A DNA stretch of 64,000 nucleotides, from NCBI RefSeq assembly GCF_004362745.1, contig NZ_SNXY01000008.1, forward strand, positions 62,001-126,000, written 5' to 3'. A model generated the notes under the pieces. That model did not search any database. It had not been told where the DNA came from and worked only from the letters and a program-made list of their open reading frames with translations. This document shows, in pieces, positions 1 to 64,000 of the stretch. Positions within the stretch are counted from its first letter, which is position 1; the number at the start of each line of letters is the position of its first letter. A program made the translations under genes and the position numbers. This DNA is from Oharaeibacter diazotrophicus (GTDB taxonomy: Bacteria; Pseudomonadota; Alphaproteobacteria; Rhizobiales; Pleomorphomonadaceae).

Positions 1-1358
1 AGCACCCCGGTCGCCGACCTTCCGACGGATGCCTGGAACGCCTTGATGGCCGCGAAGAGCTTCTCGCCAAAGCCGTCCACGGCAACGTTCGGCCACTGTC
101 CCGTTGCCGCCAGTAGGACCTGAATGTCGCGGCGGCGATCGATCGGCAACGCGAGGAAGGCAGCCTTGGCATCCTCGAAGGAGGGCATGGCAGCGGCCGT
201 GCTGTTGGAGGCGGTCCCTTCCGGCGCCCCGTAGCCGTTCGCGACGAGATGCCGCCGGAGTGCGTCCGGGAAGTCGAGCTTCCGGCGACTTGCCTCCGGG
301 CAGTTCTCGACCTTGCGGCCGTCGCTGCAGATCTCGACCTTCCAGTCTGAAGAGCGGTCGTAGAGAGGAAGCATCCTGGCCCAGGCCTCGCCGCCCTCTC
401 CAAGAAGCTGCTTCGTGGCCACCCACCCTGCGAGGTAGCCGTTGTTGCGCCAGACCTCAGGGTCTTGCCTTGCCTCGAACTCCAAGGATCTAAGGTCCTG
501 GACAACCCTCCTGCGGAAAGCCGGGTCCTTGGTCACGTTCCGGAGGCGGCCGGAACCGAACTTCTGGATCAGGGGCGGCCGGACCGATTCCGCGTAGGAG
601 GCGAACAGGTAGGAGAAGCTGTCGTCGCCGCTGACCAACTCGGCGATCCCGTCACCATCGACGTCGTCGGGAACGGGTTCGCTGTCCGCCTGGCCGAGGT
701 CGGCCATCGTCCAGACGCCCGGGCTTGCTTCGGACAACACGACGGTTGTCGTGCAGCAATGGGCACCGCCCGAGAAGGCGTCGAACATCACTTCGGGATG
801 TCCGTTGCCGCGGTCGAGTTCGACGAGGCGGAGGTTAGAGTCGTAGTCGGCGGCTTCCTCGAACCGATGCTTCAGGTCGAAGAGGGTCTTGCCGCCCTCC
901 GTGCCGACCACACGAGCCGTCCAGCCGTCCTTCGTCCGGTCCCGGGTCAGCTTGACTTCGAAGGCGCCGATGCGTGCGACGCTCGGCTTGTCCTTCTTCA
1001 CGGTCGCCGTCACGCCCGGCTGAGGCGGCATCCGCCACACGGTCTCGATGTAGGTCTTGCCCCTCGAGAGGACGGTGTCCTTCGGGAGCGACATCCACAG
1101 GTCGCTTCGGATCTTGTCCAAGGTCCCGGATCGCGGCTCCAAAACGGCGGCGTACCAGCCGTTCGCCGCCCGGACGACGCGCGCCTCGCCGCCATAGCGC
1201 CGGGCGATGCCGATCGCCTCGTCGAGGTCGGTCGAACTCGCGATCGTCACCCAGCGCTTGCCCGGCGGTGGATCGAAGGATTCCGCCTGGGCGGGTTCGG
1301 ACAAGGTCGCAACGACCGCGAAGACGACGAAGGAAAGATGGGCGAACACTCGGAACAT
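1..1358 (-). CDS. Exported peptidoglycan-binding-domain protein, C-terminus outside window
   Basis: The reverse-strand frame is open from an ATG at 1358 to the left edge (452 codons, no stop), so the C-terminus is missing. A hydrophobic N-terminus ending near SEPAQAES looks like a signal peptide. A SPOR-like stretch (about residues 35-70) is followed by a domain with a GDDVDGDGIAEL-type calcium-loop/FG-GAP-like segment (about 235-260). The last visible residues (about 400-452), with LPIDRRRDIQVLLAATG and AIKAFQASVG, resemble a PG_binding_1 repeat. It begins about 50 bp after hxsA on the same strand, so it is probably the last gene of the hxs operon. HxsA also ends in a PG-binding domain, suggesting both act at the cell wall. 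Domain calls are by eye; function is unknown. Confidence 0.75.
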   Translation of the reverse strand, partial: MFRVFAHLSFVVFAVVATLSEPAQAESFDPPPGKRWVTIASSTDLDEAIGIARRYGGEARVVRAANGWYAAVLEPRSGTLDKIRSDLWMSLPKDTVLSRGKTYIETVWRMPPQPGVTATVKKDKPSVARIGAFEVKLTRDRTKDGWTARVVGTEGGKTLFDLKHRFEEAADYDSNLRLVELDRGNGHPEVMFDAFSGGAHCCTTTVVLSEASPGVWTMADLGQADSEPVPDDVDGDGIAELVSGDDSFSYLFASYAESVRPPLIQKFGSGRLRNVTKDPAFRRRVVQDLRSLEFEARQDPEVWRNNGYLAGWVATKQLLGEGGEAWARMLPLYDRSSDWKVEICSDGRKVENCPEASRRKLDFPDALRRHLVANGYGAPEGTASNSTAAAMPSFEDAKAAFLALPIDRRRDIQVLLAATGQWPNVAVDGFGEKLFAAIKAFQASVGRSATGV

Positions 1359-1408
1359 GCGACACCCAAGGAACGGCCAGCGAACCGCTGGGCCGTCGGA
1401 GGAGAACG

Positions 1409-1987
1409 TCATTCGGCGACGATGCGAAGGGAATCGAGAACCTGGGGCGTGATCGTGCCCGTGACCTTCAGGCCGTAGTCGGTCTGCATCTTCTTGATGG
1501 CGTCCCGGGTGCCCGGGCCGACCTTCCCGTCGATCGCGCCGCCGTAGTAGCCATAGGCCAGCAGGGCGGTCTGCACCTGCATCACGATCCGCTTGAACTT
1601 GTCCGTGTTGCCTGGGAGGGCCGGGAGCGCCGCCAAGGCAGCGGGAGGCGTGTAGGTGGGCGCCGGCTGCGTATAGACCGGGGCAGGAGGCGTGTAGCTC
1701 GGTGTGGGATCCGAGTAGACGGGAGCCGGAGGCGAATAGGTCGAATAGCCCCCACCCGACGAGGAGCTATGGCTGCTGTGCGAGCTGTGGCTGCTGTGGG
1801 ATGAGTGGGATGAGTGTGACCTGTGCCCGGCGAGGGTGAATTTGTGGTTCAGCCGGAAGAGGTCGAACAGGCTGGGCTTCCGCTCGAGTTCGAGGTCCGG
1901 TTTATGCAGGACAGGAAGGGCGGACGCTGTCTGCGGCGGGATCAGCCCTGCCGCCAGCAGGGACGTGATGGCGAACCGACGCCTCAT
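1409..1987 (-). CDS. hxsA: His-Xaa-Ser repeat protein HxsA
   Basis: A 192-aa exported protein. A signal peptide (residues 1-23) is followed by seven uninterrupted His-Xaa-Ser triplets: HRS at 55-57, then six HSS at 58-75. Next come SSGGGY, a Pro/Tyr-rich linker with repeated PPAPVY/PTYTPP units (80-120), and a C-terminal PG_binding_1-like domain (about 133-190, with YYGGAIDGKVGPGTRDAIKKMQ). This matches the HxsA family defined with HxsB, HxsC and HxsD. The repeat is the presumed substrate of the two radical SAM enzymes encoded just upstream. Its ATG overlaps the hxsC stop (ATGA), showing translational coupling. The chemical modification is, as far as I know, not firmly established. Confidence 0.93.
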   Translation of the reverse strand: MRRRFAITSLLAAGLIPPQTASALPVLHKPDLELERKPSLFDLFRLNHKFTLAGHRSHSSHSSHSSHSSHSSHSSSSGGGYSTYSPPAPVYSDPTPSYTPPAPVYTQPAPTYTPPAALAALPALPGNTDKFKRIVMQVQTALLAYGYYGGAIDGKVGPGTRDAIKKMQTDYGLKVTGTITPQVLDSLRIVAE

Positions 1988-3066
1988 AACGGATGAACCC
2001 CCGAAAACCCCCGGCCCTCAGGATACCACTCGAAGAAGCCGCCGCAACGGTCGCGTGCAGTGCAGGCGGAGCATTCCTTGAGGTACTTCCGCTTCCAGTC
2101 GCTGATCGAAGACGGGGCGAGGTATCGGTAGGGTTCCGGCACCGTGCAGAGCGGGAAGTTGTAGAGCACTGCCTGGATGCCCCGCGCACGGGCGAGGTCC
2201 AGCGCTTCGGCGACGTCCGCGAAGGCAACGCTCGTGTCGGCGAAGAGGTCCGGCCAATCCCGCCGGGCGTAGCCGATGTTCTCCAGATGCATGATCGCCC
2301 AGCGGACCGCGAAGGGGATGTGGGTCGTCACGAAACGCGCGAGCCGCGGCAGGTCAAAGAGGTTGCGCCTCATGACCACGGTCCGCAGTTCTACGGCCGC
2401 ACCCGCCCGGCAGAGGAGAGCTAGGCCGTCCAGCAAGGCACCGAACGCACCGATCTTGCCGACGATCCCGTCGTGGGTCGCTGGATCGGTCGAATAGATC
2501 GGCACCCCCCAGGTGACGGCACTCCGCACGGTTCGCAACGCATCGATGTCGTCCGCCGTGAAGTGCTGGGCGTTCGAGAGGACGTGGAATGACAGGTCCG
2601 GCCGAGCGGCCGTCACGCGCTCGAGCATTACAAGGAGTTGGTCCTTGAACAGCGTCGGCTCGCCCCCCGAGATGCCGATCGTCGCGTTCGAGGGAGCCAA
2701 CAGCGCAGCCGTTTCGAGGTGCGCGAACATGTCGACGTGCTTGGCCTTCGGCGGCTGGGAGCACATGACGCAGAGCTGGTCGCAGCGTTCGGTGACGAGG
2801 AGCGTGTTGTGAGCCGAGGACGCCCGGATCAGGCGATGGCCAAGGTTCCGGCCCGGCAGCACGAGGAGGACGTCTCCGTCGGCCTCGTCGGGTGAAACGC
2901 CCGAAACCGACACCCGGCCCCCGGGGCCGTCGAAGACCAGTTCGTCTCCCGCCTCCTCGAGGTAGATGTCGAACGGCGTCTCCCGAAGGCCTGCGTCGGC
3001 GTTCAGGCGAACCACGAACGGGTCGCTTCGTCCCGGTGCGCGGATCGGCAGTCGCAACGGGATCAT
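1984..3066 (-). CDS. hxsC: His-Xaa-Ser system radical SAM maturase HxsC
   Basis: A radical SAM enzyme of 360 aa if it starts at the ATG at 3066, which overlaps the hxsB stop (ATGA); an upstream in-frame start at 3129 would overlap hxsB by 67 nt and is less likely. The 4Fe-4S/SAM motif C-x3-C-x2-C is at about 95, 99 and 102 (RCDQLCVMCSQPPK), followed by a GGEPTL motif typical of peptide-modifying radical SAM proteins. A C-terminal cysteine group (ECSACTARDRCGGFF) resembles an auxiliary cluster region. It sits between hxsB and hxsA in a four-gene overlapping operon. The presumed substrate is the His-Xaa-Ser tract of HxsA; order of action relative to HxsB cannot be read from sequence. Confidence 0.93.
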   Translation of the reverse strand: MIPLRLPIRAPGRSDPFVVRLNADAGLRETPFDIYLEEAGDELVFDGPGGRVSVSGVSPDEADGDVLLVLPGRNLGHRLIRASSAHNTLLVTERCDQLCVMCSQPPKAKHVDMFAHLETAALLAPSNATIGISGGEPTLFKDQLLVMLERVTAARPDLSFHVLSNAQHFTADDIDALRTVRSAVTWGVPIYSTDPATHDGIVGKIGAFGALLDGLALLCRAGAAVELRTVVMRRNLFDLPRLARFVTTHIPFAVRWAIMHLENIGYARRDWPDLFADTSVAFADVAEALDLARARGIQAVLYNFPLCTVPEPYRYLAPSSISDWKRKYLKECSACTARDRCGGFFEWYPEGRGFSGVHPL

Positions 3067-4469
3067 GGCGCCCTCCGGACGAGCGTCCTCGGCCATTCGG
3101 AGACGCCCGCCCACTTCGCGAGCGACCACCGCGTCGCGTCGTCGTCCCTGGTCACCAATTCGAACACCTTGTCGAAGAGCGCCATGTGCCGACGGCAGAA
3201 CCAGGTGTCCAGCCGGGGCACGTCCACGCGGCCATACCGTGAAAGGTCGTCGACCACGTCGGTCCCGCAGAAGGCTTGGTAGGGGCAGTGGATGCAGTCT
3301 GGATCGAAGTTGTTCATCGAGGATGTGTTCAAGGCGGCCCTGCGATCGGCGTCGATCCCGGTGGCAACGTGGCCGACCGAGAGGTCGACCTGCCCGATCC
3401 GTGACAGCATCCGGGCTTCGTCGGTCGGGTACAGCCGCCCATCGTGGTCCACGACCACGTAGTCCGTCGCCAACAAGTTGGGGTTCCGGATGTCGACGTG
3501 ATGGTCGAGGCCGGAGGCGAGGACGCGGCGCAGCGCATGGGTGAAGTAGTATTCCTCGACCACATGCTGCCTCTCAGCGTTGCGCCGGATCAGCATCTCG
3601 ATGAAGTCGGAATGGAGCGCGTTCCACGCCTCGATCTCGCCGTCCCTCATCCCGCGCCGCCGGGCGAAACCCTGGTGGTTGATGGGCCGCAGGTAGATCG
3701 ACCGGATGCCGAGGCTCTCGTAGCGGTCCACGAGCGCGGCGAAGTCCGGCGGCCGGAAGGGATCGATCGTGGGCAGGGCGGAGATGCGGCCGGGGCCGAG
3801 CCGTGCAGCCGCTTCCTCAAGGTTGGAGAAGAACCGCTGCGTTAGGTCGGGGTCCGACGTTCTCTGGCGTTCATGGGTTTCGAAGTCCCCATCGAGCGAG
3901 GTGCTGACGAACGTGTCCGGCGCATCCAGGAAAGCCCACTGCTGGGCGTCGAGGCGCTGGAGGTTGGTGCAGACCACGAACTCCACCTTGGCGAAGCGCT
4001 TCCGGGCGAAGTCCCGGACCGCATGCATGAGGTCGAGCCTCAGCGTCGGTTCGCCGCCCTGGAACTCGATCTTGATGTCGTCGGTCGGGAGCGCATCCAG
4101 GAACCGAAGGGTCGAGGCGAGGGTCTCGTCGGTCCAGTCGAAGCCGCGGGCGGTCTCCGGTGCCCGCGAGACCTGACAGTAGCCACAGGCGAGGTCACAG
4201 CGGAGGGTTGGTACGAGGATGACGTAGGCGAGCTTTCCGGCTGACGCCTGACGGGCTGACCAGCGCCAGGCGAAGGCGAGATGCGGGAGGTCTCCCTCCC
4301 GCTCGTAGGCATGTCCGCCATCCTTCAGAAATGCGAGATCGTCGTCCGTCAGGCATCCCTGGCCATACCGGTCCACGAACGCCCGGTCAGCGACGAACCA
4401 CCCTCCGGCGTCGTCGGCGAGCACCGTTCCGTTCGCCAGATCGCGGAACTTCAGGGGCCAGACCGTCAT
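3063..4469 (-). CDS. hxsB: His-Xaa-Ser system radical SAM maturase HxsB
   Basis: A 468-aa radical SAM protein. The C-x3-C-x2-C motif is at 91, 95 and 98 (LRCDLACGYCQVSR), followed by QGGEPTLRLDLM. The C-terminal part has a SPASM-like cysteine set (DCIHCPYQAFCG and a later WFCRRH, about residues 400-425), expected to bind auxiliary Fe-S clusters as in peptide-modifying enzymes. The start ATG at 4469 overlaps the hxsD stop (ATGA), and the stop overlaps the hxsC start. It belongs to the HxsB family by context and motifs. It probably acts on HxsA in the cytoplasm before export; the product of the reaction is not known to me. Confidence 0.93.
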   Translation of the reverse strand: MTVWPLKFRDLANGTVLADDAGGWFVADRAFVDRYGQGCLTDDDLAFLKDGGHAYEREGDLPHLAFAWRWSARQASAGKLAYVILVPTLRCDLACGYCQVSRAPETARGFDWTDETLASTLRFLDALPTDDIKIEFQGGEPTLRLDLMHAVRDFARKRFAKVEFVVCTNLQRLDAQQWAFLDAPDTFVSTSLDGDFETHERQRTSDPDLTQRFFSNLEEAAARLGPGRISALPTIDPFRPPDFAALVDRYESLGIRSIYLRPINHQGFARRRGMRDGEIEAWNALHSDFIEMLIRRNAERQHVVEEYYFTHALRRVLASGLDHHVDIRNPNLLATDYVVVDHDGRLYPTDEARMLSRIGQVDLSVGHVATGIDADRRAALNTSSMNNFDPDCIHCPYQAFCGTDVVDDLSRYGRVDVPRLDTWFCRRHMALFDKVFELVTRDDDATRWSLAKWAGVSEWPRTLVRRAP

Positions 4470-4717
4470 CGCCCGCCAACCAGGTCCAGGAGGCTGCGCC
4501 GCATGTCCATGGTCTCGGAGAGGATACGCTCACGGTAGAGCGCGTATGCGATCTCGCGCTCCACGTCGGAGGCCCCTTGGCCATCTGGGATGGAGACCAG
4601 GATGCCTCCGTCGGCGGCTTCGAAACCCCAGCCAGGATGCAGGTAGCGGAGCCGCGTGAGGGCGGCATCAAGCACTGGCTGGAAGACGTCGGCCACAGGA
4701 ACAGATGTGCTCTGCAT
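4466..4717 (-). CDS. hxsD: His-Xaa-Ser system protein HxsD
   Basis: An 83-aa protein, first gene of the hxs operon, ending in an ATGA overlap with hxsB. Size, position and the conserved-looking C-terminus (YALYRERILSETMDMRRSLLDL) fit the HxsD family, a small partner protein always found with HxsB and HxsC. By analogy with other radical SAM peptide systems it could help deliver the substrate, but this is inference; no catalytic motif is visible. About 175 bp separate it from the upstream lipoprotein gene, enough for its own promoter. Confidence 0.85.
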   Translation of the reverse strand: MQSTSVPVADVFQPVLDAALTRLRYLHPGWGFEAADGGILVSIPDGQGASDVEREIAYALYRERILSETMDMRRSLLDLVGGR

Positions 4718-4892
4718 TGCTACCGCTCCGTCGCCGGGGGCTTGCCCGCGCTAGACGCGCGGGAGCATGGCATCATGAGACCGGTAGAGGTCTGGCGGCA
4801 ACGGCGGATCCGCATCTTGCGGAATGGAGTATCCGTGCATCGCAGCAGACTCGTGACGGCGCGAGTGGTTCCTTCACGCGCCCTCCTTCCGC

Positions 4893-5597
4893 CTACTGCA
4901 CCTTCTCGCGCTTCATCGTCAGCCTGATCTGGTGCAGGTCCCGACCGACGCGGAAGTTCACGATGTAGTTCTTTGGATCCGTCAGCTTGGCGACCTTGGC
5001 CGGGTCGAACTGGAACAAGCCGCCGTAGCTCTCTCCGGGCAGGATCGTGTTGTCCATCAGCATGGTGTTCTCGAGCGCGGCGACGTTGAGTTCGCCCGCC
5101 GTCGTCGCGGCATTGATGTTCGACGATGCGAGGGCTGCCCCGACGCCCGAATTGTATCCCGAGTAATTGTAGTTGTTGCCGTTTACGTTGACGGACCCGG
5201 CGTAGTAGCCGCCTGCGGCCCCGGCCACGCCGCCGATGATGGCGAGCGCGATCGCCTGGCGGCGCGCCTCGGCCTGCAGTTCGTCAACGTTCAGCACCTT
5301 CAGGGGCTTTCCGGTGTCAGCCTGGGTGACGGAGATGTCGGCGTACCGGAACGTGACGGGGGCGCGACCGACGTTGCGGATCAGCGCCACGAAGGCAGGC
5401 CGCGGTAGCTCCTGGGCGCGTGAGGCGGGAGCAATGATGACCTGAGTGGAGCCCACCTGGGAGAGGACCGCCTCCGTGCCGGAGCGGACCACGACCTGCT
5501 GCCCGGCTCGCGTCGCGAAGCTCGTCTTCTCAACGGTCACGCAACCTGACAAGGCGGTCGCGGCGAGGACTGCGAACGCGATCTTGAACCTGGACAT
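4893..5597 (-). CDS. Putative lipoprotein of unknown function
   Basis: A 234-aa protein started at the ATG at 5597 because it gives a clean lipoprotein signal: MSRFKIAFAVLAATALSGC, lipobox LSGC with Cys19 as the acylated residue. An upstream in-frame start would add 28 residues and bury the signal. The mature part has a short Gly/Ala-rich segment (IIGGVAGAAGGYYAGS, about 120-135) and an Asn/Tyr-rich stretch (NGNNYNYSGYNSG), then a C-terminal beta-rich region with FRVGRDLHQIRLTM. I do not recognise the family. It lies between the VWA/PP2C/kinase triad and hxsD on the same strand, so it may link the two modules at the envelope. Confidence 0.8.
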   Translation of the reverse strand: MSRFKIAFAVLAATALSGCVTVEKTSFATRAGQQVVVRSGTEAVLSQVGSTQVIIAPASRAQELPRPAFVALIRNVGRAPVTFRYADISVTQADTGKPLKVLNVDELQAEARRQAIALAIIGGVAGAAGGYYAGSVNVNGNNYNYSGYNSGVGAALASSNINAATTAGELNVAALENTMLMDNTILPGESYGGLFQFDPAKVAKLTDPKNYIVNFRVGRDLHQIRLTMKREKVQ

Positions 5598-5758
5598 AGT
5601 GCACGGGAAGCGTTGGTTTAGCCGGAGCACATACAACGCTGGCGCGATCTCGGCGTCAAGGGTGCGCAAGTGGGTTTCCACAACATCTGAGTGCAGCGCG
5701 ATAAGTGCCTTCTTGGCCGGATCGGAAACTTGCCAGAACCCCTACGCCACGCTGGCGG

Positions 5759-7681
5759 TCAGTTCAGGTCGATCTCCGCCTGCTTCATAGCTCGGAAAGC
5801 CTCGATCAGTTTCTGCGTCGGCCGACTTCTGGCAGTGAGCGCATGGCTCCTGAGTTGTTCCAGTTCGATCGGGCCGCGGGCCAGTGCCTGCTCGATCTCG
5901 GCGCGTCGGCGGGCGATGCCGTCCCTGACCTGCCGGATGGCGGCTGGATCCGTTCCGGCCGAAGGGTTGAACACGAACTTGCGCTCGATGCTTTCCCGCC
6001 AGTCGACGAGCTTCCGCGTGGTGGCGTCGCCGAAGCTGGGGACCGCACGGACCTTCTGATAGGTGACGTCGAAGGCGTCCTCGATTCCGTAAGACGACAG
6101 AATTTCCTTTCGGCCGCCACCGATACCACTGATCTTCGCTCGGGCGATCAGGTGTCCCTCTAAGAATCGCTGAAGCTGTATCTCACGGCGACGGCGGTCC
6201 AAATCGTCCAGACGCGACTTCTCAAGCGCCGGAAGCTCTCTGTGTTCTCCGGCAAACGTCCTGAGAAGGGATTTTTTCTGCTCGAACTGCATGGGTCCCG
6301 TCTCCAGATCCCACTCGCGCCGCGCGGCCGTCCAATCGCTTTCTGTACGAGCTTTGGTTGCCTGAAGCTGCTGGATTTCACCTCCCCCGCCGAAAAACAG
6401 GTATGCGGCGACGAAGAGGCCAACAAAAGCAAAGGGCAGTCCACCTGCGATAAGCGCTATCGACAGTCCGGCGACAAGCACTCCGCCAAGGCGTCGGATG
6501 TTGCGCCTCTGCTGGACTTCCTTTGCAGTCCGCGACTTGGCCATCCCGGAAGGCATGGGTATCACCTGTGCCGGATCGGGCGAATTCCCCGGTCCGAGAA
6601 CACGGTCAATGGCCGCGATCGCCGCCGTCAGGTCGAAGTTGCCCAGCGAAGGCGCGGCTGTGGACGACCCAGATGCAGTGAAGAGCGTGACGCCCATCCC
6701 GTTTTCGAGGCGGCACCATGGACACCCCGGAGCATTCTTCGGGTGATGGTGGGCAGGATTCGCCCTGCAGGGGATCAACTCGGCTTCGAAGCGGCTCAGG
6801 GCGCCGATCCAGTCGGTAGCAGAGGGTCTGCTGCGGTAGAGGCTCGGGTTCGACTGGAAGGCAACTTCGAACATGGACGCGAGGTCAGGCGTCAAGTCGC
6901 CGAGCGTGGGCGCGAACGGAGGCGGGTCCATCCGCGTCTCCGCCTTCCTCTGGATGCTGTACGCGAAGCGCCCCTCCCTGATCGCCTTCTCGATCGGCAT
7001 GTCACCCTGGCCGCCGTACCGCCCGGCGAACGGATGCCGTCCCATGAACAGGAGTTGGAAGGCGATCACGGCAAGCCCGAACCCGTCGTGAGACGGCTCG
7101 CGGTCGACCTTATCCAGTACCGCGCCCTGAAGTTCAGGGGGCGTGTATTCGCCGACGCCGACGCGGCACCTGTAGACCATCGTGCTCGACCGGACTTGGA
7201 AAGAGTCGGCGTCGATGAGCGTGACGGTCGCCTGGTCGCTGACAAGGATGCCGCTGTGGTTTATGTCGCCGATGACGCATCCGGTCTGGTGTACGCTCCC
7301 GATGGCCCTGGCAACGTTCGTGGCCGTTCGCGCGAGGAACCGGAAGTCCACCTTCGGAAATTCGATCTTTCGGCTGCCGGGCGCGTAGAGTTCGTGGACG
7401 GGCTTGACCCCACCGACCTTGCGCATCGTGAAGCCGACGAACTCGCCTCGGTCTCCGAGCAGCGTTTCCATAGGGAAGGCGACCAGGGTGGAGCGCTTGT
7501 GCAGTTCGCTCGCCACCATCGTTGAGATCTTCTCGCGCCGCTCCAGGTGCTTCCCGTCTGTGTAGACTTTGGCGGCTATGCCTGTATCGCCGTCAACGTG
7601 GAACACGGTCCCCTCGCCGCCCTTCCCGAGAACCGAGGTGACTCGGATCTGGCGGCCCGCGCCCGTTCGATAATCTCTCAC
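5759..7681 (-). CDS. YegI-like protein kinase with TM segments and HhH-like C-terminus
   Basis: A 640-aa kinase of the TerY-P (YegI) type. The N-terminus holds a glycine loop GKGGEGTVF (19-27), a likely ATP-binding Lys38 in AAKVY, a catalytic-loop equivalent IGDINHSGILV (Asp139) and LIDADSFQV as the DFG equivalent (157-159). A CPWC pair near 320 suggests a metal site. Hydrophobic segments around 405-440 form one hairpin or two TM helices, followed by a charged coiled-coil-like stretch and a C-terminal helix-hairpin-helix-like region (about 515-585: KISGIGGGRKEIL, VRAVPSFGDATTRKL). The ATG overlaps the phosphatase stop (ATGA). It is expected to act at the membrane opposite the co-encoded PP2C. 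Confidence 0.85.
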   Translation of the reverse strand: MRDYRTGAGRQIRVTSVLGKGGEGTVFHVDGDTGIAAKVYTDGKHLERREKISTMVASELHKRSTLVAFPMETLLGDRGEFVGFTMRKVGGVKPVHELYAPGSRKIEFPKVDFRFLARTATNVARAIGSVHQTGCVIGDINHSGILVSDQATVTLIDADSFQVRSSTMVYRCRVGVGEYTPPELQGAVLDKVDREPSHDGFGLAVIAFQLLFMGRHPFAGRYGGQGDMPIEKAIREGRFAYSIQRKAETRMDPPPFAPTLGDLTPDLASMFEVAFQSNPSLYRSRPSATDWIGALSRFEAELIPCRANPAHHHPKNAPGCPWCRLENGMGVTLFTASGSSTAAPSLGNFDLTAAIAAIDRVLGPGNSPDPAQVIPMPSGMAKSRTAKEVQQRRNIRRLGGVLVAGLSIALIAGGLPFAFVGLFVAAYLFFGGGGEIQQLQATKARTESDWTAARREWDLETGPMQFEQKKSLLRTFAGEHRELPALEKSRLDDLDRRRREIQLQRFLEGHLIARAKISGIGGGRKEILSSYGIEDAFDVTYQKVRAVPSFGDATTRKLVDWRESIERKFVFNPSAGTDPAAIRQVRDGIARRRAEIEQALARGPIELEQLRSHALTARSRPTQKLIEAFRAMKQAEIDLN

Positions 7682-8451
7682 CGCCGTACCCCGAGTATCA
7701 GGGACTTATCGTCGTCGGTTCGATCGCAGACGGTCTTTCCGTCTAAGTAATCGCGCAACGGCTTGGAGAGCGAGGCATCATGGCCACTGACGATCGACTG
7801 AGCCACGGGAGCTGACATCCGGTCAAAGAATGGTCCGTGAGCGGTACGCTTTGTGTGATCAAGGACCAGTCTCTCGATCCCGTCTGAAAACACGGCAACG
7901 CGGTCGAGGCGAATAGGGAGCGGCACGATCGAGATCGCGGGCATCGGATCATCAGTCACGAAGATTGTGGTCGACGCGTACTCCCCGTGGAACGGCCAGG
8001 AAGGAACGATCCAGTCGACCGTTCCCTCTTCCCTGACGACGGCGGCGCCGTCACCGACGTGAACGATAACGGCGCCCCACGGTCCAGCCAGAACGCCGAC
8101 GAGAGTTGCGGCGCAGTCTCGCGGCCGTACCCGAGCCCGTCCAGCAAATGTGTTCACCCGCTCGCGAATGCCATCGAGCCAGTCGAGGACCTCCTCCTCG
8201 CCAATCTGATCGATACTTCTCCCGGACCCGAAATGCACGGAGGCGGCACGGAGGAATCCGGTGCACACCATTCGAGCGCCGGCTTCTGCGTGGCTGGCAG
8301 TGCCTGCTCCGTCGGAAACCACCGCCGCCAGCACGTTGCCGGACGCGGCCTCCAGTTCCATGCAGAGGGCAAAGTCCTGGCACGGAAGCCCGGACTTGAC
8401 GTGTGAGGTCCCGATCGACCTCGCGAGTGTCCAGCGCCAGGTATTGAGCAT
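7678..8451 (-). CDS. PP2C-family serine/threonine phosphatase (YegK-like)
   Basis: A 257-aa PP2C-type phosphatase started at the ATG at 8451, which overlaps the stop of the VWA gene (TGATG); a start five codons further upstream is possible. N-terminal features are GTSHVKSGLPCQDF and VVSDGAGTASHAEAGARM, supplying the metal-binding Asp of the PP2C fold, then HVGDGAAVV and a C-terminal DDKSLILG (metal Asp). The stop overlaps the kinase start (ATGA). With its neighbours it forms a kinase/phosphatase/VWA triad, in which it likely reverses phosphorylation by the kinase. The true substrate is not visible, although the VWA protein is the usual suspect. Confidence 0.87.
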   Translation of the reverse strand: MLNTWRWTLARSIGTSHVKSGLPCQDFALCMELEAASGNVLAAVVSDGAGTASHAEAGARMVCTGFLRAASVHFGSGRSIDQIGEEEVLDWLDGIRERVNTFAGRARVRPRDCAATLVGVLAGPWGAVIVHVGDGAAVVREEGTVDWIVPSWPFHGEYASTTIFVTDDPMPAISIVPLPIRLDRVAVFSDGIERLVLDHTKRTAHGPFFDRMSAPVAQSIVSGHDASLSKPLRDYLDGKTVCDRTDDDKSLILGVRR

Positions 8452-9128
8452 CAGACGGAAGCCCAACCGTCCGGTGTCGTCGGATTCGCGAGCGGGACAG
8501 CATCACCGGGGTTGGACCGCGATACCGACCTGAGCGACGACGAGAGCCAGGCGAAGAGATCCCGGAAGCGGAGTTCCTTGAGCGCCAGCGGTTGCCGTGT
8601 GGAGATCTGCGTAAGGATGTCCATCCGGGCGCCTTCGACGCCGATCGCGAAGAAGCTGAATGCCTTTTCGGCTTCGCCCTGCTTCACCTGGGCCGCGGCG
8701 TTCGACCAGGAATCCGTCGGCCCTCCGTCAGTGATGAGGAAGATCCAGGGGCGGTAGTAAGAGATGCCGTTGGACTTATAGACGTTCTTCCGGTCACAAA
8801 GCAGGGCGAGACCCTGCTCGATCGCCGACCCCATCGGCGTGTCGCCCTGGTCGGTGAGGGTCGGCGGCACCCACGACTGGACGCCCGTGAAGTCGGAGAG
8901 CACCTGGACGGGACCGAAGGTAACGATGCCGACCTCCACTCGCTTTGCGGCCAGGGAGTCCGCGTAAAGCTCGTCACGGAACAGAGCTAGGCCTTCATTC
9001 AACTCGCGAATTGGATTGCCCTTCATTGAGCCAGACACGTCCAACAGCAGCAAGCAGGGGCACCGGGGTTCGGGATTGTCGACGAACTCAGCTCCGCCGA
9101 AAGGCTGCTGTTCGAAGGGATTGGACAT
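8451..9128 (-). CDS. VWA-domain protein, TerY/YegL-like
   Basis: A 225-aa protein made almost entirely of a von Willebrand factor A domain. The MIDAS motif DVSGSMKG is near residue 30, with a downstream Thr in GDTPMG and Asp in LITDGGPTD. The start at 9128 is preceded by GGAGCG at ribosome-binding distance; an upstream in-frame extension to 9350 looks non-coding. It resembles TerY/YegL, the metal-ion-binding VWA partner of PP2C phosphatase and kinase in the TerY-P triad. It is the first gene of the triad and overlaps the phosphatase (TGATG). Its promoter should lie in the 258-bp divergent gap to the small gene at 9387. Confidence 0.87.
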
Positions 9129-9386
9129 CGAGCGCTCCGTTATGTGGAAATGATTGCTCAGCGGGCATTGCGGTCGGGTTGCACCTGGAACTTGCCCCGC
9201 CTTGTGGAGATGGATCAAGGGGCCGCAGTTGCGCATCTCGACTGCCATGCAGCCTTTCAACAGCGATGAACCGACGAACTCGCCTCGCCATCCGGGATTG
9301 AAAGGCGCCGCAACCGACCAACTTGACGAAGCGAAAAACGGCGCGAACATAGGTTGCGACGCACAGCCTTGCTACCGGGGCTTAGC

Positions 9387-9629
9387 ATGAAGTTTGGGCT
9401 TCGAAAGCCTAGCCTAAAAAAGCGTATCGCGGCCCGCACCTCCGTGAAGCGGGTAATTCGGCACAACCTTGGCCTGAAGGCACCCAAGGGCTGGGCGTGG
9501 GTCACGAACCCGAAAAGGGCGGCATACAATCGGGTCTATAACCGGACCACGCGGGGTATGGGTTGCGCAATCTGGCTGGCGGTGTTCTTGGGGCTGGGCG
9601 CGTATGCATTCCACGGGCCTTTAGCCTGA
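9387..9629 (+). CDS. Small basic protein with C-terminal membrane segment
   Basis: An 80-aa protein. Residues 1-55 are strongly basic (LRKPSLKKRIAARTSVKRVIRH, then GWAWVTNPKRAAYNRVYNRT); residues about 59-76 form one hydrophobic segment (CAIWLAVFLGLGAYAF). It is divergent from the VWA gene across about 258 bp that must hold both promoters. The conserved-looking KRAAYNRVYNRTT block resembles short uncharacterised proteins common on bacterial mobile DNA, but I cannot name a family. The ATG at 9387 was chosen because coding-like sequence begins there; an upstream start at 9354 is possible. Confidence 0.6.
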   Translation: MKFGLRKPSLKKRIAARTSVKRVIRHNLGLKAPKGWAWVTNPKRAAYNRVYNRTTRGMGCAIWLAVFLGLGAYAFHGPLA

Positions 9630-9777
9630 AGATTTGGAAATAACCTTAACTTCAAAGCCGTTTCGACTATCTAGGTTGCTTTGATCCAGTTTATTGGTTC
9701 TCGTATATCCAGACAAAACTACTGTGATGTCTCAGTTAATCATACAAACTCTCCGACGAACTCGCAAGGGGGGGCTT

Positions 9778-11028
9778 ATGCTACGGGCTGTCATAGCTCC
9801 TCTTGTGGTGGTTGCCACAAGCGGCGTCGCTTCCGCGTTTGATCTTAAGGTCGCCACCTGGAACCTCGGCTGGCACGTCTCAAAGGCGGAAGCCGCGGAC
9901 TGGATCGCCCGATGCGACGCTCCATTCGAGGAGGGTCCCGACGGCATCTGGCGGCCTGCTTCCACGGGAACACCGGGTTGGGCGCTCAAGTGGGGCCGCG
10001 ACGCCCGCATCGAATGGGCCATCTCCGCCCGGCCACCGTGCGATGTCTACAAGGACGGTTCGTTTGACACCGTTGCGGTGACCACCGCCGCCTACGACAA
10101 GCGGGCGGTGCAGATTGCCTCGATCATCAAGGACGGCATCGATCCAGATGTGATCGCCTTCCAGGAGGTCAGCGGCGCGGGAGCAATCCGCGAGGTTCTT
10201 CCCGGCGACGACGGCGATTGGAACGTCTGTTCCTTCAGCGGCTACAAGGTCCAGCGTCTTGGTTTCGCTTGGCGGAAGTCGCTCGGCGATGCCGTGGAGA
10301 CCTGCGAGCCGGACGATGCCTTGAGCCTTCCCGAAGTGCCGGACAAGGACCGTGTCCGGCCGGGGTTGTCATTGGGCCTGAAAGTCGACGGCAAGCTTGT
10401 TCGCTTCCTGTCCGTGCACCTGAAGTCGTCCTGCGTGTCGCCTCTCGGGGCCGAAGGTCCCGATGGCCGGGGTGCCTTGGCCGGACAGGATCCAGCCTGT
10501 CAGGTCCTCCAGCAACAAGTCGCGCCCCTGGAAGCCTGGATCGAGAGGAAGGCGGCCGGCGCTGCTGCCATCGTAGTCTTGGGCGACTTCAACAGGAACC
10601 TGCCGCACGAGATTGCGGCGGGCGACCAAGTTCGGTCTGACGGTTCTGACCCAGCTTCGCCGCACCCGTCAGGGGTCAAGGTGGCGAGCCGAATCGGGGA
10701 GGTCGACGACGGCGAACCCGCCGCAGCCGACCTGACCCTTCTTGAGGCCCACTGCCCAGTGACGCCAGATGCAGAGGCCGCGTGCGCCCGCCTGAAGACC
10801 GCGAAGTCGAGGGATGACGAGGCAATCTTGCGCCGCTGGGAAAACCTGGGTTGCCGAAACCCGATTGGCCTCGACCATATCCTAGTCGGCTCCGGTGTCT
10901 TGTCCGACGGCGCCAACAAGGTTCCGCTCGGTAAGCGCGGGCGCAGCCTTCCTGCGGACCAAAACCATCTGGATCCTCTGTTGGCGGTGTCGGACCACTG
11001 CCCGTTAAGGGCGGTCGTCAGGTTTTGA
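9778..11028 (+). CDS. Exported endonuclease/exonuclease/phosphatase-family protein
   Basis: A 416-aa protein with a signal peptide (MLRAVIAPLVVVATSGVASA). The start at 9778 follows a GGGGGG ribosome-binding stretch. Motifs of the EEP (DNase I/AP endonuclease-like) fold appear in order: LKVATWNLGW near the mature N-terminus, VIAFQEV (catalytic Glu), VHLKSSC, VVLGDFNRN (Asp/Asn), GLDHILV and VSDHCPLRAVV (Asp-His). It is predicted to be a metal-dependent phosphodiesterase acting outside the cytoplasm, probably a nuclease. The nearby S1/P1 nuclease pseudogene would have been a second secreted nuclease. Several unpaired cysteines suggest disulfides. Confidence 0.85.
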   Translation: MLRAVIAPLVVVATSGVASAFDLKVATWNLGWHVSKAEAADWIARCDAPFEEGPDGIWRPASTGTPGWALKWGRDARIEWAISARPPCDVYKDGSFDTVAVTTAAYDKRAVQIASIIKDGIDPDVIAFQEVSGAGAIREVLPGDDGDWNVCSFSGYKVQRLGFAWRKSLGDAVETCEPDDALSLPEVPDKDRVRPGLSLGLKVDGKLVRFLSVHLKSSCVSPLGAEGPDGRGALAGQDPACQVLQQQVAPLEAWIERKAAGAAAIVVLGDFNRNLPHEIAAGDQVRSDGSDPASPHPSGVKVASRIGEVDDGEPAAADLTLLEAHCPVTPDAEAACARLKTAKSRDDEAILRRWENLGCRNPIGLDHILVGSGVLSDGANKVPLGKRGRSLPADQNHLDPLLAVSDHCPLRAVVRF

Positions 11029-11055
11029 GGGCGTCGGGTGAAACGCCCGATGCCC
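11029..11055. terminator. Bidirectional hairpin between convergent genes
   Basis: A 12-bp stem (11029-11040 with 11044-11055, two G-T pairs) and a 3-nt AAA loop begin directly after the stop of the exported EEP protein and lie just ahead of the stop of the convergent UDG-like gene. There is no strong T-run, but position and stem strength suit a shared terminator. Confidence 0.6.
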
Positions 11056-11073
11056 TCGGAAGCAAAGAAGCCA

Positions 11074-11850
11074 TCAGGCCATGTTCCCCATGCGTCTCAG
11101 GATCTCCGTTCGCGCCACATCAAGAAGGCCAGCATTGGTCTTCGTCGACAGTGCCGCCTTTTCCTTGCGGCCGAGGAAGTAAGCGATGCGCTCGCCGTTG
11201 GCACCGGAAGGATGGGGAAGACCGTCGAGTACCCTTCTGCCGTCGAGCGCCTTGCGGTCGACCAGCATCTGCACGGCCGAGGTGGCGGCCGGGCCAAGAG
11301 GAACCCACACGGCCCCGGGCAGGCTTCTGGCCTCCTCGGCCAGATACCGCGTCACCATCCCCGCAAGGATTGGGGTCGACTTCAAGGCGGGCGAACCCGA
11401 GTAGTTCTGGCCGGAGACGAACACCGGGTATCTGAGGGCCGAGGTGTAGTGCACCAGCGATGCCGCTCGGACGAATAGGTCGCTGCAGGACGTGATCCCG
11501 AGCCACTTCGCGACGCCGACATGGTCGAGTATGTCGACGAGGTTCGATCGCATCAGACCCGAGAAGGACGCTGTCTCCTTCGCGGCCTTGTCGGCCACTT
11601 CGATCGGCGCTCCCGGCTTGAGCTGCCGGGAGGCTTCGACCAATGCGTTTACCGCCTGCTGGCGGCCGGGCGTGAGGCCGACCAGCACGATGCGCGCTGC
11701 GGGATTGAGGTGATCGAACGGCGCGTAGCTGACCTGAATGGGGCCGGCGGTTTCAAGGACCAGGCGCCCGCTCAGCGTGGGATCCGAGGTGATGTCGGAA
11801 GCAGTGGCTGCGGCGAGGAGCGGGGCGAACTTCGGGAGGAGCGAATCCAT
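11074..11850 (-). CDS. Uracil-DNA-glycosylase-superfamily-like protein
   Basis: A 258-aa protein with two features reminiscent of the UDG fold: IVLVGLTPG near residue 55 (motif 1 position) and GLPHPSGANGER near 220 (motif 2 with His-Pro-Ser). The middle part (SSLVHYTSALRYPVFVSGQNYSG and WVPLGPAATSAVQ) fits the same fold. The ATG at 11850 is used; an in-frame start at 11886 would lie inside the terminal repeat of the adjacent ISL3 element and is rejected. Only 23 bp separate the start from the IS end, so the native promoter has been cut off and expression may depend on the IS. Activity on uracil is not assured. Confidence 0.6.
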   Translation of the reverse strand: MDSLLPKFAPLLAAATASDITSDPTLSGRLVLETAGPIQVSYAPFDHLNPAARIVLVGLTPGRQQAVNALVEASRQLKPGAPIEVADKAAKETASFSGLMRSNLVDILDHVGVAKWLGITSCSDLFVRAASLVHYTSALRYPVFVSGQNYSGSPALKSTPILAGMVTRYLAEEARSLPGAVWVPLGPAATSAVQMLVDRKALDGRRVLDGLPHPSGANGERIAYFLGRKEKAALSTKTNAGLLDVARTEILRRMGNMA

Positions 11851-11873
11851 GGTGTCAAACGGCTTCCAAATCT

Positions 11874-11897
11874 GGGTCTGACGCACTTGCGATGACG
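11874..11897 (+). repeat. ISL3 terminal inverted repeat, left
   Basis: Starts GGGTCTGACGCACTTGCGAT and pairs with the right end at 13490-13513. It ends just before the transposase stop region. Confidence 0.8.
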
Positions 11898-11898
11898 A

Positions 11899-13455
11899 TC
11901 AGGCGGCCCCGAGGAGGCGTGCTTCGAGGCGATCGAGCTTTGCGCGCCCGTACATTTGCCGCTTCACCAGCTTCAGCTTGTTCACTTGGCCCTCCGTCTG
12001 GCCGTTTGACCAAGGCTCAGAGATCGCGCCCCGAACCGCGGATGCGTCCCTTGGTATGCCGCGAGCAAATGAGACCAGCAGTGTCGACTCGGCATCCTGG
12101 ATCCAAGACGCGAGATCATCGACTGCTCGGCTGCGGATCATGGAATGAAACCGGTCGATCAGCTCTCTCGCCTCGGCCAGAGTGGGCACTCCGGCTTCGA
12201 TCGCGGCGATCATGACCGTCTCCGCTTTCGACATATGATCTCGCTTCAGCGTCATCAGACGCGCAATGGTCCTTGCGGATGGAATCTTACGAAGATCGGA
12301 TCCCGAGATCTGCTCCGATCGCCTGCGCCGCGTGGCCCATTCGCCGATGACGCGGAGCGATCCCATGAACCCCTGGCTTCGGAGACGACGCCAGAGTTCG
12401 GCGCTGTTCCGGCAGCCTGCTTCCCATTGAGCGTCGAGATAGGGAAGGTGCGGGTCGAGTGACCCCTGCCGCGTCCGGAACACATCGGTGCGCTCGCCCC
12501 GGATGATCTGGCGAACCAGCTTCCGGCTCCGCCCCGTTCGCCGTACGATCTCCTTGATCGCGAGGCCGTCGGCCGCAAGACCGGCGACCACCCGGTTCGT
12601 CTCTTCCCGCCGCAGGTAACCTTCGTACTGGATCCGCTCGGCCGAAGTCAGGAGCTTCGGGTCGACCGTCATCGCTCCGAGCGCGGCGCGGATCGGCTGC
12701 ATCGATGTCCTCGCCGCGTCGAGAAAAGCCGAGCTGGCATTCTCCATCAGGTGCCATCTGTCCGCGACATGAACGACCTCCGGCAACGCGAGCGTTGCGG
12801 CCTCACCATACCCGCCACCCCGATCGCGAGAGACGATCCGGATCTCGCGGTGATCGGCGAGCCATGCCGCGACTGTGGCGATCTCCCGGTCAGGCAGCAG
12901 TTTGACAATCCGCCGCCGATCGAGGTCGCAGAGGATCGAGCCGTAACGGTGGCTCGGGCGGAATGCGAAGTCGTCGATGCCGACCGCCGTCAGACGATCA
13001 CTGCACTGTCTCGCCCGGCGCCGGACGACACGTAGCAAGGTGTCGTTGCTGACCGGCATCATCAAGCGCTTGGCGAAACTCGCGGCCGGACGACCACCGA
13101 GCGCCAGACCGAGATGATGGACGATGCACTCCATCCGGCCCGTGCGCCGCGCCCGCTCCGGAACAGCCTCACCGAAGCGCTCGGCGAAGATCTTGCTCCG
13201 GCAGGTGCCAACGTCGCAACGAAACCGGCGCGTGATCAACCTGAGCGGGACCGGCCGTCCCACCAACGGTAGGTCGGCCACACACCGAACATACCGACTA
13301 TGCACCTGCCGGGAAGGCAATGAGCTGGAGGGACATACCGCCTGCCTACTCCGGGCCGATGCGGTTACCACGAGGCCCCAGTCAACGGCTTCGAAGCGCT
13401 CGACCGTGAACCCGGGCGGAATGAGCGACGACAGCGAAATGGCTGTAGGCAGGGC
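11899..13455 (-). CDS. tnpA: ISL3-family transposase
   Basis: A DDE transposase of roughly 515-520 aa. It has an N-terminal zinc-binding region, the catalytic core with VGIDDFAFRP (first Asp), VVHVADRWHLMENA (second Asp) and the ISL3 signature SNGQTEGQVNKLKLVKRQMYGRA (catalytic Glu) near the C-terminus. The start is uncertain: coding clearly begins near ALPTAISLSSLIPPG (about 13455-13440), preceded by a GGAGG, but no ATG or GTG is there. The open frame continues upstream through the IS end into the nuclease fragment. The first zinc cysteine pair reads CPSSSLP rather than CPxC, so one ligand is lost; activity is doubtful. Confidence 0.85.
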   Translation of the reverse strand, partial: ALPTAISLSSLIPPGFTVERFEAVDWGLVVTASARSRQAVCPSSSLPSRQVHSRYVRCVADLPLVGRPVPLRLITRRFRCDVGTCRSKIFAERFGEAVPERARRTGRMECIVHHLGLALGGRPAASFAKRLMMPVSNDTLLRVVRRRARQCSDRLTAVGIDDFAFRPSHRYGSILCDLDRRRIVKLLPDREIATVAAWLADHREIRIVSRDRGGGYGEAATLALPEVVHVADRWHLMENASSAFLDAARTSMQPIRAALGAMTVDPKLLTSAERIQYEGYLRREETNRVVAGLAADGLAIKEIVRRTGRSRKLVRQIIRGERTDVFRTRQGSLDPHLPYLDAQWEAGCRNSAELWRRLRSQGFMGSLRVIGEWATRRRRSEQISGSDLRKIPSARTIARLMTLKRDHMSKAETVMIAAIEAGVPTLAEARELIDRFHSMIRSRAVDDLASWIQDAESTLLVSFARGIPRDASAVRGAISEPWSNGQTEGQVNKLKLVKRQMYGRAKLDRLEARLLGAA

Positions 13456-13489
13456 GACCTCCGTCAGAAATCGCCAATCCGCTCCTAAA

Positions 13490-13513
13490 CTGCATCGGAT
13501 CTGAGTCAGACCC
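13490..13513 (-). repeat. ISL3 terminal inverted repeat, right
   Basis: Read inward on the minus strand it starts GGGTCTGACTCAGATCCGAT, matching the left repeat. It lies within the continuous frame shared with the nuclease pseudogene. Confidence 0.8.
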
Positions 13514-13779
13514 AAGATTGCACGCCCAAATACATCATAGGGGATGTCCACATAATGCCAGCGCGCCGTTTCCGGATGGGACAGCCGGTACTCGTCCGCA
13601 AAGAGCGCCGCGGTCGCCAGCGGGGCACCCGATAACATCGCGCGGATCGCGCTCCGCGCTTCCGGGCTCAACCGGCTTTCGGCCAGCTGCGCCACGATCA
13701 CATGACCTTGCGGTCCCCAAGCCCATGCCGGCGATGTCTAAAACCAGAAGGCCGCCGCCCACAAGGCAAGTCGCTTCAT
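13514..13779 (-). pseudogene. S1/P1 nuclease, N-terminal fragment cut by ISL3
   Basis: Starting at the ATG at 13779 the frame reads a signal peptide MKRLALWAAAFWF, an in-frame TAG (13740-13738), then TSPAWAWGPQGHVIVAQLAE. The mature S1/P1 nuclease start (Trp1, then GxxGH) and HPETARWHYVDIPYD are recognisable, including the Trp, His and Asp used for zinc binding in this family. About 75 residues remain before the IS end at 13513; the rest of the gene is absent from the window. Two lesions are visible: a stop codon in the signal peptide and truncation by the ISL3 element. After the stop the frame stays open into the transposase, creating a chimeric frame that should not be read as one protein. 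Confidence 0.85.
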
Positions 13780-14502
13780 GGTGCCCCCCGGTCTGCCTGC
13801 TCGTAATCGGCACCCTAACACGGCGCTGCTACTTTGGCGGGGATATTGGCATCTCCCGCGCTACCAGGCGGGCCGGGCTGTCGTCGCACCGAACCCTTCC
13901 AGTTTCGGCCCTCCGGCTTCCATCCCTGATGCTTGTCTTAGCGCCGCTGACAGCGGCAATCGGCGGCTGACGGCCGTCCTTAGGGCTCTGCCCTCGGCGC
14001 GCTGCAAAGCGCCTTCCGCCCAGCTTCCTTCAGCCTTCGGCTTTCGTGCAGCCGGTTCCCCGCGAAGGCGCTTGCTCCGCTTGCCCACCCGCTACTCGCC
14101 GCGAGGCAGGGGTTCAGGACCGGGCCTGAACCCGCCTTCGACGGAGAGAAAAATGACCAAACAGACCAACAAGGAAGCCTCCGTACCCGCGTCACCAACC
14201 GCATCGCGGCCGACCTTCAATAGAGCGTACGGCCGCGGTTGAGCCGGGGGCGATAGGCAACACCGAGAGCCGCGAACTCAACCAAGTCGCTGCTGAGCCG
14301 GCACATCCTTCCGATTAAATCAGCCCGGGTTCCACAATAGGCGAGGTAGACACAAGGAGCTTACAAATAAAACGCTTAACACGACACACCCAATTCGCTA
14401 TCTCTGTAGTTGTAAAGTAAAATTGCATACCGGCACACAAAAGTTGTCCGTACGCCATCCCACCTGGATGATCCCATCATTATAGAAAAGAAGGTTCCTG
14501 AT
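13780..14502. other. Gene-poor decayed mobile DNA with possible ardC remnant
   Basis: No intact gene is visible. Around 14151-14222 an ATG preceded by GGAGAG opens with TKQTNKEASV; after a +1 shift it reads RTRVTNRIAADLQ and stops. This resembles the N-terminus of ArdC/DUF1738 anti-restriction proteins of plasmids and ICEs (pattern xxVTNxIxADLE). The preceding GC-rich leader (about 13960-14150) holds short inverted repeats. A TTGTAAAG motif lies at 14410-14417. Elsewhere I see nothing supportable. Confidence 0.4.
14409..14420 (+). promoter_or_regulatory. Shared island motif, copy 1 (GTTGTAAAGTAA)
   Basis: One of five TTGTAAAG-type sites found upstream of island genes, about 83 bp before the ATG at 14503. 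It could be a promoter element or the operator of an island regulator; see the copies at 18226, 19388, 20499 and 22386. Confidence 0.4.
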
Positions 14503-14967
14503 ATGGATAAAAAAACATCATGGGGTAGCGAAATGGAATTGTCGCCGCCCCCTGCGCCGTCGGCGCCTCACCACTTATATGCCGACTTTTTCCATGTCAA
14601 AAAGATTATCAAAAGAACTGAAAAACCGGTGCTCTCAGGAATTCATGGGCCGGCCATGCGTCGGAACGGCACGGACGAAATCCGCTTCCTGTTCAATCAA
14701 ATGCCACCGCTGCTCGATGGTCGCTTCCTTCTCTTCGGATGTTCTCCGTTCCTGGACCAGAACGAAGCGACCGCTGGCTCCTATGTGATTGCACTGCCAC
14801 CGCCGGCGAAACCCGATTTTTCAATCGGCGTATTCTCGGAAGGCGTCGCCACCAAGATGGGTGTGGCTTGGCGGGAGAACGAGTGCTTTGCCGGGCGCAT
14901 GCACTGGCCCTTCGGCTTCAAACACGACGAGGGAATGATCGTACTTCTATTGGTCCAGCCTTATTGA
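14503..14967 (+). CDS. Hypothetical protein of unknown function
   Basis: A 154-aa soluble protein with no signal peptide or membrane segment. The N-terminus is Pro-rich (ELSPPPAPSAPHH), followed by a mixed alpha/beta-looking core (IHGPAMRRNGTDEIRFLFNQM, LLDGRFLLFGCSPFLDQ) and a His/Phe-rich C-terminus (MHWPFGFKHDEGMIVLLLVQPY). I do not recognise a family. Base composition is lower in GC than the core chromosome. It is isolated between decayed DNA and a broken IS3 element, with a shared island motif upstream. Its intact frame amid decay argues it is still under selection or recently acquired. Confidence 0.6.
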   Translation: MDKKTSWGSEMELSPPPAPSAPHHLYADFFHVKKIIKRTEKPVLSGIHGPAMRRNGTDEIRFLFNQMPPLLDGRFLLFGCSPFLDQNEATAGSYVIALPPPAKPDFSIGVFSEGVATKMGVAWRENECFAGRMHWPFGFKHDEGMIVLLLVQPY

Positions 14968-15115
14968 TGCATACCGGCGGCTAACTCGCCGCGATCACGA
15001 TGAGACCACAGCGTCAGTTTGAATGAGAGCGGATCGGCGGGACCGAATCGAAGGAAGGCGCAGGCCAAACCGGAGAGCCGATCCCGCCGATCCGAGGCAA
15101 TTCGTTCTTCAGGCG

Positions 15116-15943
15116 TTATTCCCTGCCGTCCTCGAGGACGAGCCGGAAAGGCTTCGCGTTACGGGGCTGTTCCCCCTGGTCCTCGGCTTCAGTCGGTTGA
15201 TCTTCGCCCGGTTCGTCGATCGCCAGGATCTGCCGACGGTCGCGTCCTTCTTGGACCAGGTTGGGAACTCGATCGTGGCGCGCTGCCCGGATGGAGTGCC
15301 ATTCGACGCCGTTGTCCTGCTGCCAAGCGAGATCGGTTTGGGACGTCAGTCTGGCGCTATTGTTGCTGACCACCACTATCGGGTGGCCGCTGGCTTCGAT
15401 CGGACGGTCGAGCTCTCGGACTACACGAAGACCGGACAGCGAACTGTCGACCACCAGGGCCAGGCACTCCCGCGTGAAGTCGTCGACGACCACTAGGGCC
15501 CGGAACCGTCTTCCGTCGGCGAGCACGTCGGAGACGAAGTCCAGGCTCCAGCGCTGGTTCTGTCCTTGCGGCAGCGCCGTCGGAGCCCGTGTCCCCAGAG
15601 CCCGCTTGCGACTGCCGCGCCGGCGCACGGTTAGCCGCCCCTCCTTGTAGAGGCGGAACAGCTTCTTCTGGTTCAGCTCAATCCCTTCCCGGCGCAAGAG
15701 GATCAACAGGCGCCTGTAGCCGAACCGCCGACGCTCTCGCGCCAAGCCCTTCAGCCGCTCGCGCAGAGCGCCGTCGTCCGGCCGCTTCGAGGCATAGCGG
15801 TAGGTCTTCGGCTCCAGGCCGACCAGCCCGCAGGCACGCCGCTGCGAGTAACCTTTCTCCGTGATCGCCTGGGCCACGAATTGCCTCCGGGAACTGGGCG
15901 TCAGAACCGTCAGCAGGCTCACGCGAACCCATGGCGTTCGCAT
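15116..15943 (-). pseudogene. IS3-family orfB (integrase core), degraded
   Basis: Typical IS3 orfB sequence: YSQRRACGLVGLEPKTYRY, RRFGYRRLLILLRREG, and RWSLDFVSDVLADGRRFRALVVVDDF with the first catalytic Asp. The second Asp region, normally SDNGxExTS, reads VVSNNSARLTS, so the catalytic Asp is replaced by Asn. After NGVEWHSI the frame departs from the expected FVESFNGRLRDE block, indicating a frameshift and loss of the catalytic Glu. The stated coordinates cover the open frame, including a non-homologous tail. Confidence 0.8.
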
Positions 15944-16203
15944 GCTTCCAGTCCGAGCGCCTCACGAAACGTCGACACATCGAGCATCGATTCCGCCAGA
16001 GCCTCTTCAGCTTGGCGTTCTCCTCCTCGAGTGCCTTCAGCCGCTTGGCCTCGGACACTTCCTCCAGGCGTACTTCGATGCCACGTGTGGAAGGTCGCGT
16101 CGGAGATCCCGTGCTTGCGGCAGAGGTTGGCGACACCGATCCCCGCCTGGTGCTCCTTCAGGATCCCGATGATCTGTTCCTCGCTGAACCGGCTCTTGCG
16201 CAT
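15919..16203 (-). pseudogene. IS3-family orfA (HTH), frameshifted
   Basis: It begins with RKSRFSEEQIIGILKEHQAG and CRKHGISDATFHTWH, the IS3 orfA helix-turn-helix. It then shifts frame: the expected EVSEAKRLKALEEENAKLKRL coiled-coil segment is found in another frame (about 16015-16075). The original frame resumes with LAESMLDVSTFREALG at its end. At least two compensating indels are therefore present. Confidence 0.75.
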
Positions 16204-16250
16204 TCTCCGCCTCCTCGTCGACGGATCCTAGCTTCTGAGCGAGAACATTT

Positions 16251-16517
16251 CAGGGGGCAAGGTGAGCCCGCTTCGTCGAGTGTTAGGATCTCGCGACAGT
16301 GTTTGCTGCCAAATCGCCGCAGTAGAGGCCATAGGCATTCTACACAAGGACCTTTTTGTCGATCACCGAGATCACGCTGCCCGTTCGCGTGACTTTTGCG
16401 GGCTTAACATTCGGTCTAGGAGTCGCCTATCACGCCAACTGTCAAATCAGGGCGGCGGCAACGCTAGCTGCCTACCGTCCTGACACGTAAGCTAATGCAG
16501 TTCGCGCCGGATTGCGG
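16251..16517. other. Intergenic, nothing identified
   Basis: About 267 bp between the IS3 right end and the stop of the DUF927 gene. Short open stretches exist in two frames but none has a start, ribosome-binding site or recognisable motif. Confidence 0.5.
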
Positions 16518-18149
16518 CTATCTTAATACAACCATGTAAAAGCAGCGACGCACCCCCTCCACCGGGTACTGGAATGTGGGTGTGTTCGGCCGCTCTGTGA
16601 CCAGCTGACCGCGTTCGCGGAGCACCTTGGCAGCATCGGTCAGTTCACTCACGGTGAGACGAAGAGCTCGCCGTGCCGTTTCACCCCTGACGAGCGCCCA
16701 GAGGTTGCGCTTTTGTTCCAGGCGAATGAAATCGGCGCCCTCCGCCTCCTTCCAAGCTAACTCGGTCGAATAGTCGACAGGTCGGCGGTCCGGATCGGAA
16801 AGCCAGGTAATGAGCCGCTTTGCGTTGCGCTCGCCGATCTGCGCTCGGTCGGCGCTCTTCGCGAGAGCTGTAGACGCGCATCGGCCAACGGCCCGGAGCA
16901 GCCGTTCCTTTGCCCAAGGGACCGTACCCATGTCGATAGCCAAACGACCTGCAGCGTAGACATGCGCGAACGCATCAAGCGTTCGGTTCTGTACGCTGTT
17001 GAGACCAGCAAACTCATTCCGCAGCATAAACGCGGCCTTGTAGGTCTTTAGGCGCTCAGTGGCCTTAACGCGGTGCATTATCAGCAGGCGAACGAAGGCC
17101 TCCAATGCCGTGCCATGCTGTTGGGCGACGGCAGCCTCGACCTTTTTGACGAATAGCTTCGCCCACTCGGCCCGCGCCTCCACCGCTACGTCCTCGGGGA
17201 ACATGTCAACGATTCCAAAGAAACTGCTGTCCGCGGGCTTTACGAACACGTCAATCAACCGGACGGCTGATCCGGTCGTGCGGTGACGGGGCCGGTTCTG
17301 ATCCTCTTCCGTGGACAGGACGAGGGAGCGGAAGCGACGCGACGCTATGCCGTTTTTCGTCTCGTAGACTTTGCCACGCAGTTTAGGGGAACCGCTGGAC
17401 AGAACGTAGGACATGGTCTCCATAACCGCCGGGCGACTGGCGGCGGGAACGTCTTCCAGCGAGTCTAACGTGAAAGGCAGGTCGGAATTCGCCTGCGCCC
17501 TCTCCTCCAGTCCTGTAACTGTTGCGTTCCATTTTCCCGTGAAGGTCGAGCCGAATACAGACGCTGCGGCCAGCAGCGCGGTGGATTTTCCACTACTTGA
17601 TTTCCCGAAAAGATTAAATCCAAACCCACCTGCCTCAATGCCGAAGAGCTTGAGCGTCGGCGCGACGAACGTAGCCGAAATCAGGAACATCATCGCCGAC
17701 GAATGGCAGGCTGCAGCGGCAACGTTGTTCTTCCACTCCTCTAGCGTTCCAGCCTGCGTCAGTACGGGCGTGTCCAGTCCGGGCAACACCGGTACTCTCC
17801 TTCCCGAAGGAAGCTCGAGGTCCCCAAGCCGGAAAGAGGTCATGTCATCGGACCACCCGGTCGCAAGGATCGCGATGGTATTGGCACGCCCCTCCTCTGA
17901 AGCAGCGTAGGTGCGCAGGCTTTCTTCCATCGCGACGATATTGCTGGGTTCGCAGAACGCACCATCTGCCCCTTTGTCGAAGAGTTCGGCCCCCAGTTTA
18001 CGCGGGTTACGGAAATCGCCAAAGTTTACAAACGCAACGCCAGTCTCGCCTGACATTTTTGGATAACTGATCTCCACAATATGAGAGCCGCTCGGCAATA
18101 CGTAGATGCGCTGGAACGTTATATTTTCTTTGGATACATATACTGTCAT
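16518..18149 (-). CDS. DUF927-domain protein with P-loop
   Basis: A 543-aa protein. The ATG at 18149 is chosen because GGAG lies seven bases upstream; in-frame ATGs at 18161 and 18197 are weaker. The centre has a P-loop, FNLFGKSSSGKST (about 182-190), followed by LDSLEDVPAASRPAVMETMSYVLSSGSPKLR, characteristic of DUF927 proteins of phages, plasmids and integrative elements that resemble helicase/primase-associated ATPases. The C-terminal third is probably a separate helical domain with a winged-helix-like end (LTVSELTDAAKVLRERGQLV). DUF927 proteins usually serve replication of mobile DNA, so this may be the island's replication gene. No primase domain is attached. Confidence 0.8.
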   Translation of the reverse strand: MTVYVSKENITFQRIYVLPSGSHIVEISYPKMSGETGVAFVNFGDFRNPRKLGAELFDKGADGAFCEPSNIVAMEESLRTYAASEEGRANTIAILATGWSDDMTSFRLGDLELPSGRRVPVLPGLDTPVLTQAGTLEEWKNNVAAAACHSSAMMFLISATFVAPTLKLFGIEAGGFGFNLFGKSSSGKSTALLAAASVFGSTFTGKWNATVTGLEERAQANSDLPFTLDSLEDVPAASRPAVMETMSYVLSSGSPKLRGKVYETKNGIASRRFRSLVLSTEEDQNRPRHRTTGSAVRLIDVFVKPADSSFFGIVDMFPEDVAVEARAEWAKLFVKKVEAAVAQQHGTALEAFVRLLIMHRVKATERLKTYKAAFMLRNEFAGLNSVQNRTLDAFAHVYAAGRLAIDMGTVPWAKERLLRAVGRCASTALAKSADRAQIGERNAKRLITWLSDPDRRPVDYSTELAWKEAEGADFIRLEQKRNLWALVRGETARRALRLTVSELTDAAKVLRERGQLVTERPNTPTFQYPVEGVRRCFYMVVLR

Positions 18150-18639
18150 TTTAGTCTCCATCTTTTGCTGCGACCACATCATGCTCGCGCGTTTCACACG
18201 GAAGCGCTGCTTGCGCTCCCGCTCTTACTTTACAGGACGATAGAAATTAGAGATGTTGGGGGTAGCAATTGTCGGAATACGGGCGCGTTCAAATCGCCAC
18301 CGAGGTCTCTGAGCAAATATTCAATCGGTCTTCTACTCAAGTTACTCATGTGAATCGGCGTGGCACCCCGCTCCCGCTGGGCCGGGGCACCAAATCGCAA
18401 AGACGCGAGACAGATCAGTGACGTAACAATCTAATTGCTTTCCCTGCTCCTGCCGCCCCCCAACACACCGTAAGCAGCCAGAAGTCGCGTCCACCAAGTC
18501 TAAGGTCATACCACTTCCTGCCTAAAACAAACAGATATTGATACAGATTACAGAGGACACTATAGCCACTTCTAATTTCATTGTTCGGCTAATAAGCCGA
18601 TCCGTGTACTTGCCGTCGACCGGAGTGCGAATGCCTACT
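18150..18639. other. Intergenic region with promoter of the DUF927 gene
   Basis: About 490 bp with no supportable gene. It should contain the promoter of the DUF927 gene (minus strand) and includes a motif copy at 18226-18236. A GC-rich imperfect inverted repeat lies near 18360-18392. The rest is AT-richer and featureless. Confidence 0.5.
18226..18236 (-). promoter_or_regulatory. Shared island motif, copy 2 (CCTGTAAAGTA)
   Basis: Minus-strand copy with CTGTAAAG in place of TTGTAAAG, about 77 bp upstream of the DUF927 start at 18149. Confidence 0.4.
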
Positions 18640-19356
18640 TCATGATCTGCGCGTTGGTGCAGGCTTAATTGCATTTCCGAACCGTCGGAGGCCTTTAAGG
18701 ATCAAGACGTCTGACGGACGGAGCCCAATCTTGTAGATGAGGTTGCGCATGATCGTACGCTTACCGTCGTTGCACGCCTGTTTGATGGAGGTGCCGGTGA
18801 TCGACTTCATGGGGTCGCGCCAGTCCTTGAGGAGATAGACTCGCTCAAGGCTGCCGACGATGCCGCCCTTCGCTTCGTCGGGTCTCTGGAACAGGATGGC
18901 CCGTTTGCCAGGGGCGAAGCGTTTTAGGCTCTCCCTCACCACTTTCTTCTTCTCCGCGTCATCGGCCGCGATACGCAGGACGATGTGGAAATGCAGCGAC
19001 AGCCCGAGAGTGCGGTCGGCGTCCTGGCCCGGCCGGGGCCGGAAGACGATGTCGAGGAAGATGAAGGCGGCGACGTCGGCGAGGGCCGGTTTGTCGAACT
19101 GTCCAGAGATCGCGGACACGGCTCTGCTTACGAAGTTGTCGGGGATCTTGTCCGGTGCGTACCAGTATTTTTCGACCATCAGGTGGAGGTAGGACCAGCG
19201 CGCCAGTTCGGCCGAAGCCATGCGCTTGAAGAACGCGGTGACGGGAGCGAGGACGTTGCGGCGATCTTCTAGAGACCACGGGACAAGGGGCGGGTCTTCG
19301 GCGTCGTCGAAGGAGACAAATAGTTCGTCTAAAGGTCCATCGTCATGGCTGGGCAT
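18640..19356 (-). CDS. Unknown island protein (238 aa)
   Basis: A 238-aa soluble, mostly helical protein. The N-terminus is acidic (FVSFDDAEDPPLVPWS). The middle has FIFLDIVFRPRPGQDADRTLGLSLHFHIVLRIAADD; the C-terminus is basic (KQACNDGKRTIMRNLIYKIGLRPSDVLILKGLRRF) and could bind nucleic acid. AGGAG lies at ribosome-binding distance upstream of the ATG. I do not recognise a family. It has its own upstream gap with a motif copy 32 bp before the ATG, so it is probably transcribed alone but co-regulated with other island genes. Confidence 0.65.
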   Translation of the reverse strand: MPSHDDGPLDELFVSFDDAEDPPLVPWSLEDRRNVLAPVTAFFKRMASAELARWSYLHLMVEKYWYAPDKIPDNFVSRAVSAISGQFDKPALADVAAFIFLDIVFRPRPGQDADRTLGLSLHFHIVLRIAADDAEKKKVVRESLKRFAPGKRAILFQRPDEAKGGIVGSLERVYLLKDWRDPMKSITGTSIKQACNDGKRTIMRNLIYKIGLRPSDVLILKGLRRFGNAIKPAPTRRS

Positions 19357-19387
19357 GTGAGAGTGCTCCTATGCTGCGGCACACCCT

Positions 19388-19400
19388 CTCTTTACAAACC
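19388..19400 (-). promoter_or_regulatory. Shared island motif, copy 3 (GGTTTGTAAAGAG)
   Basis: Minus-strand copy 32-44 bp upstream of the ATG at 19356. The flanks resemble copy 4: CGAG precedes and a G/A-rich run follows. Confidence 0.45.
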
Positions 19401-19552
19401 TCGTCGAGGACGACTTGCCTGCCTTCACTCCGCAATGCGGGCGAACGCCCCGGGCACGGACGCTGACGACCGACAAGTGCTTTCCACATTGCGCAAGCAG
19501 GAATTTTCCAAATAGAATGGCGGGGAGCATGCTCCCCGCCGCCCTTTCTTAC

Positions 19553-20473
19553 TCACTTCGTTTTTGCCCCTGAAGGGATGAATGCTTGATAGCCCAATAT
19601 AGCCTTGTCAGTCGTTGGCCGGAAACCGAGAGCTTGGACCTTCCCGTCCTTTCCACGTTTGACGAGAATTGAAACCAACTCTTCATCGGCTTCGATTTTA
19701 AAGAGCGCCTCCGGTACTAATATCGCAGAGTTTTCCAGTTCGGCTCGATGAGCGCGTCGCTCATCGAATGCTCGCCGCGCCGCCGGGCTTCTCAGCCTCG
19801 CTGAGGCGATTGACGCACATTTGACTGTCCCGCCACCATTCTCCACGATCTCGGCGAGAGTCTGTTCGTCGTCAGCGTCACGCCAGCTTTCGTCAACGTA
19901 CCGCAGAACCAAGGCGTAACGACTAATGTTCGAACTGCTCTCGGACATGAAAACCAGCTTAACGGTCCTAAGAAATTCGTTACGCTTTGTTGCCGCCGTG
20001 TTCGGTATTCTGTCGTCCTTGTATAGGCTTTCCGCCAATTTGGGGTACTTACGCAAGTGTAGGTGGAGGAACCAAGCCGCTTCGAGCGCTTCAATCAACT
20101 TTCGCTCGCGCGTCGCTGTCTGGGCCGCGACGTAATTTGCAGCTGCGCGAGCATTATTAATGAGCGAAGCCGCTTCTATCTCGGGGGACGATACTAATGA
20201 CCTGGCTGCCTCATTTCTACCGAGCCCTACTATATGTCTCGGTTGATGAATTGGAGGCCGGCTATGGCCAGTGGGTTGGACGGCCGACGGCGCCCTGTTT
20301 CGTTCGAGCTCGATAGGTTTCGCTGGTGGACCAGGCATCTCGAAAAAATCGTCGAAATCAGCCTCTCCGAAGTCCACTCCGTCGGGATCATCGTCGCTTG
20401 AGGTTTGCCCATTTGGGACAACTGGGGTTCTCGCAGTTGTCGGGAGGGGTGGCCGTTGCGTGGTTTGCTTCAT
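19553..20473 (-). CDS. Unknown island protein (306 aa)
   Basis: A 306-aa protein. Residues 1-90 are low-complexity, Pro-rich and acidic (SSDDDPDGVDFGEADFDDFFEMPGPP), likely disordered. Residues about 95-250 are helical and coiled-coil-like (AASLINNARAAANYVAAQTATRERKLIEALEAAW). The C-terminus is beta-rich and basic (ELVSILVKRGKDGKVQALGFRP). No catalytic motif is recognised. Acidic tail plus helical core would suit a scaffold or DNA-mimic/regulatory role, but this is speculation. A GGAG lies nine bases upstream of the ATG, and a motif copy ends about 26 bp upstream. Confidence 0.65.
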   Translation of the reverse strand: MKQTTQRPPLPTTARTPVVPNGQTSSDDDPDGVDFGEADFDDFFEMPGPPAKPIELERNRAPSAVQPTGHSRPPIHQPRHIVGLGRNEAARSLVSSPEIEAASLINNARAAANYVAAQTATRERKLIEALEAAWFLHLHLRKYPKLAESLYKDDRIPNTAATKRNEFLRTVKLVFMSESSSNISRYALVLRYVDESWRDADDEQTLAEIVENGGGTVKCASIASARLRSPAARRAFDERRAHRAELENSAILVPEALFKIEADEELVSILVKRGKDGKVQALGFRPTTDKAILGYQAFIPSGAKTK

Positions 20474-20498
20474 AGTATGGGGCTCCGCATGTATGCAC

Positions 20499-20514
20499 CT
20501 CCACTTTACAACTC
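20499..20514 (-). promoter_or_regulatory. Shared island motif, copy 4 (CGAGTTGTAAAGTGGA)
   Basis: Minus-strand copy just upstream of the ATG at 20473, followed by GG. It shares CGAG, TTGTAAAG and a G/A-rich tail with copy 3. Confidence 0.45.
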
Positions 20515-20609
20515 GGTTCCATAGCGAGAATGGGGTTCGTGTGAACGACGATCACAAGTCATGGGGTGCGTAAGCAGTTTCCGCACCGCCCGACAACTGG
20601 GGAACTAAT

Positions 20610-21305
20610 TCAGCCGCCAATGGCCAGCGTGAAGTCCTCGCCGGCTGGCGACCAGCGTCGGCCACGGGCATAAGCGGTCATATAGAACAGAAAGTCGCCG
20701 ATCCGTCGCCGCGCCAAGTTCGGGCGGTCTGCCCCCAGACGCTTGGATCTGCCGGCCCACGCCACCGTCACGATGAGTGAGAACTCGCAGTGGGGCAGGT
20801 TCTCGCCCGCGAGATCGATTTCGGACGGCGAATACAGTTCCTGTTCCTCGATCTCCCGCAAACTGGTGTCGACGGCGGGATGTGTATGGAAATCCCCCAC
20901 GACCGTCGGGAGTCCCGCTGCCTCGGCGATGTCGGCGAGTAGAGACGCGCTGATATCGGATTGGACGAGTCCGTCATCCGACCGGATGGCGGACGTTGTG
21001 ATAGCGCGCCCGACGTGGAATTCGGTGACGCCGGCGGTGCGCTCGATTTGGCCAAACAGCGCCCCGCCAGTCTCGTGTCCGGTCTCAGAAAAGACGAGGG
21101 ACGGGGGCAACTTCGCGCGCCGGATCGCCGTCGTTCCTCGCTCCTTGTTCCAAGCCTCCAAGAGCCGGTAGCTCTCGCGCGTCAGGTCGGGCGCTGCAAT
21201 AGCAGCTTCTGCCGCCGCCATGGCCATGTGGTGGAAGGCGTCGGCGGAAACAGAGACGCGAACGCGCGCGGCGGCGCGCCGCCCATGTCGGATGGGAAGC
21301 GGCAT
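20610..21305 (-). CDS. JAMM/MPN-family metalloprotease-like protein (first of a pair)
   Basis: A 231-aa protein with a JAMM-type zinc site: ETGGALFG (Glu78), FHTHP (His140, His142) and SPSEIDL (Ser161, Asp164). The His-to-Ser spacing (19) is about ten longer than the canonical HxHPx7SxxD, with an acidic insertion TSLREIEEQELY. A 60-70-residue N-terminal region precedes the fold. JAMM enzymes cleave isopeptide or peptide bonds, often of ubiquitin-like proteins, or act in bacterial defence operons. No ubiquitin-like protein, E1 or E2 is seen nearby. It starts 42 bp after the second paralogue's stop and is probably co-transcribed. Zinc protease activity is inferred from motifs only. Confidence 0.75.
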   Translation of the reverse strand: MPLPIRHGRRAAARVRVSVSADAFHHMAMAAAEAAIAAPDLTRESYRLLEAWNKERGTTAIRRAKLPPSLVFSETGHETGGALFGQIERTAGVTEFHVGRAITTSAIRSDDGLVQSDISASLLADIAEAAGLPTVVGDFHTHPAVDTSLREIEEQELYSPSEIDLAGENLPHCEFSLIVTVAWAGRSKRLGADRPNLARRRIGDFLFYMTAYARGRRWSPAGEDFTLAIGG

Positions 21306-21347
21306 CGGTTTCGTCCTTTCAGAAATTGGCAGTTTGGGCGGATGCCC

Positions 21348-22085
21348 TCAGTCGTTCCGGGCGAAGAGCGCGTCGAACGAATTCGGGTTCTCGGCGGGGT
21401 CGCGGAAGTTGACGGGCACGTCGACGTCAAGGTTGAGAACCGCGTTCGCGCCCGAGTAGGCGCATATCCAGATTTCGAAATCGGCGACTCGGAATTGGGT
21501 CCACGCGCACGGGCGGACAGCGGGGATAGGCGATTGAGCGCCGACACGAGTAACGGTGGCGATGAGGCCAACGCGGTTTCCGATGAAAATCGGCCCCCCG
21601 TGGAGGTCTCCGGGACTTGGCCGAAAGAGGCCGTGCCCCTCGATGTTAGCGATGCTCGAATTGGCGAGCGCGTGGGAATGGAACCCGCCGACGATGGCCC
21701 AAGGCACGGCGAACGCCCACGTGAGGTCGGACAGCAGTTCCGGCGACCGCCCGCTGTGGGCCACGGAATCGTCGGTGCGCTGTGCGAGCACCGGATACAT
21801 GCGGTCGACCGAAATCGCCACGTGGTCGGCGCCTTCGACCGCGCTGCCGACCAGAATTCCGGTGGTCTCCAGACCCGTTCGGCTGAAAATCAAGGACGGC
21901 GGCAGCGGACTGTCGACGACGCGTTTTCGTTTTCGGGCTCTGTCCCAGACGGTGAACCGAGCGAGGCTGTCGTCGAGGAATTCCGGGGGTGCAACGACCG
22001 CATCTATGGCGGCGAATACCATGTCGAAGAGCGCGCTGCGGCTGACGCGCACGGCGAGGCGCCGCCACGGGTTGGTGGGGTGCAT
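21348..22085 (-). CDS. JAMM/MPN-family metalloprotease-like protein (second of a pair)
   Basis: A 245-aa paralogue of the downstream gene: PPSLIFSRTGLETTGILVG (Glu73), GGFHSHA (His136, His138) and RPSPGDL (Ser157, Asp160). The spacing between HxH and SxxD is the same extended 19 residues as in its partner, so both come from one duplication of an unusual JAMM variant. The residue after HSH is Ala instead of Pro. All predicted zinc ligands are kept in both copies. It is the first gene of the two-gene operon; the region 22086-22422 holds its promoter. Substrate unknown. Confidence 0.72.
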   Translation of the reverse strand: MHPTNPWRRLAVRVSRSALFDMVFAAIDAVVAPPEFLDDSLARFTVWDRARKRKRVVDSPLPPSLIFSRTGLETTGILVGSAVEGADHVAISVDRMYPVLAQRTDDSVAHSGRSPELLSDLTWAFAVPWAIVGGFHSHALANSSIANIEGHGLFRPSPGDLHGGPIFIGNRVGLIATVTRVGAQSPIPAVRPCAWTQFRVADFEIWICAYSGANAVLNLDVDVPVNFRDPAENPNSFDALFARND

Positions 22086-22385
22086 GGAATTCCTATTGGG
22101 GATGAGGTTATGGGTGCGGACCTAAAGCCGCACTAGGACGATACCACAACTCAAAGAAATTAATAACGGGAATTCATGTGGTTAGAAGGGGCGCGGGCCA
22201 ATTTCGTTCGCGACGTCGCGTGTTAAAGTGCCCCACGGGCCTTCCTGCGAAGTTGGCGATCTGGCGGACCGCCTTGTTATCGGCGGCTGGCGTGGTGCCG
22301 GTATTCGGACCTACGAAAAAAGCGGAGTTGCCCTGTAGTTCGGACGGCTCGCGCGATCTGGGCGAACCGATTAGTCATTTTCTAT

Positions 22386-22402
22386 GACTTGTAAAGAAAA
22401 GG
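22386..22402 (+). promoter_or_regulatory. Shared island motif, copy 5 (GACTTGTAAAGAAAAGG)
   Basis: Plus-strand copy 21-37 bp upstream of the AlpA-like gene start at 22423. It keeps TTGTAAAG followed by a purine run ending GG. Confidence 0.45.
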
Positions 22403-22422
22403 CAGACTAATGGAGGTCTGTC

Positions 22423-22638
22423 ATGGAAGATGAAACAATGCTCCCCCCTCAAGTTGCCTCGTATCTAAAGATAAAAACTCAAACCTTGGCAAAATGGCGA
22501 CTCATTGGATATGGACCCGTCTACTTCAATGCTGGCCGTAGCATCCGCTACAGGCGATCTGCCGTCGACGAATGGATCAAAAATCAACAAATTTCGAATA
22601 CAAGTATGAATCCCATCAGGCGGCAAGGAAGGCCCTAA
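22423..22638 (+). CDS. AlpA/excisionase-like HTH protein
   Basis: A 71-aa DNA-binding protein with a MerR/AlpA-type helix-turn-helix: LPPQVASYLKIKTQTLAKWRLIGYGP then YFNAGRSIRYRRSAVDEWIKNQQ. The ATG at 22423 is preceded by GGAGG at ideal distance. Such proteins next to tyrosine integrases are typically excisionases or regulators of integrase expression. It is encoded convergently with the integrase; the two stops are 73 bp apart. It is the best candidate in the island to bind the repeated TTGTAAAG sites or the att region, but neither is shown. Confidence 0.8.
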   Translation: MEDETMLPPQVASYLKIKTQTLAKWRLIGYGPVYFNAGRSIRYRRSAVDEWIKNQQISNTSMNPIRRQGRP

Positions 22639-22711
22639 ATCTATGTAGGACGTGGCGCGTTTGGGACTCGACACGTGGAACAATCTCGAAAGAACCAGAT
22701 CGGCTCGAACT

Positions 22712-23944
22712 TCATTGTTCGGGCCGACTTAGCTTCGACCGCTCGCCTTTCATCATTGCCGCGACGAAAGATTTTGCCGTACGATCCGCGACACCACGCG
22801 CCGGATCTTCATCCAGATGAGCGTACTTTTGAGTTGTTTGGACCTGTCGATGACCAAGAGCGCGTCCCAAGATATAGATATTCTCTCGGTTACGCATGGC
22901 AAGTGACGCGAAAGAGTGACGCAGATCGTGGAGGCGGACATCTCTCAGACCCGCGACAAATCGAATTCTCTGCCATGCGTCTTGAATGGCCACAAAATAA
23001 CCGCCCGGTCTGTCGCCAGCAAAAACGAAGGGATTTCCCTCCACTCTGGGCATAGACCTGATAACTTCGATGGCCTCTTCCGGCAGATTTAGATTTTTCG
23101 CGCCGGTTTTTGAATCTGGTAGCCGCGCTATCCGTTCATCGAATCGAATCCACGCCCATTGCAGCTTCTGGACTTCAGAAAGCCGCGCGCCAGTCAGCAA
23201 CAAAACCCGTACTATTCCTACAGCACGAGCGTCCTCCGGCGCCCGCCTTTGAAAGGGAAAGTCTGTACCATCGATTGATTTCGGATAACCGCCTAACGCC
23301 GTTTCGAGCGCTTGCCCAAGCCTCATCAATTCACTTTCAGACAAATAGCGCTCCCGGCTCTGCTCACGATACTTCTCAATACCTACGCAGGGATTACTTC
23401 CCTGAGGCAGAACCCCCCACTTAGCCGCTATAGTGAACATGTGAGACAGTAGAGCAAAGCATCGATTGGCATTCACAGGATTTGTTTTTCGACTGGACAT
23501 AAACTCCGCTAATGCCCCTGCCTTAATCGCGTCCATCCGCAACGGTCCAAATGCAGGAATAATGTGAAGACGGAGGTTTCTCTTCTCCTCTTCTACTGTT
23601 CGCGGACCTTTGTGCAGAGCGGAGTAACTGCTTATATAGCGCTCAGCGAATGCTTCCAGCGTCGGGACTGACCTTCTCTCGTCCCTTAGTGCCGCCGGAT
23701 CGCGACCGGCTGCAACTTCACCGAGAAGCGCTTTCGCACGTTGGCGGGCGGTCTCCGGCGTCCACGGGGAACCGTGAGAACCAATGGTTATGAAGCGTTG
23801 CCGGCCATCAGACCGGTACTTGAGCACATAGGTCGCATCGCGCTTCTGCCTCCGAACACCGAACCCTCTGGTCTCGGAGTCCCAAAGGCAGCCGCCCGGT
23901 TCAAGCGCATCAACCTTGGCCTTTGTGATCTTTCCTGAAGCCAT
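22712..23944 (-). CDS. int: Tyrosine recombinase/integrase of a tRNA-targeting island
   Basis: A 410-aa integrase started at the ATG at 23944 (GGAG upstream); an ATG-like start at 23965 is possible. The N-terminus (KVDALEPGGCLWDSETRGFGVRR, YRSDGRQRFITIGSHG) is the DUF4102/P4-integrase arm-binding domain. The catalytic domain shows LLLTGARLSEV (Arg), LHDLRHSFAS (His-x-x-Arg) and LGHRQVQTTQKYAHL (His and nucleophile Tyr), so all catalytic residues are present. Its start lies 130 bp from the tRNA-Arg 3' fragment at 24075, the expected site of action. Lower GC and AT-rich flanks agree with acquired DNA. The enzyme looks intact, so the island may still be mobile. Confidence 0.93.
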   Translation of the reverse strand: MASGKITKAKVDALEPGGCLWDSETRGFGVRRQKRDATYVLKYRSDGRQRFITIGSHGSPWTPETARQRAKALLGEVAAGRDPAALRDERRSVPTLEAFAERYISSYSALHKGPRTVEEEKRNLRLHIIPAFGPLRMDAIKAGALAEFMSSRKTNPVNANRCFALLSHMFTIAAKWGVLPQGSNPCVGIEKYREQSRERYLSESELMRLGQALETALGGYPKSIDGTDFPFQRRAPEDARAVGIVRVLLLTGARLSEVQKLQWAWIRFDERIARLPDSKTGAKNLNLPEEAIEVIRSMPRVEGNPFVFAGDRPGGYFVAIQDAWQRIRFVAGLRDVRLHDLRHSFASLAMRNRENIYILGRALGHRQVQTTQKYAHLDEDPARGVADRTAKSFVAAMMKGERSKLSRPEQ

Positions 23945-24074
23945 GCCCGTGCTCCTAGCTACCATCTAGCTACCACGAGGCATCAAGTCCGGCAAGTTCG
24001 GATCAATCAGCGTCTCTTCTAATGACATGATATATAAACGAAAATCAACCGTCATCCATCACCAGCAATCTCAA

Positions 24075-24128
24075 AGCACCAGACTACGAATCTGGGGGTC
24101 AGGAGTTCGAATCTCTTCGGGCGCGCCA
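24075..24128 (+). repeat. Island attachment site: 3' half of tRNA-Arg(ACG)
   Basis: The sequence contains an anticodon arm (CCAGA / CTACGAA / TCTGG, anticodon ACG), a T arm (AGGAG / TTCGAAT / CTCTT), an acceptor 3' strand CGGGCGC with discriminator G, and CCA (24126-24128). The 5' half of the tRNA (acceptor 5' strand and D arm) is missing: upstream of 24075 the sequence is unrelated AT-rich DNA. This is the classic product of integrase-mediated insertion into the 3' end of a tRNA gene. The intact tRNA-Arg gene should flank the other island end, left of this window. It is not itself a functional tRNA gene. Confidence 0.88.
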
Positions 24129-24224
24129 GTCTTTTCAGTTTTCATGCTGTAATAATGCCGATTTCGGCAGAGTATTAGTCTGATCCTTCATATTTTACCC
24201 ACTTCATCTAAGGCACCAGCAAAA

Positions 24225-25046
24225 ATGTGCTGGCATCTGTTCCACCACCTGCGGGGGTATGTCGTGGCCCAAAATCCGGTGACATCAAGCAACGCGAGCG
24301 ATGTTGAACAAAGGAAGCTACTGGAGATTCTCGTAAGAAGTTCTTCGCTGTCAGCTGATGATCTGAAATCTCTTCTTGTCGCCATGGATAATTTTGATGT
24401 GGTGGCGAAGGTATTCCTTCTGGAAGGCGTCCCTTTCGTATTTTCTGGCAGCCCTATGAAGTATCTTATATTTAGGGAGCAAGTTGCTGATCGATTCGAG
24501 ATTGGTTATCAGGATGTGTGCATCGTCGGCAGTGCGAAGCTTGGTTTCAGCCCTTCTCCTCATAAATTTGGGCAACCATTTGCGGTGACATCCGACGTGG
24601 ACGTAGTCGTTATCTCAAGCGACATGTTCGATCGCGGTACACGTGAGTTGTTTCAACATCTCAACCATGTCGGACCGCCATTGGATTTTCAGAATGCGAA
24701 GCCTGTTACCGTGGAATCCCGAGAATGGCGCCTTCATCGCGAGGCAGTAAGAAATTTTGTGTACGAAAATTTCAATCCATCCCATCTTCCGGAAGGCCAT
24801 TTTCTTCGGAGCCAAATTTTTTCTAATATAGCCTCGACGTCGGCTCTATTTTTGGCGCTTGAACCTCAAGTTTTCGTATCGAAGATCCGCTGCAGAATTT
24901 TCCGACATTGGCGCGCTGCTGAAGCTTACTACGTAAATACACTTAGGCAATTAAAAAAACAACTGGGTTCCAATGACAAGTTTAGGCCGGCTAGTGGGGA
25001 AATTGATTTCGATGAAGACGATCCAGTCGCAGCCACCACAGCTTAG
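24225..25046 (+). CDS. Nucleotidyltransferase-fold-like protein of unknown function
   Basis: A 273-aa protein with a Pol-beta-type nucleotidyltransferase-like signature: CIVGSAKLGFSPSPHKFG (about residues 104-121) followed by TSDVDVVVISSDMF with Asp-x-Asp metal ligands (about 127-135). The flanking regions are helical. Composition is AT-rich against the core chromosome, yet the gene lies outside the right att site, between it and the GC-rich core starting near 25070. It may be a relic of an older insertion at the same tRNA. Related GS...DxD proteins occur in defence islands, but no partner gene is present here. The start is uncertain; several in-frame starts exist within 40 codons. Confidence 0.65.
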   Translation: MCWHLFHHLRGYVVAQNPVTSSNASDVEQRKLLEILVRSSSLSADDLKSLLVAMDNFDVVAKVFLLEGVPFVFSGSPMKYLIFREQVADRFEIGYQDVCIVGSAKLGFSPSPHKFGQPFAVTSDVDVVVISSDMFDRGTRELFQHLNHVGPPLDFQNAKPVTVESREWRLHREAVRNFVYENFNPSHLPEGHFLRSQIFSNIASTSALFLALEPQVFVSKIRCRIFRHWRAAEAYYVNTLRQLKKQLGSNDKFRPASGEIDFDEDDPVAATTA

Positions 25047-25081
25047 TAAATCAACATTCACCTTTGACCAGAGTCCCCTCC

Positions 25082-26167
25082 TCACCGCGCCCCGTGCCAC
25101 GCCGCGCGTTCCAGCATCATCAGCTCGGCCACGTTTTCCGGCGTGACGTAGCCGGCGAGGCGGCCGTCGGGGTCGAGGACGGCGACGAAGGGGGCGGCGC
25201 GGTCCTGCATCAGGCGGAGCGCGGTCTCGAGGCCGTCGGTGGCGCGGACCTCGGGCACGTCGCGGGTCATCGCCTCGATCACCGGCGTTCCCGGACCGGT
25301 CGCCTTCATGGCGCGGATCATCGCCTCGCGGGTCAGGATGCCGCGCAGGCGGCCGCCGCCGTCGACCACCGGGAACTCGCGCTGGGTGGTGCGGATCAGC
25401 GCGTCGGCAGCCTCGTCCACGGTGGCGCCGGGGCCGAGGCTCTCGAAGCTGCGGATCATCGCGGCACCGGCGCGCAGCCGGCGCGCCCGCTCCAGCACGC
25501 CGACCTCCTCGGCCTCGGCGGAGGCGGCGAGGTAGACGAAGATGGCGACGAAGACCAGGATGGCGTTGCCGCCGATCAGGCCGAGGAAGCCGAACAGGTA
25601 GGCGACGGCCTGCCCGACGGTGGCGGCGATCTCGGTGGCGCGGCGGCGACCGAGCCGCAGCGCCAGCACCGCCCGGAGCACGCGGCCACCGTCCATCGGG
25701 AAGGCCGGGATCAGGTTGAACAGCACGAGGACGACGTTGACGGCGGCGAGCCGGGCGAGGAAGCCGGCCTCGGGCTGGTCGACCGCCAGCGCCGAGGCGT
25801 CGACCCGCGCGCCGAGGAGGAAGAGCGCCAGCGCGATCACCACGTTGACCGCCGGGCCGGCGAGCGCGATCACGATCTCCTCGGACGGCTTCTCCGGCAG
25901 GCGCGACAGCCGGGCGAGGCCGCCGATCGGCAACAGGGTGATGTCCGGCGTCGCGATGCCGTAGCGCCGCGCCGCCAGCGCGTGGCCGAGTTCGTGCAGC
26001 GTCACACAGGCGAACACGGCGAGGATGAAGCCGATGCCCTCGACCGCCGCGGCCGCCCCGCCCTCCAGGCCGGCGGCGACGCCGATCCAGGCGAGCAGGA
26101 TCAGGAAGGTCAGGTGGATCCGGATCTCCGATCCGAACACGCGGCCGAGGGGAATGGACCAGGACAT
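25082..26167 (-). CDS. Site-2 protease family (M50) protein with CBS domains
   Basis: A 361-aa polytopic membrane metalloprotease. The zinc motif HELGH is at 58-62 within the second hydrophobic segment; the third ligand lies in LIPAFPMDGGRVLR (about 150-165). Six or so membrane segments precede a cytosolic C-terminal CBS pair (about 235-355, with EFPVVDGGGRLRGILTREAM and PFVAVLDPDGRLAGYVTPENV). This is the rhizobial S2P-CBS arrangement, in which adenine nucleotides may gate proteolysis. It is the first clear core gene after the island and has no anti-sigma partner nearby. Confidence 0.9.
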   Translation of the reverse strand: MSWSIPLGRVFGSEIRIHLTFLILLAWIGVAAGLEGGAAAAVEGIGFILAVFACVTLHELGHALAARRYGIATPDITLLPIGGLARLSRLPEKPSEEIVIALAGPAVNVVIALALFLLGARVDASALAVDQPEAGFLARLAAVNVVLVLFNLIPAFPMDGGRVLRAVLALRLGRRRATEIAATVGQAVAYLFGFLGLIGGNAILVFVAIFVYLAASAEAEEVGVLERARRLRAGAAMIRSFESLGPGATVDEAADALIRTTQREFPVVDGGGRLRGILTREAMIRAMKATGPGTPVIEAMTRDVPEVRATDGLETALRLMQDRAAPFVAVLDPDGRLAGYVTPENVAELMMLERAAWHGAR

Positions 26168-26320
26168 CGGCGAGGCTCCAGCTTGCGCCCGGGATGCTAG
26201 AGAACGCCGCTGCCGGCCGGAAGATCCGGCCGACCGCGCATCGATCCCGTCCCCGGCGGCCGCGCGCGACTGCCGGGGTCGCCTCGCCGCCCGCGGGCCG
26301 GCGTGCGGTCGGGCGCGGCG

Positions 26321-27898
26321 TCAGCCCCGGCGCGGCTCGAGATCGATCGACCACAGCGCGGCGTCGGCGGCGTCGCGCAGCGTCACGGTCATCACCTCGG
26401 TGGCGGCGGAGATGGCGACGTGGCCGAAGAACTGCAGGCCGGCGGCCGGCGACAGGTTCTGGCCCTCCTCGGCCGTCGGCGCCTTCACGAACTTCAGCTC
26501 GGGGCCGAAGGTCGGGTCGAGGTCGTTGGGGCCGAAGGTGCCGGCGTGGAGCGGGCCGGAGACGAACTCCCAGAACGGCTCGAAGTCCTGGAACACCGCC
26601 TTGTTCGGGTCGTAGTAGTGGGCGGCGGTGTAGTGGACGTCGGCGGTCAGCCAGACGGTGTTCGTCACCTTCTCGTCCTTGATGAACTTGAGCAGGTCGG
26701 CGAACTCGAGCTCGCGGCCGAGCGGCTTGCCCGGGTCGTTGTTGGAGACGGCCTCGAAGCCCTTCTTGTTCTTGAAGTCGTCCCATACGACGAGGGCGAG
26801 CGGCATGTCGGCCGCGATCACCTTCCAGGTCGCCTTCGAGGCCTTCAGCTCGCGCTTCAGCCAAGCGCGCTGGTCGGCGCCGAGGAACAGGGTGTTCGGG
26901 CCTTCCTCGGCCTCGAGGTTGTCGCCGTTGGGGCCGCGGTAGGTGCGCATGTCGATGAGGAACACGTCGAGCAGCGGGCCGTAGGCGACCTTGCGGTAGA
27001 CGCGCTGCGGCTCGGCCGCGGTGGTCGCCGTCGGCATCATCTCGTGGAAGGCGCGGGCGGCGTTGGCCGCGAGCGAGAACACCGACTTGTCGTGGTAGCG
27101 GTCGTCGAGCGTCTTCGAGGGCGACCAGTTGTTGGTGACCTCGTGGTCGTCCCACTGCGCCAGCATCGGCACGGCTTCATTGAAGGCGCGGACGTTGGCG
27201 TCCATCAGATTGTACTTGTACTGGCCGCGATACTCGGCGAGCGTCTCGGCGACCTTGGCCTTCTCCTCGGTGACGACGTTCTTCCACTTGGTGCCGTCGG
27301 GCAGGTCGACCTCGGCCTTGATCGGGCCGTCGGCGTAGACGGTGTCGCCGGAGTGGACGAAGAAGTCCGGCCGGTGCTTCAGCATCGTCCTGTAGATCGT
27401 CATGCCGCCGCGGGCCTCGTCGATGCCCCAGCCCTGGCCGGCGGTGTCGCCCGACCAGACGAAGGAGACGTCGCGCTTCTCGGTCGGCGCGGTGCGGAAG
27501 CGGGCGACCGCGGTCTCGGAGACGGCGTTGACGTCCGCGAGGTCGTGGAAGGCGACGCGCCAGAAGATGTCCTGGCCGGAGGGCAGGCCCTCGGCGAGGA
27601 TCTTGACCGCGTGGTCGGTCTCCGGCAGGGCGTCGAGCGCCGGCAGGCGGCGGACGTCGGCGAAGCTCTCGGTGGTCGACCACTCGAACACGGCCTTGGC
27701 CGGGCGGTCGGTGCGGGCCCAGAGCACGCCGCGGTCCGCGCCGATGTCGCCGGACTGCAGGCCGTGGGTGACGAGCGGGCGGGCGGCGGCGCGGGAATAG
27801 GCCGGCAGCGCCAGCGTGGCGGCGACGGCGAGCGAGCCGCGGGCGGCGCCGACGAGCAGCGAGCGGCGGGAGATCTCGGGGCTGATGCGGATGGCCAT
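26321..27898 (-). CDS. phoD: Alkaline phosphatase D (PhoD) family protein
   Basis: A 525-aa metallophosphoesterase with a Tat signal (SRRSLLVGAARGSLAVAATLALPAYSRA). Family motifs are LVTHGLQSGDIGADRGVLWARTDRPA (PhoD N-terminal domain), FFVHSGDTVYADGP, QWDDHEVTNNW, FLIDMRTYRGPN and VWLTADVHYTAAHYYDP, containing the metal-binding Asp, Asn and His residues. The predicted role is periplasmic or secreted phosphodiesterase/phosphomonoesterase for phosphate scavenging. It is monocistronic, with a 220-bp divergent gap to the next gene; no clear Pho box was identified. Confidence 0.92.
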   Translation of the reverse strand: MAIRISPEISRRSLLVGAARGSLAVAATLALPAYSRAAARPLVTHGLQSGDIGADRGVLWARTDRPAKAVFEWSTTESFADVRRLPALDALPETDHAVKILAEGLPSGQDIFWRVAFHDLADVNAVSETAVARFRTAPTEKRDVSFVWSGDTAGQGWGIDEARGGMTIYRTMLKHRPDFFVHSGDTVYADGPIKAEVDLPDGTKWKNVVTEEKAKVAETLAEYRGQYKYNLMDANVRAFNEAVPMLAQWDDHEVTNNWSPSKTLDDRYHDKSVFSLAANAARAFHEMMPTATTAAEPQRVYRKVAYGPLLDVFLIDMRTYRGPNGDNLEAEEGPNTLFLGADQRAWLKRELKASKATWKVIAADMPLALVVWDDFKNKKGFEAVSNNDPGKPLGRELEFADLLKFIKDEKVTNTVWLTADVHYTAAHYYDPNKAVFQDFEPFWEFVSGPLHAGTFGPNDLDPTFGPELKFVKAPTAEEGQNLSPAAGLQFFGHVAISAATEVMTVTLRDAADAALWSIDLEPRRG

Positions 27899-28118
27899 GG
27901 TCCAACCTCCTCGGGACGTGAGGCCGGCACGCTAGGCGGCACCGATGACGGCGCGATCTCGCCGCCATGACCGGGCGATGAAGAGCCGGCTGCCGTTTCG
28001 GCGCCAAAACGCAACCGAAAGGCGCCGCGCGGCGGTTGATCTCGGGGAAACGCGGGCGGATACTCCGCGCCTTCGGCGGCCCATCCCCCCACGGGACCGC
28101 CGCGACGGAGGACGATCG

Positions 28119-29312
28119 ATGCGAGTCCTGGTCGCCTTTCTGCTCCTCGTCGCCGGTCTGGCGACGCCCGCCACGGCCGGCTACACGCTGGTCGACCTGA
28201 TCGCCGGCCGGATGCGGCCGGACAACGGCCAGCCGTTCTACCTGTTCTCGACGCCGGTGATCTCCGGCGACACCGTGGTGTTCCTGACCAGCTATTCCAA
28301 CGCCGTCGACGCGGTCTGGCGGATCGACACGAAGACGCGGGCGATCCGCAAGCTCGCCGGACTGAAGAGCACGGTGCCCGGCGGCACCGGCACCTTCACC
28401 TGCTTCTGCCAGCGCTACGCTTCGGACGACGTCACGCCGTCGGTCGGCGGCGGGCAGGTCGCCTTCTACGGCGTCGATCAGGCGAACCGGATCGGCCTCT
28501 ACCTCGTCGGCCTCGGCGGCGGCACGATCCGCAAGGTCGCCAACTCCGACGACACCTCGCCGGACGGCACCAAATGGGTGCGCTTCGGCCGGGTCAGCCT
28601 CGGCGACGGCATCGTCGCCTTCCGCGCCGAGACCGTCGACCACCGCGGCATCTACACCGCCCCGATCCCGACGCGCGTCCCCGCGCTCGGCATCGACGAG
28701 CGCACCCGGCTGACGGCCCGCCGGGACGACGGCACGGCGATCCCGCAATACTACGCCCTCTACGACACGCCGGTGGTCGGGCGGGACTACACCTTTTTCC
28801 TCTCGGGCGGCCTGTTCGACCCCTCGACGGGCCCGAGTTCGATCTTCCGGCTGAAGGGCACCCGGATCTTCGACAACGCCTCGAAGCTCGCCGGCGGCGT
28901 CGCCGGTGCGCATCTCCGGATCCAGGCGATCTCGGCGGCCGTGGGCGCGCGCTCGGTCGCCTTCCGCGCCGACCAGCCCGGTACGACCTTCATGGGGATC
29001 TTCCGACCGAACGGGGTCAACGCGAGCGTCGCCTTCGTCACGACGAAGATGAAGGCAGCGGGCTTTTCGACGCGGCTCACCGACGTCGGCAACTTCGCCT
29101 ACGACACCAGCGGTCTCGCCTTCATGGGCACGACCGACGGGGTGATGCTGATCGGTGCCGTCGCCAAGCCGGGCGCGGCGGTGCAGACGGTGGCGCGCGG
29201 CGACAAGGGCTACTACAAGCCGACCCTCGGCGACCGCTCGATCTCCGGCGGGAAGATCGTCTTCCGCGAGGACGGCGGCGCCAACCGCCTGATGCTGGCG
29301 GTGCCGAACTGA
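28119..29312 (+). CDS. Secreted protein of unknown function, beta-propeller-like
   Basis: A 397-aa protein started at the ATG at 28119 after GGAGG; a signal peptide MRVLVAFLLLVAGLATPATA follows. The mature part has repeated SGDTVVFLTSYS / GGGQVAFYGVD / GDGIVAFRAETV / GGKIVFREDGG units of about 45-60 residues, each G-x-x-[VI]-x-F, suggesting a beta-propeller. Four cysteines are seen in one cluster (FTCFCQRY). No catalytic residues are recognised. It lies divergent from phoD and convergent with argG, with a hairpin after its stop. Confidence 0.75.
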   Translation: MRVLVAFLLLVAGLATPATAGYTLVDLIAGRMRPDNGQPFYLFSTPVISGDTVVFLTSYSNAVDAVWRIDTKTRAIRKLAGLKSTVPGGTGTFTCFCQRYASDDVTPSVGGGQVAFYGVDQANRIGLYLVGLGGGTIRKVANSDDTSPDGTKWVRFGRVSLGDGIVAFRAETVDHRGIYTAPIPTRVPALGIDERTRLTARRDDGTAIPQYYALYDTPVVGRDYTFFLSGGLFDPSTGPSSIFRLKGTRIFDNASKLAGGVAGAHLRIQAISAAVGARSVAFRADQPGTTFMGIFRPNGVNASVAFVTTKMKAAGFSTRLTDVGNFAYDTSGLAFMGTTDGVMLIGAVAKPGAAVQTVARGDKGYYKPTLGDRSISGGKIVFREDGGANRLMLAVPN

Positions 29313-29339
29313 GCTCCGCCCACGGAGCGGCGAGGGGAT

Positions 29340-29362
29340 CCGGGGCGGCGGGGCCGCCCCGG
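29340..29362. terminator. Bidirectional terminator hairpin
   Basis: A perfect 10-bp GC stem (29340-29349 with 29353-29362, loop GGG) between the convergent stops of the propeller-like gene and argG. No T-run. Confidence 0.6.
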
Positions 29363-29376
29363 CAAGTCCATCCGGT

Positions 29377-30600
<1,224 letters not shown>

Positions 30601-30675
30601 GGGAACTCCAGGGGAGGAACGATGGAAAGTGGCGGGACTTATACGCCGCCGCCGTGACGGTGCAAGCGCGGCGTC

Positions 30676-31500
30676 TCACGCATTCCGGCCGAAGATCGCC
30701 AAGAATCGAAGCGCCCGCGCCATGGCCGCGCCGAGCCCCGCGCGCATCCGCGCCCCGGCCGCGCCGAGGGCTTCGGCGAGGTCGGCGTCGGTCAGCCGGC
30801 TCTCCGGCCCGTAGACGGCGCGGTGGACCGCGAGCAGCACCGCCAGCGTCAGGCACCAGGCGATCAGCACGTCGGAGAGGAAGTGGCCGCCGAAGGCGAT
30901 GCGATTGAGGCTCATGACGGCGGAGAAGGCGAGCGTGCCGGCGAGCACCGCCGGCTTCCAGCCCTTCGGCGCGATCATCGCGAAGCCGACCAGCAGCAGC
31001 GACGACGACGCCTCGCCGGAGACGAAGCTGCAGTTGGAGGTGCAGCCGTCGGCGATCACCCAGGGGCCGCTGAAGGCGCGGTCGCCGCCGAAGTCGACCA
31101 CCGTCGCCGGCCGCGCCCGGCCCCACCAGCCCTTGAGGAGGCCGTTGACGAGCAGGCCCGGACCGATCGCGCCGGCGGCGAGCAGGAACAGGCCGGCCCG
31201 CGGCGGCAGCAGGAAGCGGGCGCCGTCGGCGAGGAAGGGCACGGCGAGCGCCAGCGCCGCCGCGACCATCGTCCACGTGAATGCCGCCATGCCGAGGCCG
31301 CGCAGATCGCGCAGGAACGGCACGGCCGCCGCCGGAAAGCCGACGCCGTCGACGTAGAAGGCGCGGGTGACGGCGAGGTCGAGCCCGGGCGCGAGCCAGA
31401 GCGCGAGGCTGAGCAGCGCGGTCGCCGCCAGCGTCGAGCGCACCGGATGGCGGCGCGCGAAGGCCGCGACCCGCCGCATCGCCCCGTCCGCCCCGTCCAT
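30676..31500 (-). CDS. PAP2-family membrane phosphatase
   Basis: A 274-aa integral membrane protein with the three phosphatase motifs: KGWWGRARP (motif 1), CSFVSGEASSS (motif 2, where the His of the usual PSGH is replaced, reading SGEASS) and SLNRIAFGGHFLSDVLIAW (motif 3). About six hydrophobic segments are visible. The family dephosphorylates lipid substrates such as undecaprenyl or phosphatidate or lipid A phosphates on the periplasmic side. The SGEA variant is common in LpxE/LpxF-like members. It could share a transcript with argG 75 bp downstream, but promoter space exists. Confidence 0.87.
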   Translation of the reverse strand: MDGADGAMRRVAAFARRHPVRSTLAATALLSLALWLAPGLDLAVTRAFYVDGVGFPAAAVPFLRDLRGLGMAAFTWTMVAAALALAVPFLADGARFLLPPRAGLFLLAAGAIGPGLLVNGLLKGWWGRARPATVVDFGGDRAFSGPWVIADGCTSNCSFVSGEASSSLLLVGFAMIAPKGWKPAVLAGTLAFSAVMSLNRIAFGGHFLSDVLIAWCLTLAVLLAVHRAVYGPESRLTDADLAEALGAAGARMRAGLGAAMARALRFLAIFGRNA

Positions 31501-31637
31501 GCCGTCCTCCGCACCCGTTCGCCCCCGTCCTAGCGCCGCGTCGGGGCGAAGGAAAGGCGGCCGGTCCGGCGACGCCCTTGCCGGACGCGTCGTCCGGACC
31601 CATCTGTCACGACGTCGTGAAGGAGAGAGCCGAGGCC

Positions 31638-32018
31638 ATGACCGCCCGCCATTTCGACGATCCCGAGATCATCGGTCCGGAGGCCGGGCGCGAGAACCGG
31701 GTGCGCCGCGACTTCTTCCGCGTGCTGCGCAAGGCCGCCGCGCGCATCCCCTTCGTCGACGAGCTGGTCGCCGCCTATTTCTGCGCGCTCGACCCGGCGA
31801 CGCCGACCCGGGTGCGGGCGAGCCTCCTCGCCGCCCTCGCCTATTTCGTCGTGCCCTTCGACCTCGTGCCGGACTTCCTGATCGGCCTCGGCTTCACCGA
31901 CGACGTCGGCGTGCTCGCCGCCACCATCGCCATGGTTCGCGCCCACATCACCGACCGCCACCGCGAGGCGGCGAAGGCCGCGCTCGCGGACGACCCGGCC
32001 GGGCCGCGGAAGGGCTGA
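31638..32018 (+). CDS. YkvA family (DUF1232) membrane protein
   Basis: A 126-aa protein started at the ATG at 31638, preceded by AAGGAGAGAG. The DUF1232 core LLAALAYFVVPFDLVPDFLIGLGFTDDVGVLAATIAMV is clear (about 70-108). This motif, PxDLxPDxxxxxGxxDD, defines the YkvA family of small membrane proteins of unknown function. Two hydrophobic stretches are likely. Two palindromic hairpins follow its stop. Confidence 0.9.
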   Translation: MTARHFDDPEIIGPEAGRENRVRRDFFRVLRKAAARIPFVDELVAAYFCALDPATPTRVRASLLAALAYFVVPFDLVPDFLIGLGFTDDVGVLAATIAMVRAHITDRHREAAKAALADDPAGPRKG

Positions 32019-32029
32019 TGCCGAGTTCG

Positions 32030-32058
32030 CAAAGTTCCGACCTCTGGTCGGAGCTTTG
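32030..32058. repeat. Palindromic repeat, first of a doublet
   Basis: A 13-bp inverted repeat (32030-32042 with 32046-32058, one mismatch, loop TCT). The stem CAAAGTTCCGACC closely resembles the second copy at 32103. It is placed right after a stop and may act as a terminator. Confidence 0.65.
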
Positions 32059-32102
32059 TGGGCGAGGAGCGCCCGACCGGGCGCCGGCCGCATGGCCGAA
32101 AC

Positions 32103-32136
32103 CTCGCAAATTCCCGACAAGTCGGGGATTTGCGAG
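32103..32136. repeat. Palindromic repeat, second of a doublet
   Basis: A 16-bp inverted repeat (32103-32118 with 32121-32136, one mismatch, loop AA), arm CTCGCAAATTCCCGAC. It lies 15 bp from the stop of the convergent quinone oxidoreductase gene. Confidence 0.65.
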
Positions 32137-32150
32137 CCTGCTCCGATGCC

Positions 32151-33125
32151 TCAGGGCACCAGCACGACCTTGCCGCGCACGCGCCGGGCCTCGATCTCGG
32201 CGAGCGCCGCCGCGGTGTCCTCGAGGGCGTAGCGCGCGTGCACCGTTGGCCGCAGCCGGCCGGCGGCGACTTCGGCGAGCAGCCAGCGCATGTTGGCGGC
32301 CTGTCCGGCCGGGTCGCGCTCGGTCCAGCGGCCCCAGTGGACGCCGACCACGTCGATCGACTTCAGGAGCACGAGGTTGAGGGCGAGTTTCGGGATGTCG
32401 CCGCCGGCGAAGCCGATCACGAGATAGCGGCCGCCCCAGGCGGTGGCGCGCACCAGGGGATCGACGAGGTCGGCGCCGACCGCGTCGTAGACGACGTCCG
32501 CACCCGCGCCGCCGGTCAGCGCCTTGACCGCTTCCTTGGGATCGCCGGCGGAGAGGTCGACGACGTCGTCGGCGCCGAGCGCGCGCGCCGCCGCCACCTT
32601 GTCCGGGCCGCCGACGCAGGCGATCACCCGCGCGCCCATCAGCTTGCCGATCTCGACGGCGGCCTGCCCGACGCCGCCGGTCGCCCCCGTGACGACGAGC
32701 GTCTCGCCGGCGGCGAGGCGGCCGCGGTCGCGGAGCGCGTGGACCGTGGTGCCGTAGGCGACCGAGAGCCCGGCGGCGACGTCGGCCGGCACCGCGTCCG
32801 GCACCGGCACCACGACGCGGGCCGGCGCCACCACCTTCTCGCGCGCGGCGCCGTGGCCGACGTAGGCGAGCACGCGCTCGCCAACCGCGAGGCCCTCGAC
32901 GCCGGCGCCGAGCGCCGCGATCCGTCCGGCGCACTCGGCCGAGGGCGAGAACGGCCGCGCCGGCTTCACCTGGTAGCGGTCGCGGATGATCAGCGTGTCC
33001 ATGAAGTTCAGCGCCGCGGCCTCGACGGCGATCACCACCTCGCCGGGCCCGGCCGCGGGTTCGTCGACCTCGGCCACGACCAGGGTCTCCGGTCCACCGA
33101 CCTCGTTCGAGAGCACCGCCCGCAT
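32151..33125 (-). CDS. NADPH:quinone oxidoreductase-type medium-chain dehydrogenase
   Basis: A 324-aa zinc-free MDR protein. Family landmarks are the N-terminal GroES-like part (EVDEPAAGPGEVVIAVEAAALNFMDTLI), LVTGATGGVGQAAVEIGKLMGARVIA (Rossmann fold, about 145-170) and VVYDAVGADLVDPLVRATAWGGRYLVIGFAGG. The conserved zinc-ligand cysteines of alcohol dehydrogenases are absent, matching quinone oxidoreductases (Qor/CurA/YhdH-like). It probably reduces quinones or alpha,beta-unsaturated carbonyls with NADPH. The exact substrate is unknown. It is followed downstream by a palindromic repeat doublet. Confidence 0.9.
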   Translation of the reverse strand: MRAVLSNEVGGPETLVVAEVDEPAAGPGEVVIAVEAAALNFMDTLIIRDRYQVKPARPFSPSAECAGRIAALGAGVEGLAVGERVLAYVGHGAAREKVVAPARVVVPVPDAVPADVAAGLSVAYGTTVHALRDRGRLAAGETLVVTGATGGVGQAAVEIGKLMGARVIACVGGPDKVAAARALGADDVVDLSAGDPKEAVKALTGGAGADVVYDAVGADLVDPLVRATAWGGRYLVIGFAGGDIPKLALNLVLLKSIDVVGVHWGRWTERDPAGQAANMRWLLAEVAAGRLRPTVHARYALEDTAAALAEIEARRVRGKVVLVP

Positions 33126-33228
33126 CGCAACCCCTCTCCGCTTCCCCCGCGCCGGCAGAGTGGCGGGCGCGGCCGGCGCCGTCGACCACGACCATGGGCG
33201 ATGCGGCGGATACGGAGACGGGCAGGGT

Positions 33229-33795
33229 TCAGTCGGTGTCGACCTCGGCGTCGGCCTCGAGCACCCGGCGCAGCCGCGTGAAGGCGAGGCGGATGCGCGA
33301 CTTCACCGTGCCGAGCGGCAGGCCGCGCAATTCGGCGATCTGGCTGTGGGTCAGCCCCTCGAAGAAGGCGAGCCGGACGAGGTCGACCTGTTCCTCGGGC
33401 AGGTCGCGCAGCGCCAGCCGGATCCGGGCGTCGCGCCGGCGGGCGTCCATGGCGGCGCCGACCTCCTCGGGCTCGGACGGCAGGAAGGCCGGGTCGTTCT
33501 CGTCGATCGCCGACGAGCGGTCGCGGCGGACGCTGTCGATGCGGCGGTTGCGGGCGATCCGGAACAGCCAGGTGCCGAGCGAGGACTTGGCCGGGTCGAA
33601 CAGCGCCGCCTTGCGCCACAGCGTGACCATGACCTCCTGGGTCAGGTCCTCGGCGAGGCCCGCCGGCGTGCCGAGGCGTTGGAGATAGCCGTTGATGCGC
33701 GGGGCGTAGTGGTCGAACAGCGCCGCGAAGGCGTCGCGGTCGGCGTGGTCCGCGACCTTGCGGACGAGGGCTGCGAGATCTTCGTTGTCCGGCAC
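33229..33795 (-). CDS. ECF-type RNA polymerase sigma factor
   Basis: A 188-aa group 4 sigma factor. Region 2: AFAALFDHYAPRINGYLQRLGTPAGLAEDLTQEVMVTLWRKA and SLGTWLFRIARNRRIDSVRR. Region 4: LRDLPEEQVDLVRLAFFEGLTHSQIAELRGLPLGTVKSRIRLAFTRLR. It resembles the SigK/RpoE-like ECF groups of alphaproteobacteria, which normally have a ChrR- or RskA-type anti-sigma gene directly downstream; here the next same-strand gene is a dehydrogenase. The control mechanism is therefore not evident. The short C-terminal tail shows no inhibitory domain. Confidence 0.95.
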   Translation of the reverse strand: MPDNEDLAALVRKVADHADRDAFAALFDHYAPRINGYLQRLGTPAGLAEDLTQEVMVTLWRKAALFDPAKSSLGTWLFRIARNRRIDSVRRDRSSAIDENDPAFLPSEPEEVGAAMDARRRDARIRLALRDLPEEQVDLVRLAFFEGLTHSQIAELRGLPLGTVKSRIRLAFTRLRRVLEADAEVDTD

Positions 33796-34177
33796 GAGGC
33801 GATCCGATCCACCCTGGCTGCGGGCGACACCGCGGCCGCCTTCTCGTTCCCGGCCCGCTCCCCGCGCCCCTGACGGCGCCGCGGGGTGCCGACCGGCGCT
33901 AAGCCGTTGGCCGGGCGCCCCATTGCCGCCCTATTTGCCACCGAGCGTGACGTCTGGACGGGATCATAGACGAAGGCGCCACGCCACGCCACGCCCATCG
34001 CGCGCGGGTCCGGTTCACCGCCGGACGCGGGCGGCGGAGCGGCGGGGCGGCGGGCCGCCCGCGGGGGCTTTTCCGGGAAACCGTTTGGTAACCGCTGGGG
34101 CGATAGCATCCCGGTAACCTTAACGACGGGTGGTCGGTGCCCCGGCACGGCCCTCTTGCGCGACACCAAGGTGAAGA
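33796..34177. promoter_or_regulatory. Divergent promoter region (ECF sigma / ialB)
   Basis: 382 bp without a gene between two divergent starts. Two direct copies of GGTAACC lie at 34087-34093 and 34113-34119, 26 bp apart, 59-91 bp upstream of the ialB ATG; they could be a regulator site or part of a promoter. Nothing else stands out. Confidence 0.4.
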
Positions 34178-34693
34178 ATGACGAAAGCACGCACCCTCGC
34201 CCTGGCGCTCACCGCGCTCCTCGGCGCCGCGACGGTCGCCGAGGCCCAGCAGCCCACCCTGCTCGACCAGTTCGACCGCTGGACCGCCTACGCCTACACC
34301 TCGGGCTCGAAGGGCAAGGTCTGCTACGCCATCACCCAGCCGACGCAGACCGCGCCCAAGGGCCTCAACCGCGACCCGGCCTTCCTGTTCGTGACCAACC
34401 GGCCGAAGGAGCAGGTCAAGCACGAGTTCAGCGTCGAGACCGGCTATCCCTACAAGGAAGGCTCGAAGACGTCGGTGAAGATCGGCAGCGCCACCTTCGT
34501 GCTGTTCACCACCGGCTCGGGCGCCTGGGTCGAGAACGCTGCCGAGGAGAGCCGCCTGATCGACGCCATGAAGGGCGGCTCGGAGATGGTGGTCACCGGC
34601 ACCTCCAAGCGCGGCACCGTCACCACCGACACCTATTCGCTGAAGGGCATCTCGGCGGCGCTGAAGCGCATCGACACCGAGTGCCGCGGCTGA
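34178..34693 (+). CDS. Invasion-associated locus B (IalB) family protein
   Basis: A 171-aa exported protein: signal peptide MTKARTLALALTALLGAATVAEA, then WTAYAYTSGSKGKVCYAITQPTQTAPKGLNRDPAFLFVTNRP, the IalB-family core, and later GTSKRGTVTTDTYSLKGISAALKRIDTEC. The two cysteines, in VCYA and the final ECRG, probably pair. IalB-family proteins are widespread periplasmic beta-rich proteins in Hyphomicrobiales; most are not virulence factors despite the name. Monocistronic. Confidence 0.92.
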   Translation: MTKARTLALALTALLGAATVAEAQQPTLLDQFDRWTAYAYTSGSKGKVCYAITQPTQTAPKGLNRDPAFLFVTNRPKEQVKHEFSVETGYPYKEGSKTSVKIGSATFVLFTTGSGAWVENAAEESRLIDAMKGGSEMVVTGTSKRGTVTTDTYSLKGISAALKRIDTECRG

Positions 34694-34819
34694 GCCGGGG
34701 CCGGCGGCCGGTCGCCCCCCGATGCGGGTGATCGGCCAACGCCGGGATCGCGCCCCGATTGAACGGGCGACCGCGGCGTGAGAGTGTCCCTCCGTCGAAT
34801 TACGACGGGGGGTTCATCC

Positions 34820-36241
34820 ATGCATTCGTCGCTGCGCGCCATCGCGGTCGCCGCCGTTCTCGCCTTCTGCGCCGGCGCGGCGCCGGCCCTCGCGGGAGAC
34901 GCGGCGCCCGCCACCGTCACGCTGAAGTTCTCGGAAGGCACCGCGCTCCGGATCCGCCAGGGCGCGGTCGTGTCCGCGGCGCCGCAGGCGGCCGCGACCG
35001 CCGGCGCCGTCGGCGGCGCCTTCTCGGCCGCCGGCGTCGACCTCTCGAGCGCCCGCCGCCTGATCGACCGCCCCGAGGCCGAGATCGACGCCGAGCGCGG
35101 CGCCGTCGCGGCCACCACCGCCGAGGCAGTGCCCGACCTCAACCTGTTCTACGTCGTGCCGGTACCGCCGGGCACCACCGCCGCGGCCTTCGCGGCGCGC
35201 CTGCGCGCGCTGCCGGGCGTCGAGAGCGCCGAACCGTCGGCGACGCCGGCGCCGCCGCCGGTCGACCTGTCGCCGAAGACGCCGTCGCTGGTCTCCAAGC
35301 AGGGCTACCGCGCCGTGCCGCCGAAGGGCGTCGGCGTGCTCGATCCGGCGAAATACCCGGGCAGCCGCGGCACCGGCGTCACGCTGATCGACGTCGAGTA
35401 CAGCTGGCAGTACAACCACGAGGACCTCGAGCTCAAGTCGTCGATCAACATCGACACCGGCGCGACCGCGTCCGACCCCTTCTCCGACACCGACCACGGC
35501 ACCGCGGTGCTCGGCGAGATCTTCGGCCGGAGCAACGCCTACGGCGTCACCGGCCTCGCCACCGGCGTCGCGGTCAAGGTGGCGCCGGCCAACACCACCC
35601 AGTTCGGCTACAACCCGGCGCGCGCGATCTCGCTCGCCACCGGCAAGCTCAAGGCCGGCGACGTGCTGGTGATTGAGCAGCAGTACCCGGCCTGCGGGCT
35701 CAGCGATTACGGCCCGCTGGAGTGGCTGCCCGAGGTGTTCGCGGCGGTGAAGATCGCCACCCAGAAGGGCATCGTCGTGGTCGAGGCCGCCGGCAACGGC
35801 AACGTGAACCTCGACGCCGCCGGCTGCCAGGGCCGCTTCGACCGCAAGGTCCGCAACTCCGGCGCCATCATCGTCGGCGCCGGCAGTTCGGCGGGCCGGG
35901 CCAAGATGTGGTTCTCCTCCCACGGCGCGCGCGTCGACGTCCAGGGCTGGGGCGAGAACGTCTACACCACCGGCTACGGCGACGTCTTCGCCCCGGACGT
36001 CCGCCAGCTCTACACCGCAACCTTCGGCGGCACCTCGAGCGCGACGCCGATCGTCGCCGGCGTGGTGGCGCAGATCCAGGGCGCCCTGAAGGGCCGCGGC
36101 CTGAAGCCGGCGACGCCGGCCGAGATGCGCGCCGCCCTGGTCGCCACCGGCACGCCGCAGAGCGACCCGCGCAACGGCCGCATCGGCCCGCTGCCGGCGA
36201 CCGAGAAGGCGCTGCAGCGCATCCTCGCCAACCGGTCCTGA
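34820..36241 (+). CDS. Secreted subtilisin-like (S8) serine protease
   Basis: A 473-aa protein begun at the ATG at 34820, after a G-rich ribosome-binding stretch. A signal peptide (about 1-25, ending APALA) is followed by a propeptide-like Ala-rich segment (30-150). The peptidase domain has the catalytic Asp in VTLIDVEYSWQYNH, His in DTDHGTAVLGEIFG and Ser in FGGTSSATPIVAG. An oxyanion Asn lies in VEAAGNGNVNLD. The Asp region (LIDVE instead of the usual DTG) is atypical but aligned. Probably exported and self-processed. It stands alone upstream of rlmN. Confidence 0.88.
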   Translation: MHSSLRAIAVAAVLAFCAGAAPALAGDAAPATVTLKFSEGTALRIRQGAVVSAAPQAAATAGAVGGAFSAAGVDLSSARRLIDRPEAEIDAERGAVAATTAEAVPDLNLFYVVPVPPGTTAAAFAARLRALPGVESAEPSATPAPPPVDLSPKTPSLVSKQGYRAVPPKGVGVLDPAKYPGSRGTGVTLIDVEYSWQYNHEDLELKSSINIDTGATASDPFSDTDHGTAVLGEIFGRSNAYGVTGLATGVAVKVAPANTTQFGYNPARAISLATGKLKAGDVLVIEQQYPACGLSDYGPLEWLPEVFAAVKIATQKGIVVVEAAGNGNVNLDAAGCQGRFDRKVRNSGAIIVGAGSSAGRAKMWFSSHGARVDVQGWGENVYTTGYGDVFAPDVRQLYTATFGGTSSATPIVAGVVAQIQGALKGRGLKPATPAEMRAALVATGTPQSDPRNGRIGPLPATEKALQRILANRS

Positions 36242-36417
36242 ACCGCACGGCAGGGCCGCGGCGCGACCGGGTTGGGGTTTGCGCCGCGGCTTGCTATATG
36301 TGACCGACCCCCGGGAATGGCCGGGATCCCGCACGAGGGATCCGCGGCCGTTTCGTCGTGCCGGCCGCGCCGATCGGCGCGCCGCCCGCCGCCTCCGACC
36401 GCCGAAGAAGCCTGCCG

Positions 36418-37680
36418 ATGTCCGTGACGACAGAGTTCTCGCCCCGCCCCGCGCCGTCGCCCGGCTTCGGCCACAACTCCGGCGACCGCCCCAACCTCGT
36501 CGGCATGACCCGCGAGGAACTCGGCGCGGCGCTCGTCGCCGTCGGCGTGCCGGAGCGGCAGGTGCGCATGCGCGTCGCCCAGCTCTGGCACTGGATCTAC
36601 GTGCGCGGCGCCGACCGTTTCCACGCCATGACCAACGTCGCCAAGGACCTGCGCGCCCGGCTCGACGACGTCTACACCCTCGCCCGCCCGGAGATCGTCA
36701 CCGAGCAGGTCAGCCGCGACGGCACCCGCAAGTGGTTGCTGCGCTTTCCCTCGCGCGGCGCCGGCCGTCCGGTCGAGATCGAGACGGTCTACATCCCCGA
36801 GGAGGGCCGCGGCACGCTCTGCGTCTCGTCCCAGGTCGGCTGCACGCTGACCTGCTCGTTCTGCCACACCGGCACCCAGAAGCTCGTCCGCAACCTCACC
36901 GCCGAGGAGATCCTCGCCCAGATCCTGGTCGCCCGCGACCGGCTCGGCGACTACCCGGACGCCACCCCGAACGCCGAGGCGGCGACGCCGTCGGAGGGGC
37001 GCCTCGTCTCCAACATCGTCATGATGGGCATGGGCGAGCCGCTCTACAATTTCGACAACGTCCGCACCGCCCTCCTTACCGCCACCGACGGCGACGGCCT
37101 GTCGCTGTCGAAGCGTCGCGTCACGCTGTCGACCTCCGGCGTGGTGCCGAACATCGCCCGCACCGGCGACGAGATCGGCGTGATGCTCGCGATCTCCCTC
37201 CACGCGGTGCGCGACGACCTGCGCGACGTGCTGGTGCCCCTCAACAGGAAATATCCGCTGAAGGAGCTGCTCGACGCCTGCCGCGCCTATCCGGGCCTCT
37301 CCAACGCCCGCCGGATCACCTTCGAATACGTGATGCTGAAGGGCGTCAACGACAGCGACGCCGACGCGCGCGAGCTGGTCCGGCTGCTGCGCGGCATTCC
37401 CGCCAAGATCAACCTGATCCCGTTCAATCCCTGGCCGGGCTCGCCCTACGAATGCTCGGACTGGGAGCGCATCGAGGGCTTCGCGGAACTGGTCAACGCC
37501 GCCGGCTACGCCTCGCCGATCCGCACGCCGCGCGGGCGCGACATCCTCGCCGCCTGCGGCCAGCTGAAGAGCGAATCGGAGCGTCTGCGCAAGAAGGAGC
37601 GCGAGGCGCTGGAGACGCTCGGCCTCACCGAGACCGACCTCGCCATGCGGGCGATGGTCGCCGGCCACGGCGAGGACTGA
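36418..37680 (+). CDS. rlmN: Dual-specificity RNA methyltransferase RlmN
   Basis: A 420-aa radical SAM enzyme that methylates C2 of A2503 in 23S rRNA and A37 in some tRNAs. The CxxxCxxC motif is in [41 protein letters not shown] and [12 protein letters not shown] are family blocks, and the methyl-carrier Cys region is near [13 protein letters not shown]. Length is slightly above the usual 350-400 because of an N-terminal extension. The ATG at 36418 is chosen; one 20 codons upstream is also in frame. The stop overlaps the next start (TGATG). Confidence 0.96.
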
Positions 37681-38156
37681 TGCGCGCCGTCGGCCGCGTC
37701 CTGATCGCACTCGCCGGCTTCGTCGCGGCGGTGGTCGCGGCGGCGGCGTTCCTGTTCGCGGCCCGCTTCGGGTTCGGGCCGGTCGATGGCGCGGCGACGC
37801 CGATCGAACACCTCGACTACCTGATCTGGGCCGGCCTCGCCGCCTCGCACCTCGGCGCCGCCGCCTTCGTTCCGGGCTGCCTGATGATACTCGCCAGCGA
37901 GATCCTGCGGCTGCGCTCGCTGCTGTTCCACGTCGGCTTCGGCGGCGCGCTCGGCGCGGCGGCCGCCCTCGGCGTCGGCCGGATCGCCGCGGCGGCGACG
38001 TCCGAGCGATTCACCCTGCTGCTCGCCGCCGGCTTCGTCGGCGGCTTCGTCTACTGGGCGGTCGCCGGCCGCACCGCCGGCCTCGTCGGCGTCGAGACCG
38101 GCACCGTCCGGCCCGGACCGGACGGGCCGCCGGCGGCCCCACCGCCCGCGGCCTGA
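37680..38156 (+). CDS. Small polytopic membrane protein of unknown function
   Basis: A 158-aa protein with four hydrophobic segments (about 5-30, 45-70, 80-105, 112-132) and a Pro-rich C-terminus (RPGPDGPPAAPPPAA). The start overlaps the rlmN stop (TGATG), so it is translated from the rlmN transcript. Similar short membrane proteins follow rlmN in several Hyphomicrobiales; I know no assigned function. It ends one base before the stop of the convergent DUF808 gene. Confidence 0.8.
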   Translation: MRAVGRVLIALAGFVAAVVAAAAFLFAARFGFGPVDGAATPIEHLDYLIWAGLAASHLGAAAFVPGCLMILASEILRLRSLLFHVGFGGALGAAAALGVGRIAAAATSERFTLLLAAGFVGGFVYWAVAGRTAGLVGVETGTVRPGPDGPPAAPPPAA

Positions 38157-39143
38157 TCAGGCGCGGCGGAAGACCCGCCGCAGCCCCTTCCACGCCGGCA
38201 CCAGCAGCTTGCCGACCACCGGGATCAGCACCGCGCCGACCGCGAGGCCGAACACGCCGGAGCCGGCGGCCGAGACCAGCCACTCGACGATCCCGGCCGC
38301 GCCCTCGGGCACCGCGTGGCCGGCGGCGAGCGCGAGGTCGTGGACGAGGTGGGCCGGGGCGGCGATGCCGAAGACCTCGAGGCCGTGCAGCACGATGCCG
38401 CCGCCGACCCAGACCATGGCCGCCGTTCCGACCACCGCGAGGCCGGCGAGCAGCAGCGGCATCGCGCGCACCAAGAGCCGGCCGAAGCCGCGCAGCAGCG
38501 GCCCGGCGCCGCGCGAGCGCGCCAGCGCCAGACCGGCGTCGTCGGCCTTCACGATCAGCGCCACCGCGCCGTAGACGCCGAGCGTGATGCCGACACCGAC
38601 CACGGCCAGGACCGCCGCCTTCATGACGAAGCCAGCGTCCTCGGGCACCGCGGCGAGGGTGATCGCCATGATTTCGGCCGAGAGGATGAAGTCGGTCTTG
38701 ACCGCGCCGGCGACCTTGGCCTGCTCGAGCGCCACCGGATCGGCCGGCGCGGCGTCGATTTCGGCCTCGTGGGCGTGGGCCTCGTGCGGCATCACCGCCT
38801 CGAACACCTTCTCGGCGCCCTCGTAGGCGAGGTAGAGGCCGCCGACCATCAGCAGCGGCGTGATCGCCCAGGGCGCCACGAAGGACAGGAGCAGCGCCGC
38901 CGGCAGCAGCAGCAGCAGCTTGTTCTTCAGCGATCCCAGCGTGATCCGGCCGATGATCGGCAGCTCGCGGTCGGCGGTGAAGCCGGTGACGTAGCGCGGC
39001 GTCACCGCGGCGTCGTCGATCACCACGCCGGCGGCCTTGGTGCCGGCCTTGGCGGCCTGGGCGGCGACGTCGTCGATGGAGGCGGCGGCCACCTTGGCGA
39101 TGGCGGCGACGTCGTCGAGGAGGGCGATCAGTCCGATGCTCAA
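38157..39143 (-). CDS. DUF808 (YedI-like) membrane protein
   Basis: A 328-aa inner-membrane protein. It begins MSIGLIALLDDVAAIAKVAAASIDDVAAQAAKAG, the DUF808 hallmark, then VTPRYVTGFTADRELPIIGRITLGSLKNKLL. Several hydrophobic segments follow, separated by a charged loop near 115-150 (EGAEKVFEAVMPHEAHAHEAEID). The family is of unknown function, often termed YedI. Monocistronic; its promoter lies in the 165-bp divergent gap to the XRE regulator. Confidence 0.93.
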   Translation of the reverse strand: MSIGLIALLDDVAAIAKVAAASIDDVAAQAAKAGTKAAGVVIDDAAVTPRYVTGFTADRELPIIGRITLGSLKNKLLLLLPAALLLSFVAPWAITPLLMVGGLYLAYEGAEKVFEAVMPHEAHAHEAEIDAAPADPVALEQAKVAGAVKTDFILSAEIMAITLAAVPEDAGFVMKAAVLAVVGVGITLGVYGAVALIVKADDAGLALARSRGAGPLLRGFGRLLVRAMPLLLAGLAVVGTAAMVWVGGGIVLHGLEVFGIAAPAHLVHDLALAAGHAVPEGAAGIVEWLVSAAGSGVFGLAVGAVLIPVVGKLLVPAWKGLRRVFRRA

Positions 39144-39308
39144 GGCGATCTCCGGGCGGCGGGAACGGCCGCGACGCTACACGAGGCGACCGGGGCGGCG
39201 CCACTCCCGACGATGGTCGGCGTCGAGGCCCGGCGAGCGAACGCGCGCCGCCGGGCCGCGGATCCGCCCGCGCTTGCGGGGCATCATCGCGTCCATTATA
39301 GTGGATTC

Positions 39309-39875
39309 ATGTCTACGATCATGGACGACACCTCCGCCCGCCTCGCCCGCTGCATCCGCCAGGAGCGCGACGCCCGCGGCTGGTCGCTGGCCGACCTCGC
39401 CGACCGCTCCGGCGTCGCGCGGGCGACCATCAGCAAGATCGAGCGCGAGGAGGCGAGCCCGACCGCGGTGGTGCTGGTCCGCCTCGCCGCGGCGTTCGAC
39501 CTCACCCTCGCCGGGCTGCTGCTCAGGGCCGAGGGCGAGCGCGAGCGGCTGTCGCGCGCCGCCGACCAGCCGGTCTGGCGCGACCCGGAGACCGGCTACG
39601 TCCGCCGGCAGATCTTCTCGCGGCCCGACCATCCGGTCGAGCTGGTCGAGGTCGAGATGCCCGCGGGCCGCAGCGTCGCGCTGCCGGCGTCGTCCTACGC
39701 CCGGATCCGCCAGTGCCTGTGGGTGCTCGACGGCGCGATGACCATCGTCGAGGGCGAGGACCGCACCCTGCTCGGCCCGGGCGACTGCCTCGCCTTCGGC
39801 CCGCCCTCGGACGTCGTCTTCGCCAACGAGGGCGACCGCCCCGCCCGCTACGTCGTCGCCATCGCCCGGAGCTGA
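39309..39875 (+). CDS. XRE-family transcriptional regulator with cupin domain
   Basis: A 188-aa regulator. An N-terminal HTH_3 domain (LARCIRQERDARGWSLADLADRSGVARATISKIEREEASPT, about 10-55) is followed by a C-terminal cupin-like sensor domain (about 95-188: VWRDPETGYVRRQIF, VLDGAMTIVEGEDRTLLGPGDCLAFGPPS). This architecture often senses a small metabolite and controls the adjacent enzyme or transporter. The next gene, a GNAT acetyltransferase, starts 6 bp downstream, so they form an operon and the regulator may respond to the acetylated compound. Confidence 0.93.
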   Translation: MSTIMDDTSARLARCIRQERDARGWSLADLADRSGVARATISKIEREEASPTAVVLVRLAAAFDLTLAGLLLRAEGERERLSRAADQPVWRDPETGYVRRQIFSRPDHPVELVEVEMPAGRSVALPASSYARIRQCLWVLDGAMTIVEGEDRTLLGPGDCLAFGPPSDVVFANEGDRPARYVVAIARS

Positions 39876-39881
39876 CCCGCC

Positions 39882-40415
39882 GTGACCGCCGCCACCGTCC
39901 CCGCCGCCACGATCGCCCCGCTCGCCGCCACGCCGGAGACGCTCGACGCGCTCGCCGCGCTGCTGGTCGACGTCGTCGCCGGCGGCGGCTCGGTCGGCTT
40001 CATGCACCCGCTGCCGGTCGCGGCCGCCCGCGCCTTCTGGGAGCGTTCGCTCGCCGCGGCGGCGCGCGGGGAGCGCGTCGTCCTCGGCGCCTACGTCGAC
40101 GGCGCCCTGGCGGCGACGCTGACGCTGCTGCTCGACTTTCCGCCGAACCAGCCGCACCGCGCCGAGCTCGGCAAGATGATGACGGCGCCCGCCCATCGCG
40201 GCCGCGGGCTCGCCTCGGCGCTGATCGTCGAGGCCGAGGCGCTCGCCCGCCGCCACGGCCGCGACCACCTGATGCTCGACACCGCCTCGGACGGCGGCGC
40301 GTCCGCGCTCTACGAGCGCCACGGCTTCCGGCTCGCCGGCGAGGTCCCCGGCTTCGCGCTGAAGCCGCACGGCGGCCTGACCGGCACGCGCTACTACTAC
40401 AAGCGCCTCGACTGA
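39882..40415 (+). CDS. GNAT family N-acetyltransferase
   Basis: A 177-aa acetyl-CoA-dependent acetyltransferase with a GTG start 6 bp after the XRE-cupin stop. Motif A is visible as ELGKMMTAPAHRGRGLASALIVEAEALARRHGRDHLML (Q/RxxGxG/A pyrophosphate loop), and motif B as DTASDGGASALYERHGFRLAGEVPGFAL. The substrate is unknown; similar XRE-cupin/GNAT pairs are linked to amine or antibiotic modification. Co-transcription with its regulator is likely. Confidence 0.92.
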   Translation: MTAATVPAATIAPLAATPETLDALAALLVDVVAGGGSVGFMHPLPVAAARAFWERSLAAAARGERVVLGAYVDGALAATLTLLLDFPPNQPHRAELGKMMTAPAHRGRGLASALIVEAEALARRHGRDHLMLDTASDGGASALYERHGFRLAGEVPGFALKPHGGLTGTRYYYKRLD

Positions 40416-40444
40416 CCCGCCGCGGCCCGCGCCGATCCAAGGTT

Positions 40445-42820
40445 TCACCCGTCCACCGCGATCCGGCAGGTCACCCCCTCGGGGCCGTAGGTCACCGCAC
40501 CGCCGCCGAGGCCGCGCAGCGTCGCGGCGACCAGCCGGGTGCCGAAGCCCTCGGTGGTCGGCGGCGCCGGTGGCCGCGAACAGGTCTCGGCCCAGACGGC
40601 GTCGAAGCCCGCACGGCCGCCGTCGCGGCGGGTCCAGCTGACGCGCAGCCGGCCGTCGGCGTCGGCGAGGCAGCCGTGCTTGACGGCGTTGGTGGCGAGT
40701 TCGTGGAACAGCAGGCAGAGCGACACCGCGGTCTCGGCGGCGACGTCGACGTCGGGGCCGGACAGGGTCACCGCGCCGGTGGCGGCGTAGGGGCTGAGTT
40801 CGGCGACCAGCAGGTCGCGCAGCTGGACCCGGCCCCAGCCGTGCTCGGTCAGCACCACGTGGGTGCGCGCGAGCGCCTCCAGCCGGGCGGTGAACTTCTC
40901 GACGAACACCGCCTTGTCCGGCGTCGTCGCCGCCGTGCGGGTCGCGATCGCCTGCACCGTCGCCAGCGTGTTCTTGACCCGGTGGTTGAGCTCGGCGACC
41001 AGGAGGTCCTGCCGCCGCGCCGCCCGCTCGCGTTCGGTGACGTCGACCGCGGCGACGAGACGGAGCGCCCGGCCGTCCTCGGCCGGATCGAGCGGCACGA
41101 CGCGGAAGTCCCAGATCCGCTCGTCGGCACCGGCGCCGAGATGGGCCTCGCCGACCGGCACCGCGTAGCCGAACGGCCCGCGCGCGGGATCGGCGACCGC
41201 GGGCGCGCCGAGCGTCGCGGCGGCCCAGTCCGCGGTGGTCGGCGTGGCGTCGGCCGGGCGGCGCGACATCTCCCACCACGCCCGGCTCGCCTCCAGGATG
41301 AGCCCGCCCTCGGCCTCCAGCATCAGAGGGAACGGCACCGAGGCGACCGCGACGCGCAGCCGTTCCATCGCGACGGCGAGGGCGGCGCGGTCCTGGTGCT
41401 GCTCGGTGACGTCGGCGAGCACGCCGATCGCCCGCATCGGGCGCCCCTCGCCGTCGCGGATCAGGCGGCCCTCGGTGCGCACCCAGCGTTCGGCGCCGTC
41501 GTCGGCGCGCAGGATCCGGAACTCCGAGACGTAACGGTCGGGACGGTCGGGACGGTAGAGCCGCTCGTAGGCCTCGACAACGCGGGCACGGTCGTCGGGG
41601 TGGATCAGCCCGGCGAAGACCGCGGGATCGGCGGGCGCGTCGGCGGCGACGCCGACGATGGTGCGGTATTCCGGCGACCAGACCCGGCGCCCGGAGCCGA
41701 CGTCGACGTCCCAGGTGCCGATGCCGCCGGCCTGGAAGGCGAGGCGCTGGCGCTCCTCGGCGATGGCGAGCGCGCGCTCGCGCTCGTCGAGCCGGGCGGA
41801 GGCCGAAGCCATCGCGGTGCCGACGGCGTCCGCCTCCGCCATGCCGGTGCGCGCGAAGGCGAGCGGCCCGTCGACACCGAGCCGGCCGGCGAGGTCGGCG
41901 AGCCGGATCACCGGCCCGGAGATCGAGGCGGCCACCCGCGCCGCGCCGATGGTGCCGATCGCGATGATCACGAGCGCCCCGGCGCCGCCGAGGGCGAGCG
42001 AGCGGTAGACGTCGGCCGTGAGTTCCGCCGCCGGCACGACGACCGCGACCGACCAGCCGGCGTCGATGCGGCGGAAGGCGGTGACGACCTCCTCGCCGTC
42101 GAGCGACCGGGTCCTGAGCACGCCCTCGGGCGCGGCTCGCACGGCGTCCACGTAGGGAGGCGTCGCCGGCCGGCCGACCACGTCGTCGCCGCCGCGGGTG
42201 CGGGCGACGACCTGGAACGCTCCGTCGACCACCACGGCCGTCCAGCTTCCCGGCAGGCGCTGTTCGAGCAGCAGCCGGCGCAGCACGTCGGGCTCGAAGG
42301 CGTAGGAGAGGTCGTAGGCGAGCCGGCCGTCGACGAAGACCGGGCTGTCCACCACCAGCACGGGCCGGCCGGCGACCGCGCCCGGGATGAGGTCGCCGAC
42401 CACGGTCCGACCGGCCTCGAGCTCGGGCCACAACGCGTCGATTCCGGCGGGATCGCGCGGCAGCGGCGTGCCGCGCGGCTTCAGCGTGTTGACGAGCTGC
42501 TGGCCGGTGCGGTCGGAGAGCACGATCCAGGCCGGCTCGCCGCCGAGGGCGCGGCGGGCCGCCGCGTCGAAGGCGTCGAGGTCACCGCGGGCGAGGCTGT
42601 CGGCGATGGCGAGGGCGGCGTTGAAGGCGGCGGCCTGGCCGAGCTGGCGGTCGATCGCCATCGAGAGGGCGCGCGCGGTGTCCTGGAGCTGGCGCTCGAA
42701 GGTCGCGCCTGCGCGGCGGTGGGCGTCGGCGACGAGCCACGCGGCCGCGAGCAGGCTGGCCGCCACCAGGCCCGCGGCGAGCAGCGCGAGCCTGCCCTTG
42801 ACCGTCCTCCAGCCTCCCAC
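40445..42820 (-). CDS. HWE/HisKA_2-type sensor histidine kinase
   Basis: A 791-aa membrane kinase. A GTG start at 42820, nine bases after a G-run, fits best; no ATG is near. An N-terminal TM segment (VKGRLALLAAGLVAASLLAAAWLV) precedes a large periplasmic sensor (about 35-275), a second TM near 290, a HAMP-like linker, a PAS domain (WDVDVGSGRRVWSPEYRTIVGVAADAPADP) with a PAC segment, a second PAS-like region, and the kinase core. The phosphoacceptor is in LVAELNHRVKNTLATVQAIATRT and the ATP region in LLFHELATNAVKHGCL. This family typically signals to the general stress response or response regulators. No response regulator is adjacent. Confidence 0.9.
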   Translation of the reverse strand: MGGWRTVKGRLALLAAGLVAASLLAAAWLVADAHRRAGATFERQLQDTARALSMAIDRQLGQAAAFNAALAIADSLARGDLDAFDAAARRALGGEPAWIVLSDRTGQQLVNTLKPRGTPLPRDPAGIDALWPELEAGRTVVGDLIPGAVAGRPVLVVDSPVFVDGRLAYDLSYAFEPDVLRRLLLEQRLPGSWTAVVVDGAFQVVARTRGGDDVVGRPATPPYVDAVRAAPEGVLRTRSLDGEEVVTAFRRIDAGWSVAVVVPAAELTADVYRSLALGGAGALVIIAIGTIGAARVAASISGPVIRLADLAGRLGVDGPLAFARTGMAEADAVGTAMASASARLDERERALAIAEERQRLAFQAGGIGTWDVDVGSGRRVWSPEYRTIVGVAADAPADPAVFAGLIHPDDRARVVEAYERLYRPDRPDRYVSEFRILRADDGAERWVRTEGRLIRDGEGRPMRAIGVLADVTEQHQDRAALAVAMERLRVAVASVPFPLMLEAEGGLILEASRAWWEMSRRPADATPTTADWAAATLGAPAVADPARGPFGYAVPVGEAHLGAGADERIWDFRVVPLDPAEDGRALRLVAAVDVTERERAARRQDLLVAELNHRVKNTLATVQAIATRTAATTPDKAVFVEKFTARLEALARTHVVLTEHGWGRVQLRDLLVAELSPYAATGAVTLSGPDVDVAAETAVSLCLLFHELATNAVKHGCLADADGRLRVSWTRRDGGRAGFDAVWAETCSRPPAPPTTEGFGTRLVAATLRGLGGGAVTYGPEGVTCRIAVDG

Positions 42821-42894
42821 CTCGCGACGCCCCCCGAGAACAAGACCGCTGGAAACGCGCGACGGCCGGAAAGGTTCCCGCGGGCCGCGTGAAA

Positions 42895-43569
42895 TCAGCG
42901 CGTCCGGTCGGCGAGCAGGCGACGCTCCAGCCAGGCGACGAGCCGGACCAGCGGCCACAGGAAGGCGAGGTAGATCAGGGCCGCGCCGATCAGCGGTGTC
43001 GGGTTGGCGTGCAGCGCCTGCGCGTCCGTCGCCTCCTTGAGGAGTTCGGGCAGGGCGACGGCGGAGGCGAGCGAGGTGTCCTTGAACAGCGAGACGCAGT
43101 TGCCGGTGGTCGGCGGCACGACGAGGCGGAAGGCCTGCGGCAGCACCACCTTCCAGAGCGTCACCCGGAACGGCAGGCCGAGCGCGGCGGCGGCCTCGAA
43201 CTGGCCCTTGGAGATCGCCTGGATGCCGGAGCGGAACACCTCGGCGGAATAGGCCGCCATCACGATCGACAGCGCCAGCGTCGCCGACGTCCACGACGAC
43301 AGCCGGATCCCGACGAAGGGCAGCGCGTAGTAGATCAGGATCAGCACCACCAGCACCGGCGCGGCGCGGAAGACGTCGACGTAGACGACGATCACCGCCC
43401 GCACGGCCTTCGGGCCGTAGAGCCGGCCGAGCGCCAGCACGAGGCCGGCGAAGAGGCCGACGACGATCGCGGCGCAGCCGAGCAGCACCGTGGTCACCAG
43501 ACCGCGCAGCAGCGCCGGCAGCGCGGCGACGAGGACGGAGCCGTTGAAGAAGGTGTCGAGGAGCGTCAT
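42895..43569 (-). CDS. Amino-acid ABC transporter permease
   Basis: A 224-aa inner-membrane permease of the HisM/GlnP type. Five hydrophobic segments are visible and the EAA loop reads EAAAALGLPFRVTLWKVVLPQAFRLVVPP, which contacts the ATPase. It is downstream of the substrate-binding protein gene on the same strand, separated by a strong hairpin. The cluster has one permease and one binding protein but no ATP-binding subunit gene, so it must use an ATPase encoded elsewhere. Confidence 0.92.
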   Translation of the reverse strand: MTLLDTFFNGSVLVAALPALLRGLVTTVLLGCAAIVVGLFAGLVLALGRLYGPKAVRAVIVVYVDVFRAAPVLVVLILIYYALPFVGIRLSSWTSATLALSIVMAAYSAEVFRSGIQAISKGQFEAAAALGLPFRVTLWKVVLPQAFRLVVPPTTGNCVSLFKDTSLASAVALPELLKEATDAQALHANPTPLIGAALIYLAFLWPLVRLVAWLERRLLADRTR

Positions 43570-43600
43570 CGGCGTCCCGTGCGGACGATGGGGCCGTGTC

Positions 43601-43624
43601 GGCGCCCCCGCCCGAGGGGGCGCC
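43601..43624 (-). terminator. Intercistronic hairpin between binding protein and permease
   Basis: A perfect 9-bp stem (GGCGCCCCC with GGGGGCGCC, 6-nt loop) lies between the binding-protein stop (43690) and permease start (43569). Such hairpins usually lower expression of the membrane subunit relative to the abundant binding protein. Confidence 0.55.
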
Positions 43625-43689
43625 GGGCCGCTCGAGGAGGGCGGCCGGCGGGCGGGGAAGGCCCCGCCGCCGGACCGGGACGCGGACCG

Positions 43690-44487
43690 TCAGGGCGTCG
43701 GGATCGGACCCGGCGTCACGGTCGACGAACCCGCCGGCGCGTCGGTGCCGAACCACTTCTTGTGGATCGCCGCCAGGGTGCCGTCGGTCTTCATCGCGCC
43801 GATGGCGGCGTCGAGCTGGGTGAGCAGCGGGTGGTCCTTGCGCAGCATCAGGCCGTATTGCTCGCCGGTCTTGATGCGCTCCTTGACCGTCAGGTCGGTC
43901 ATCTTCAGGAAGGCGTATTCCATGCCCGGCACGTCCGAGACGGCGGCGTCGATCCGGCCGGCCATCAGGTCGAGCAGGAGGTCCTGCTGGGCGTTGTAGC
44001 CCTTGATCTCGGCGATGCCGAGCTTCTCCTGGTTGTCCTTCAGCCACTTCTCGCCGGTCGAGCCGGAGAGGCCGCCCGTGACCTTGCCCTTCAGGTCGGC
44101 GGCGCCGGCGACGGCGCTGTCCTTGCGGGTGGCGATGCCCATGTCGGCGTCGTAGTAGGCCTGGGTGAAGGACTGGCTGGCGAGGCGCTCCTTGGTGATG
44201 GTGATCGAGGAGATCGCCACGTCGATGCGGCCCGACGCGGTGGCCGCGAACAGCGCCTGGAAGCCGAGGTCGGAGATCTCGACGCCCTTGCCGATGCGCT
44301 TGGCCGCCTCGGTGGCGATGTCGACCTCGAAGCCCTCGAAGCCGCCGGCCTCGGTCTTGTACTCGAACGGCGGATTGGACGGATAGGCGCCGACGACGAG
44401 GTTGCCCTCGGCGAAGGCGGGCATGGCGAGGCCGGCGAGCGCGAGCGCGGCCGTGAGCCCCAGGACGGTGCGGCGGTTCGGCATCAT
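43690..44487 (-). CDS. Amino-acid ABC transporter substrate-binding protein
   Basis: A 265-aa periplasmic binding protein of family 3. The signal peptide RRTVLGLTAALALAGLAMPAFA has two Arg near a Tat-like start. Domain blocks are NLVVGAYPSNPPFEYKTEAGGFEGFEVDIATEAAKRIG, ISSITITKERLASQSFTQAYY and SGSTGEKWLK. The FEYK and aspartate pocket suit a polar amino acid ligand. A hairpin separates it from the permease, while the aminotransferase lies directly upstream on the same strand with 101 bp between. Confidence 0.93.
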   Translation of the reverse strand: MMPNRRTVLGLTAALALAGLAMPAFAEGNLVVGAYPSNPPFEYKTEAGGFEGFEVDIATEAAKRIGKGVEISDLGFQALFAATASGRIDVAISSITITKERLASQSFTQAYYDADMGIATRKDSAVAGAADLKGKVTGGLSGSTGEKWLKDNQEKLGIAEIKGYNAQQDLLLDLMAGRIDAAVSDVPGMEYAFLKMTDLTVKERIKTGEQYGLMLRKDHPLLTQLDAAIGAMKTDGTLAAIHKKWFGTDAPAGSSTVTPGPIPTP

Positions 44488-44588
44488 CGTGTCATTCCCC
44501 TCTCCTCGCGGCGCGTCCGACCAGCCGGACGCGCCCCCTGTCGCCATGCGGCCCGCCCCGTCTTCGCGCGGGTGCGGCGCCGGCGGCG

Positions 44589-45821
44589 TCACCGGTCGCC
44601 CGGTCGGCTCCCGCCGCCGAGCGCGCCGACCATGCGGTCGAGCGCCACGGCGAGCTCGCCGGTCTCGCGGAACACGCACATCCTGAGGAAGGCCCGCGAC
44701 GTCGCACCGAACAGGTATCCGGGCGACAGGCCGACCCTGGCTTCCTCGATGATCCTGCGGCAGGCGGCGGCCGAGTCCTCCTCGCCGTCGAGGCGGAAGA
44801 AGGCGTACATGCCGCCACGCGGCTTGACCGGCAGCCGGACGCCCGGGATCCGCGCCAGCCGGTCGTAGGCGAGGTCGAGGCCGTCGCGCACGCGGGTGCG
44901 GATCTCCTCGACCAGCCCCTCGCCGCGGGTCAGCGCCGCGGCGGCGCCGGCCTGCGCGAAGCCGGCGGTGCCGGAGTTGACGTACTGGGTCATCGCGGCG
45001 ACCTGCGGCGCGATCCGCGAGGGATGGGTCAGCCAGCCGACCCGCCAGCCGGTCATCGCCCAGGCCTTGGAGAAGCTGTTGATCGTGATCACCCGGTCGC
45101 CGTCCTCGGCGATCTCCAGCATCGACGGCGCCGAGCGGCCGGCGAAATAGAGCCGGTTGTAGACCTCGTCGGAGATGATCCAGACGCCGGTGCGGCGCGA
45201 GAAATCGAGGAGCGCTCGCAGTTCCTCCTCCGTCGCGGTCCAGCCGGTCGGGTTGGACGGCGTCGACAGGAAGATCGCCCGGGTGCGGGCGTCGCAGGCG
45301 GCGAACAGGCGGTCGAGGTCGAGGCGGAAGTCGTCGTCGAAGCCGAGCGGCACCGGCCGCGGCTCGCCGCCGACGAGGTGGATCGCGTTGTGGATGTTCG
45401 GCCACTGTGGCGAGACGTAGACGACGTTGGTGCCGAGGTCGACCAGCAGCTCCAGCGCCATCAGGAGCGCCTGCATGCCGCCGGGCGCGACGGTGGAACG
45501 GTCCGGCGCGATCGGCCGGCCGAACAGGCCGCTCTGGTAGGCCGAGAGCGCCTCCACCAGCGGCGCGGCGCCGCGCATGTTCGGGATGTAGAAGGTCTCG
45601 CCGGCGTCGAGCGAGGCCTTGGCGGCGTCGCGGATGAAGGCCGGGGTGACGATGTCGCCCTCGCCGTACCAGAGCGGGATGACGCCGCCGACCTCCTGCG
45701 CCCGCACCGCCAGCGCGGCGATGTTCTCGGTGCGCAGATCCTGGATCTGCGGCCGGATCCCGGTCAGCGGATCGCGCTCCGGGTGGTTGGCGGGATGGGT
45801 CGGCGCCGGCTTGGACGACAT
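44589..45821 (-). CDS. PLP-dependent class I/II aminotransferase
   Basis: A 410-aa fold-type I aminotransferase. Signature blocks are YIPNMRGAAPLVEALSAY, SPQWPNIHNAI, STPSNPTGWTATEEE, ISDEVYNRLYF and SFSKAWAMTGWRVGWLTHPS, whose Lys forms the Schiff base with PLP. It converts an amino acid to its 2-oxo acid; the substrate is unknown. Next to an amino-acid importer and divergent from a GntR-regulated oxidoreductase/aldolase pair, it likely performs the first step of an amino-acid catabolic route. The GTATAC site 73 bp upstream suggests GntR control. Confidence 0.93.
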   Translation of the reverse strand: MSSKPAPTHPANHPERDPLTGIRPQIQDLRTENIAALAVRAQEVGGVIPLWYGEGDIVTPAFIRDAAKASLDAGETFYIPNMRGAAPLVEALSAYQSGLFGRPIAPDRSTVAPGGMQALLMALELLVDLGTNVVYVSPQWPNIHNAIHLVGGEPRPVPLGFDDDFRLDLDRLFAACDARTRAIFLSTPSNPTGWTATEEELRALLDFSRRTGVWIISDEVYNRLYFAGRSAPSMLEIAEDGDRVITINSFSKAWAMTGWRVGWLTHPSRIAPQVAAMTQYVNSGTAGFAQAGAAAALTRGEGLVEEIRTRVRDGLDLAYDRLARIPGVRLPVKPRGGMYAFFRLDGEEDSAAACRRIIEEARVGLSPGYLFGATSRAFLRMCVFRETGELAVALDRMVGALGGGSRPGDR

Positions 45822-45890
45822 CTTGGAACCGGGATCGGACGGGGCGTGGCGCGGCCGGGCCGCGGGGGACGACGACGATCCTGCGTCAGA

Positions 45891-45902
45891 ACCGTATACC
45901 GT
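45891..45902. promoter_or_regulatory. GntR operator candidate 1 (ACCGTATACCGT)
   Basis: A GTATAC core (45894-45899) about 73 bp upstream of the aminotransferase start. FCD-type GntR regulators often bind palindromes with a GTATAC centre, and the same core recurs at 46035 in the same divergent region. Confidence 0.5.
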
Positions 45903-46030
45903 TCAAGATTGAAATTTCGGCGCCGTCCTCTTGCCGGCGCCCGAAAAATCGCCCTACCCTCGCGCTGCGGGTGGCGACTTCCGATCTCATCGGGATCCGA
46001 ATGCCCGTTCCGGCCCCGGAATGGCCGGAT

Positions 46031-46044
46031 AATCGTATACGGAA
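46031..46044. promoter_or_regulatory. GntR operator candidate 2 (AATCGTATACGGAA)
   Basis: A GTATAC core (46035-46040) ending 22 bp before the gntR-type gene ATG, well placed for autoregulation. It pairs with the site at 45894. Confidence 0.5.
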
Positions 46045-46062
46045 TCGACGAGGTCCTCGGCA

Positions 46063-46785
46063 ATGGACACGGGCGGCGCCGCCATCCCCCGACGGAGCGA
46101 GAGCCTGCGGGCGCGGGTCTACGACGACCTGATCGACCGCATCCGCCGCGGCGCCGTCGGCCGCGACGACCGGCTCGTCGACACCGAGATCGCCGCCCGG
46201 CTCGGGGTGTCCCGGATGCCGGTGCGCGAGGCGCTGCTGCAGCTGACCAACGAGGGCTATCTCGTCGGCACCACCCGCGGCTTCATGCGGCCGAAGCTGA
46301 CGCTCGCCGACGTCGCCGACGTCTTCGAGGTGCGCCGGCTGCTGGAGCCGCGCGCCGCCGCCCACGCCGCCCAGGCGCTCGACGCCGACGGACTCGCCCG
46401 GCTCGACACCGCCCTCGCCGCCGCCCGGGCCGCGGTGACGGCCGGCGACACCGACGGCCTCTTCCGCGCCAACGTCGCCTTCCGCGACGCCTGGACCGGG
46501 GCGGTGCGCAACGTCCGCCTCACCGCCGCGATCGCGCGCTTCGTCGACCACGTCCAGGTGGTGCGCCTCGCCACCCTGTCCGACCCGGCGACGCAGCCGG
46601 TCGTGGTCGAGGGCCTCGCCCGGCTCGCCGACGCCTTCCGGCGCCGCGACGGCGTCGCCGCCCACGACCGCATGGCCCGCTTCATCGACACCGCCGAGGA
46701 GTGCTTCGGCCGCCTCGCCGCCGTCGACGCCGACGGGGCGATCGACTTTGCCGGTTCGATCGCCCCGTCGGCGGCGGCGGGCTGA
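46063..46785 (+). CDS. GntR-family (FCD) transcriptional regulator
   Basis: A 240-aa repressor/activator. The winged HTH (RSESLRARVYDDLIDRIRRGAVGRDDRLVDTEIAARLGVSRMPVREALLQLTNEGYL, about 10-70) is classic GntR; the C-terminal FCD ligand domain (EVRRLLEPRAAAHAAQALDADG) has the metal-ligand Asp and His region. It is first of a plus-strand operon with the flavin oxidoreductase and aldolase (30 bp to the next start) and divergent from the transporter/aminotransferase unit. Two GTATAC sites in the shared region fit joint control, probably by a pathway intermediate. Confidence 0.94.
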   Translation: MDTGGAAIPRRSESLRARVYDDLIDRIRRGAVGRDDRLVDTEIAARLGVSRMPVREALLQLTNEGYLVGTTRGFMRPKLTLADVADVFEVRRLLEPRAAAHAAQALDADGLARLDTALAAARAAVTAGDTDGLFRANVAFRDAWTGAVRNVRLTAAIARFVDHVQVVRLATLSDPATQPVVVEGLARLADAFRRRDGVAAHDRMARFIDTAEECFGRLAAVDADGAIDFAGSIAPSAAAG

Positions 46786-46815
46786 CCGAGGGACCACGAG
46801 GGAGGAGCAAGGGCC

Positions 46816-47925
46816 GTGATCTCGCCGCATCCGCTCGACGGGCCGCACCGTTTCAAGCTCGGCGTCTTCTCCATGAACGCCGACGGCGGCCTCGCGCTCA
46901 CCACCGTGCCGGAGCGCTGGCGCGCCTCCTGGGCCGACAACCTCGCCGCCGCGCGGATCGCCGACGACGCCGGCTTCGACTTCCTGCTGCCGATCGCGCG
47001 CTGGCGCGGCTTCGGCGGCCGGACCCGGGCGCGCGAATGGTCGTTCGAGACCTTCACCTGGGCGGCCGCGCTCGCCGCGGCGACGCGGCGGATCGCGCTG
47101 TTCGCCACCGTCCACGTGCCGCTGGTCCACCCGCTCCACGCCGCCAAGGCGCTCGCCACCGTCGACCACGTCTCGGGCGGGCGGGCCGGGCTGAACATCG
47201 TCTGCGGCTGGAATCCCGACGAGTTCGCCATGTTCGGCCAGAGCGTCGACGCGCGCGGCTACGACCGCGCCGACGAGTGGCTGACGATCGTCGAGCGCGC
47301 CTATGCCGAGGCCGAGCCGTTCGACTTCGACGGCGCATACTACCGCCTGAAGGGCGTCGTCAGCCGGCCCGCCAGCCTGCGCCTGCCCAGGCCGCCGACC
47401 ATGAACGCCGCCTTCGGCGGACCCGGCCGCGACTTCGCCGCCCGGCGCTGCGACTATCTCTTCACCACCTTCTCCGACGTCGAAGACGGACGCGCCCACG
47501 TCGCCGACATCGCCGCACGCGCCGCCGCGGCCGGCCGCGACGTCGGCGTCCACACCGTCTGCCACGTGGTGTGCCGGCAGAGCCGAGCCGAGGCGGAGGA
47601 CTGGTACCGCCGCTACGCCGAGACCGAGGCGGACCACTGCGCCGTCGACGAACACATGGCCAAGAAGAAGGAATTCTCCGGCTCGCACGACCCGGCCGCC
47701 TACGAGCGCTACCGCCGCCGCTTCGCCGGCGGGGCCGGAAGCTATCCGCTGGTCGGCACGCCGGACGACGTCGCCGCCGAGATCGCGGCCATCGCGGAGG
47801 CCGGCTTCGCCGGCGCCGCCCTCTCCTTCGTCGACTACCGCGGCGAACTGCCCTTCTTCGCCGAGACCGTGCTGCCGCGCCTCGCCCGCGCCGGCCTCAG
47901 GCACCCGGAGACCGTGTCATGCTGA
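46816..47925 (+). CDS. RutA-like LLM-class flavin-dependent monooxygenase
   Basis: A 369-aa class C flavin monooxygenase with a GTG start preceded by GGAGG. The TIM-barrel family blocks are FKLGVFSMNADGGLALTT, DDAGFDFLLPIARWRGFGG, ARREWSFETFTWAAALAAATRRIALFATVHVP and VDHVSGGRAGLNIVCGWNPDEFAMFG. These resemble RutA, SsuD and DmoA subgroups, in which reduced FMN from a separate reductase attacks the substrate; no reductase gene is adjacent. It ends overlapping the aldolase start. Placement in the GntR operon suggests oxidation of an intermediate from amino-acid breakdown. Confidence 0.9.
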   Translation: MISPHPLDGPHRFKLGVFSMNADGGLALTTVPERWRASWADNLAAARIADDAGFDFLLPIARWRGFGGRTRAREWSFETFTWAAALAAATRRIALFATVHVPLVHPLHAAKALATVDHVSGGRAGLNIVCGWNPDEFAMFGQSVDARGYDRADEWLTIVERAYAEAEPFDFDGAYYRLKGVVSRPASLRLPRPPTMNAAFGGPGRDFAARRCDYLFTTFSDVEDGRAHVADIAARAAAAGRDVGVHTVCHVVCRQSRAEAEDWYRRYAETEADHCAVDEHMAKKKEFSGSHDPAAYERYRRRFAGGAGSYPLVGTPDDVAAEIAAIAEAGFAGAALSFVDYRGELPFFAETVLPRLARAGLRHPETVSC

Positions 47926-48677
47926 TGTCCGCCGCAACGCCCTTCTCCCGACGCCTGAAGGACGGCGAGCGGTTCGCCCTGGCCTGGCTGGCGCTCGGCG
48001 CGCCGGCGATCGCGGAGATCGCCGTCGCCGCCGGCGCCGACGGCCTCGTCCTCGACCTCCAGCACGGCCTGTTCGACCGCGCCGGCCTCGAGGCCGCGGT
48101 GGCGGCCTCGGGCGCGGCGCCGGCGATCGTGCGGGTCGCCGAGAACGGCGCGACCGCGATCTCGACGGCGCTCGACGCCGGCGCCGACGGCGTGCTGGTG
48201 CCGCTGGTCGAGAGCGCGTCGGAAGCGGCGGCGGCGGTCGCGCACGCCCGCTTCCCCCCGCACGGCCGGCGCTCCGGCGGCGGCGTCCGGCCGCTCGCGG
48301 CGGGCTTCGCCGCCTATCTCGACCGGGCCGCCGAGGCGACCGTCGGGGTGATGATCGAGACCGCGGCCGGCGTCGAGGCGGCCGAGGCGATTGCGGCCGT
48401 GCCCGGGCTCGACTTCGTCCTGGTCGGCACCGGGGACCTGCGCCTCTCCTACGCCGACCGGCCGGATCCGGACGCCGCCCGCGAGGCCGGCTGCGCGCGC
48501 GTGCTCGCGGCCTGCCGCGCCGCCGGCCTGCCCGCCGGCATCTTCACCACGACCGTGGCCGACGCGGCGGCGCGGCGCGCCGAGGGCTGGGCGGTCACCG
48601 TCGCCGCCAACGACATCGACGCGGTCGTGGCGGGCTTCCGCAACGCCGTGGCGGCGCTGCGCGACACCGGCGCCTAG
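47919..48677 (+). CDS. HpcH/HpaI-family aldolase
   Basis: A 252-aa class II pyruvate-type aldolase. Motifs are WLALGAPAIAEIAVAAGADGLVLDLQHGLFD (catalytic His in DLQHG), ADGVLVPLVESASEA, VGVMIETAAGVEAAEAIAAVPGLDFVLVGTGDL (metal Glu and Asp). It cleaves 4-hydroxy-2-oxo acids to pyruvate plus an aldehyde; the substrate here is unknown. Starts at 47919 and at 47925 (TGATG overlap with the previous stop) are both in frame. The stop TAG (48675-48677) is the first base triplet of a palindromic repeat. Confidence 0.9.
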   Translation: MLMSAATPFSRRLKDGERFALAWLALGAPAIAEIAVAAGADGLVLDLQHGLFDRAGLEAAVAASGAAPAIVRVAENGATAISTALDAGADGVLVPLVESASEAAAAVAHARFPPHGRRSGGGVRPLAAGFAAYLDRAAEATVGVMIETAAGVEAAEAIAAVPGLDFVLVGTGDLRLSYADRPDPDAAREAGCARVLAACRAAGLPAGIFTTTVADAAARRAEGWAVTVAANDIDAVVAGFRNAVAALRDTGA

Positions 48678-48735
48678 AGCGCTGGAGCATTCTCTCATCG
48701 ACCAAGTCATGCAACTTGGTCGGAGAATGCTCTAG
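48675..48735. repeat. Palindromic TAGAGC...GCTCTA repeat with double stem
   Basis: A 61-bp imperfect palindrome: outer stem GAGCATTCTC (48685-48694) with GAGAATGCTC (48723-48732), inner stem CGACCAAGT (48699-48707) with ACTTGGTCG (48714-48722). It belongs to a style of dispersed repeats common in Hyphomicrobiales. The left end supplies the aldolase TAG stop and the right end (CTA on plus) supplies the TAG stop of the convergent DUF1127 gene. It probably serves as a bidirectional terminator. Confidence 0.8.
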
Positions 48736-48911
48736 TCGCGCCAGGGATCGCGGCGGCGCGGCGGCCGGCCGTCGGCGAGGCCGACGTCGCGACGCTGGTC
48801 GTCGGAGAGGTCGGCGGCGTCGGGCAGGCGGGCCGACGGGCCGCCGAGGAGGCGGACGACGGCGAGGCCCGACCACCGCAGGGCGGTGGTGGCGAAGGAT
48901 GCGGCGGTCAT
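48732..48911 (-). CDS. DUF1127-like small protein
   Basis: A 59-aa protein. The C-terminal half contains PDAADLSDDQRRDVGLADGRPPRRRD, the DUF1127 pattern LSDxQLRDIGL followed by basic residues. Such short Arg-rich proteins of alphaproteobacteria can bind RNA or affect envelope phosphate and stress responses. The stop codon lies in the adjacent palindromic repeat. It is divergent from a GcvA-like LysR gene (99 bp), the usual pairing, so the LysR protein likely regulates it. Confidence 0.8.
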   Translation of the reverse strand: MTAASFATTALRWSGLAVVRLLGGPSARLPDAADLSDDQRRDVGLADGRPPRRRDPWRD

Positions 48912-49010
48912 GGTGGCGTCCCCTGTGGGATCTATGGGATAAGGGGAAGGATCGCGCGGATCACCGCCGCCGACCAACGAAACCTCGACGGGTCGCCACA
49001 AGGTGAACTC

Positions 49011-49922
49011 ATGCCTGCCGACAGCCTGCCGCCGCTCGCGGCGATCCGCTGCTTCGAAGCGGCGGCGCGCCACCGCAACTTCACCCGCGCCGGCGACGAG
49101 CTCGGCCTGACCCAGGCCGCGGTGAGCTGGCAGATCCGCGCACTCGAGGACCGGCTCGGCGCGCCGCTGTTCGTGCGCGGCCCGCGCGGGGTCGAGCTCA
49201 CCGCCCTCGGCGCCGGCCTGCTGCCGCGGGTGACCGGCGCCTTCGCCGACCTGCGCGCCGCCTTCGAGGACGCCGGCCGGTCGGTCGGGGGCACGCTGGT
49301 GATCGACTGCGTCGCCACCTTCGCCATGAGCTGGCTCGCCGCAAGGCTCGGCGCGTTCCAGCTCCGCCACCCCGACCTCGCCGTCCGCCTCCATACCAAC
49401 GCCCGCCTGGTCGACTTCGCGCGCGACGCGGTCGACGTCGCGATCCGCAGCGGCGACGGCCGCTGGCCGGGCCTCGTCGTCCACCCGCTGTTCGAGGTCA
49501 CCTTCACGCCGATGGCCAGCCCGCGCCTCCTCGCCGCCCATCCGATGGGGCGACCGGAGGACCTCTTGGCGCTGCCGCTGATCGACCGCCGCGATCCCTG
49601 GTGGCTGCAGTGGTTCGAGGACCTCGGCATCGACGCCTCGGAGGTGACGCGGCGCACCGACCTCGCCGTCGAGACCCAGGCCCTCGCCGCCCGGGCGGCC
49701 ATCGCCGGCCAGGGCGTCGCGATGCTGACGCCCGCCTTCTTCCGCACCGAGATCGAGACGGGCCTGCTGGTGCGGCCGTTCCCGCACGTCGGGAGCCGGG
49801 GCAGCCACTATCACCTCGTCTACCCCGAGAGCCGTCGCCACGCGCCGAAGGTGCGGGCCTTCCGCGACTGGCTGCTGGCCGAGGTGCGCGCCGCCCCGCC
49901 CGGATCGGGCAGCGACGAATAA
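49011..49922 (+). CDS. LysR-family transcriptional regulator (GcvA-like)
   Basis: A 303-aa LTTR. The N-terminal HTH (LPPLAAIRCFEAAARHRNFTRAGDELGLTQAAVSWQIRALEDRLGAPLFVR, about 7-60) is typical of the GcvA-like subgroup, and the C-terminal ligand domain begins near GGTLVIDCVATFAMSWLAARLG. GcvA-like regulators commonly sit divergent from DUF1127 genes in Hyphomicrobiales, as here. The effector is unknown. A hairpin of nine nearly paired bases (50001-50009 with 50028-50036) follows 79 bp after the stop. Confidence 0.94.
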   Translation: MPADSLPPLAAIRCFEAAARHRNFTRAGDELGLTQAAVSWQIRALEDRLGAPLFVRGPRGVELTALGAGLLPRVTGAFADLRAAFEDAGRSVGGTLVIDCVATFAMSWLAARLGAFQLRHPDLAVRLHTNARLVDFARDAVDVAIRSGDGRWPGLVVHPLFEVTFTPMASPRLLAAHPMGRPEDLLALPLIDRRDPWWLQWFEDLGIDASEVTRRTDLAVETQALAARAAIAGQGVAMLTPAFFRTEIETGLLVRPFPHVGSRGSHYHLVYPESRRHAPKVRAFRDWLLAEVRAAPPGSGSDE

Positions 49923-50148
49923 TGCCGGCCGCAACGGGAACGAATCGCCTGCACGCTCCGCGCGAGACGAACGAACGACGCCGGGTCGGTCATTCTACGT
50001 ATAAGTACGCTTTTCTTGCTCCCTCTCCGTACTTGTAAGCCCGCTCACGAGTTCGTTACCGTCTCATTTCCGCCCCGATAGAGGGTGTGGCCGTACCGGA
50101 GCGACGCGCGGTGGGGCGCCGCGCCGGACGCCAGCAGGGAGTGACGAC

Positions 50149-51684
50149 ATGCGCCGCAAGACGAGTATCGGACTGATTCTCGCCCTCCTCGCCACGCCGG
50201 TCCCGGCCTTGGCCGCCGACCTGACGCCCGCCAATTCCGGACGCCTCGAGGCGGCGGCCGGCACCGGCGCCACCCGCCTCCACCTCCTGATGCTGCAGCA
50301 GATCGCCAAGATCAGCGACGGCACCCGCGCCTCCGGCACGATCGGCTTCCGCCGCTCCGGCGATTACGTGAAGTTCGTGCTGCGCCTCGCCGGCCTGACC
50401 CCGCGCGAGCAGGTGTTCGACTACGACAAGTTCACCGAGACCGGCACGCCGGTGTTCGAGCAGACCAGGCCGACCTTCAAGGCCTTCGCCCACGAGACCG
50501 ACTTCCTGACCATGGAGTATTCCGCGGCCGGCGACGTCGCCGGGCGGATCATCATCGCCAAGGGCACCACCGTGCCGCCGACCGGCGACGCCGGCACCAC
50601 CGCCAGCGGCTGCAAGCCGGGCGACTTCGGACCGTCCACCAAGGGCAGGATCGCGCTGATCCAGCGCGGCACCTGCACCTTCGGCGAGAAGGCCGCCAAC
50701 GCCGCCGCCGCCGGCGCGGTCGCCGCCGTCATCTTCAACGAGGGCCAGGACGGCCGCACCGATACCCTGTCGGGCACACTCGGCGGCCGGGCCGCGATCC
50801 CGGTGCTGGGAACGAGCTACGCCGTCGGCAAGGAGCTCTACGACCGCGTCAAGGCCGGCAACGTGGTGACGCTGCACGTGAAGGTCGAGGCCGAGACCAA
50901 GACGGTCAAGACCTTCAACGTCATCGCCGACCGAAAGGGCGTGCGCGACGACCGCGTCGTGGTGGTCGGCGCCCATCTCGACAGCGTCGAGGAGGGCCCG
51001 GGCATCAACGACAACGGCACCGGCACGGCGCAGCTGCTCGCGACCGCGGTCGGCATGAAGCTCCTCGGAATCAAGCCGGAGAACACCGTCCGCTTCGCCT
51101 TCTGGGGCGCCGAGGAATCCGGCCTGATCGGCTCGACCTTCTACGTCGACTCCCTGTCCGACGCCGAGAAGGCCAAGATCATGGCCAACCTCAACTTCGA
51201 CATGCTGGGCTCGCCCAACTACGCCCGCCTCGTCTACGACGGCGACGGCACCCTCGGCGACGCCGGCCCGACCGGATCGGCGGCGATCGAGCACCTGTTC
51301 CAGGCCTATTTCAAGAAGAAGGGCCTCGCCAGCCAGCCGACCGAGTTCGACGGCCGCTCGGACTACTTCGCCTTCATCGACGCCGGCATTCCGGCGGGCG
51401 GCCTGTTCTCGGGCGCCGAAGAGGTGAAGACCAAGGCGCAGGTCAAGCTCTACGGCGGCACCGCCGGCAAGGCCTTCGACGAGTGCTACCACAAGGCCTG
51501 CGACGGCTTCGGCAACGTCAACTTCAAGGCGATGCAGGAGCTGGGCGGGGCCGCGGTCAACGCGATCCTGACGCTGGCGACCACCAAGGTGGACATCCGC
51601 GCCGAGGGCGCCCCGGCGGCCGTCAGGTCGGCGCGCTCGGCCGCGGCGAGCGCCGAGTGGCGCGGCGGCCACCTCGTCCGCTGA
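50149..51684 (+). CDS. Secreted M28-family aminopeptidase with PA domain
   Basis: A 511-aa exported metallopeptidase: signal peptide to about residue 24 (ALAA), a PA domain (about 140-240: KGRIALIQRGTCTFGEKAANAAAAGAVAAVIFNEG), then the M28 core. Zinc and catalytic residues sit in VVVVGAHLDSVEEGPGINDNGTGTAQLLATA (His, Asp) and FWGAEESGLIGSTFYV (Glu-Glu), with later YFAFIDAGIPAGGLFSGAEE. The domain order matches aminopeptidase Y/S-like enzymes releasing N-terminal residues outside the cell. Disulfide-type cysteines appear near CYHKACDGF. Confidence 0.93.
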   Translation: MRRKTSIGLILALLATPVPALAADLTPANSGRLEAAAGTGATRLHLLMLQQIAKISDGTRASGTIGFRRSGDYVKFVLRLAGLTPREQVFDYDKFTETGTPVFEQTRPTFKAFAHETDFLTMEYSAAGDVAGRIIIAKGTTVPPTGDAGTTASGCKPGDFGPSTKGRIALIQRGTCTFGEKAANAAAAGAVAAVIFNEGQDGRTDTLSGTLGGRAAIPVLGTSYAVGKELYDRVKAGNVVTLHVKVEAETKTVKTFNVIADRKGVRDDRVVVVGAHLDSVEEGPGINDNGTGTAQLLATAVGMKLLGIKPENTVRFAFWGAEESGLIGSTFYVDSLSDAEKAKIMANLNFDMLGSPNYARLVYDGDGTLGDAGPTGSAAIEHLFQAYFKKKGLASQPTEFDGRSDYFAFIDAGIPAGGLFSGAEEVKTKAQVKLYGGTAGKAFDECYHKACDGFGNVNFKAMQELGGAAVNAILTLATTKVDIRAEGAPAAVRSARSAAASAEWRGGHLVR

Positions 51685-51708
51685 CGGCCCGCCGTCGACG
51701 CGAAACCC

Positions 51709-51733
51709 GGAGCGGCGGCGACGCCGCCGCTCC
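51709..51733. terminator. Bidirectional terminator hairpin
   Basis: A perfect 11-bp GC stem with loop GAC (51709-51719 with 51723-51733) between the convergent M28 peptidase and thpR genes. Confidence 0.6.
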
Positions 51734-51764
51734 GACCGGCAGTCGCACTTTCTCGCGCCGGGTG

Positions 51765-52304
51765 TCAGGCGGCGAGCGGGTAGGCCTCCTCGACCAGATA
51801 GGGCCCGCCGCCGACCGAGCTCCGCGACGAGTAGAGCACGAAGCGGTCGACGTCGAAGGACGGACCGCGGAAGCCGCCGTGCTCGGCGAGCCAGCGCGCC
51901 ACCTCGGCCGGTGCCGCGCCCTTGAGCCGGGCGACCGTGACGTGCGGCACGTAGCGCCGTCCCTCCGCGGGCAGGCCGAGGCGCTGGACGATGCGCTCGT
52001 GCTCGGCCTGGAGGTCGACCAGCGCCTGGGTCGGCTCGACCCGGAGCACCAGCGAGTGCGGCACCCGTCCCGAGGCGAAGCAGTCGAGGCCGCCGAGGGT
52101 CAGCCGGAACGGCGGCCGGTAGACGCGGTCGAGCGCGGCGGCGATCTCGTCGGCGGTGCGGCCGTCGGTGTCGCCGATGAAGCGCAGCGTGACGTGGTAG
52201 TTTTCGGCGTCGATCCAGCGCGCCCCCGGCAGCCCGCCCTTCAGCAGGGAGAGCGCCATCCTCACGGCGGCGGGAATCTCGAGGGCCGTGAACAGTCTGG
52301 TCAT
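51765..52304 (-). CDS. thpR: RNA 2',3'-cyclic phosphodiesterase
   Basis: A 179-aa 2H phosphoesterase. The start at 52304 gives the family N-terminus TRLFTALEIPAAVRMALS. The two catalytic HxT/S motifs are HVTLRFIG (about residue 36) and YVPHVTVARLK (about residue 125). It hydrolyses 2',3'-cyclic phosphates at RNA ends and can ligate tRNA halves in vitro; its cellular substrate is unsettled. Monocistronic. Confidence 0.94.
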   Translation of the reverse strand: MTRLFTALEIPAAVRMALSLLKGGLPGARWIDAENYHVTLRFIGDTDGRTADEIAAALDRVYRPPFRLTLGGLDCFASGRVPHSLVLRVEPTQALVDLQAEHERIVQRLGLPAEGRRYVPHVTVARLKGAAPAEVARWLAEHGGFRGPSFDVDRFVLYSSRSSVGGGPYLVEEAYPLAA

Positions 52305-52435
52305 GATGCCTCTCCGACTCGGCTCGGCCGATCCCGATGGTGCGGGCAACGACCGGGCCGATGCAAGTGCGTGACATGCAAGAGGCAGGCCGGTACGAAG
52401 CCGGCTCTCCCGGCCAACCCAACGGAGACAGGGTG

Positions 52436-52549
52436 GTGAACGATCCCGACGACGATGCGGTGGAACGTGCGGCCAAACGCGTCGGGCGGGCGCTCGGCGC
52501 GCTCGCCGTCGCCGCCCTCGCGGTCTATCTCGCGATCACCTATCTCTGA
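52436..52549 (+). CDS. Small single-pass membrane protein
   Basis: About 37 aa from a GTG at 52436, preceded by GGAG. The sequence is charged first (NDPDDDAVERAAKRV) and then one TM segment (ALGALAVAALAVYLAITYL). The frame is open to 52337 upstream, but the added residues look non-coding. Function unknown; small alphaproteobacterial membrane proteins like this are common. Confidence 0.45.
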   Translation: MNDPDDDAVERAAKRVGRALGALAVAALAVYLAITYL

Positions 52550-52611
52550 GCGGCCGGCCGCGACGACTGAGGCCGGCGATGCCGAGATGAGACGCCACGA
52601 CCGGAGACGCC

Positions 52612-53046
52612 ATGACCGCCGAGGACACCGCCGCCCGCATCGCCCGCTGGATGGACCGCGCCGCGCCGGACCTCGACGACTTCGCGGCGATCGCCGAGAA
52701 GGCCTGGGCCGAGCTGCCGGACGAGTTCCGCGCCCTCACCGGCGACGTCGAGATCCGCGTCGACGACTTCCCGACCGACGAGGCACTCGACGAACTCGGC
52801 CTCGACAGCGAGTTCGACCTGCTCGGCCTGTTCCAGGGCGTCGGCCTCGCCCACGCGCCCGCGGTCGCCGGCACCGGGCAGATGCCGAACCGGGTCTGGC
52901 TCTACCGCCGGCCGATCCTCGACTACTGGGCCGAGCACGAGGAGACGCTCGGCGACGTCGTCACCCACGTGCTCGTCCACGAGATCGGCCACCACTTCGG
53001 CCTCTCGGACGACGACATCGACGCCGTCGAGGCGGCGGCCGACTGA
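52612..53046 (+). CDS. Zincin-like metallopeptidase (DUF1025)
   Basis: A 144-aa protein whose C-terminus holds VLVHEIGHHFGLSDDDID, a HExxH zinc motif with a downstream Asp or His ligand. The N-terminal half (ELPDEFRALTGDVEIRVDDFPTDEALDELG) is typical of the small possible metallopeptidase family (DUF1025). Substrate unknown. Cytosolic, no signal peptide; convergent with the downstream CobW gene. Confidence 0.9.
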   Translation: MTAEDTAARIARWMDRAAPDLDDFAAIAEKAWAELPDEFRALTGDVEIRVDDFPTDEALDELGLDSEFDLLGLFQGVGLAHAPAVAGTGQMPNRVWLYRRPILDYWAEHEETLGDVVTHVLVHEIGHHFGLSDDDIDAVEAAAD

Positions 53047-53066
53047 TCCCGCGCCGCCCGCGCGCC

Positions 53067-54272
53067 TCACGCCGCCGAGCGGTTCCAGGCCGGGAAGGGA
53101 TCCGGCAGGCCGGCCCACAGCTTCGGGGCGAAGCCGGCCTCCGGCACGAGGCAGGCGTCGAGCCGGGCCCGGAGCGCCGCCTCGTCCATCGGATCGATGC
53201 CGATGAAGACGATCTCCTGGCGGCGGTCGCCCCAGGCCGGATCGAAATACGGGTCCATCACCGCCCGCCATTCCGGCGAGTCCGGCCAGCGCGTGCGCGG
53301 CACCGCCGCCCACCACAGCCCGCGCCGCGACGTGCGCACCAGCGCGCCGGCCTGGGCGATCTCGCCGACGAAGTCGGGCCGGGTCGCCAGCCAGAAGAAG
53401 CCCTTGGCGCGGATCACCCCCGGCCGGGCCGCGTTCACGAAGGCGTGGAAGCGGGCGGGGTGGAACGGCCGGCGGGCGCGGTAGACGAAGGAGCGCACGC
53501 CGTATTCCTCGGTCTCCGGCACGTGGTCGGAAAAGCCGTTCAGTTCCTTGAACCAGAGCGGATGGGTCTGCGCCTTGTCGAAGTCGAACAGGCCGGTGTC
53601 GAGCACGGCGTCGAGCGGCACCCGGCCGTGCGCCGCCTCGACGATCCGCGCCGAGGAATTCAGCGCCGCCACGATGCTGCGCGCGGCGGCGAGATCGCCG
53701 GGGGCGGCGAGGTCGACCTTGTTCAGCACGACGACGTCGGCGAACTCGATCTGCTCGACGACGAGGTCGACCAGGGTGCGCTCGTCCCCCTCGCCGGCGG
53801 TCTCGCCGCGGTCGCGCAGGAAGTCGCGGCTGGAATAGTCGCGCACCAGCGACGCGGCGTCGACCACGGTGACCATGCAGTCGAGCCGGGCGACGTCGGA
53901 CAGGCTGGCGCCGGCCTCGTCGCGGAAGTCGAAGGTGGCGGCTACCGGCAGCGGCTCGGCGATGCCGGTGCCCTCGATGACGAGGTGGTCGAAGCGGCCC
54001 TCGGCCGCGAGCCGGCGGACCTCGACGAGCAGGTCGTCGCGCAGCGTGCAGCAGATGCAGCCGTTCGACATCTCGACGAGCTTCTCGTCGGTGCGGCTGA
54101 GGCCGCCGTCCTGGCGGACCAGTTCGGCGTCGATGTTGACCTCGCTCATGTCGTTGACGATCACCGCGACCTTGCGGCCGTCGCGGTTGGCGAGGATGTG
54201 GTTGAGCAGCGTGGTCTTGCCGGCGCCGAGGAAGCCGGACAGCACGGTGACGGGGAGACGGCGGTCGGTCAT
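53067..54272 (-). CDS. CobW/ZigA-family zinc metallochaperone GTPase
   Basis: A 401-aa G3E GTPase started at the ATG at 54272. It has the Walker [18 protein letters not shown], the zinc-binding GCICC motif ([15 protein letters not shown]) and the GTP-specificity NKVD ([12 protein letters not shown]). The C-terminal CobW_C domain (about 240-360: [20 protein letters not shown]) follows. Members of this group insert zinc into apo-enzymes during zinc starvation. A perfect 18-bp palindrome 20-37 bp upstream looks like a Zur operator, so expression is probably de-repressed when zinc is scarce. Monocistronic. Confidence 0.93.
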
Positions 54273-54291
54273 GCGGCCTCGCAAAGCTTAT

Positions 54292-54309
54292 GTTACGTTA
54301 TAACGTAAC
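54292..54309. promoter_or_regulatory. Zur-type operator palindrome
   Basis: GTTACGTTATAACGTAAC is a perfect 18-bp palindrome centred between 54300 and 54301, 20-37 bp upstream of the zinc GTPase ATG. It resembles alphaproteobacterial Zur boxes of the form GTTATGTTATAACATAAC. It can also act on the divergent argC promoter 134 bp away, though no link is expected. Confidence 0.75.
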
Positions 54310-54442
54310 TCGTATGACCTAACCGCCGCCACCGCGTCCCGTCAAGACCGGCCGGCACGCCGTCATGACAGCGCGGTCCCGCGGTGATAGGAAGGCCGCG
54401 ACGGGACGGCCGCCGGTGCGGCCACCGCTGCGGAGACGTGCC

Positions 54443-55393
54443 ATGAGCGAGGCGACCATCTTCATCGACGGCGAGGCGGGCACCACGGGCCTGCAGATCC
54501 GCGAGCGGCTGGAGCATCGTTCGGACATCCGCCTGATCTCGATCGACCCCGACAAGCGCAAGGACGCCGACGAGCGCCGGCGGCTGCTCGACGCCGCCGA
54601 CGTCGCCATCCTCTGCCTGCCCGACGACGCCGCCCGCGAGGCGGTGGCGCTGATCGAGAACCCGGAGACGCGCGTCATCGATGCCTCGACCGCGTTCCGC
54701 GTCGCCGAGGGCTGGACCTACGGCTTCGCCGAGATGACGCCGCTGCAGGCGGGCGCCATCGCCGGCGCCAAGCGGGTCTCCAACCCCGGCTGCTATCCGC
54801 AGGGCTTCATCGCCACCGTGCGGCCGCTGGTCGAGGCCGGCCTGCTGCCGGCCGACGCGCCGCTGACGGTCAACGCCATCTCCGGCTATTCCGGCGGCGG
54901 GCGCAAGATGATCGAGGACTACGAGGCGGCCGAGGACCCGGCGCCCTATCTCCCCTACGGCCTCGCGCTGAAGCACAAGCACCTGCCGGAGATGCGCGCC
55001 TACGGCCGGATCGACCACGAGCCGGTGTTCCAGCCGGCGGTCGGCGCCTTCGCCCAGGGCATGGTCACCACGGTGCCGCTGCAGCTGTGGGCGCTGCCGG
55101 GCGACGTCACGGCCAAGCGCATCCACGAGGTGCTGGCCGAACGCTACGACGGCGAGGCCTTCCTGTCGGTCGCCCCGTTCGAGGCGGTCGACCGGGTGCA
55201 GGCGCTCGATCCGCGCAGCTACAACGGCACCAACCGGATGCGCATCCACGTCTTCGGCAACGAGGCGCGCCGGCAGGCCCTGCTGGTCGCCTGCTACGAC
55301 AACCTCGGCAAGGGCGCCTCGGGCGCGGCGGTGCAGAACCTCAACCTGATGCTCGGCCGCGAACCCACCCTCGGCCTCGTCATGGCCGCCTGA
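54443..55393 (+). CDS. argC: N-acetyl-gamma-glutamyl-phosphate reductase (short type)
   Basis: A 316-aa NADPH-dependent enzyme of arginine synthesis that reduces N-acetylglutamyl phosphate to the semialdehyde. The start at 54443 gives SEATIFIDGEAGTTGLQI, the type 2 N-terminus. The catalytic Cys is in VSNPGCYPQGFIATVRPL and the substrate His region in ALKHKHLPEMRAYG. The short form (about 310-320 aa) is typical of alphaproteobacteria. With argG at 29377, two arginine genes are in the window but not linked. Confidence 0.95.
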   Translation: MSEATIFIDGEAGTTGLQIRERLEHRSDIRLISIDPDKRKDADERRRLLDAADVAILCLPDDAAREAVALIENPETRVIDASTAFRVAEGWTYGFAEMTPLQAGAIAGAKRVSNPGCYPQGFIATVRPLVEAGLLPADAPLTVNAISGYSGGGRKMIEDYEAAEDPAPYLPYGLALKHKHLPEMRAYGRIDHEPVFQPAVGAFAQGMVTTVPLQLWALPGDVTAKRIHEVLAERYDGEAFLSVAPFEAVDRVQALDPRSYNGTNRMRIHVFGNEARRQALLVACYDNLGKGASGAAVQNLNLMLGREPTLGLVMAA

Positions 55394-55813
55394 TCACGTC
55401 CGCCCGATCCGGCGACACTGGTCGGGCCGCCCGATCCGGCGCCGCGGATCCCTCCCTGCCCGAGACGGCCACCGGACTGCGCGCGCCGACCGCGTCCGCA
55501 CGTCCGCGGCGGCTCGACGCCGCCGGGGCGGAAAAGGGATTCTTCGCATCGGCACTGGTGCGGCACATGCGTGCGTGCTACGAATTGTTCAGTTCTTCTT
55601 CTTCGCCGATGCACAGGCCACTTCGAGAGCGCGTTTTTCACCCGATCGACTTCGCCGATCGGTAGGTTCTTCTTCGCGCCACCGCGACCGCTTCTTTTCC
55701 GGCCCGCCTGTTTCCCGCGGAACAGCGTCCCCCCGCTTCCTCCGGCAGAATTCCTTCAGACAACGACAGCCACCCGAGCCGCCGCCCCGGCGGAGCGGCA
55801 GGAGAGACGAGCC
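55394..55813. other. Leader of the collagen-like gene cluster
   Basis: 420 bp with no gene seen. It is less GC-rich near 55560-55680. A 7-bp hairpin (55642-55648 with 55656-55662) and T-rich stretches lie there; it may be the argC terminator or the 5' leader of the collagen-like operon. A ribosome-binding GGAGAGACGAG precedes the first collagen-like ATG. Confidence 0.45.
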
Positions 55814-56680
55814 ATGCCTTCGATCCGGCCGACCGCCGCCCCGTTCGCACTCGCCGTCCTGGCGGCGACCTCCGTCGCGGCCTCCGCCGCCGGCGTCTCC
55901 GGCAACGGCCTCGAGGTGACGACCTCGACCTATCTCGCCGGCCGGCTGGAGATCGTCGGCACCACCGCCGCGGCCGGCACCCGGGTGCAGATCCAGGGCA
56001 CCAACGCCGTGCGGACCTCGAACGCCAAGCGGACCTTCCGCTTCTCGCTCGACTTCCACCCGGCGAGTTGCTCGGTCACGCTCGTCACCCTGCGCGGCCC
56101 TCTGGTCGTGCCGATCGACGCCTGCGGCGCGCAGGGCGCGCGTGGATCCCGGGGCGCAATCGGTCCGGCCGGTCCGCGGGGGAACGCCGGCCCGCAGGGC
56201 CCCGTCGGCGCCGCCGGCGTCCAGGGTCCGCAGGGCCCGCAGGGGCCGCAGGGCGAGGCCGGCGAGGCCGGCGCGACCGGTCCCGACGGGCCGACCGGTC
56301 CCGACGGCCCGACGGGCCCGACCGGGCCGGCGGGACCCGCCGGCACTTTCCCCGCGAAGATCATGCGCGTCTCGGTCTCGGCCGCCGGCACCGTGCGGTC
56401 GGGCACGGCCGGGGTCACCGCGCTCCGGGTCAACACCGGCAGCTACCTCGTCGAATTCCCCGTCGGCATCGACGCCTGCGGCTACGCCGCCGCCGCCACC
56501 GACCGGCTCGGATTTCCCTACGTGGTGACGGCGACGCCGCCGAGCTTCCCAGGCTTCGGCGACGATCCGAACGCGATCCTCGTCAGCACCTATCTCGCGC
56601 AGACCGCGAAGAGCGGATCGCGCGTCGCGATTCCCCTGGTCGACGCCGCGTTCAACCTGCTCGTGGTCTGCGCACCGTGA
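55814..56680 (+). CDS. Secreted collagen-like protein 1
   Basis: A 288-aa exported protein: signal peptide ([25 protein letters not shown]), an N-terminal beta-rich domain (about 30-105), a Gly-X-Y tract of about 24 triplets (from about 107 to 180: [16 protein letters not shown] and [16 protein letters not shown]), and a C-terminal beta domain ending VVCAP. One Cys in PASCSVTL and one in IDACG flank the N-domain; two more ([10 protein letters not shown] and VVCAP) are in the C-domain. The repeated charge-poor GPQ/GPT triplets should form a triple helix. It is the first of three paralogues in a row, likely surface or extracellular filaments. Confidence 0.87.
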
Positions 56681-56736
56681 GCCTCGCCCGCCGTCCCGCG
56701 TCCCTCCCTTCCGCCGCCCACCGAACGGGTGACCCG

Positions 56737-57582
56737 ATGTCGCTTCCGGTCCGCCTCTCCACCGCCGCCCTCGGGCTGGCCATCGCCGTCGCCGCCGGCG
56801 ACCTGCCGGCCGAGGCCGGTGCCGCCAACAAGGCCATGGCCGTCACGAACGCCACCCTGGCCAAGGGCCGGGTCGTGATCGCCGGCCGCACGTCGCGCGG
56901 CGGCGTCACCGTCTCGATCGACGGCACCCGGTTCCGGACGGTGTCGGCGGCGAACGGCGCCTTCGCCTTCTCGGTCGCGCTCGCCCCGGCCGATTGTTCC
57001 GTGGTGCTCCGGACCACAGAGGCGGCCCTGCCGGTCCAGATCTCCGACTGCGGCCGCACCGGTCCGAAGGGTGCCGCCGGCCCCGCCGGTCCGAAGGGCG
57101 CCACCGGCCCCGCCGGACCCGCCGGGCCGCAGGGACCCGACGGCCCCGAGGGCGAGGTCGGCTTCCAGGGAACGCCCGGCCCGCGCGGCGCCGACGGCGC
57201 GGCCGGCCCCGCCGGCCCCGCCGGACAGCCGGGTCCGGCCGGGTCGCAGGGGCCGGCAGGCGGCTTTTCCGGCGGCGTCTTCTTCGCCCAGGTCGCCGCC
57301 GACGGCACGATCGTCCACGGCTCGCCGGGCGCGACGTCGTTCCTGAAGCAGGGGCAGCGCTACGTCGTGCGCTTCCCCCGCGACATCACCCGCTGCGCAC
57401 ACACCGTGACCGCGATCGACCCCAACGTCCCGCACATGGCGACGGCCGTCGGCTTCAACGGCATCGGCGAGATCGAGGTCCGCGCCTTCGCCATGGCGTT
57501 CGACGTGGGCTTCTTCGACGAGACGTTCGAGCCTCCACTCGAACCCACGCCGTTCCACGTCGTCGTCGTCTGCCCGAACTGA
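56737..57582 (+). CDS. Secreted collagen-like protein 2
   Basis: A 281-aa paralogue 56 bp downstream of the first. Signal peptide to about residue 28; N-domain with [15 protein letters not shown] and [18 protein letters not shown]; a Gly-X-Y tract of about 23 triplets ([32 protein letters not shown]); C-domain with [17 protein letters not shown] and [14 protein letters not shown], ending VVVVCPN. Cysteines match those of paralogue 1 (ADCSVVL, SDCGRTG, ITRCAH, VVCPN). Closest in sequence to paralogue 3. Confidence 0.87.
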
Positions 57583-57637
57583 GCGCCGCGCCGAACCGCC
57601 ACACCGACATCCGCGAACCGGATACGGGAGACCCGCC

Positions 57638-58507
57638 ATGTCCCATCGATCCCGAACGTCCGCCGCCGTCCTGGCCCTCCTCCTCGCCGCTGCGGCCACG
57701 CCCGCCACGGCGGCCGAACCTCCGGCGCCGGTGGCGGTCGCGGGCCTCGCCGTCACCGAAGCCGGCATCACCGCCGGCCGCCTCGTGATCGTCGGCCGCA
57801 CGACGACGCCCGGCACCGCCGTCACCATCGACGGCACCCGGTTCACGGTCACCAGCGGCAAGGACGGCGCCTTCCGCCTGTCCGGCTTCCTGCACCCCGA
57901 CACCTGCCGGGTCGTCCTGAAGGCGGCGACCGCCGTACTGCCGGTGCAACTGGCGAACTGCGGCCGGCGCGGTCCGGCCGGACCGACAGGACCGCGCGGC
58001 GGTGCCGGGGCGGTCGGCGACGCCGGTCCGCAGGGCGTCGCCGGACCGGCCGGCGAGGCCGGACCGCGTGGCCCCGACGGCCCGGAGGGCCTCCCGGGCC
58101 CGGACGGTGCCGAGGGACGGCCGGGCCCGGAGGGTGCGACCGGCCCGCGCGGCGCCACCGGGCCGGCCGGTCCCGACGGCTCCTTCGCCGGCCGCATGTT
58201 CGAGGTGAGCGTCCGCCCGGTCGCGGTGCTCGACCACGGCAGCCCCGGCGTCGCTGTCGTCTACGCCGGCGTCGGCAACTACCTCGTGCGCTTCCCGCGC
58301 GACGTCACCGCCTGCACGTTCACCGCCACATCCGCGACCGCCTTCAACTCCAAGGCGATCCTGGTCAAGGTCGAGCCGCCCGTCGCAGGCGACGCGCGGA
58401 CGAACGAGGCCAGGGTGCGCCTGTTCGACGGCGAGCCGCCGGTCGCCGAGCTCTACATCCCCCACCCGATCGAGGAGGCCTTCCGCCTCTTCGCCGTCTG
58501 CGACTGA
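57638..58507 (+). CDS. Secreted collagen-like protein 3
   Basis: A 289-aa paralogue 55 bp downstream of the second. Signal peptide to about residue 26; N-domain with [24 protein letters not shown] and [26 protein letters not shown]; a tract of about 24 Gly-X-Y triplets ([35 protein letters not shown]); C-domain with [15 protein letters not shown] and [14 protein letters not shown], ending FAVCD. The four cysteine positions are kept. The gene is followed by about 150 bp before leuD, with its own promoter likely. Confidence 0.87.
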
Positions 58508-58660
58508 TGCGGCCCGGGCGCCGGGAGCGGACGGCACGCCCCTGCGAACCGCTCCGCCCGGCCCTCCGCTCTTGATTTTTCGCCCCGCAGGCCGCAGGAG
58601 AAGGCCGGACGACGAGGCCGCCCGGAAAGGGCGGCGCCGGTCGAGACTTCGAGGACGGTC

Positions 58661-59266
58661 ATGCAGAAGTTCACCACGCTCACGGGTGTCGCGGCGCCGA
58701 TGCCGATCATCAACGTCGACACCGACATGATCATCCCGAAGCAATACCTGAAGACGATCAAGCGCACCGGCCTCTGCAAGGGCCTGTTCTCGGAGATGCG
58801 CTACGCCGACGACGGCTCGGAGAACCCGGACTTCGTGCTGAACAAGCCGGCCTACCGCAACGCCCAGATCCTGGTCGCCGGCGACAACTTCGGCTGCGGC
58901 TCCTCGCGCGAGCACGCGCCGTGGGCGCTGCTCGACTTCGGCATCCGCTGCGTGATCTCGACCAGCTTCGCCGACATCTTCTACAACAACAGCTTCAAGA
59001 ACGGCATCCTGCCGATCGTGGTCTCGCCGGAGGACCTCAAGAAGCTGATGGACGACGCCGACCGCGGCGCCAACGCCACCCTGACGATCGACCTCGAGGC
59101 CCAGACCATCCAGGGCCCGGACGGCGGCACGGTGACCTTCGAGATCGACCCGTTCAAGAAGCATTGCCTGCTGAACGGCCTCGACGACATCGGCCTGACC
59201 ATGGAGAAGGCCCCGGCGATCGCCGGCTTCGAAGAGAAGCTCGCCGCCGAACGCCCCTGGGCCTGA
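58661..59266 (+). CDS. leuD: 3-isopropylmalate dehydratase small subunit
   Basis: A 201-aa subunit that with LeuC (not in the window) isomerises 2- to 3-isopropylmalate in leucine synthesis. Motifs are [31 protein letters not shown] and [18 protein letters not shown], as in the aconitase swivel domain. Length is normal. The start is preceded by GAGGACGG. It stands apart from leuC and leuB, as often in Hyphomicrobiales. Confidence 0.96.
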
Positions 59267-59339
59267 CCGGCCTTTCGTCCTCGCCCATGTTTCCCGAGGG
59301 GTCGCCGCGAGGCGGCCCCTTTCGCCGTGGACCAGAGCC

Positions 59340-59966
59340 ATGACCCTCGAGACCTGGGCGATCTTCGTGCCCGCCGCCTTCGCGCTGAATTGCTATCCCG
59401 GCCCGAACAACGTGCTGGCGATGACCCACGGCGCCCGCTTCGGCTTCGCCACCGCGACCGTCGCCGCCCTCGGCCGCTTCCCGGCCTTCGCCGCCTTCGT
59501 GCTCGGCGCCGCCGTCGGGCTCGGGGCGCTGCTGGCGACCTCGGCCGAAGTGTTCGTGGTGCTGAAGCTGGTCGGCGCCGCCTATCTGGTCTGGCTCGGG
59601 GTCAAGATGCTGCGCGCCGGCGCCGCCGACCTCTCGACCGCCGACGGCGACGTCGCGCTGACGGCGCTCGTGCGCCGCGAGTTCCTGACCGCGGTCACCA
59701 ATCCGAAGGCGATGCTGGTGTTCACCGCCTTCTTCGCCCCCTTCGTCGACCCGGGCGAGCCCGCCGCCGGCCAGATCCTGGCGCTCGGCGCGGTGGCGCT
59801 GGCGCTCGAGTTCGTCGCCGTGGTGCTCTACGCCTTCGCCGGCGCCCGCATCGGTCGGATCGCCCGCGGCGCCCGCGGCCTCGGCATCGTCAACCGCGTC
59901 TCCGGGCTCGCGCTCGTCGTCGCCGGGCTCACCATGGCGGTCGCGAGCCGCCCCGCCACCTCCTGA
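59340..59966 (+). CDS. LysE-family amino-acid exporter
   Basis: A 208-aa inner-membrane transporter with about six hydrophobic segments. Family motifs are CYPGPNNVLAMTHGARFGF and LKLVGAAYLVWLGVKMLRAG, then REFLTAVTNPKAMLVFTAFF. The family exports amino acids such as lysine, homoserine or threonine; the substrate cannot be told. The RidA-like gene starts 18 bp downstream, so they are likely co-transcribed. Confidence 0.93.
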   Translation: MTLETWAIFVPAAFALNCYPGPNNVLAMTHGARFGFATATVAALGRFPAFAAFVLGAAVGLGALLATSAEVFVVLKLVGAAYLVWLGVKMLRAGAADLSTADGDVALTALVRREFLTAVTNPKAMLVFTAFFAPFVDPGEPAAGQILALGAVALALEFVAVVLYAFAGARIGRIARGARGLGIVNRVSGLALVVAGLTMAVASRPATS

Positions 59967-59983
59967 CCCGCGAGGGACCGCCC

Positions 59984-60367
59984 ATGACCCGCCGCCTGAT
60001 CTCCACCGGATCGCCCTTCGAGAAGGTCGCCGGCTATTCCCGCGCCGTGGTCGACGGCGACTGGTGCTTCGTCGCCGGCACCACCGGCTACGACTACGCC
60101 ACCATGTCCATGCCGGACGCGGTCGCCGACCAAGCCGCCAACGCCATGGACACCATCGCGAAGGCGCTCGCCGAGGCCGGCTTCTCGCTCGCCGACGTGG
60201 TGCGCGCCACCTACTACGTCACCGATCCCGCCCATGCCGACACGGTGTTCCCGGTGGTCGGCGCCCGCTTCGCCGAGATCCGCCCGGCCGCCACCATGGT
60301 CGTCTGCGGCCTGATCCGGCCGGAGATGAAGGTCGAGATCGACGTCACCGCCAAGCGGCGCGGCTGA
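59984..60367 (+). CDS. RidA-family (Rid subgroup) protein
   Basis: A 127-aa member of the YjgF/YER057c/UK114 fold. It has GDWCFVAGTTGYDYATMSMP, LADVVRATYYVTDPAHADTVFPVV and RPAATMVVCGLIRPEMKVEIDVTA. The catalytic Arg of archetypal RidA (PxRS) is replaced: the segment reads RPAATM. It is thus likelier a Rid subgroup with other substrates than a 2-aminoacrylate deaminase. It follows the LysE exporter gene by 18 bp. Confidence 0.9.
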   Translation: MTRRLISTGSPFEKVAGYSRAVVDGDWCFVAGTTGYDYATMSMPDAVADQAANAMDTIAKALAEAGFSLADVVRATYYVTDPAHADTVFPVVGARFAEIRPAATMVVCGLIRPEMKVEIDVTAKRRG

Positions 60368-60481
60368 CCGCGGCCCGGCGCGGGCGATCCGGATCCGCTC
60401 GGCGTCGCGGACATGTGACTGGATCGTGTGCAGGGCGACGCCTACCTCTAGGCTCGGGGCAACGAAGGAGCGGATCTCAGC

Positions 60482-61273
60482 ATGGCCAGCGTGGCGTCGG
60501 CCCTCGCGAAATCGACCCGTCGCACCGGTGCGGCCTGCTGCTGCGTCGCGGCCCTCGTCGCCGCGCCGGCCGCGGCGCTGGCCGAACCGCTCGGCGTCGT
60601 CGAGCTGTTCACCAGCCAGGGCTGCTCGTCCTGCCCGCCGGCGGACGACGTGCTCGGCCACCTCGCCGAGGATTCCGACGTGGTCGCCCTCACCTTCGCG
60701 GTCGACTACTGGGACTATCTCGGCTGGAAGGACAGCTTCGCCCGCCCCGAGTTCACCAAGCGCCAGCGCGGCTACGCCGAGGCGCAGGGCCGCAACGGCA
60801 TCTACACGCCCCAGGTCGTGGTCAACGGCCGCGACGACATCGTCGGCTCCGACGAGGCCGGCATCGAGACGATGATGCGCGCGATGCGCCGCGACGGCAC
60901 CGGCCTCGCCGTGCCGGTGGAGGCCCGGATCGCCGGCGACCGCGTGCTGGTCACCGTGCCGGCGCGGGCGAGCCAGGACGGCAAGCCGGCGCCCCGCGCC
61001 GCCGTCTGGATCGCCGCCTACCGCACCCCGCAGAAGGTCGAGATCGAGCGCGGAGAGAACGGCGGGCGGACCGTGACCTACCACAACGTGGTCGACCGCT
61101 GGCAGGTGCTCGGCATGTGGGACGGCGACGCCCTCACCGTGGAACTGCCGCTGTCCGACATCGCCCAGGCCGGCACCGGCGGCCTCGCCGTCATCCTGCA
61201 GACCAAGGTCGACGGCCGTCCCGGCCCGATCCTCGGCGCCGCCAAGATCGACCTCGGCGCAGGGCGGAGCTGA
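60482..61273 (+). CDS. DUF1223 thioredoxin-like exported protein
   Basis: A 263-aa exported protein with an N-terminal signal (about 1-35) and a thioredoxin-like core: LGVVELFTSQGCSSCPPADDVLGHLA (CxxC near 45-48), LTFAVDYWDYLGWKDSFARPEFTKRQRGYA and GIYTPQVVVNGRDDIVGSD. This is DUF1223, common in alphaproteobacteria, of unknown function, probably a periplasmic redox protein. Monocistronic; a short hairpin lies at 61278-61293 after its stop. Confidence 0.93.
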   Translation: MASVASALAKSTRRTGAACCCVAALVAAPAAALAEPLGVVELFTSQGCSSCPPADDVLGHLAEDSDVVALTFAVDYWDYLGWKDSFARPEFTKRQRGYAEAQGRNGIYTPQVVVNGRDDIVGSDEAGIETMMRAMRRDGTGLAVPVEARIAGDRVLVTVPARASQDGKPAPRAAVWIAAYRTPQKVEIERGENGGRTVTYHNVVDRWQVLGMWDGDALTVELPLSDIAQAGTGGLAVILQTKVDGRPGPILGAAKIDLGAGRS

Positions 61274-61277
61274 CGTC

Positions 61278-61293
61278 GATCCCCGGAGGGATC
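61278..61293. terminator. Short hairpin between convergent genes
   Basis: A perfect 6-bp stem GATCCC...GGGATC with loop CGGA, 5 bp after the DUF1223 stop. Weak terminator at best. Confidence 0.35.
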
Positions 61294-61342
61294 GGCGACG
61301 GAGAGGGCCGGCGGACCGCCCCTCCCCGCTTGGTCGACGCCC

Positions 61343-63226
61343 TCAGCCGAGCTGCGCCCGCATCAGCTTCGCCACCGCCGCCGCGAAGGTGGCCGGGTCC
61401 TCCGGCGCCTCGCCGTCGAGGATGCGCGCCTGACCGTGCAGCAGCACCGCCGCCTCGCGCACCGCGTCGGCGCCGCCGCCGACCGCCTTGGCGGCGAGCG
61501 CCTTGACGAGGTCGTGGGCCGGGTTGAGCTCCAGCACCGGCGCGAGGCCGCGGTTGCCGCCCTCCTGGCGGGCGACCAGCTTCTCGGTCAGCTTGTCGAG
61601 CGCGTGGTCGGCGGCGACGAGGCAGACCGGGCTCGAAGCGAGGCGCGCCGAGGCGCGGACGTCGGAGACGCGCTCGGCGAGCGCCTCCTTCAGCAGCGCC
61701 GCGAGGGCGGCGACCTCGGCGGCACCGGCCTCCTCGGGCGCGCCCTCGGGCTTGGCGATGGCGTCGAGGTCGGCGGCGCCCTGGGTGACCGACTTGAACG
61801 GCTTGCCGTCGAAGCCGAGCGCGGTGCGGACCCAGAAGGCGTCGACCGGGTCGGTCAGGATCAGCACTTCCAGGCCGCGGGCGGCGTAGCCTTCGAGATG
61901 CGGCGAGGCGAGCACCGCCTCCCGGCTCTCGCCGAGGGCGTAGTAGATCGCCGTCTGGTTCTCCTTCAGATCCTTCACGTAGTCCGCCAGCGAGCGCCAG
62001 GCCTCGCCCGCCGTGGTGGTGCGGAAGCGGGCGATACGGAACAGCTCGTCGCGCCGCTCCGGCGCCTCGTAGAGGCCCTCCTTGAGCACGGCGCCGAAGG
62101 CCGCCCAGACCTTGGCGTAGGTGTCGGCGTCGTTGTCGGCGGTCTTGGCGAGTTCCGACAGCAGGCGACTGGTGACGCCCTTGCCGATCGCCTCGATCAC
62201 CGGGTTCTTCTGCAGCATCTCGCGCGAGAGGTTGAGCGGCAGGTCCTCGCTGTCGACGACGCCGCGGGCGAAGCGCAGCCAGCCCGGCAGGATCTCGGCC
62301 TCGTCGGTGATGAAGACGCGGCGGACGTAGAGCTTGACCCGCCCCTTGCGCGCGGGGTCGAACAGGTCGAACGGCTTCTCCGACGGCACGAACAGCAGCA
62401 CGGAATATTCGTGCCGGCCTTCGGCGCGGTAGTGCAGCGTCAGCGCCGGCTCGTCCCAGGCCTGCGCCACCGTGCCGTAGAACTCGCGGTATTCCTCGGC
62501 CGTCGCCGATGCCTTCGGCTTGGCCCACAGCGCCGATCCGTCGGCGAGTTCGCGGACCTCGTCGCGGCCCACCTCGGCGAAGCGGATCGGCACCGGCACG
62601 TGGGCGGAATAGGCGCGGACGATGCGCTCGACGGTGGCGGCCTCGGCGTAGGTCTCCATGCCCTCGGCGAGCGCGAGCTCCACCCGGGTGCCGCGGACCG
62701 GCGCCTCTTCGAGCGGCACCGGCGTCAGCTCGTAGGTGCCCTTGCCGTCGCTCTCCCAGGCCCACGCCTCGTCGGAGCCGGCGCGGCGCGAGACGACGCG
62801 GACGCGGTCGGCGACCATGAAGGCGGAGTAGAAGCCGACGCCGAACTGGCCGATCAGCGCGCCGCCGTCCTCCTTCTTCTCGAGGCCGTCGAGGAAGGCC
62901 TTGGTGCCGGAGCGGGCGATGGTGCCGAGATTGTCCCGGAGCTCGTCCCGGCTCATGCCGATACCGTCGTCGGCGACGACGAGGCGGCGGCCGGCCGCAT
63001 CGGCGGTGACGGTGATCGCGAAGCCCTCGGCGCCAGCGGCGAGGGCGGGCTCGGCGATCGAGAGGTAGCGCAGCTTCTCGCAGGCGTCCGCCGCGTTCGA
63101 GATCAGCTCGCGCAGGAAGATGTCCTTGTCGGAATAGACCGCGTGCACCATCAGGTGCAGGAGACGGGAGACCTCGGCCTCGAAGGCGTGGCGCTCCACC
63201 GTCGGCGACGTGGCGTGTTCGGTCAT
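61343..63226 (-). CDS. htpG: Chaperone HtpG (Hsp90)
   Basis: A 627-aa ATP-dependent chaperone. The start at 63226 gives VERHAFEAEVSRLLHLMVHAVYSDKDIFLRELISNAADACEKLRY, the GHKL N-box. VADDGIGMSRDEL, LGTIARSGTKAFL and GQFGVGFYSAFMVADRV follow. The mid domain has LYVRRVFITDEAEILPGWLRFARGVVDSEDLPLNLSREMLQ; the C-terminal dimer domain ends the protein. Length is normal. Probably heat-shock regulated, though no clear RpoH promoter was verified. Confidence 0.97.
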   Translation of the reverse strand: MTEHATSPTVERHAFEAEVSRLLHLMVHAVYSDKDIFLRELISNAADACEKLRYLSIAEPALAAGAEGFAITVTADAAGRRLVVADDGIGMSRDELRDNLGTIARSGTKAFLDGLEKKEDGGALIGQFGVGFYSAFMVADRVRVVSRRAGSDEAWAWESDGKGTYELTPVPLEEAPVRGTRVELALAEGMETYAEAATVERIVRAYSAHVPVPIRFAEVGRDEVRELADGSALWAKPKASATAEEYREFYGTVAQAWDEPALTLHYRAEGRHEYSVLLFVPSEKPFDLFDPARKGRVKLYVRRVFITDEAEILPGWLRFARGVVDSEDLPLNLSREMLQKNPVIEAIGKGVTSRLLSELAKTADNDADTYAKVWAAFGAVLKEGLYEAPERRDELFRIARFRTTTAGEAWRSLADYVKDLKENQTAIYYALGESREAVLASPHLEGYAARGLEVLILTDPVDAFWVRTALGFDGKPFKSVTQGAADLDAIAKPEGAPEEAGAAEVAALAALLKEALAERVSDVRASARLASSPVCLVAADHALDKLTEKLVARQEGGNRGLAPVLELNPAHDLVKALAAKAVGGGADAVREAAVLLHGQARILDGEAPEDPATFAAAVAKLMRAQLG

Positions 63227-63309
63227 GGCGCGTTCGTCCGGTGTCGTTGCGATGCAAGGGCGGCGTCTCCGCCGCGGCGCGCGACATATCGGCGAGTGCG
63301 CCCGCCGAT

Positions 63310-64000
63310 TCAAGCGCTTCGGTGCGACGGCGCGGCGGCGCGGCGGCGGAAGAAGGCGCGCTTGACCACCTCGACCACCGCGAGATAGCCGCCGACCAGT
63401 CCGACCAGCAGCAGGTGGAAGCTCCACGGCAGCGGCACGAAGCCGAAGGCGGCGCCGAGCGGGGTCACGGGCAGCAGCAGCGCCGCCGCCACCGCGGCGA
63501 GCGACAGGGCGGCGAGGGCGGGATGCGGCCGGCTCGCCAGCGGCGAGCCGCGGGTGCGGATCAGGAAGATCACCAGCACCTGCGTCGCCAGGCTCTCGAC
63601 GAACCAGCCGGTGCGAAACAGCGCCGGATCCGGCCCGAACAGCCGGAGCAGCAGGTAGAAGGTGGCGAAGTCGAACAGCGAGGAGACCGGGCCGAGCACC
63701 AGCATGAAGCGCCGGATCAGCCCGAGGTCCCAGCGCACCGGCCGGGCCAGCGCGGCGTCGTCGACGCGGTCGAACGGGATGCCGGCCTCGGAGGCGTCGT
63801 AGAGCAGGTTGTTGAGCAGCACCTGGGTCGGCGCCATCGGCAGGAACGGCAGGAACAGCGACGCGCCGGCCATCGAGACCATGTTGCCGAAGTTGGAGCT
63901 CGAGCCCATCAGCACGTATTTCGTGACGTTCTCGACGGTGCGGCGGCCCTCGATCACCGCGTCGCGCACCACGCGGAGATCCTGGTCGAGCAGGATCAGC
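63310..64000 (-). CDS. mgtA: MgtA/MgtB-type magnesium P-type ATPase, C-terminal part
   Basis: The N-terminal two thirds lie beyond the right edge; the frame is open to 64000. Visible are DLRVVRDAVIEGRRTVENVTKYVLMGSSSNFGNMVSMAGASLFLPFLPMAPTQVLLNNLLYD, with the M5/M6 region and P-type hinge, then four to five more membrane segments to the C-terminus. The MgtA/B block SSNFGNMxSxAxAS and LPMxPxQxLLNNLLYD is diagnostic. It imports Mg2+ across the inner membrane. Regulation would be in the missing leader. Confidence 0.93.
   Translation of the reverse strand, partial: LILLDQDLRVVRDAVIEGRRTVENVTKYVLMGSSSNFGNMVSMAGASLFLPFLPMAPTQVLLNNLLYDASEAGIPFDRVDDAALARPVRWDLGLIRRFMLVLGPVSSLFDFATFYLLLRLFGPDPALFRTGWFVESLATQVLVIFLIRTRGSPLASRPHPALAALSLAAVAAALLLPVTPLGAAFGFVPLPWSFHLLLVGLVGGYLAVVEVVKRAFFRRRAAAPSHRSA

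What the first reader, a model, noticed from the sequence alone, without database searches (positions are those of the whole stretch)
1..4717. Intact His-Xaa-Ser radical SAM operon on a tRNA island, with an extra PG-binding gene
hxsD, hxsB, hxsC and hxsA are each joined by ATGA overlaps, and HxsA has seven uninterrupted His-Xaa-Ser triplets next to a PG-binding domain. The gene immediately after hxsA also encodes an exported PG-binding protein, so the modified peptide and this neighbour may meet at the cell wall. Radical SAM chemistry on a regular HxS tract is little understood, and the operon is complete and compact. To my knowledge the modification and function are not settled.
Basis: partly seen in the sequence, partly recalled or inferred. 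Interest (0 to 1): 0.75.

Follow-up and report, generated by a model that had tools for sequence, protein, structure and literature searches.

The report
Peptide-modifying operon joined to defence genes
A known but unexplained set of bacterial genes that chemically modifies an exported histidine-serine protein is intact here, and its neighbours, here and in many other bacteria, suggest it may help mobile DNA and its host resist phages or rival elements.

Summary
The hxsDBCA operon is real and intact: HxsB, HxsC and HxsA pass their NCBIfam cut-offs; all four junctions, including hxsA to the next gene, are ATGA overlaps; HxsA has seven HxS triplets. Two details fail. No tRNA lies in the window or the 19 kb to its left. 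The 'PG-binding neighbour' is the front of an 861-aa secreted trypsin-like protease cut by the window edge.

New context: a VWA-PP2C-kinase (TerY-P) triad lies upstream on the same strand. Related triads sit beside hxs in other arrangements: convergent in Rhizobium tropici, directly downstream in Sinorhizobium, and separately in Cupriavidus with a distant HxsB. All 15 plasmid records with a VWA of 74-80% identity are hxs-adjacent.

Flanks of 26 dereplicated hxs loci match 172 and 110 PADLOC families per 13-locus batch; three control batches match 16, 3 and 3. Of four E. coli hxs loci opened, three lie in ssrA islands, one in a P2-like prophage.

Best reading: a mobile, cell-wall-acting conflict or exclusion module. 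Its defence role is inferred, not shown.

The parts
3..1412 (-). N-terminal part of a secreted protease gene that runs past the left edge (whole: L004:827-3412, 861 aa; PG_binding_1 427-472, Trypsin_2 662-791)
   Evidence: ATGA overlap with hxsA
1409..1987 (-). hxsA, exported substrate protein with HxS tract and PG_binding_1 domain
   Evidence: TIGR03979 162.5 bits; PF01471 60.1 bits
1763..1825 (-). seven His-Xaa-Ser triplets (HRS HSS HSS HSS HSS HSS HSS)
   Evidence: tract conserved in 24 aligned HxsA-type proteins
1984..3066 (-). hxsC, radical SAM protein (open frame reaches 3129; ATGA-overlap start at 3066)
   Evidence: TIGR03977 298.7 bits
3063..4469 (-). hxsB, radical SAM protein
   Evidence: TIGR03978 379 bits; C91, C95, C98 invariant in 22 aligned sequences
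4466..4717 (-). hxsD, small accessory protein, beta-alpha-beta-beta-alpha fold predicted
   Evidence: alignments; AlphaFold pLDDT 93.2
4893..5681 (-). lipoprotein-like gene (LSGC lipobox by eye; likely start near 5597) between triad and hxsD
   Evidence: no Pfam hit
5759..7681 (-). TerY-P / YegI-type protein kinase
   Evidence: PF00069 25.5 bits, below its cut-off of 31.7; 33-34% to E. coli YegI-type proteins
7678..8466 (-). PP2C phosphatase of the triad (GTGA overlap with the kinase)
   Evidence: PF13672 124.2 bits
8451..9350 (-). TerY-like VWA protein of the triad (homologues align from about residue 70)
   Evidence: PF00092 30.8 bits; 63-64% to E. coli YegL-type proteins
22712..23965 (-). 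tyrosine integrase near the right end of the lower-GC region
   Evidence: PF00589 64.4 bits; GC step near 26 kb

Best explanation
A complete His-Xaa-Ser system inside a nine-gene same-strand cassette: VWA - PP2C - kinase - lipoprotein - hxsD - hxsB - hxsC - hxsA - protease. Proposed mechanism: HxsB and HxsC, helped by HxsD, modify the HxS tract of HxsA in the cytoplasm (inferred from the families); HxsA is exported and held at the peptidoglycan (inferred from its N-terminus and PG-binding domain); the wall-held modified tract, with a system-specific secreted or signalling partner, acts against incoming phage or rival elements at the envelope (inferred); the membrane kinase/phosphatase/VWA triad senses or gates that response (inferred). 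Shown here: family identity, operon structure, recurrent linkage to TerY-P triads in several arrangements, location in defence-rich and mobile DNA. Not shown: the chemistry, export, and any protection.
For: Families. Operon overlaps. Triad next to hxs in four arrangements: window; R. tropici type, convergent; Sinorhizobium type, same strand 29 nt after hxsA; Cupriavidus pMTS1, hxsA2-D-B-C then one gene, then the triad, with a distant HxsB of 30%. Plasmid records with a VWA of 74-80% identity: 15 of 15 are hxs-adjacent (within about 9 kb); with Cupriavidus 16 of all 51 VWA records. In 33 hxs-bearing genomes the VWA occurs in 4, and all 4 carry it beside hxs, though these are near-identical. VWA tree: the window's VWA and seven other hxs-linked ones form one clade at 100/99. 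HxsB tree: the triad label needs 5 changes, at least 4 forced by starred branches. Defence enrichment: hxs flanks 172 (129 proteins) and 110 (125) PADLOC families, random stretches 16 (117) and 3 (117), IS3-centred accessory stretches 3 (126). Mobile carriers: 415 plasmid records, a Leptospira phage, a P2-like prophage (arrangement in 27 of 5426 E. coli genomes), ssrA islands, next to a Gabija-like nuclease/helicase pair in 3 genomes. CBASS genes near hxs in three Mesorhizobium/Aminobacter plasmids.
Against: None of the 20 hxs loci has the triad in the stretch held, and none of 17 class-sampled triad loci has hxs in the 4.4-20 kb held, so neither needs the other. PADLOC does not call the triad or Hxs as a defence system. 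Co-location in islands can be hitch-hiking. Around the window itself only one strong defence model was seen, a TIR protein about 7 kb from hxsA; of ten other window genes scanned nine gave none and one a weak JAB match. PADLOC counts are of families, not systems or loci, and many models overlap. Several loci carrying the triad (L110-L112, L119, L204) were found by searching with the VWA, so the tree counts are not a random sample.
Confidence: 0.42

Rival explanations
1. Hxs makes a diffusible or wall-released RiPP-like peptide (signal or antibacterial): the downstream secreted protease trims modified HxsA and frees the HxS core. Its place in defence islands is because such peptides travel on the same mobile elements.
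For: The protease gene overlaps hxsA by ATGA and has a strong Trypsin_2 match; L122 has a relative 43 nt after hxsA. Exported serine proteases that mature RiPPs are established (NisP, CylA, LicP; PMC10885120, passages). HxsA2-type proteins without the PG-binding domain look like short precursors.
Against: The protease follows hxsA in only the window and L122 among the loci compared. No transporter was recognised among the nine genes of the cassette. The PG-binding domain would retain most HxsA proteins at the wall.
Confidence: 0.25
2. Metal or redox function: the modified His-rich tract binds metal at the wall and the TerY-P triad is the matching metal-responsive switch; the MauG-like di-haem protein in marine relatives further oxidises the product.
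For: TerY-P is hypothesised to be a metal-sensing phosphorylation switch (Anantharaman 2012 as cited in PMC11090510, passages). A CCP_MauG protein (62.3 bits for one member) with a small partner follows hxsA in 11 of 42 loci. One P-type ATPase gene lies about 5 kb from hxs in L105.
Against: No metal gene was recognised in the cassette or among the cluster sequences I read of those recurring beside hxs; the flanks are instead rich in defence genes.
Confidence: 0.15
3. Neutral co-residence: hxs, TerY-P and defence genes share islands because islands collect cargo, with no joint function.
For: 0 of 20 set-B hxs loci carry the triad and 0 of 17 sampled triads carry hxs; 4 of 42 set-A hxs loci, near-identical, carry it.
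Against: IS3-centred accessory DNA of hxs-bearing genomes shows 3 PADLOC families against 110-172. The triads of the window, Rhizobium and Sinorhizobium form one clade, all hxs-linked, in three gene arrangements, and Cupriavidus is a separate case.
Confidence: 0.18

Closest known systems
His-Xaa-Ser (Hxs) system, NCBIfam TIGR03977/03978/03979 (described by Haft and Basu; that paper not held, cited through PMC9062424)
   Same: HxsB, HxsC and HxsA over cut-off; gene order D-B-C-A as in annotated plasmids
   Different: hxsD is not recognised by any NCBIfam model; joined here to a TerY-P triad, a lipoprotein-like gene and a trypsin-like protease
TerY-P triad / E. coli yegL-pphC-yegI
   Same: VWA, PP2C and kinase adjacent in the same order; VWA 63-64% and kinase 33-34% identical to E. 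coli relatives
   Different: belongs to an hxs-linked clade; the E. coli records were not opened to look for hxs; PADLOC does not call the triad
Stand-alone TerY-P-like anti-phage systems (Gao 2020, as cited in PMC11090510)
   Same: same three protein types
   Different: the proven ones have an OB-fold on the kinase; the kinase here shows Cys pairs and a hydrophobic stretch by eye; no protection tested
Serine proteases that mature RiPPs (NisP, CylA, LicP; PMC10885120)
   Same: exported serine protease gene beside a substrate gene
   Different: trypsin-like, while NisP is subtilisin-like; not shown to cut HxsA; not a constant partner of hxs

Membership tests
Hxs system | radical SAM HxsB over the TIGR03978 cut-off | tested here: met
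   379 vs 370 bits
Hxs system | radical SAM HxsC over the TIGR03977 cut-off | tested here: met
   298.7 vs 267.9 bits
Hxs system | HxsA with His-Xaa-Ser tract over the TIGR03979 cut-off | tested here: met
   162.5 vs 121.65 bits; seven triplets
Hxs system | HxsD recognised by an NCBIfam model | tested here: not met
   0 families at E<=10
Hxs system | HxsD by position and alignment with other HxsD proteins | tested here: met
   directly before hxsB; R62, R73 invariant with annotated HxsD of L093, L094 and L096 in the set of 24
Hxs system | chemical modification of the HxS tract | not testable with these tools
   needs mass spectrometry
TerY-P triad | VWA + PP2C + Ser/Thr kinase as adjacent genes | tested here: met
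   PF00092 and PF13672 over cut-off, PF00069 below cut-off; homologous triads
TerY-P triad | zinc ribbon (or OB-fold) on the kinase | tested here: inconclusive
   Cys pair motif seen by eye in the translation; no Pfam match
Known anti-phage system | match to a PADLOC model of a named system for Hxs or the triad | tested here: not met
   only weak cross-matches to PD-T4-6, MkoA and pVip; hxsD was not scanned
Known anti-phage system | protection against phage | not testable with these tools
   needs plaque assays
RiPP recognition element (for HxsD) | PqqD-like winged-helix fold | tested here: inconclusive
   model is beta-alpha-beta-beta-alpha at pLDDT 93.2; no PDB match at E<=0.001 and no PqqD in the 50 rows shown of 1028

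The most novel reading that the evidence does not exclude
Hxs is an unrecognised envelope-acting anti-phage or element-exclusion system: radical-SAM-modified HxsA held in the periplasm blocks DNA entry or triggers a wall-linked response, with interchangeable partners (TerY-P kinase triad, protease, di-haem oxidase, DUF6119/TIGR04141 gene) directly after or before hxsDBCA. It would explain carriage by conjugative plasmids, ssrA islands, a P2-like prophage and a Leptospira phage.
Probability: 0.35. Interest if true: 0.88.

Novelty: new variant of a known kind. Interest (0 to 1): 0.7.

Why it matters
Neither the chemistry nor the purpose of Hxs is given in the passages I could see. Tying it to defence islands, prophage and plasmid cargo, and a kinase/phosphatase triad turns a vague 'peptide modification' annotation into a testable idea: a modified, wall-held peptide that helps exclude phages or plasmids. 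It would also add radical SAM peptide chemistry to the tools of bacterial immunity, and it is not rare: 415 plasmid records and 151 of 5426 complete E. coli genomes have a match (141 of them over at least 80% of the query).

Tried and rejected
HxsD as a RiPP recognition element: the model does not look like PqqD (fold of PqqD recalled) and no PDB match reached E<=0.001; left open. PG-binding gene as the constant partner of hxs: rejected. tRNA island: not supported. Hxs as a common phage gene: hxs of the E. coli prophage has no near match among 50,697 named phage records, and only 2 phage records match HxsB by protein. Known structures: HxsB matches only anaerobic sulfatase-maturating enzymes weakly, HxsC nothing. 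Papers: 'His-Xaa-Ser' 3 papers, 'HxsB' 3, HxsA/C/D terms 25, of which two of the 20 listed concern these proteins, 'radical SAM' with 'TerY' 3, none linking them as far as the listing and one paper's passage show, 'radical SAM', 'defence island', 'peptidoglycan', 'RiPP' 34, of which the 20 listed titles name no Hxs, 'HxsA' with 'prophage' and 'anti-phage' 0. A search for DUF6119/TIGR04141 showed neither term in the 8 papers listed. The 2022 E. coli functional selection (PMC9519451, term search only) has no 'radical' or 'His-Xaa'. The papers of Haft and Basu, Anantharaman 2012 and Gao 2020 are not held (their DOIs were recalled).
Full report
1. What is there. On the minus strand, in order of transcription, lie VWA (9350-8451), PP2C (8466-7678), kinase (7681-5759), a lipoprotein-like gene (5681-4893), hxsD (4717-4466), hxsB (4469-3063), hxsC (3066-1984), hxsA (1987-1409) and a protease gene that starts at 1412 and runs off the left edge. 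hxsD/B, B/C, C/A and hxsA/protease are ATGA overlaps and kinase/PP2C is GTGA; the two gaps between listed frames are 77 nt (kinase to lipoprotein) and 175 nt (lipoprotein to hxsD). HxsB, HxsC and HxsA pass the curated cut-offs. hxsD has no model match but aligns with other HxsD proteins and is predicted as a confident small beta-alpha-beta-beta-alpha protein without a significant PDB relative.

2. Corrections to the finding. The downstream gene is not simply a PG-binding protein. Taken whole from the genome it is 861 aa with PG_binding_1 at 427-472 and Trypsin_2 at 662-791. The relative after hxsA in L122 (626 aa) shows the same N-terminal region (36% identity) and a trypsin-like end by eye; its first 399 aa have no Pfam match. 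A relative follows hxs in 0 of 42 loci, some cut short, and 1 of 20. Its N-terminal domain is found in 46 of 297 genomes of the order, against hxs in 11 of 397. There is no tRNA, though an integrase and a GC step suggest an island.

3. HxsA. In 24 aligned HxsA-type proteins the HxS tract is the conserved part (H61, S66, H67, S69, H70, S72, H73 invariant), while the PG-binding domain is missing in L094, L110 and the phage protein L096. So the tract is the likely substrate and wall binding an option used by most of those aligned. The chemistry is not known from anything I could read: PMC9062424 (passages) says only that the motif putatively relies on HxsB and HxsC for maturation.

4. The TerY-P link. 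The triad beside the window's hxs is of the type described in PMC11090510 (passages) and related to E. coli yegL-pphC-yegI, where YegI is a membrane kinase and PphC dephosphorylates it (PMC13232886, passages). The same triad adjoins hxs in R. tropici and relatives in convergent orientation (in L119 hxsB is interrupted by a transposase), in Sinorhizobium directly after hxsA on the same strand, likewise in Rhizobium T136 though with a broken PP2C and kinase, and in Cupriavidus pMTS1 next to an HxsA2-type hxs set. In Agrobacterium pAt (L099) only the C-terminal part of the kinase remains after hxsA. Of 51 plasmid records with a VWA match, the 15 at 74-80% identity are all hxs-adjacent (by annotation, by tblastn, or by comparing coordinates), plus Cupriavidus; the six others that I opened (L113-L118) have none within 9 kb, or 4.5 kb on the side cut by the record start in L115; the remaining 29 were not opened. 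Background: 17 of 384 other alphaproteobacterial genomes have such a VWA at E<=1e-40, and none of those 17 has hxs in the 4.4-20 kb held. In the VWA tree (32 rows, three near-copies dropped) the window and seven other hxs-linked rows form one clade at 100/99; Cupriavidus is apart; 0 of 500 shuffles were as low. In the HxsB tree (66 rows; nine near-copies, L096, L119 and fragments of 380 aa or less left out) the label, on 8 rows, needs 5 changes, 4 at least. The link has thus survived rearrangement or arisen more than once. Against it: 0 of 20 set-B hxs loci have the triad, and 4 of 42 set-A loci do, all near-identical.

5. Defence context. From 61 HxsB loci, 36 representatives under 80% identity were chosen, 29 of them with at least 15 kb; 26 were scanned and three (L135, L137, L138) left out for the size cap. 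Up to ten nearest open frames of at least 150 aa per locus (nine in the random controls), without hxs genes, were scanned against PADLOC at E<=1e-15; one HxsA frame of L129 was dropped by hand. Results: 172 families for 129 proteins and 110 for 125. Controls in hxs-bearing genomes: of 40 stretches asked, 27 came and 26 were long enough: 16 families for 117 proteins and 3 for 117. Accessory control: of 20 IS3-centred stretches, 17 were at least 15 kb and the first 13 were used: 3 families for 126 proteins. Only the first 25 rows are shown per scan; among them the hxs flanks hold GajA/GajB (Gabija), DpdF, MkoA/MkoB, an oligonucleotide cyclase and phospholipase effector (CBASS type, recalled), ThsA/ThsB (Thoeris), AbiEi/AbiEii, PD-Lambda-1, a type IV restriction enzyme, OloA/OloB, reverse-transcriptase systems and PifA; the controls hold a Pycsar-type set with TIR and TM effectors and an E2 model, mad2/mad3, a nicking enzyme, DrmC and QueC. 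One hxs batch includes a triad locus (L045). The counts are of models, many of which overlap, so they show direction, not a number of systems or loci.

6. Mobile carriers. HxsB relatives occur in 415 plasmid records at E<=1e-30, 316 of them Klebsiella, in a Leptospira phage, and 151 of 5426 E. coli genomes match hxsB-hxsC DNA (141 over at least 80% of the query), always chromosomal. Of four E. coli loci opened, three lie in islands at ssrA and one inside a P2-like prophage between an ogr-like gene and tail genes. As far as the passages tell, that is neither of the two P2 hotspots described in PMC9519451. The arrangement hxsC-hxsA-VgrG is found in 27 genomes, hxsA followed by the TIGR04141 gene in 70, and hxsA followed by an ATP-dependent nuclease in 3, in the one opened with a UvrD helicase next. 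The window's own genome has a TIR-type candidate defence protein about 7 kb from hxsA (L003:10776-13061, PDC-S73).

7. Reading. Sequence identity of the Hxs system is firm. A working link with TerY-P is likely (my estimate 0.6). A role in defence or exclusion at the envelope is the most economical reading of carriers, neighbours and the wall-bound substrate, but nothing here tests protection; the best explanation as a whole gets 0.42.

Noticed in passing
L057:12985-14593 and 10 other loci: In marine alphaproteobacteria and some relatives hxsA is followed by a small membrane-protein-like gene and one or more MauG-like di-haem proteins (PF03150 in the one scanned), in 11 of 42 loci.
   Followed up: partly
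L045:13113-14297 and relatives: In Rhizobium a secreted protein of about 390 aa follows hxsA (9 of 42 loci); by eye it resembles periplasmic ClpP-fold proteins (recalled), no Pfam match.
   Followed up: partly
L041:13070-16303: After hxsA lie two secreted proteins that by eye look like GH25 lysozymes, the second with a caspase-like part.
   Followed up: no
L099:11107-11988: Agrobacterium pAt keeps only a kinase C-terminal part right after hxsA, as if the triad had decayed.
   Followed up: no
L128, L132, L213: In enterobacteria a gene of about 535 aa (annotated TIGR04141 in L213) directly follows hxsA and may be a fifth operon member there.
   Followed up: partly
window 11899-13701: One open frame joins an S1/P1 nuclease start to an ISL3 transposase, a possible insertion in a nuclease gene or a chance read-through.
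   Followed up: no
window 16518-21305: DUF927 protein and a weak JAB-like protein in the low-GC region.
   Followed up: no
L097, L101, L102: CBASS genes lie near hxs in three Mesorhizobium/Aminobacter plasmids: next to hxsA in L097, next to hxsD in L102, and with a response-regulator gene between in L101.
   Followed up: partly
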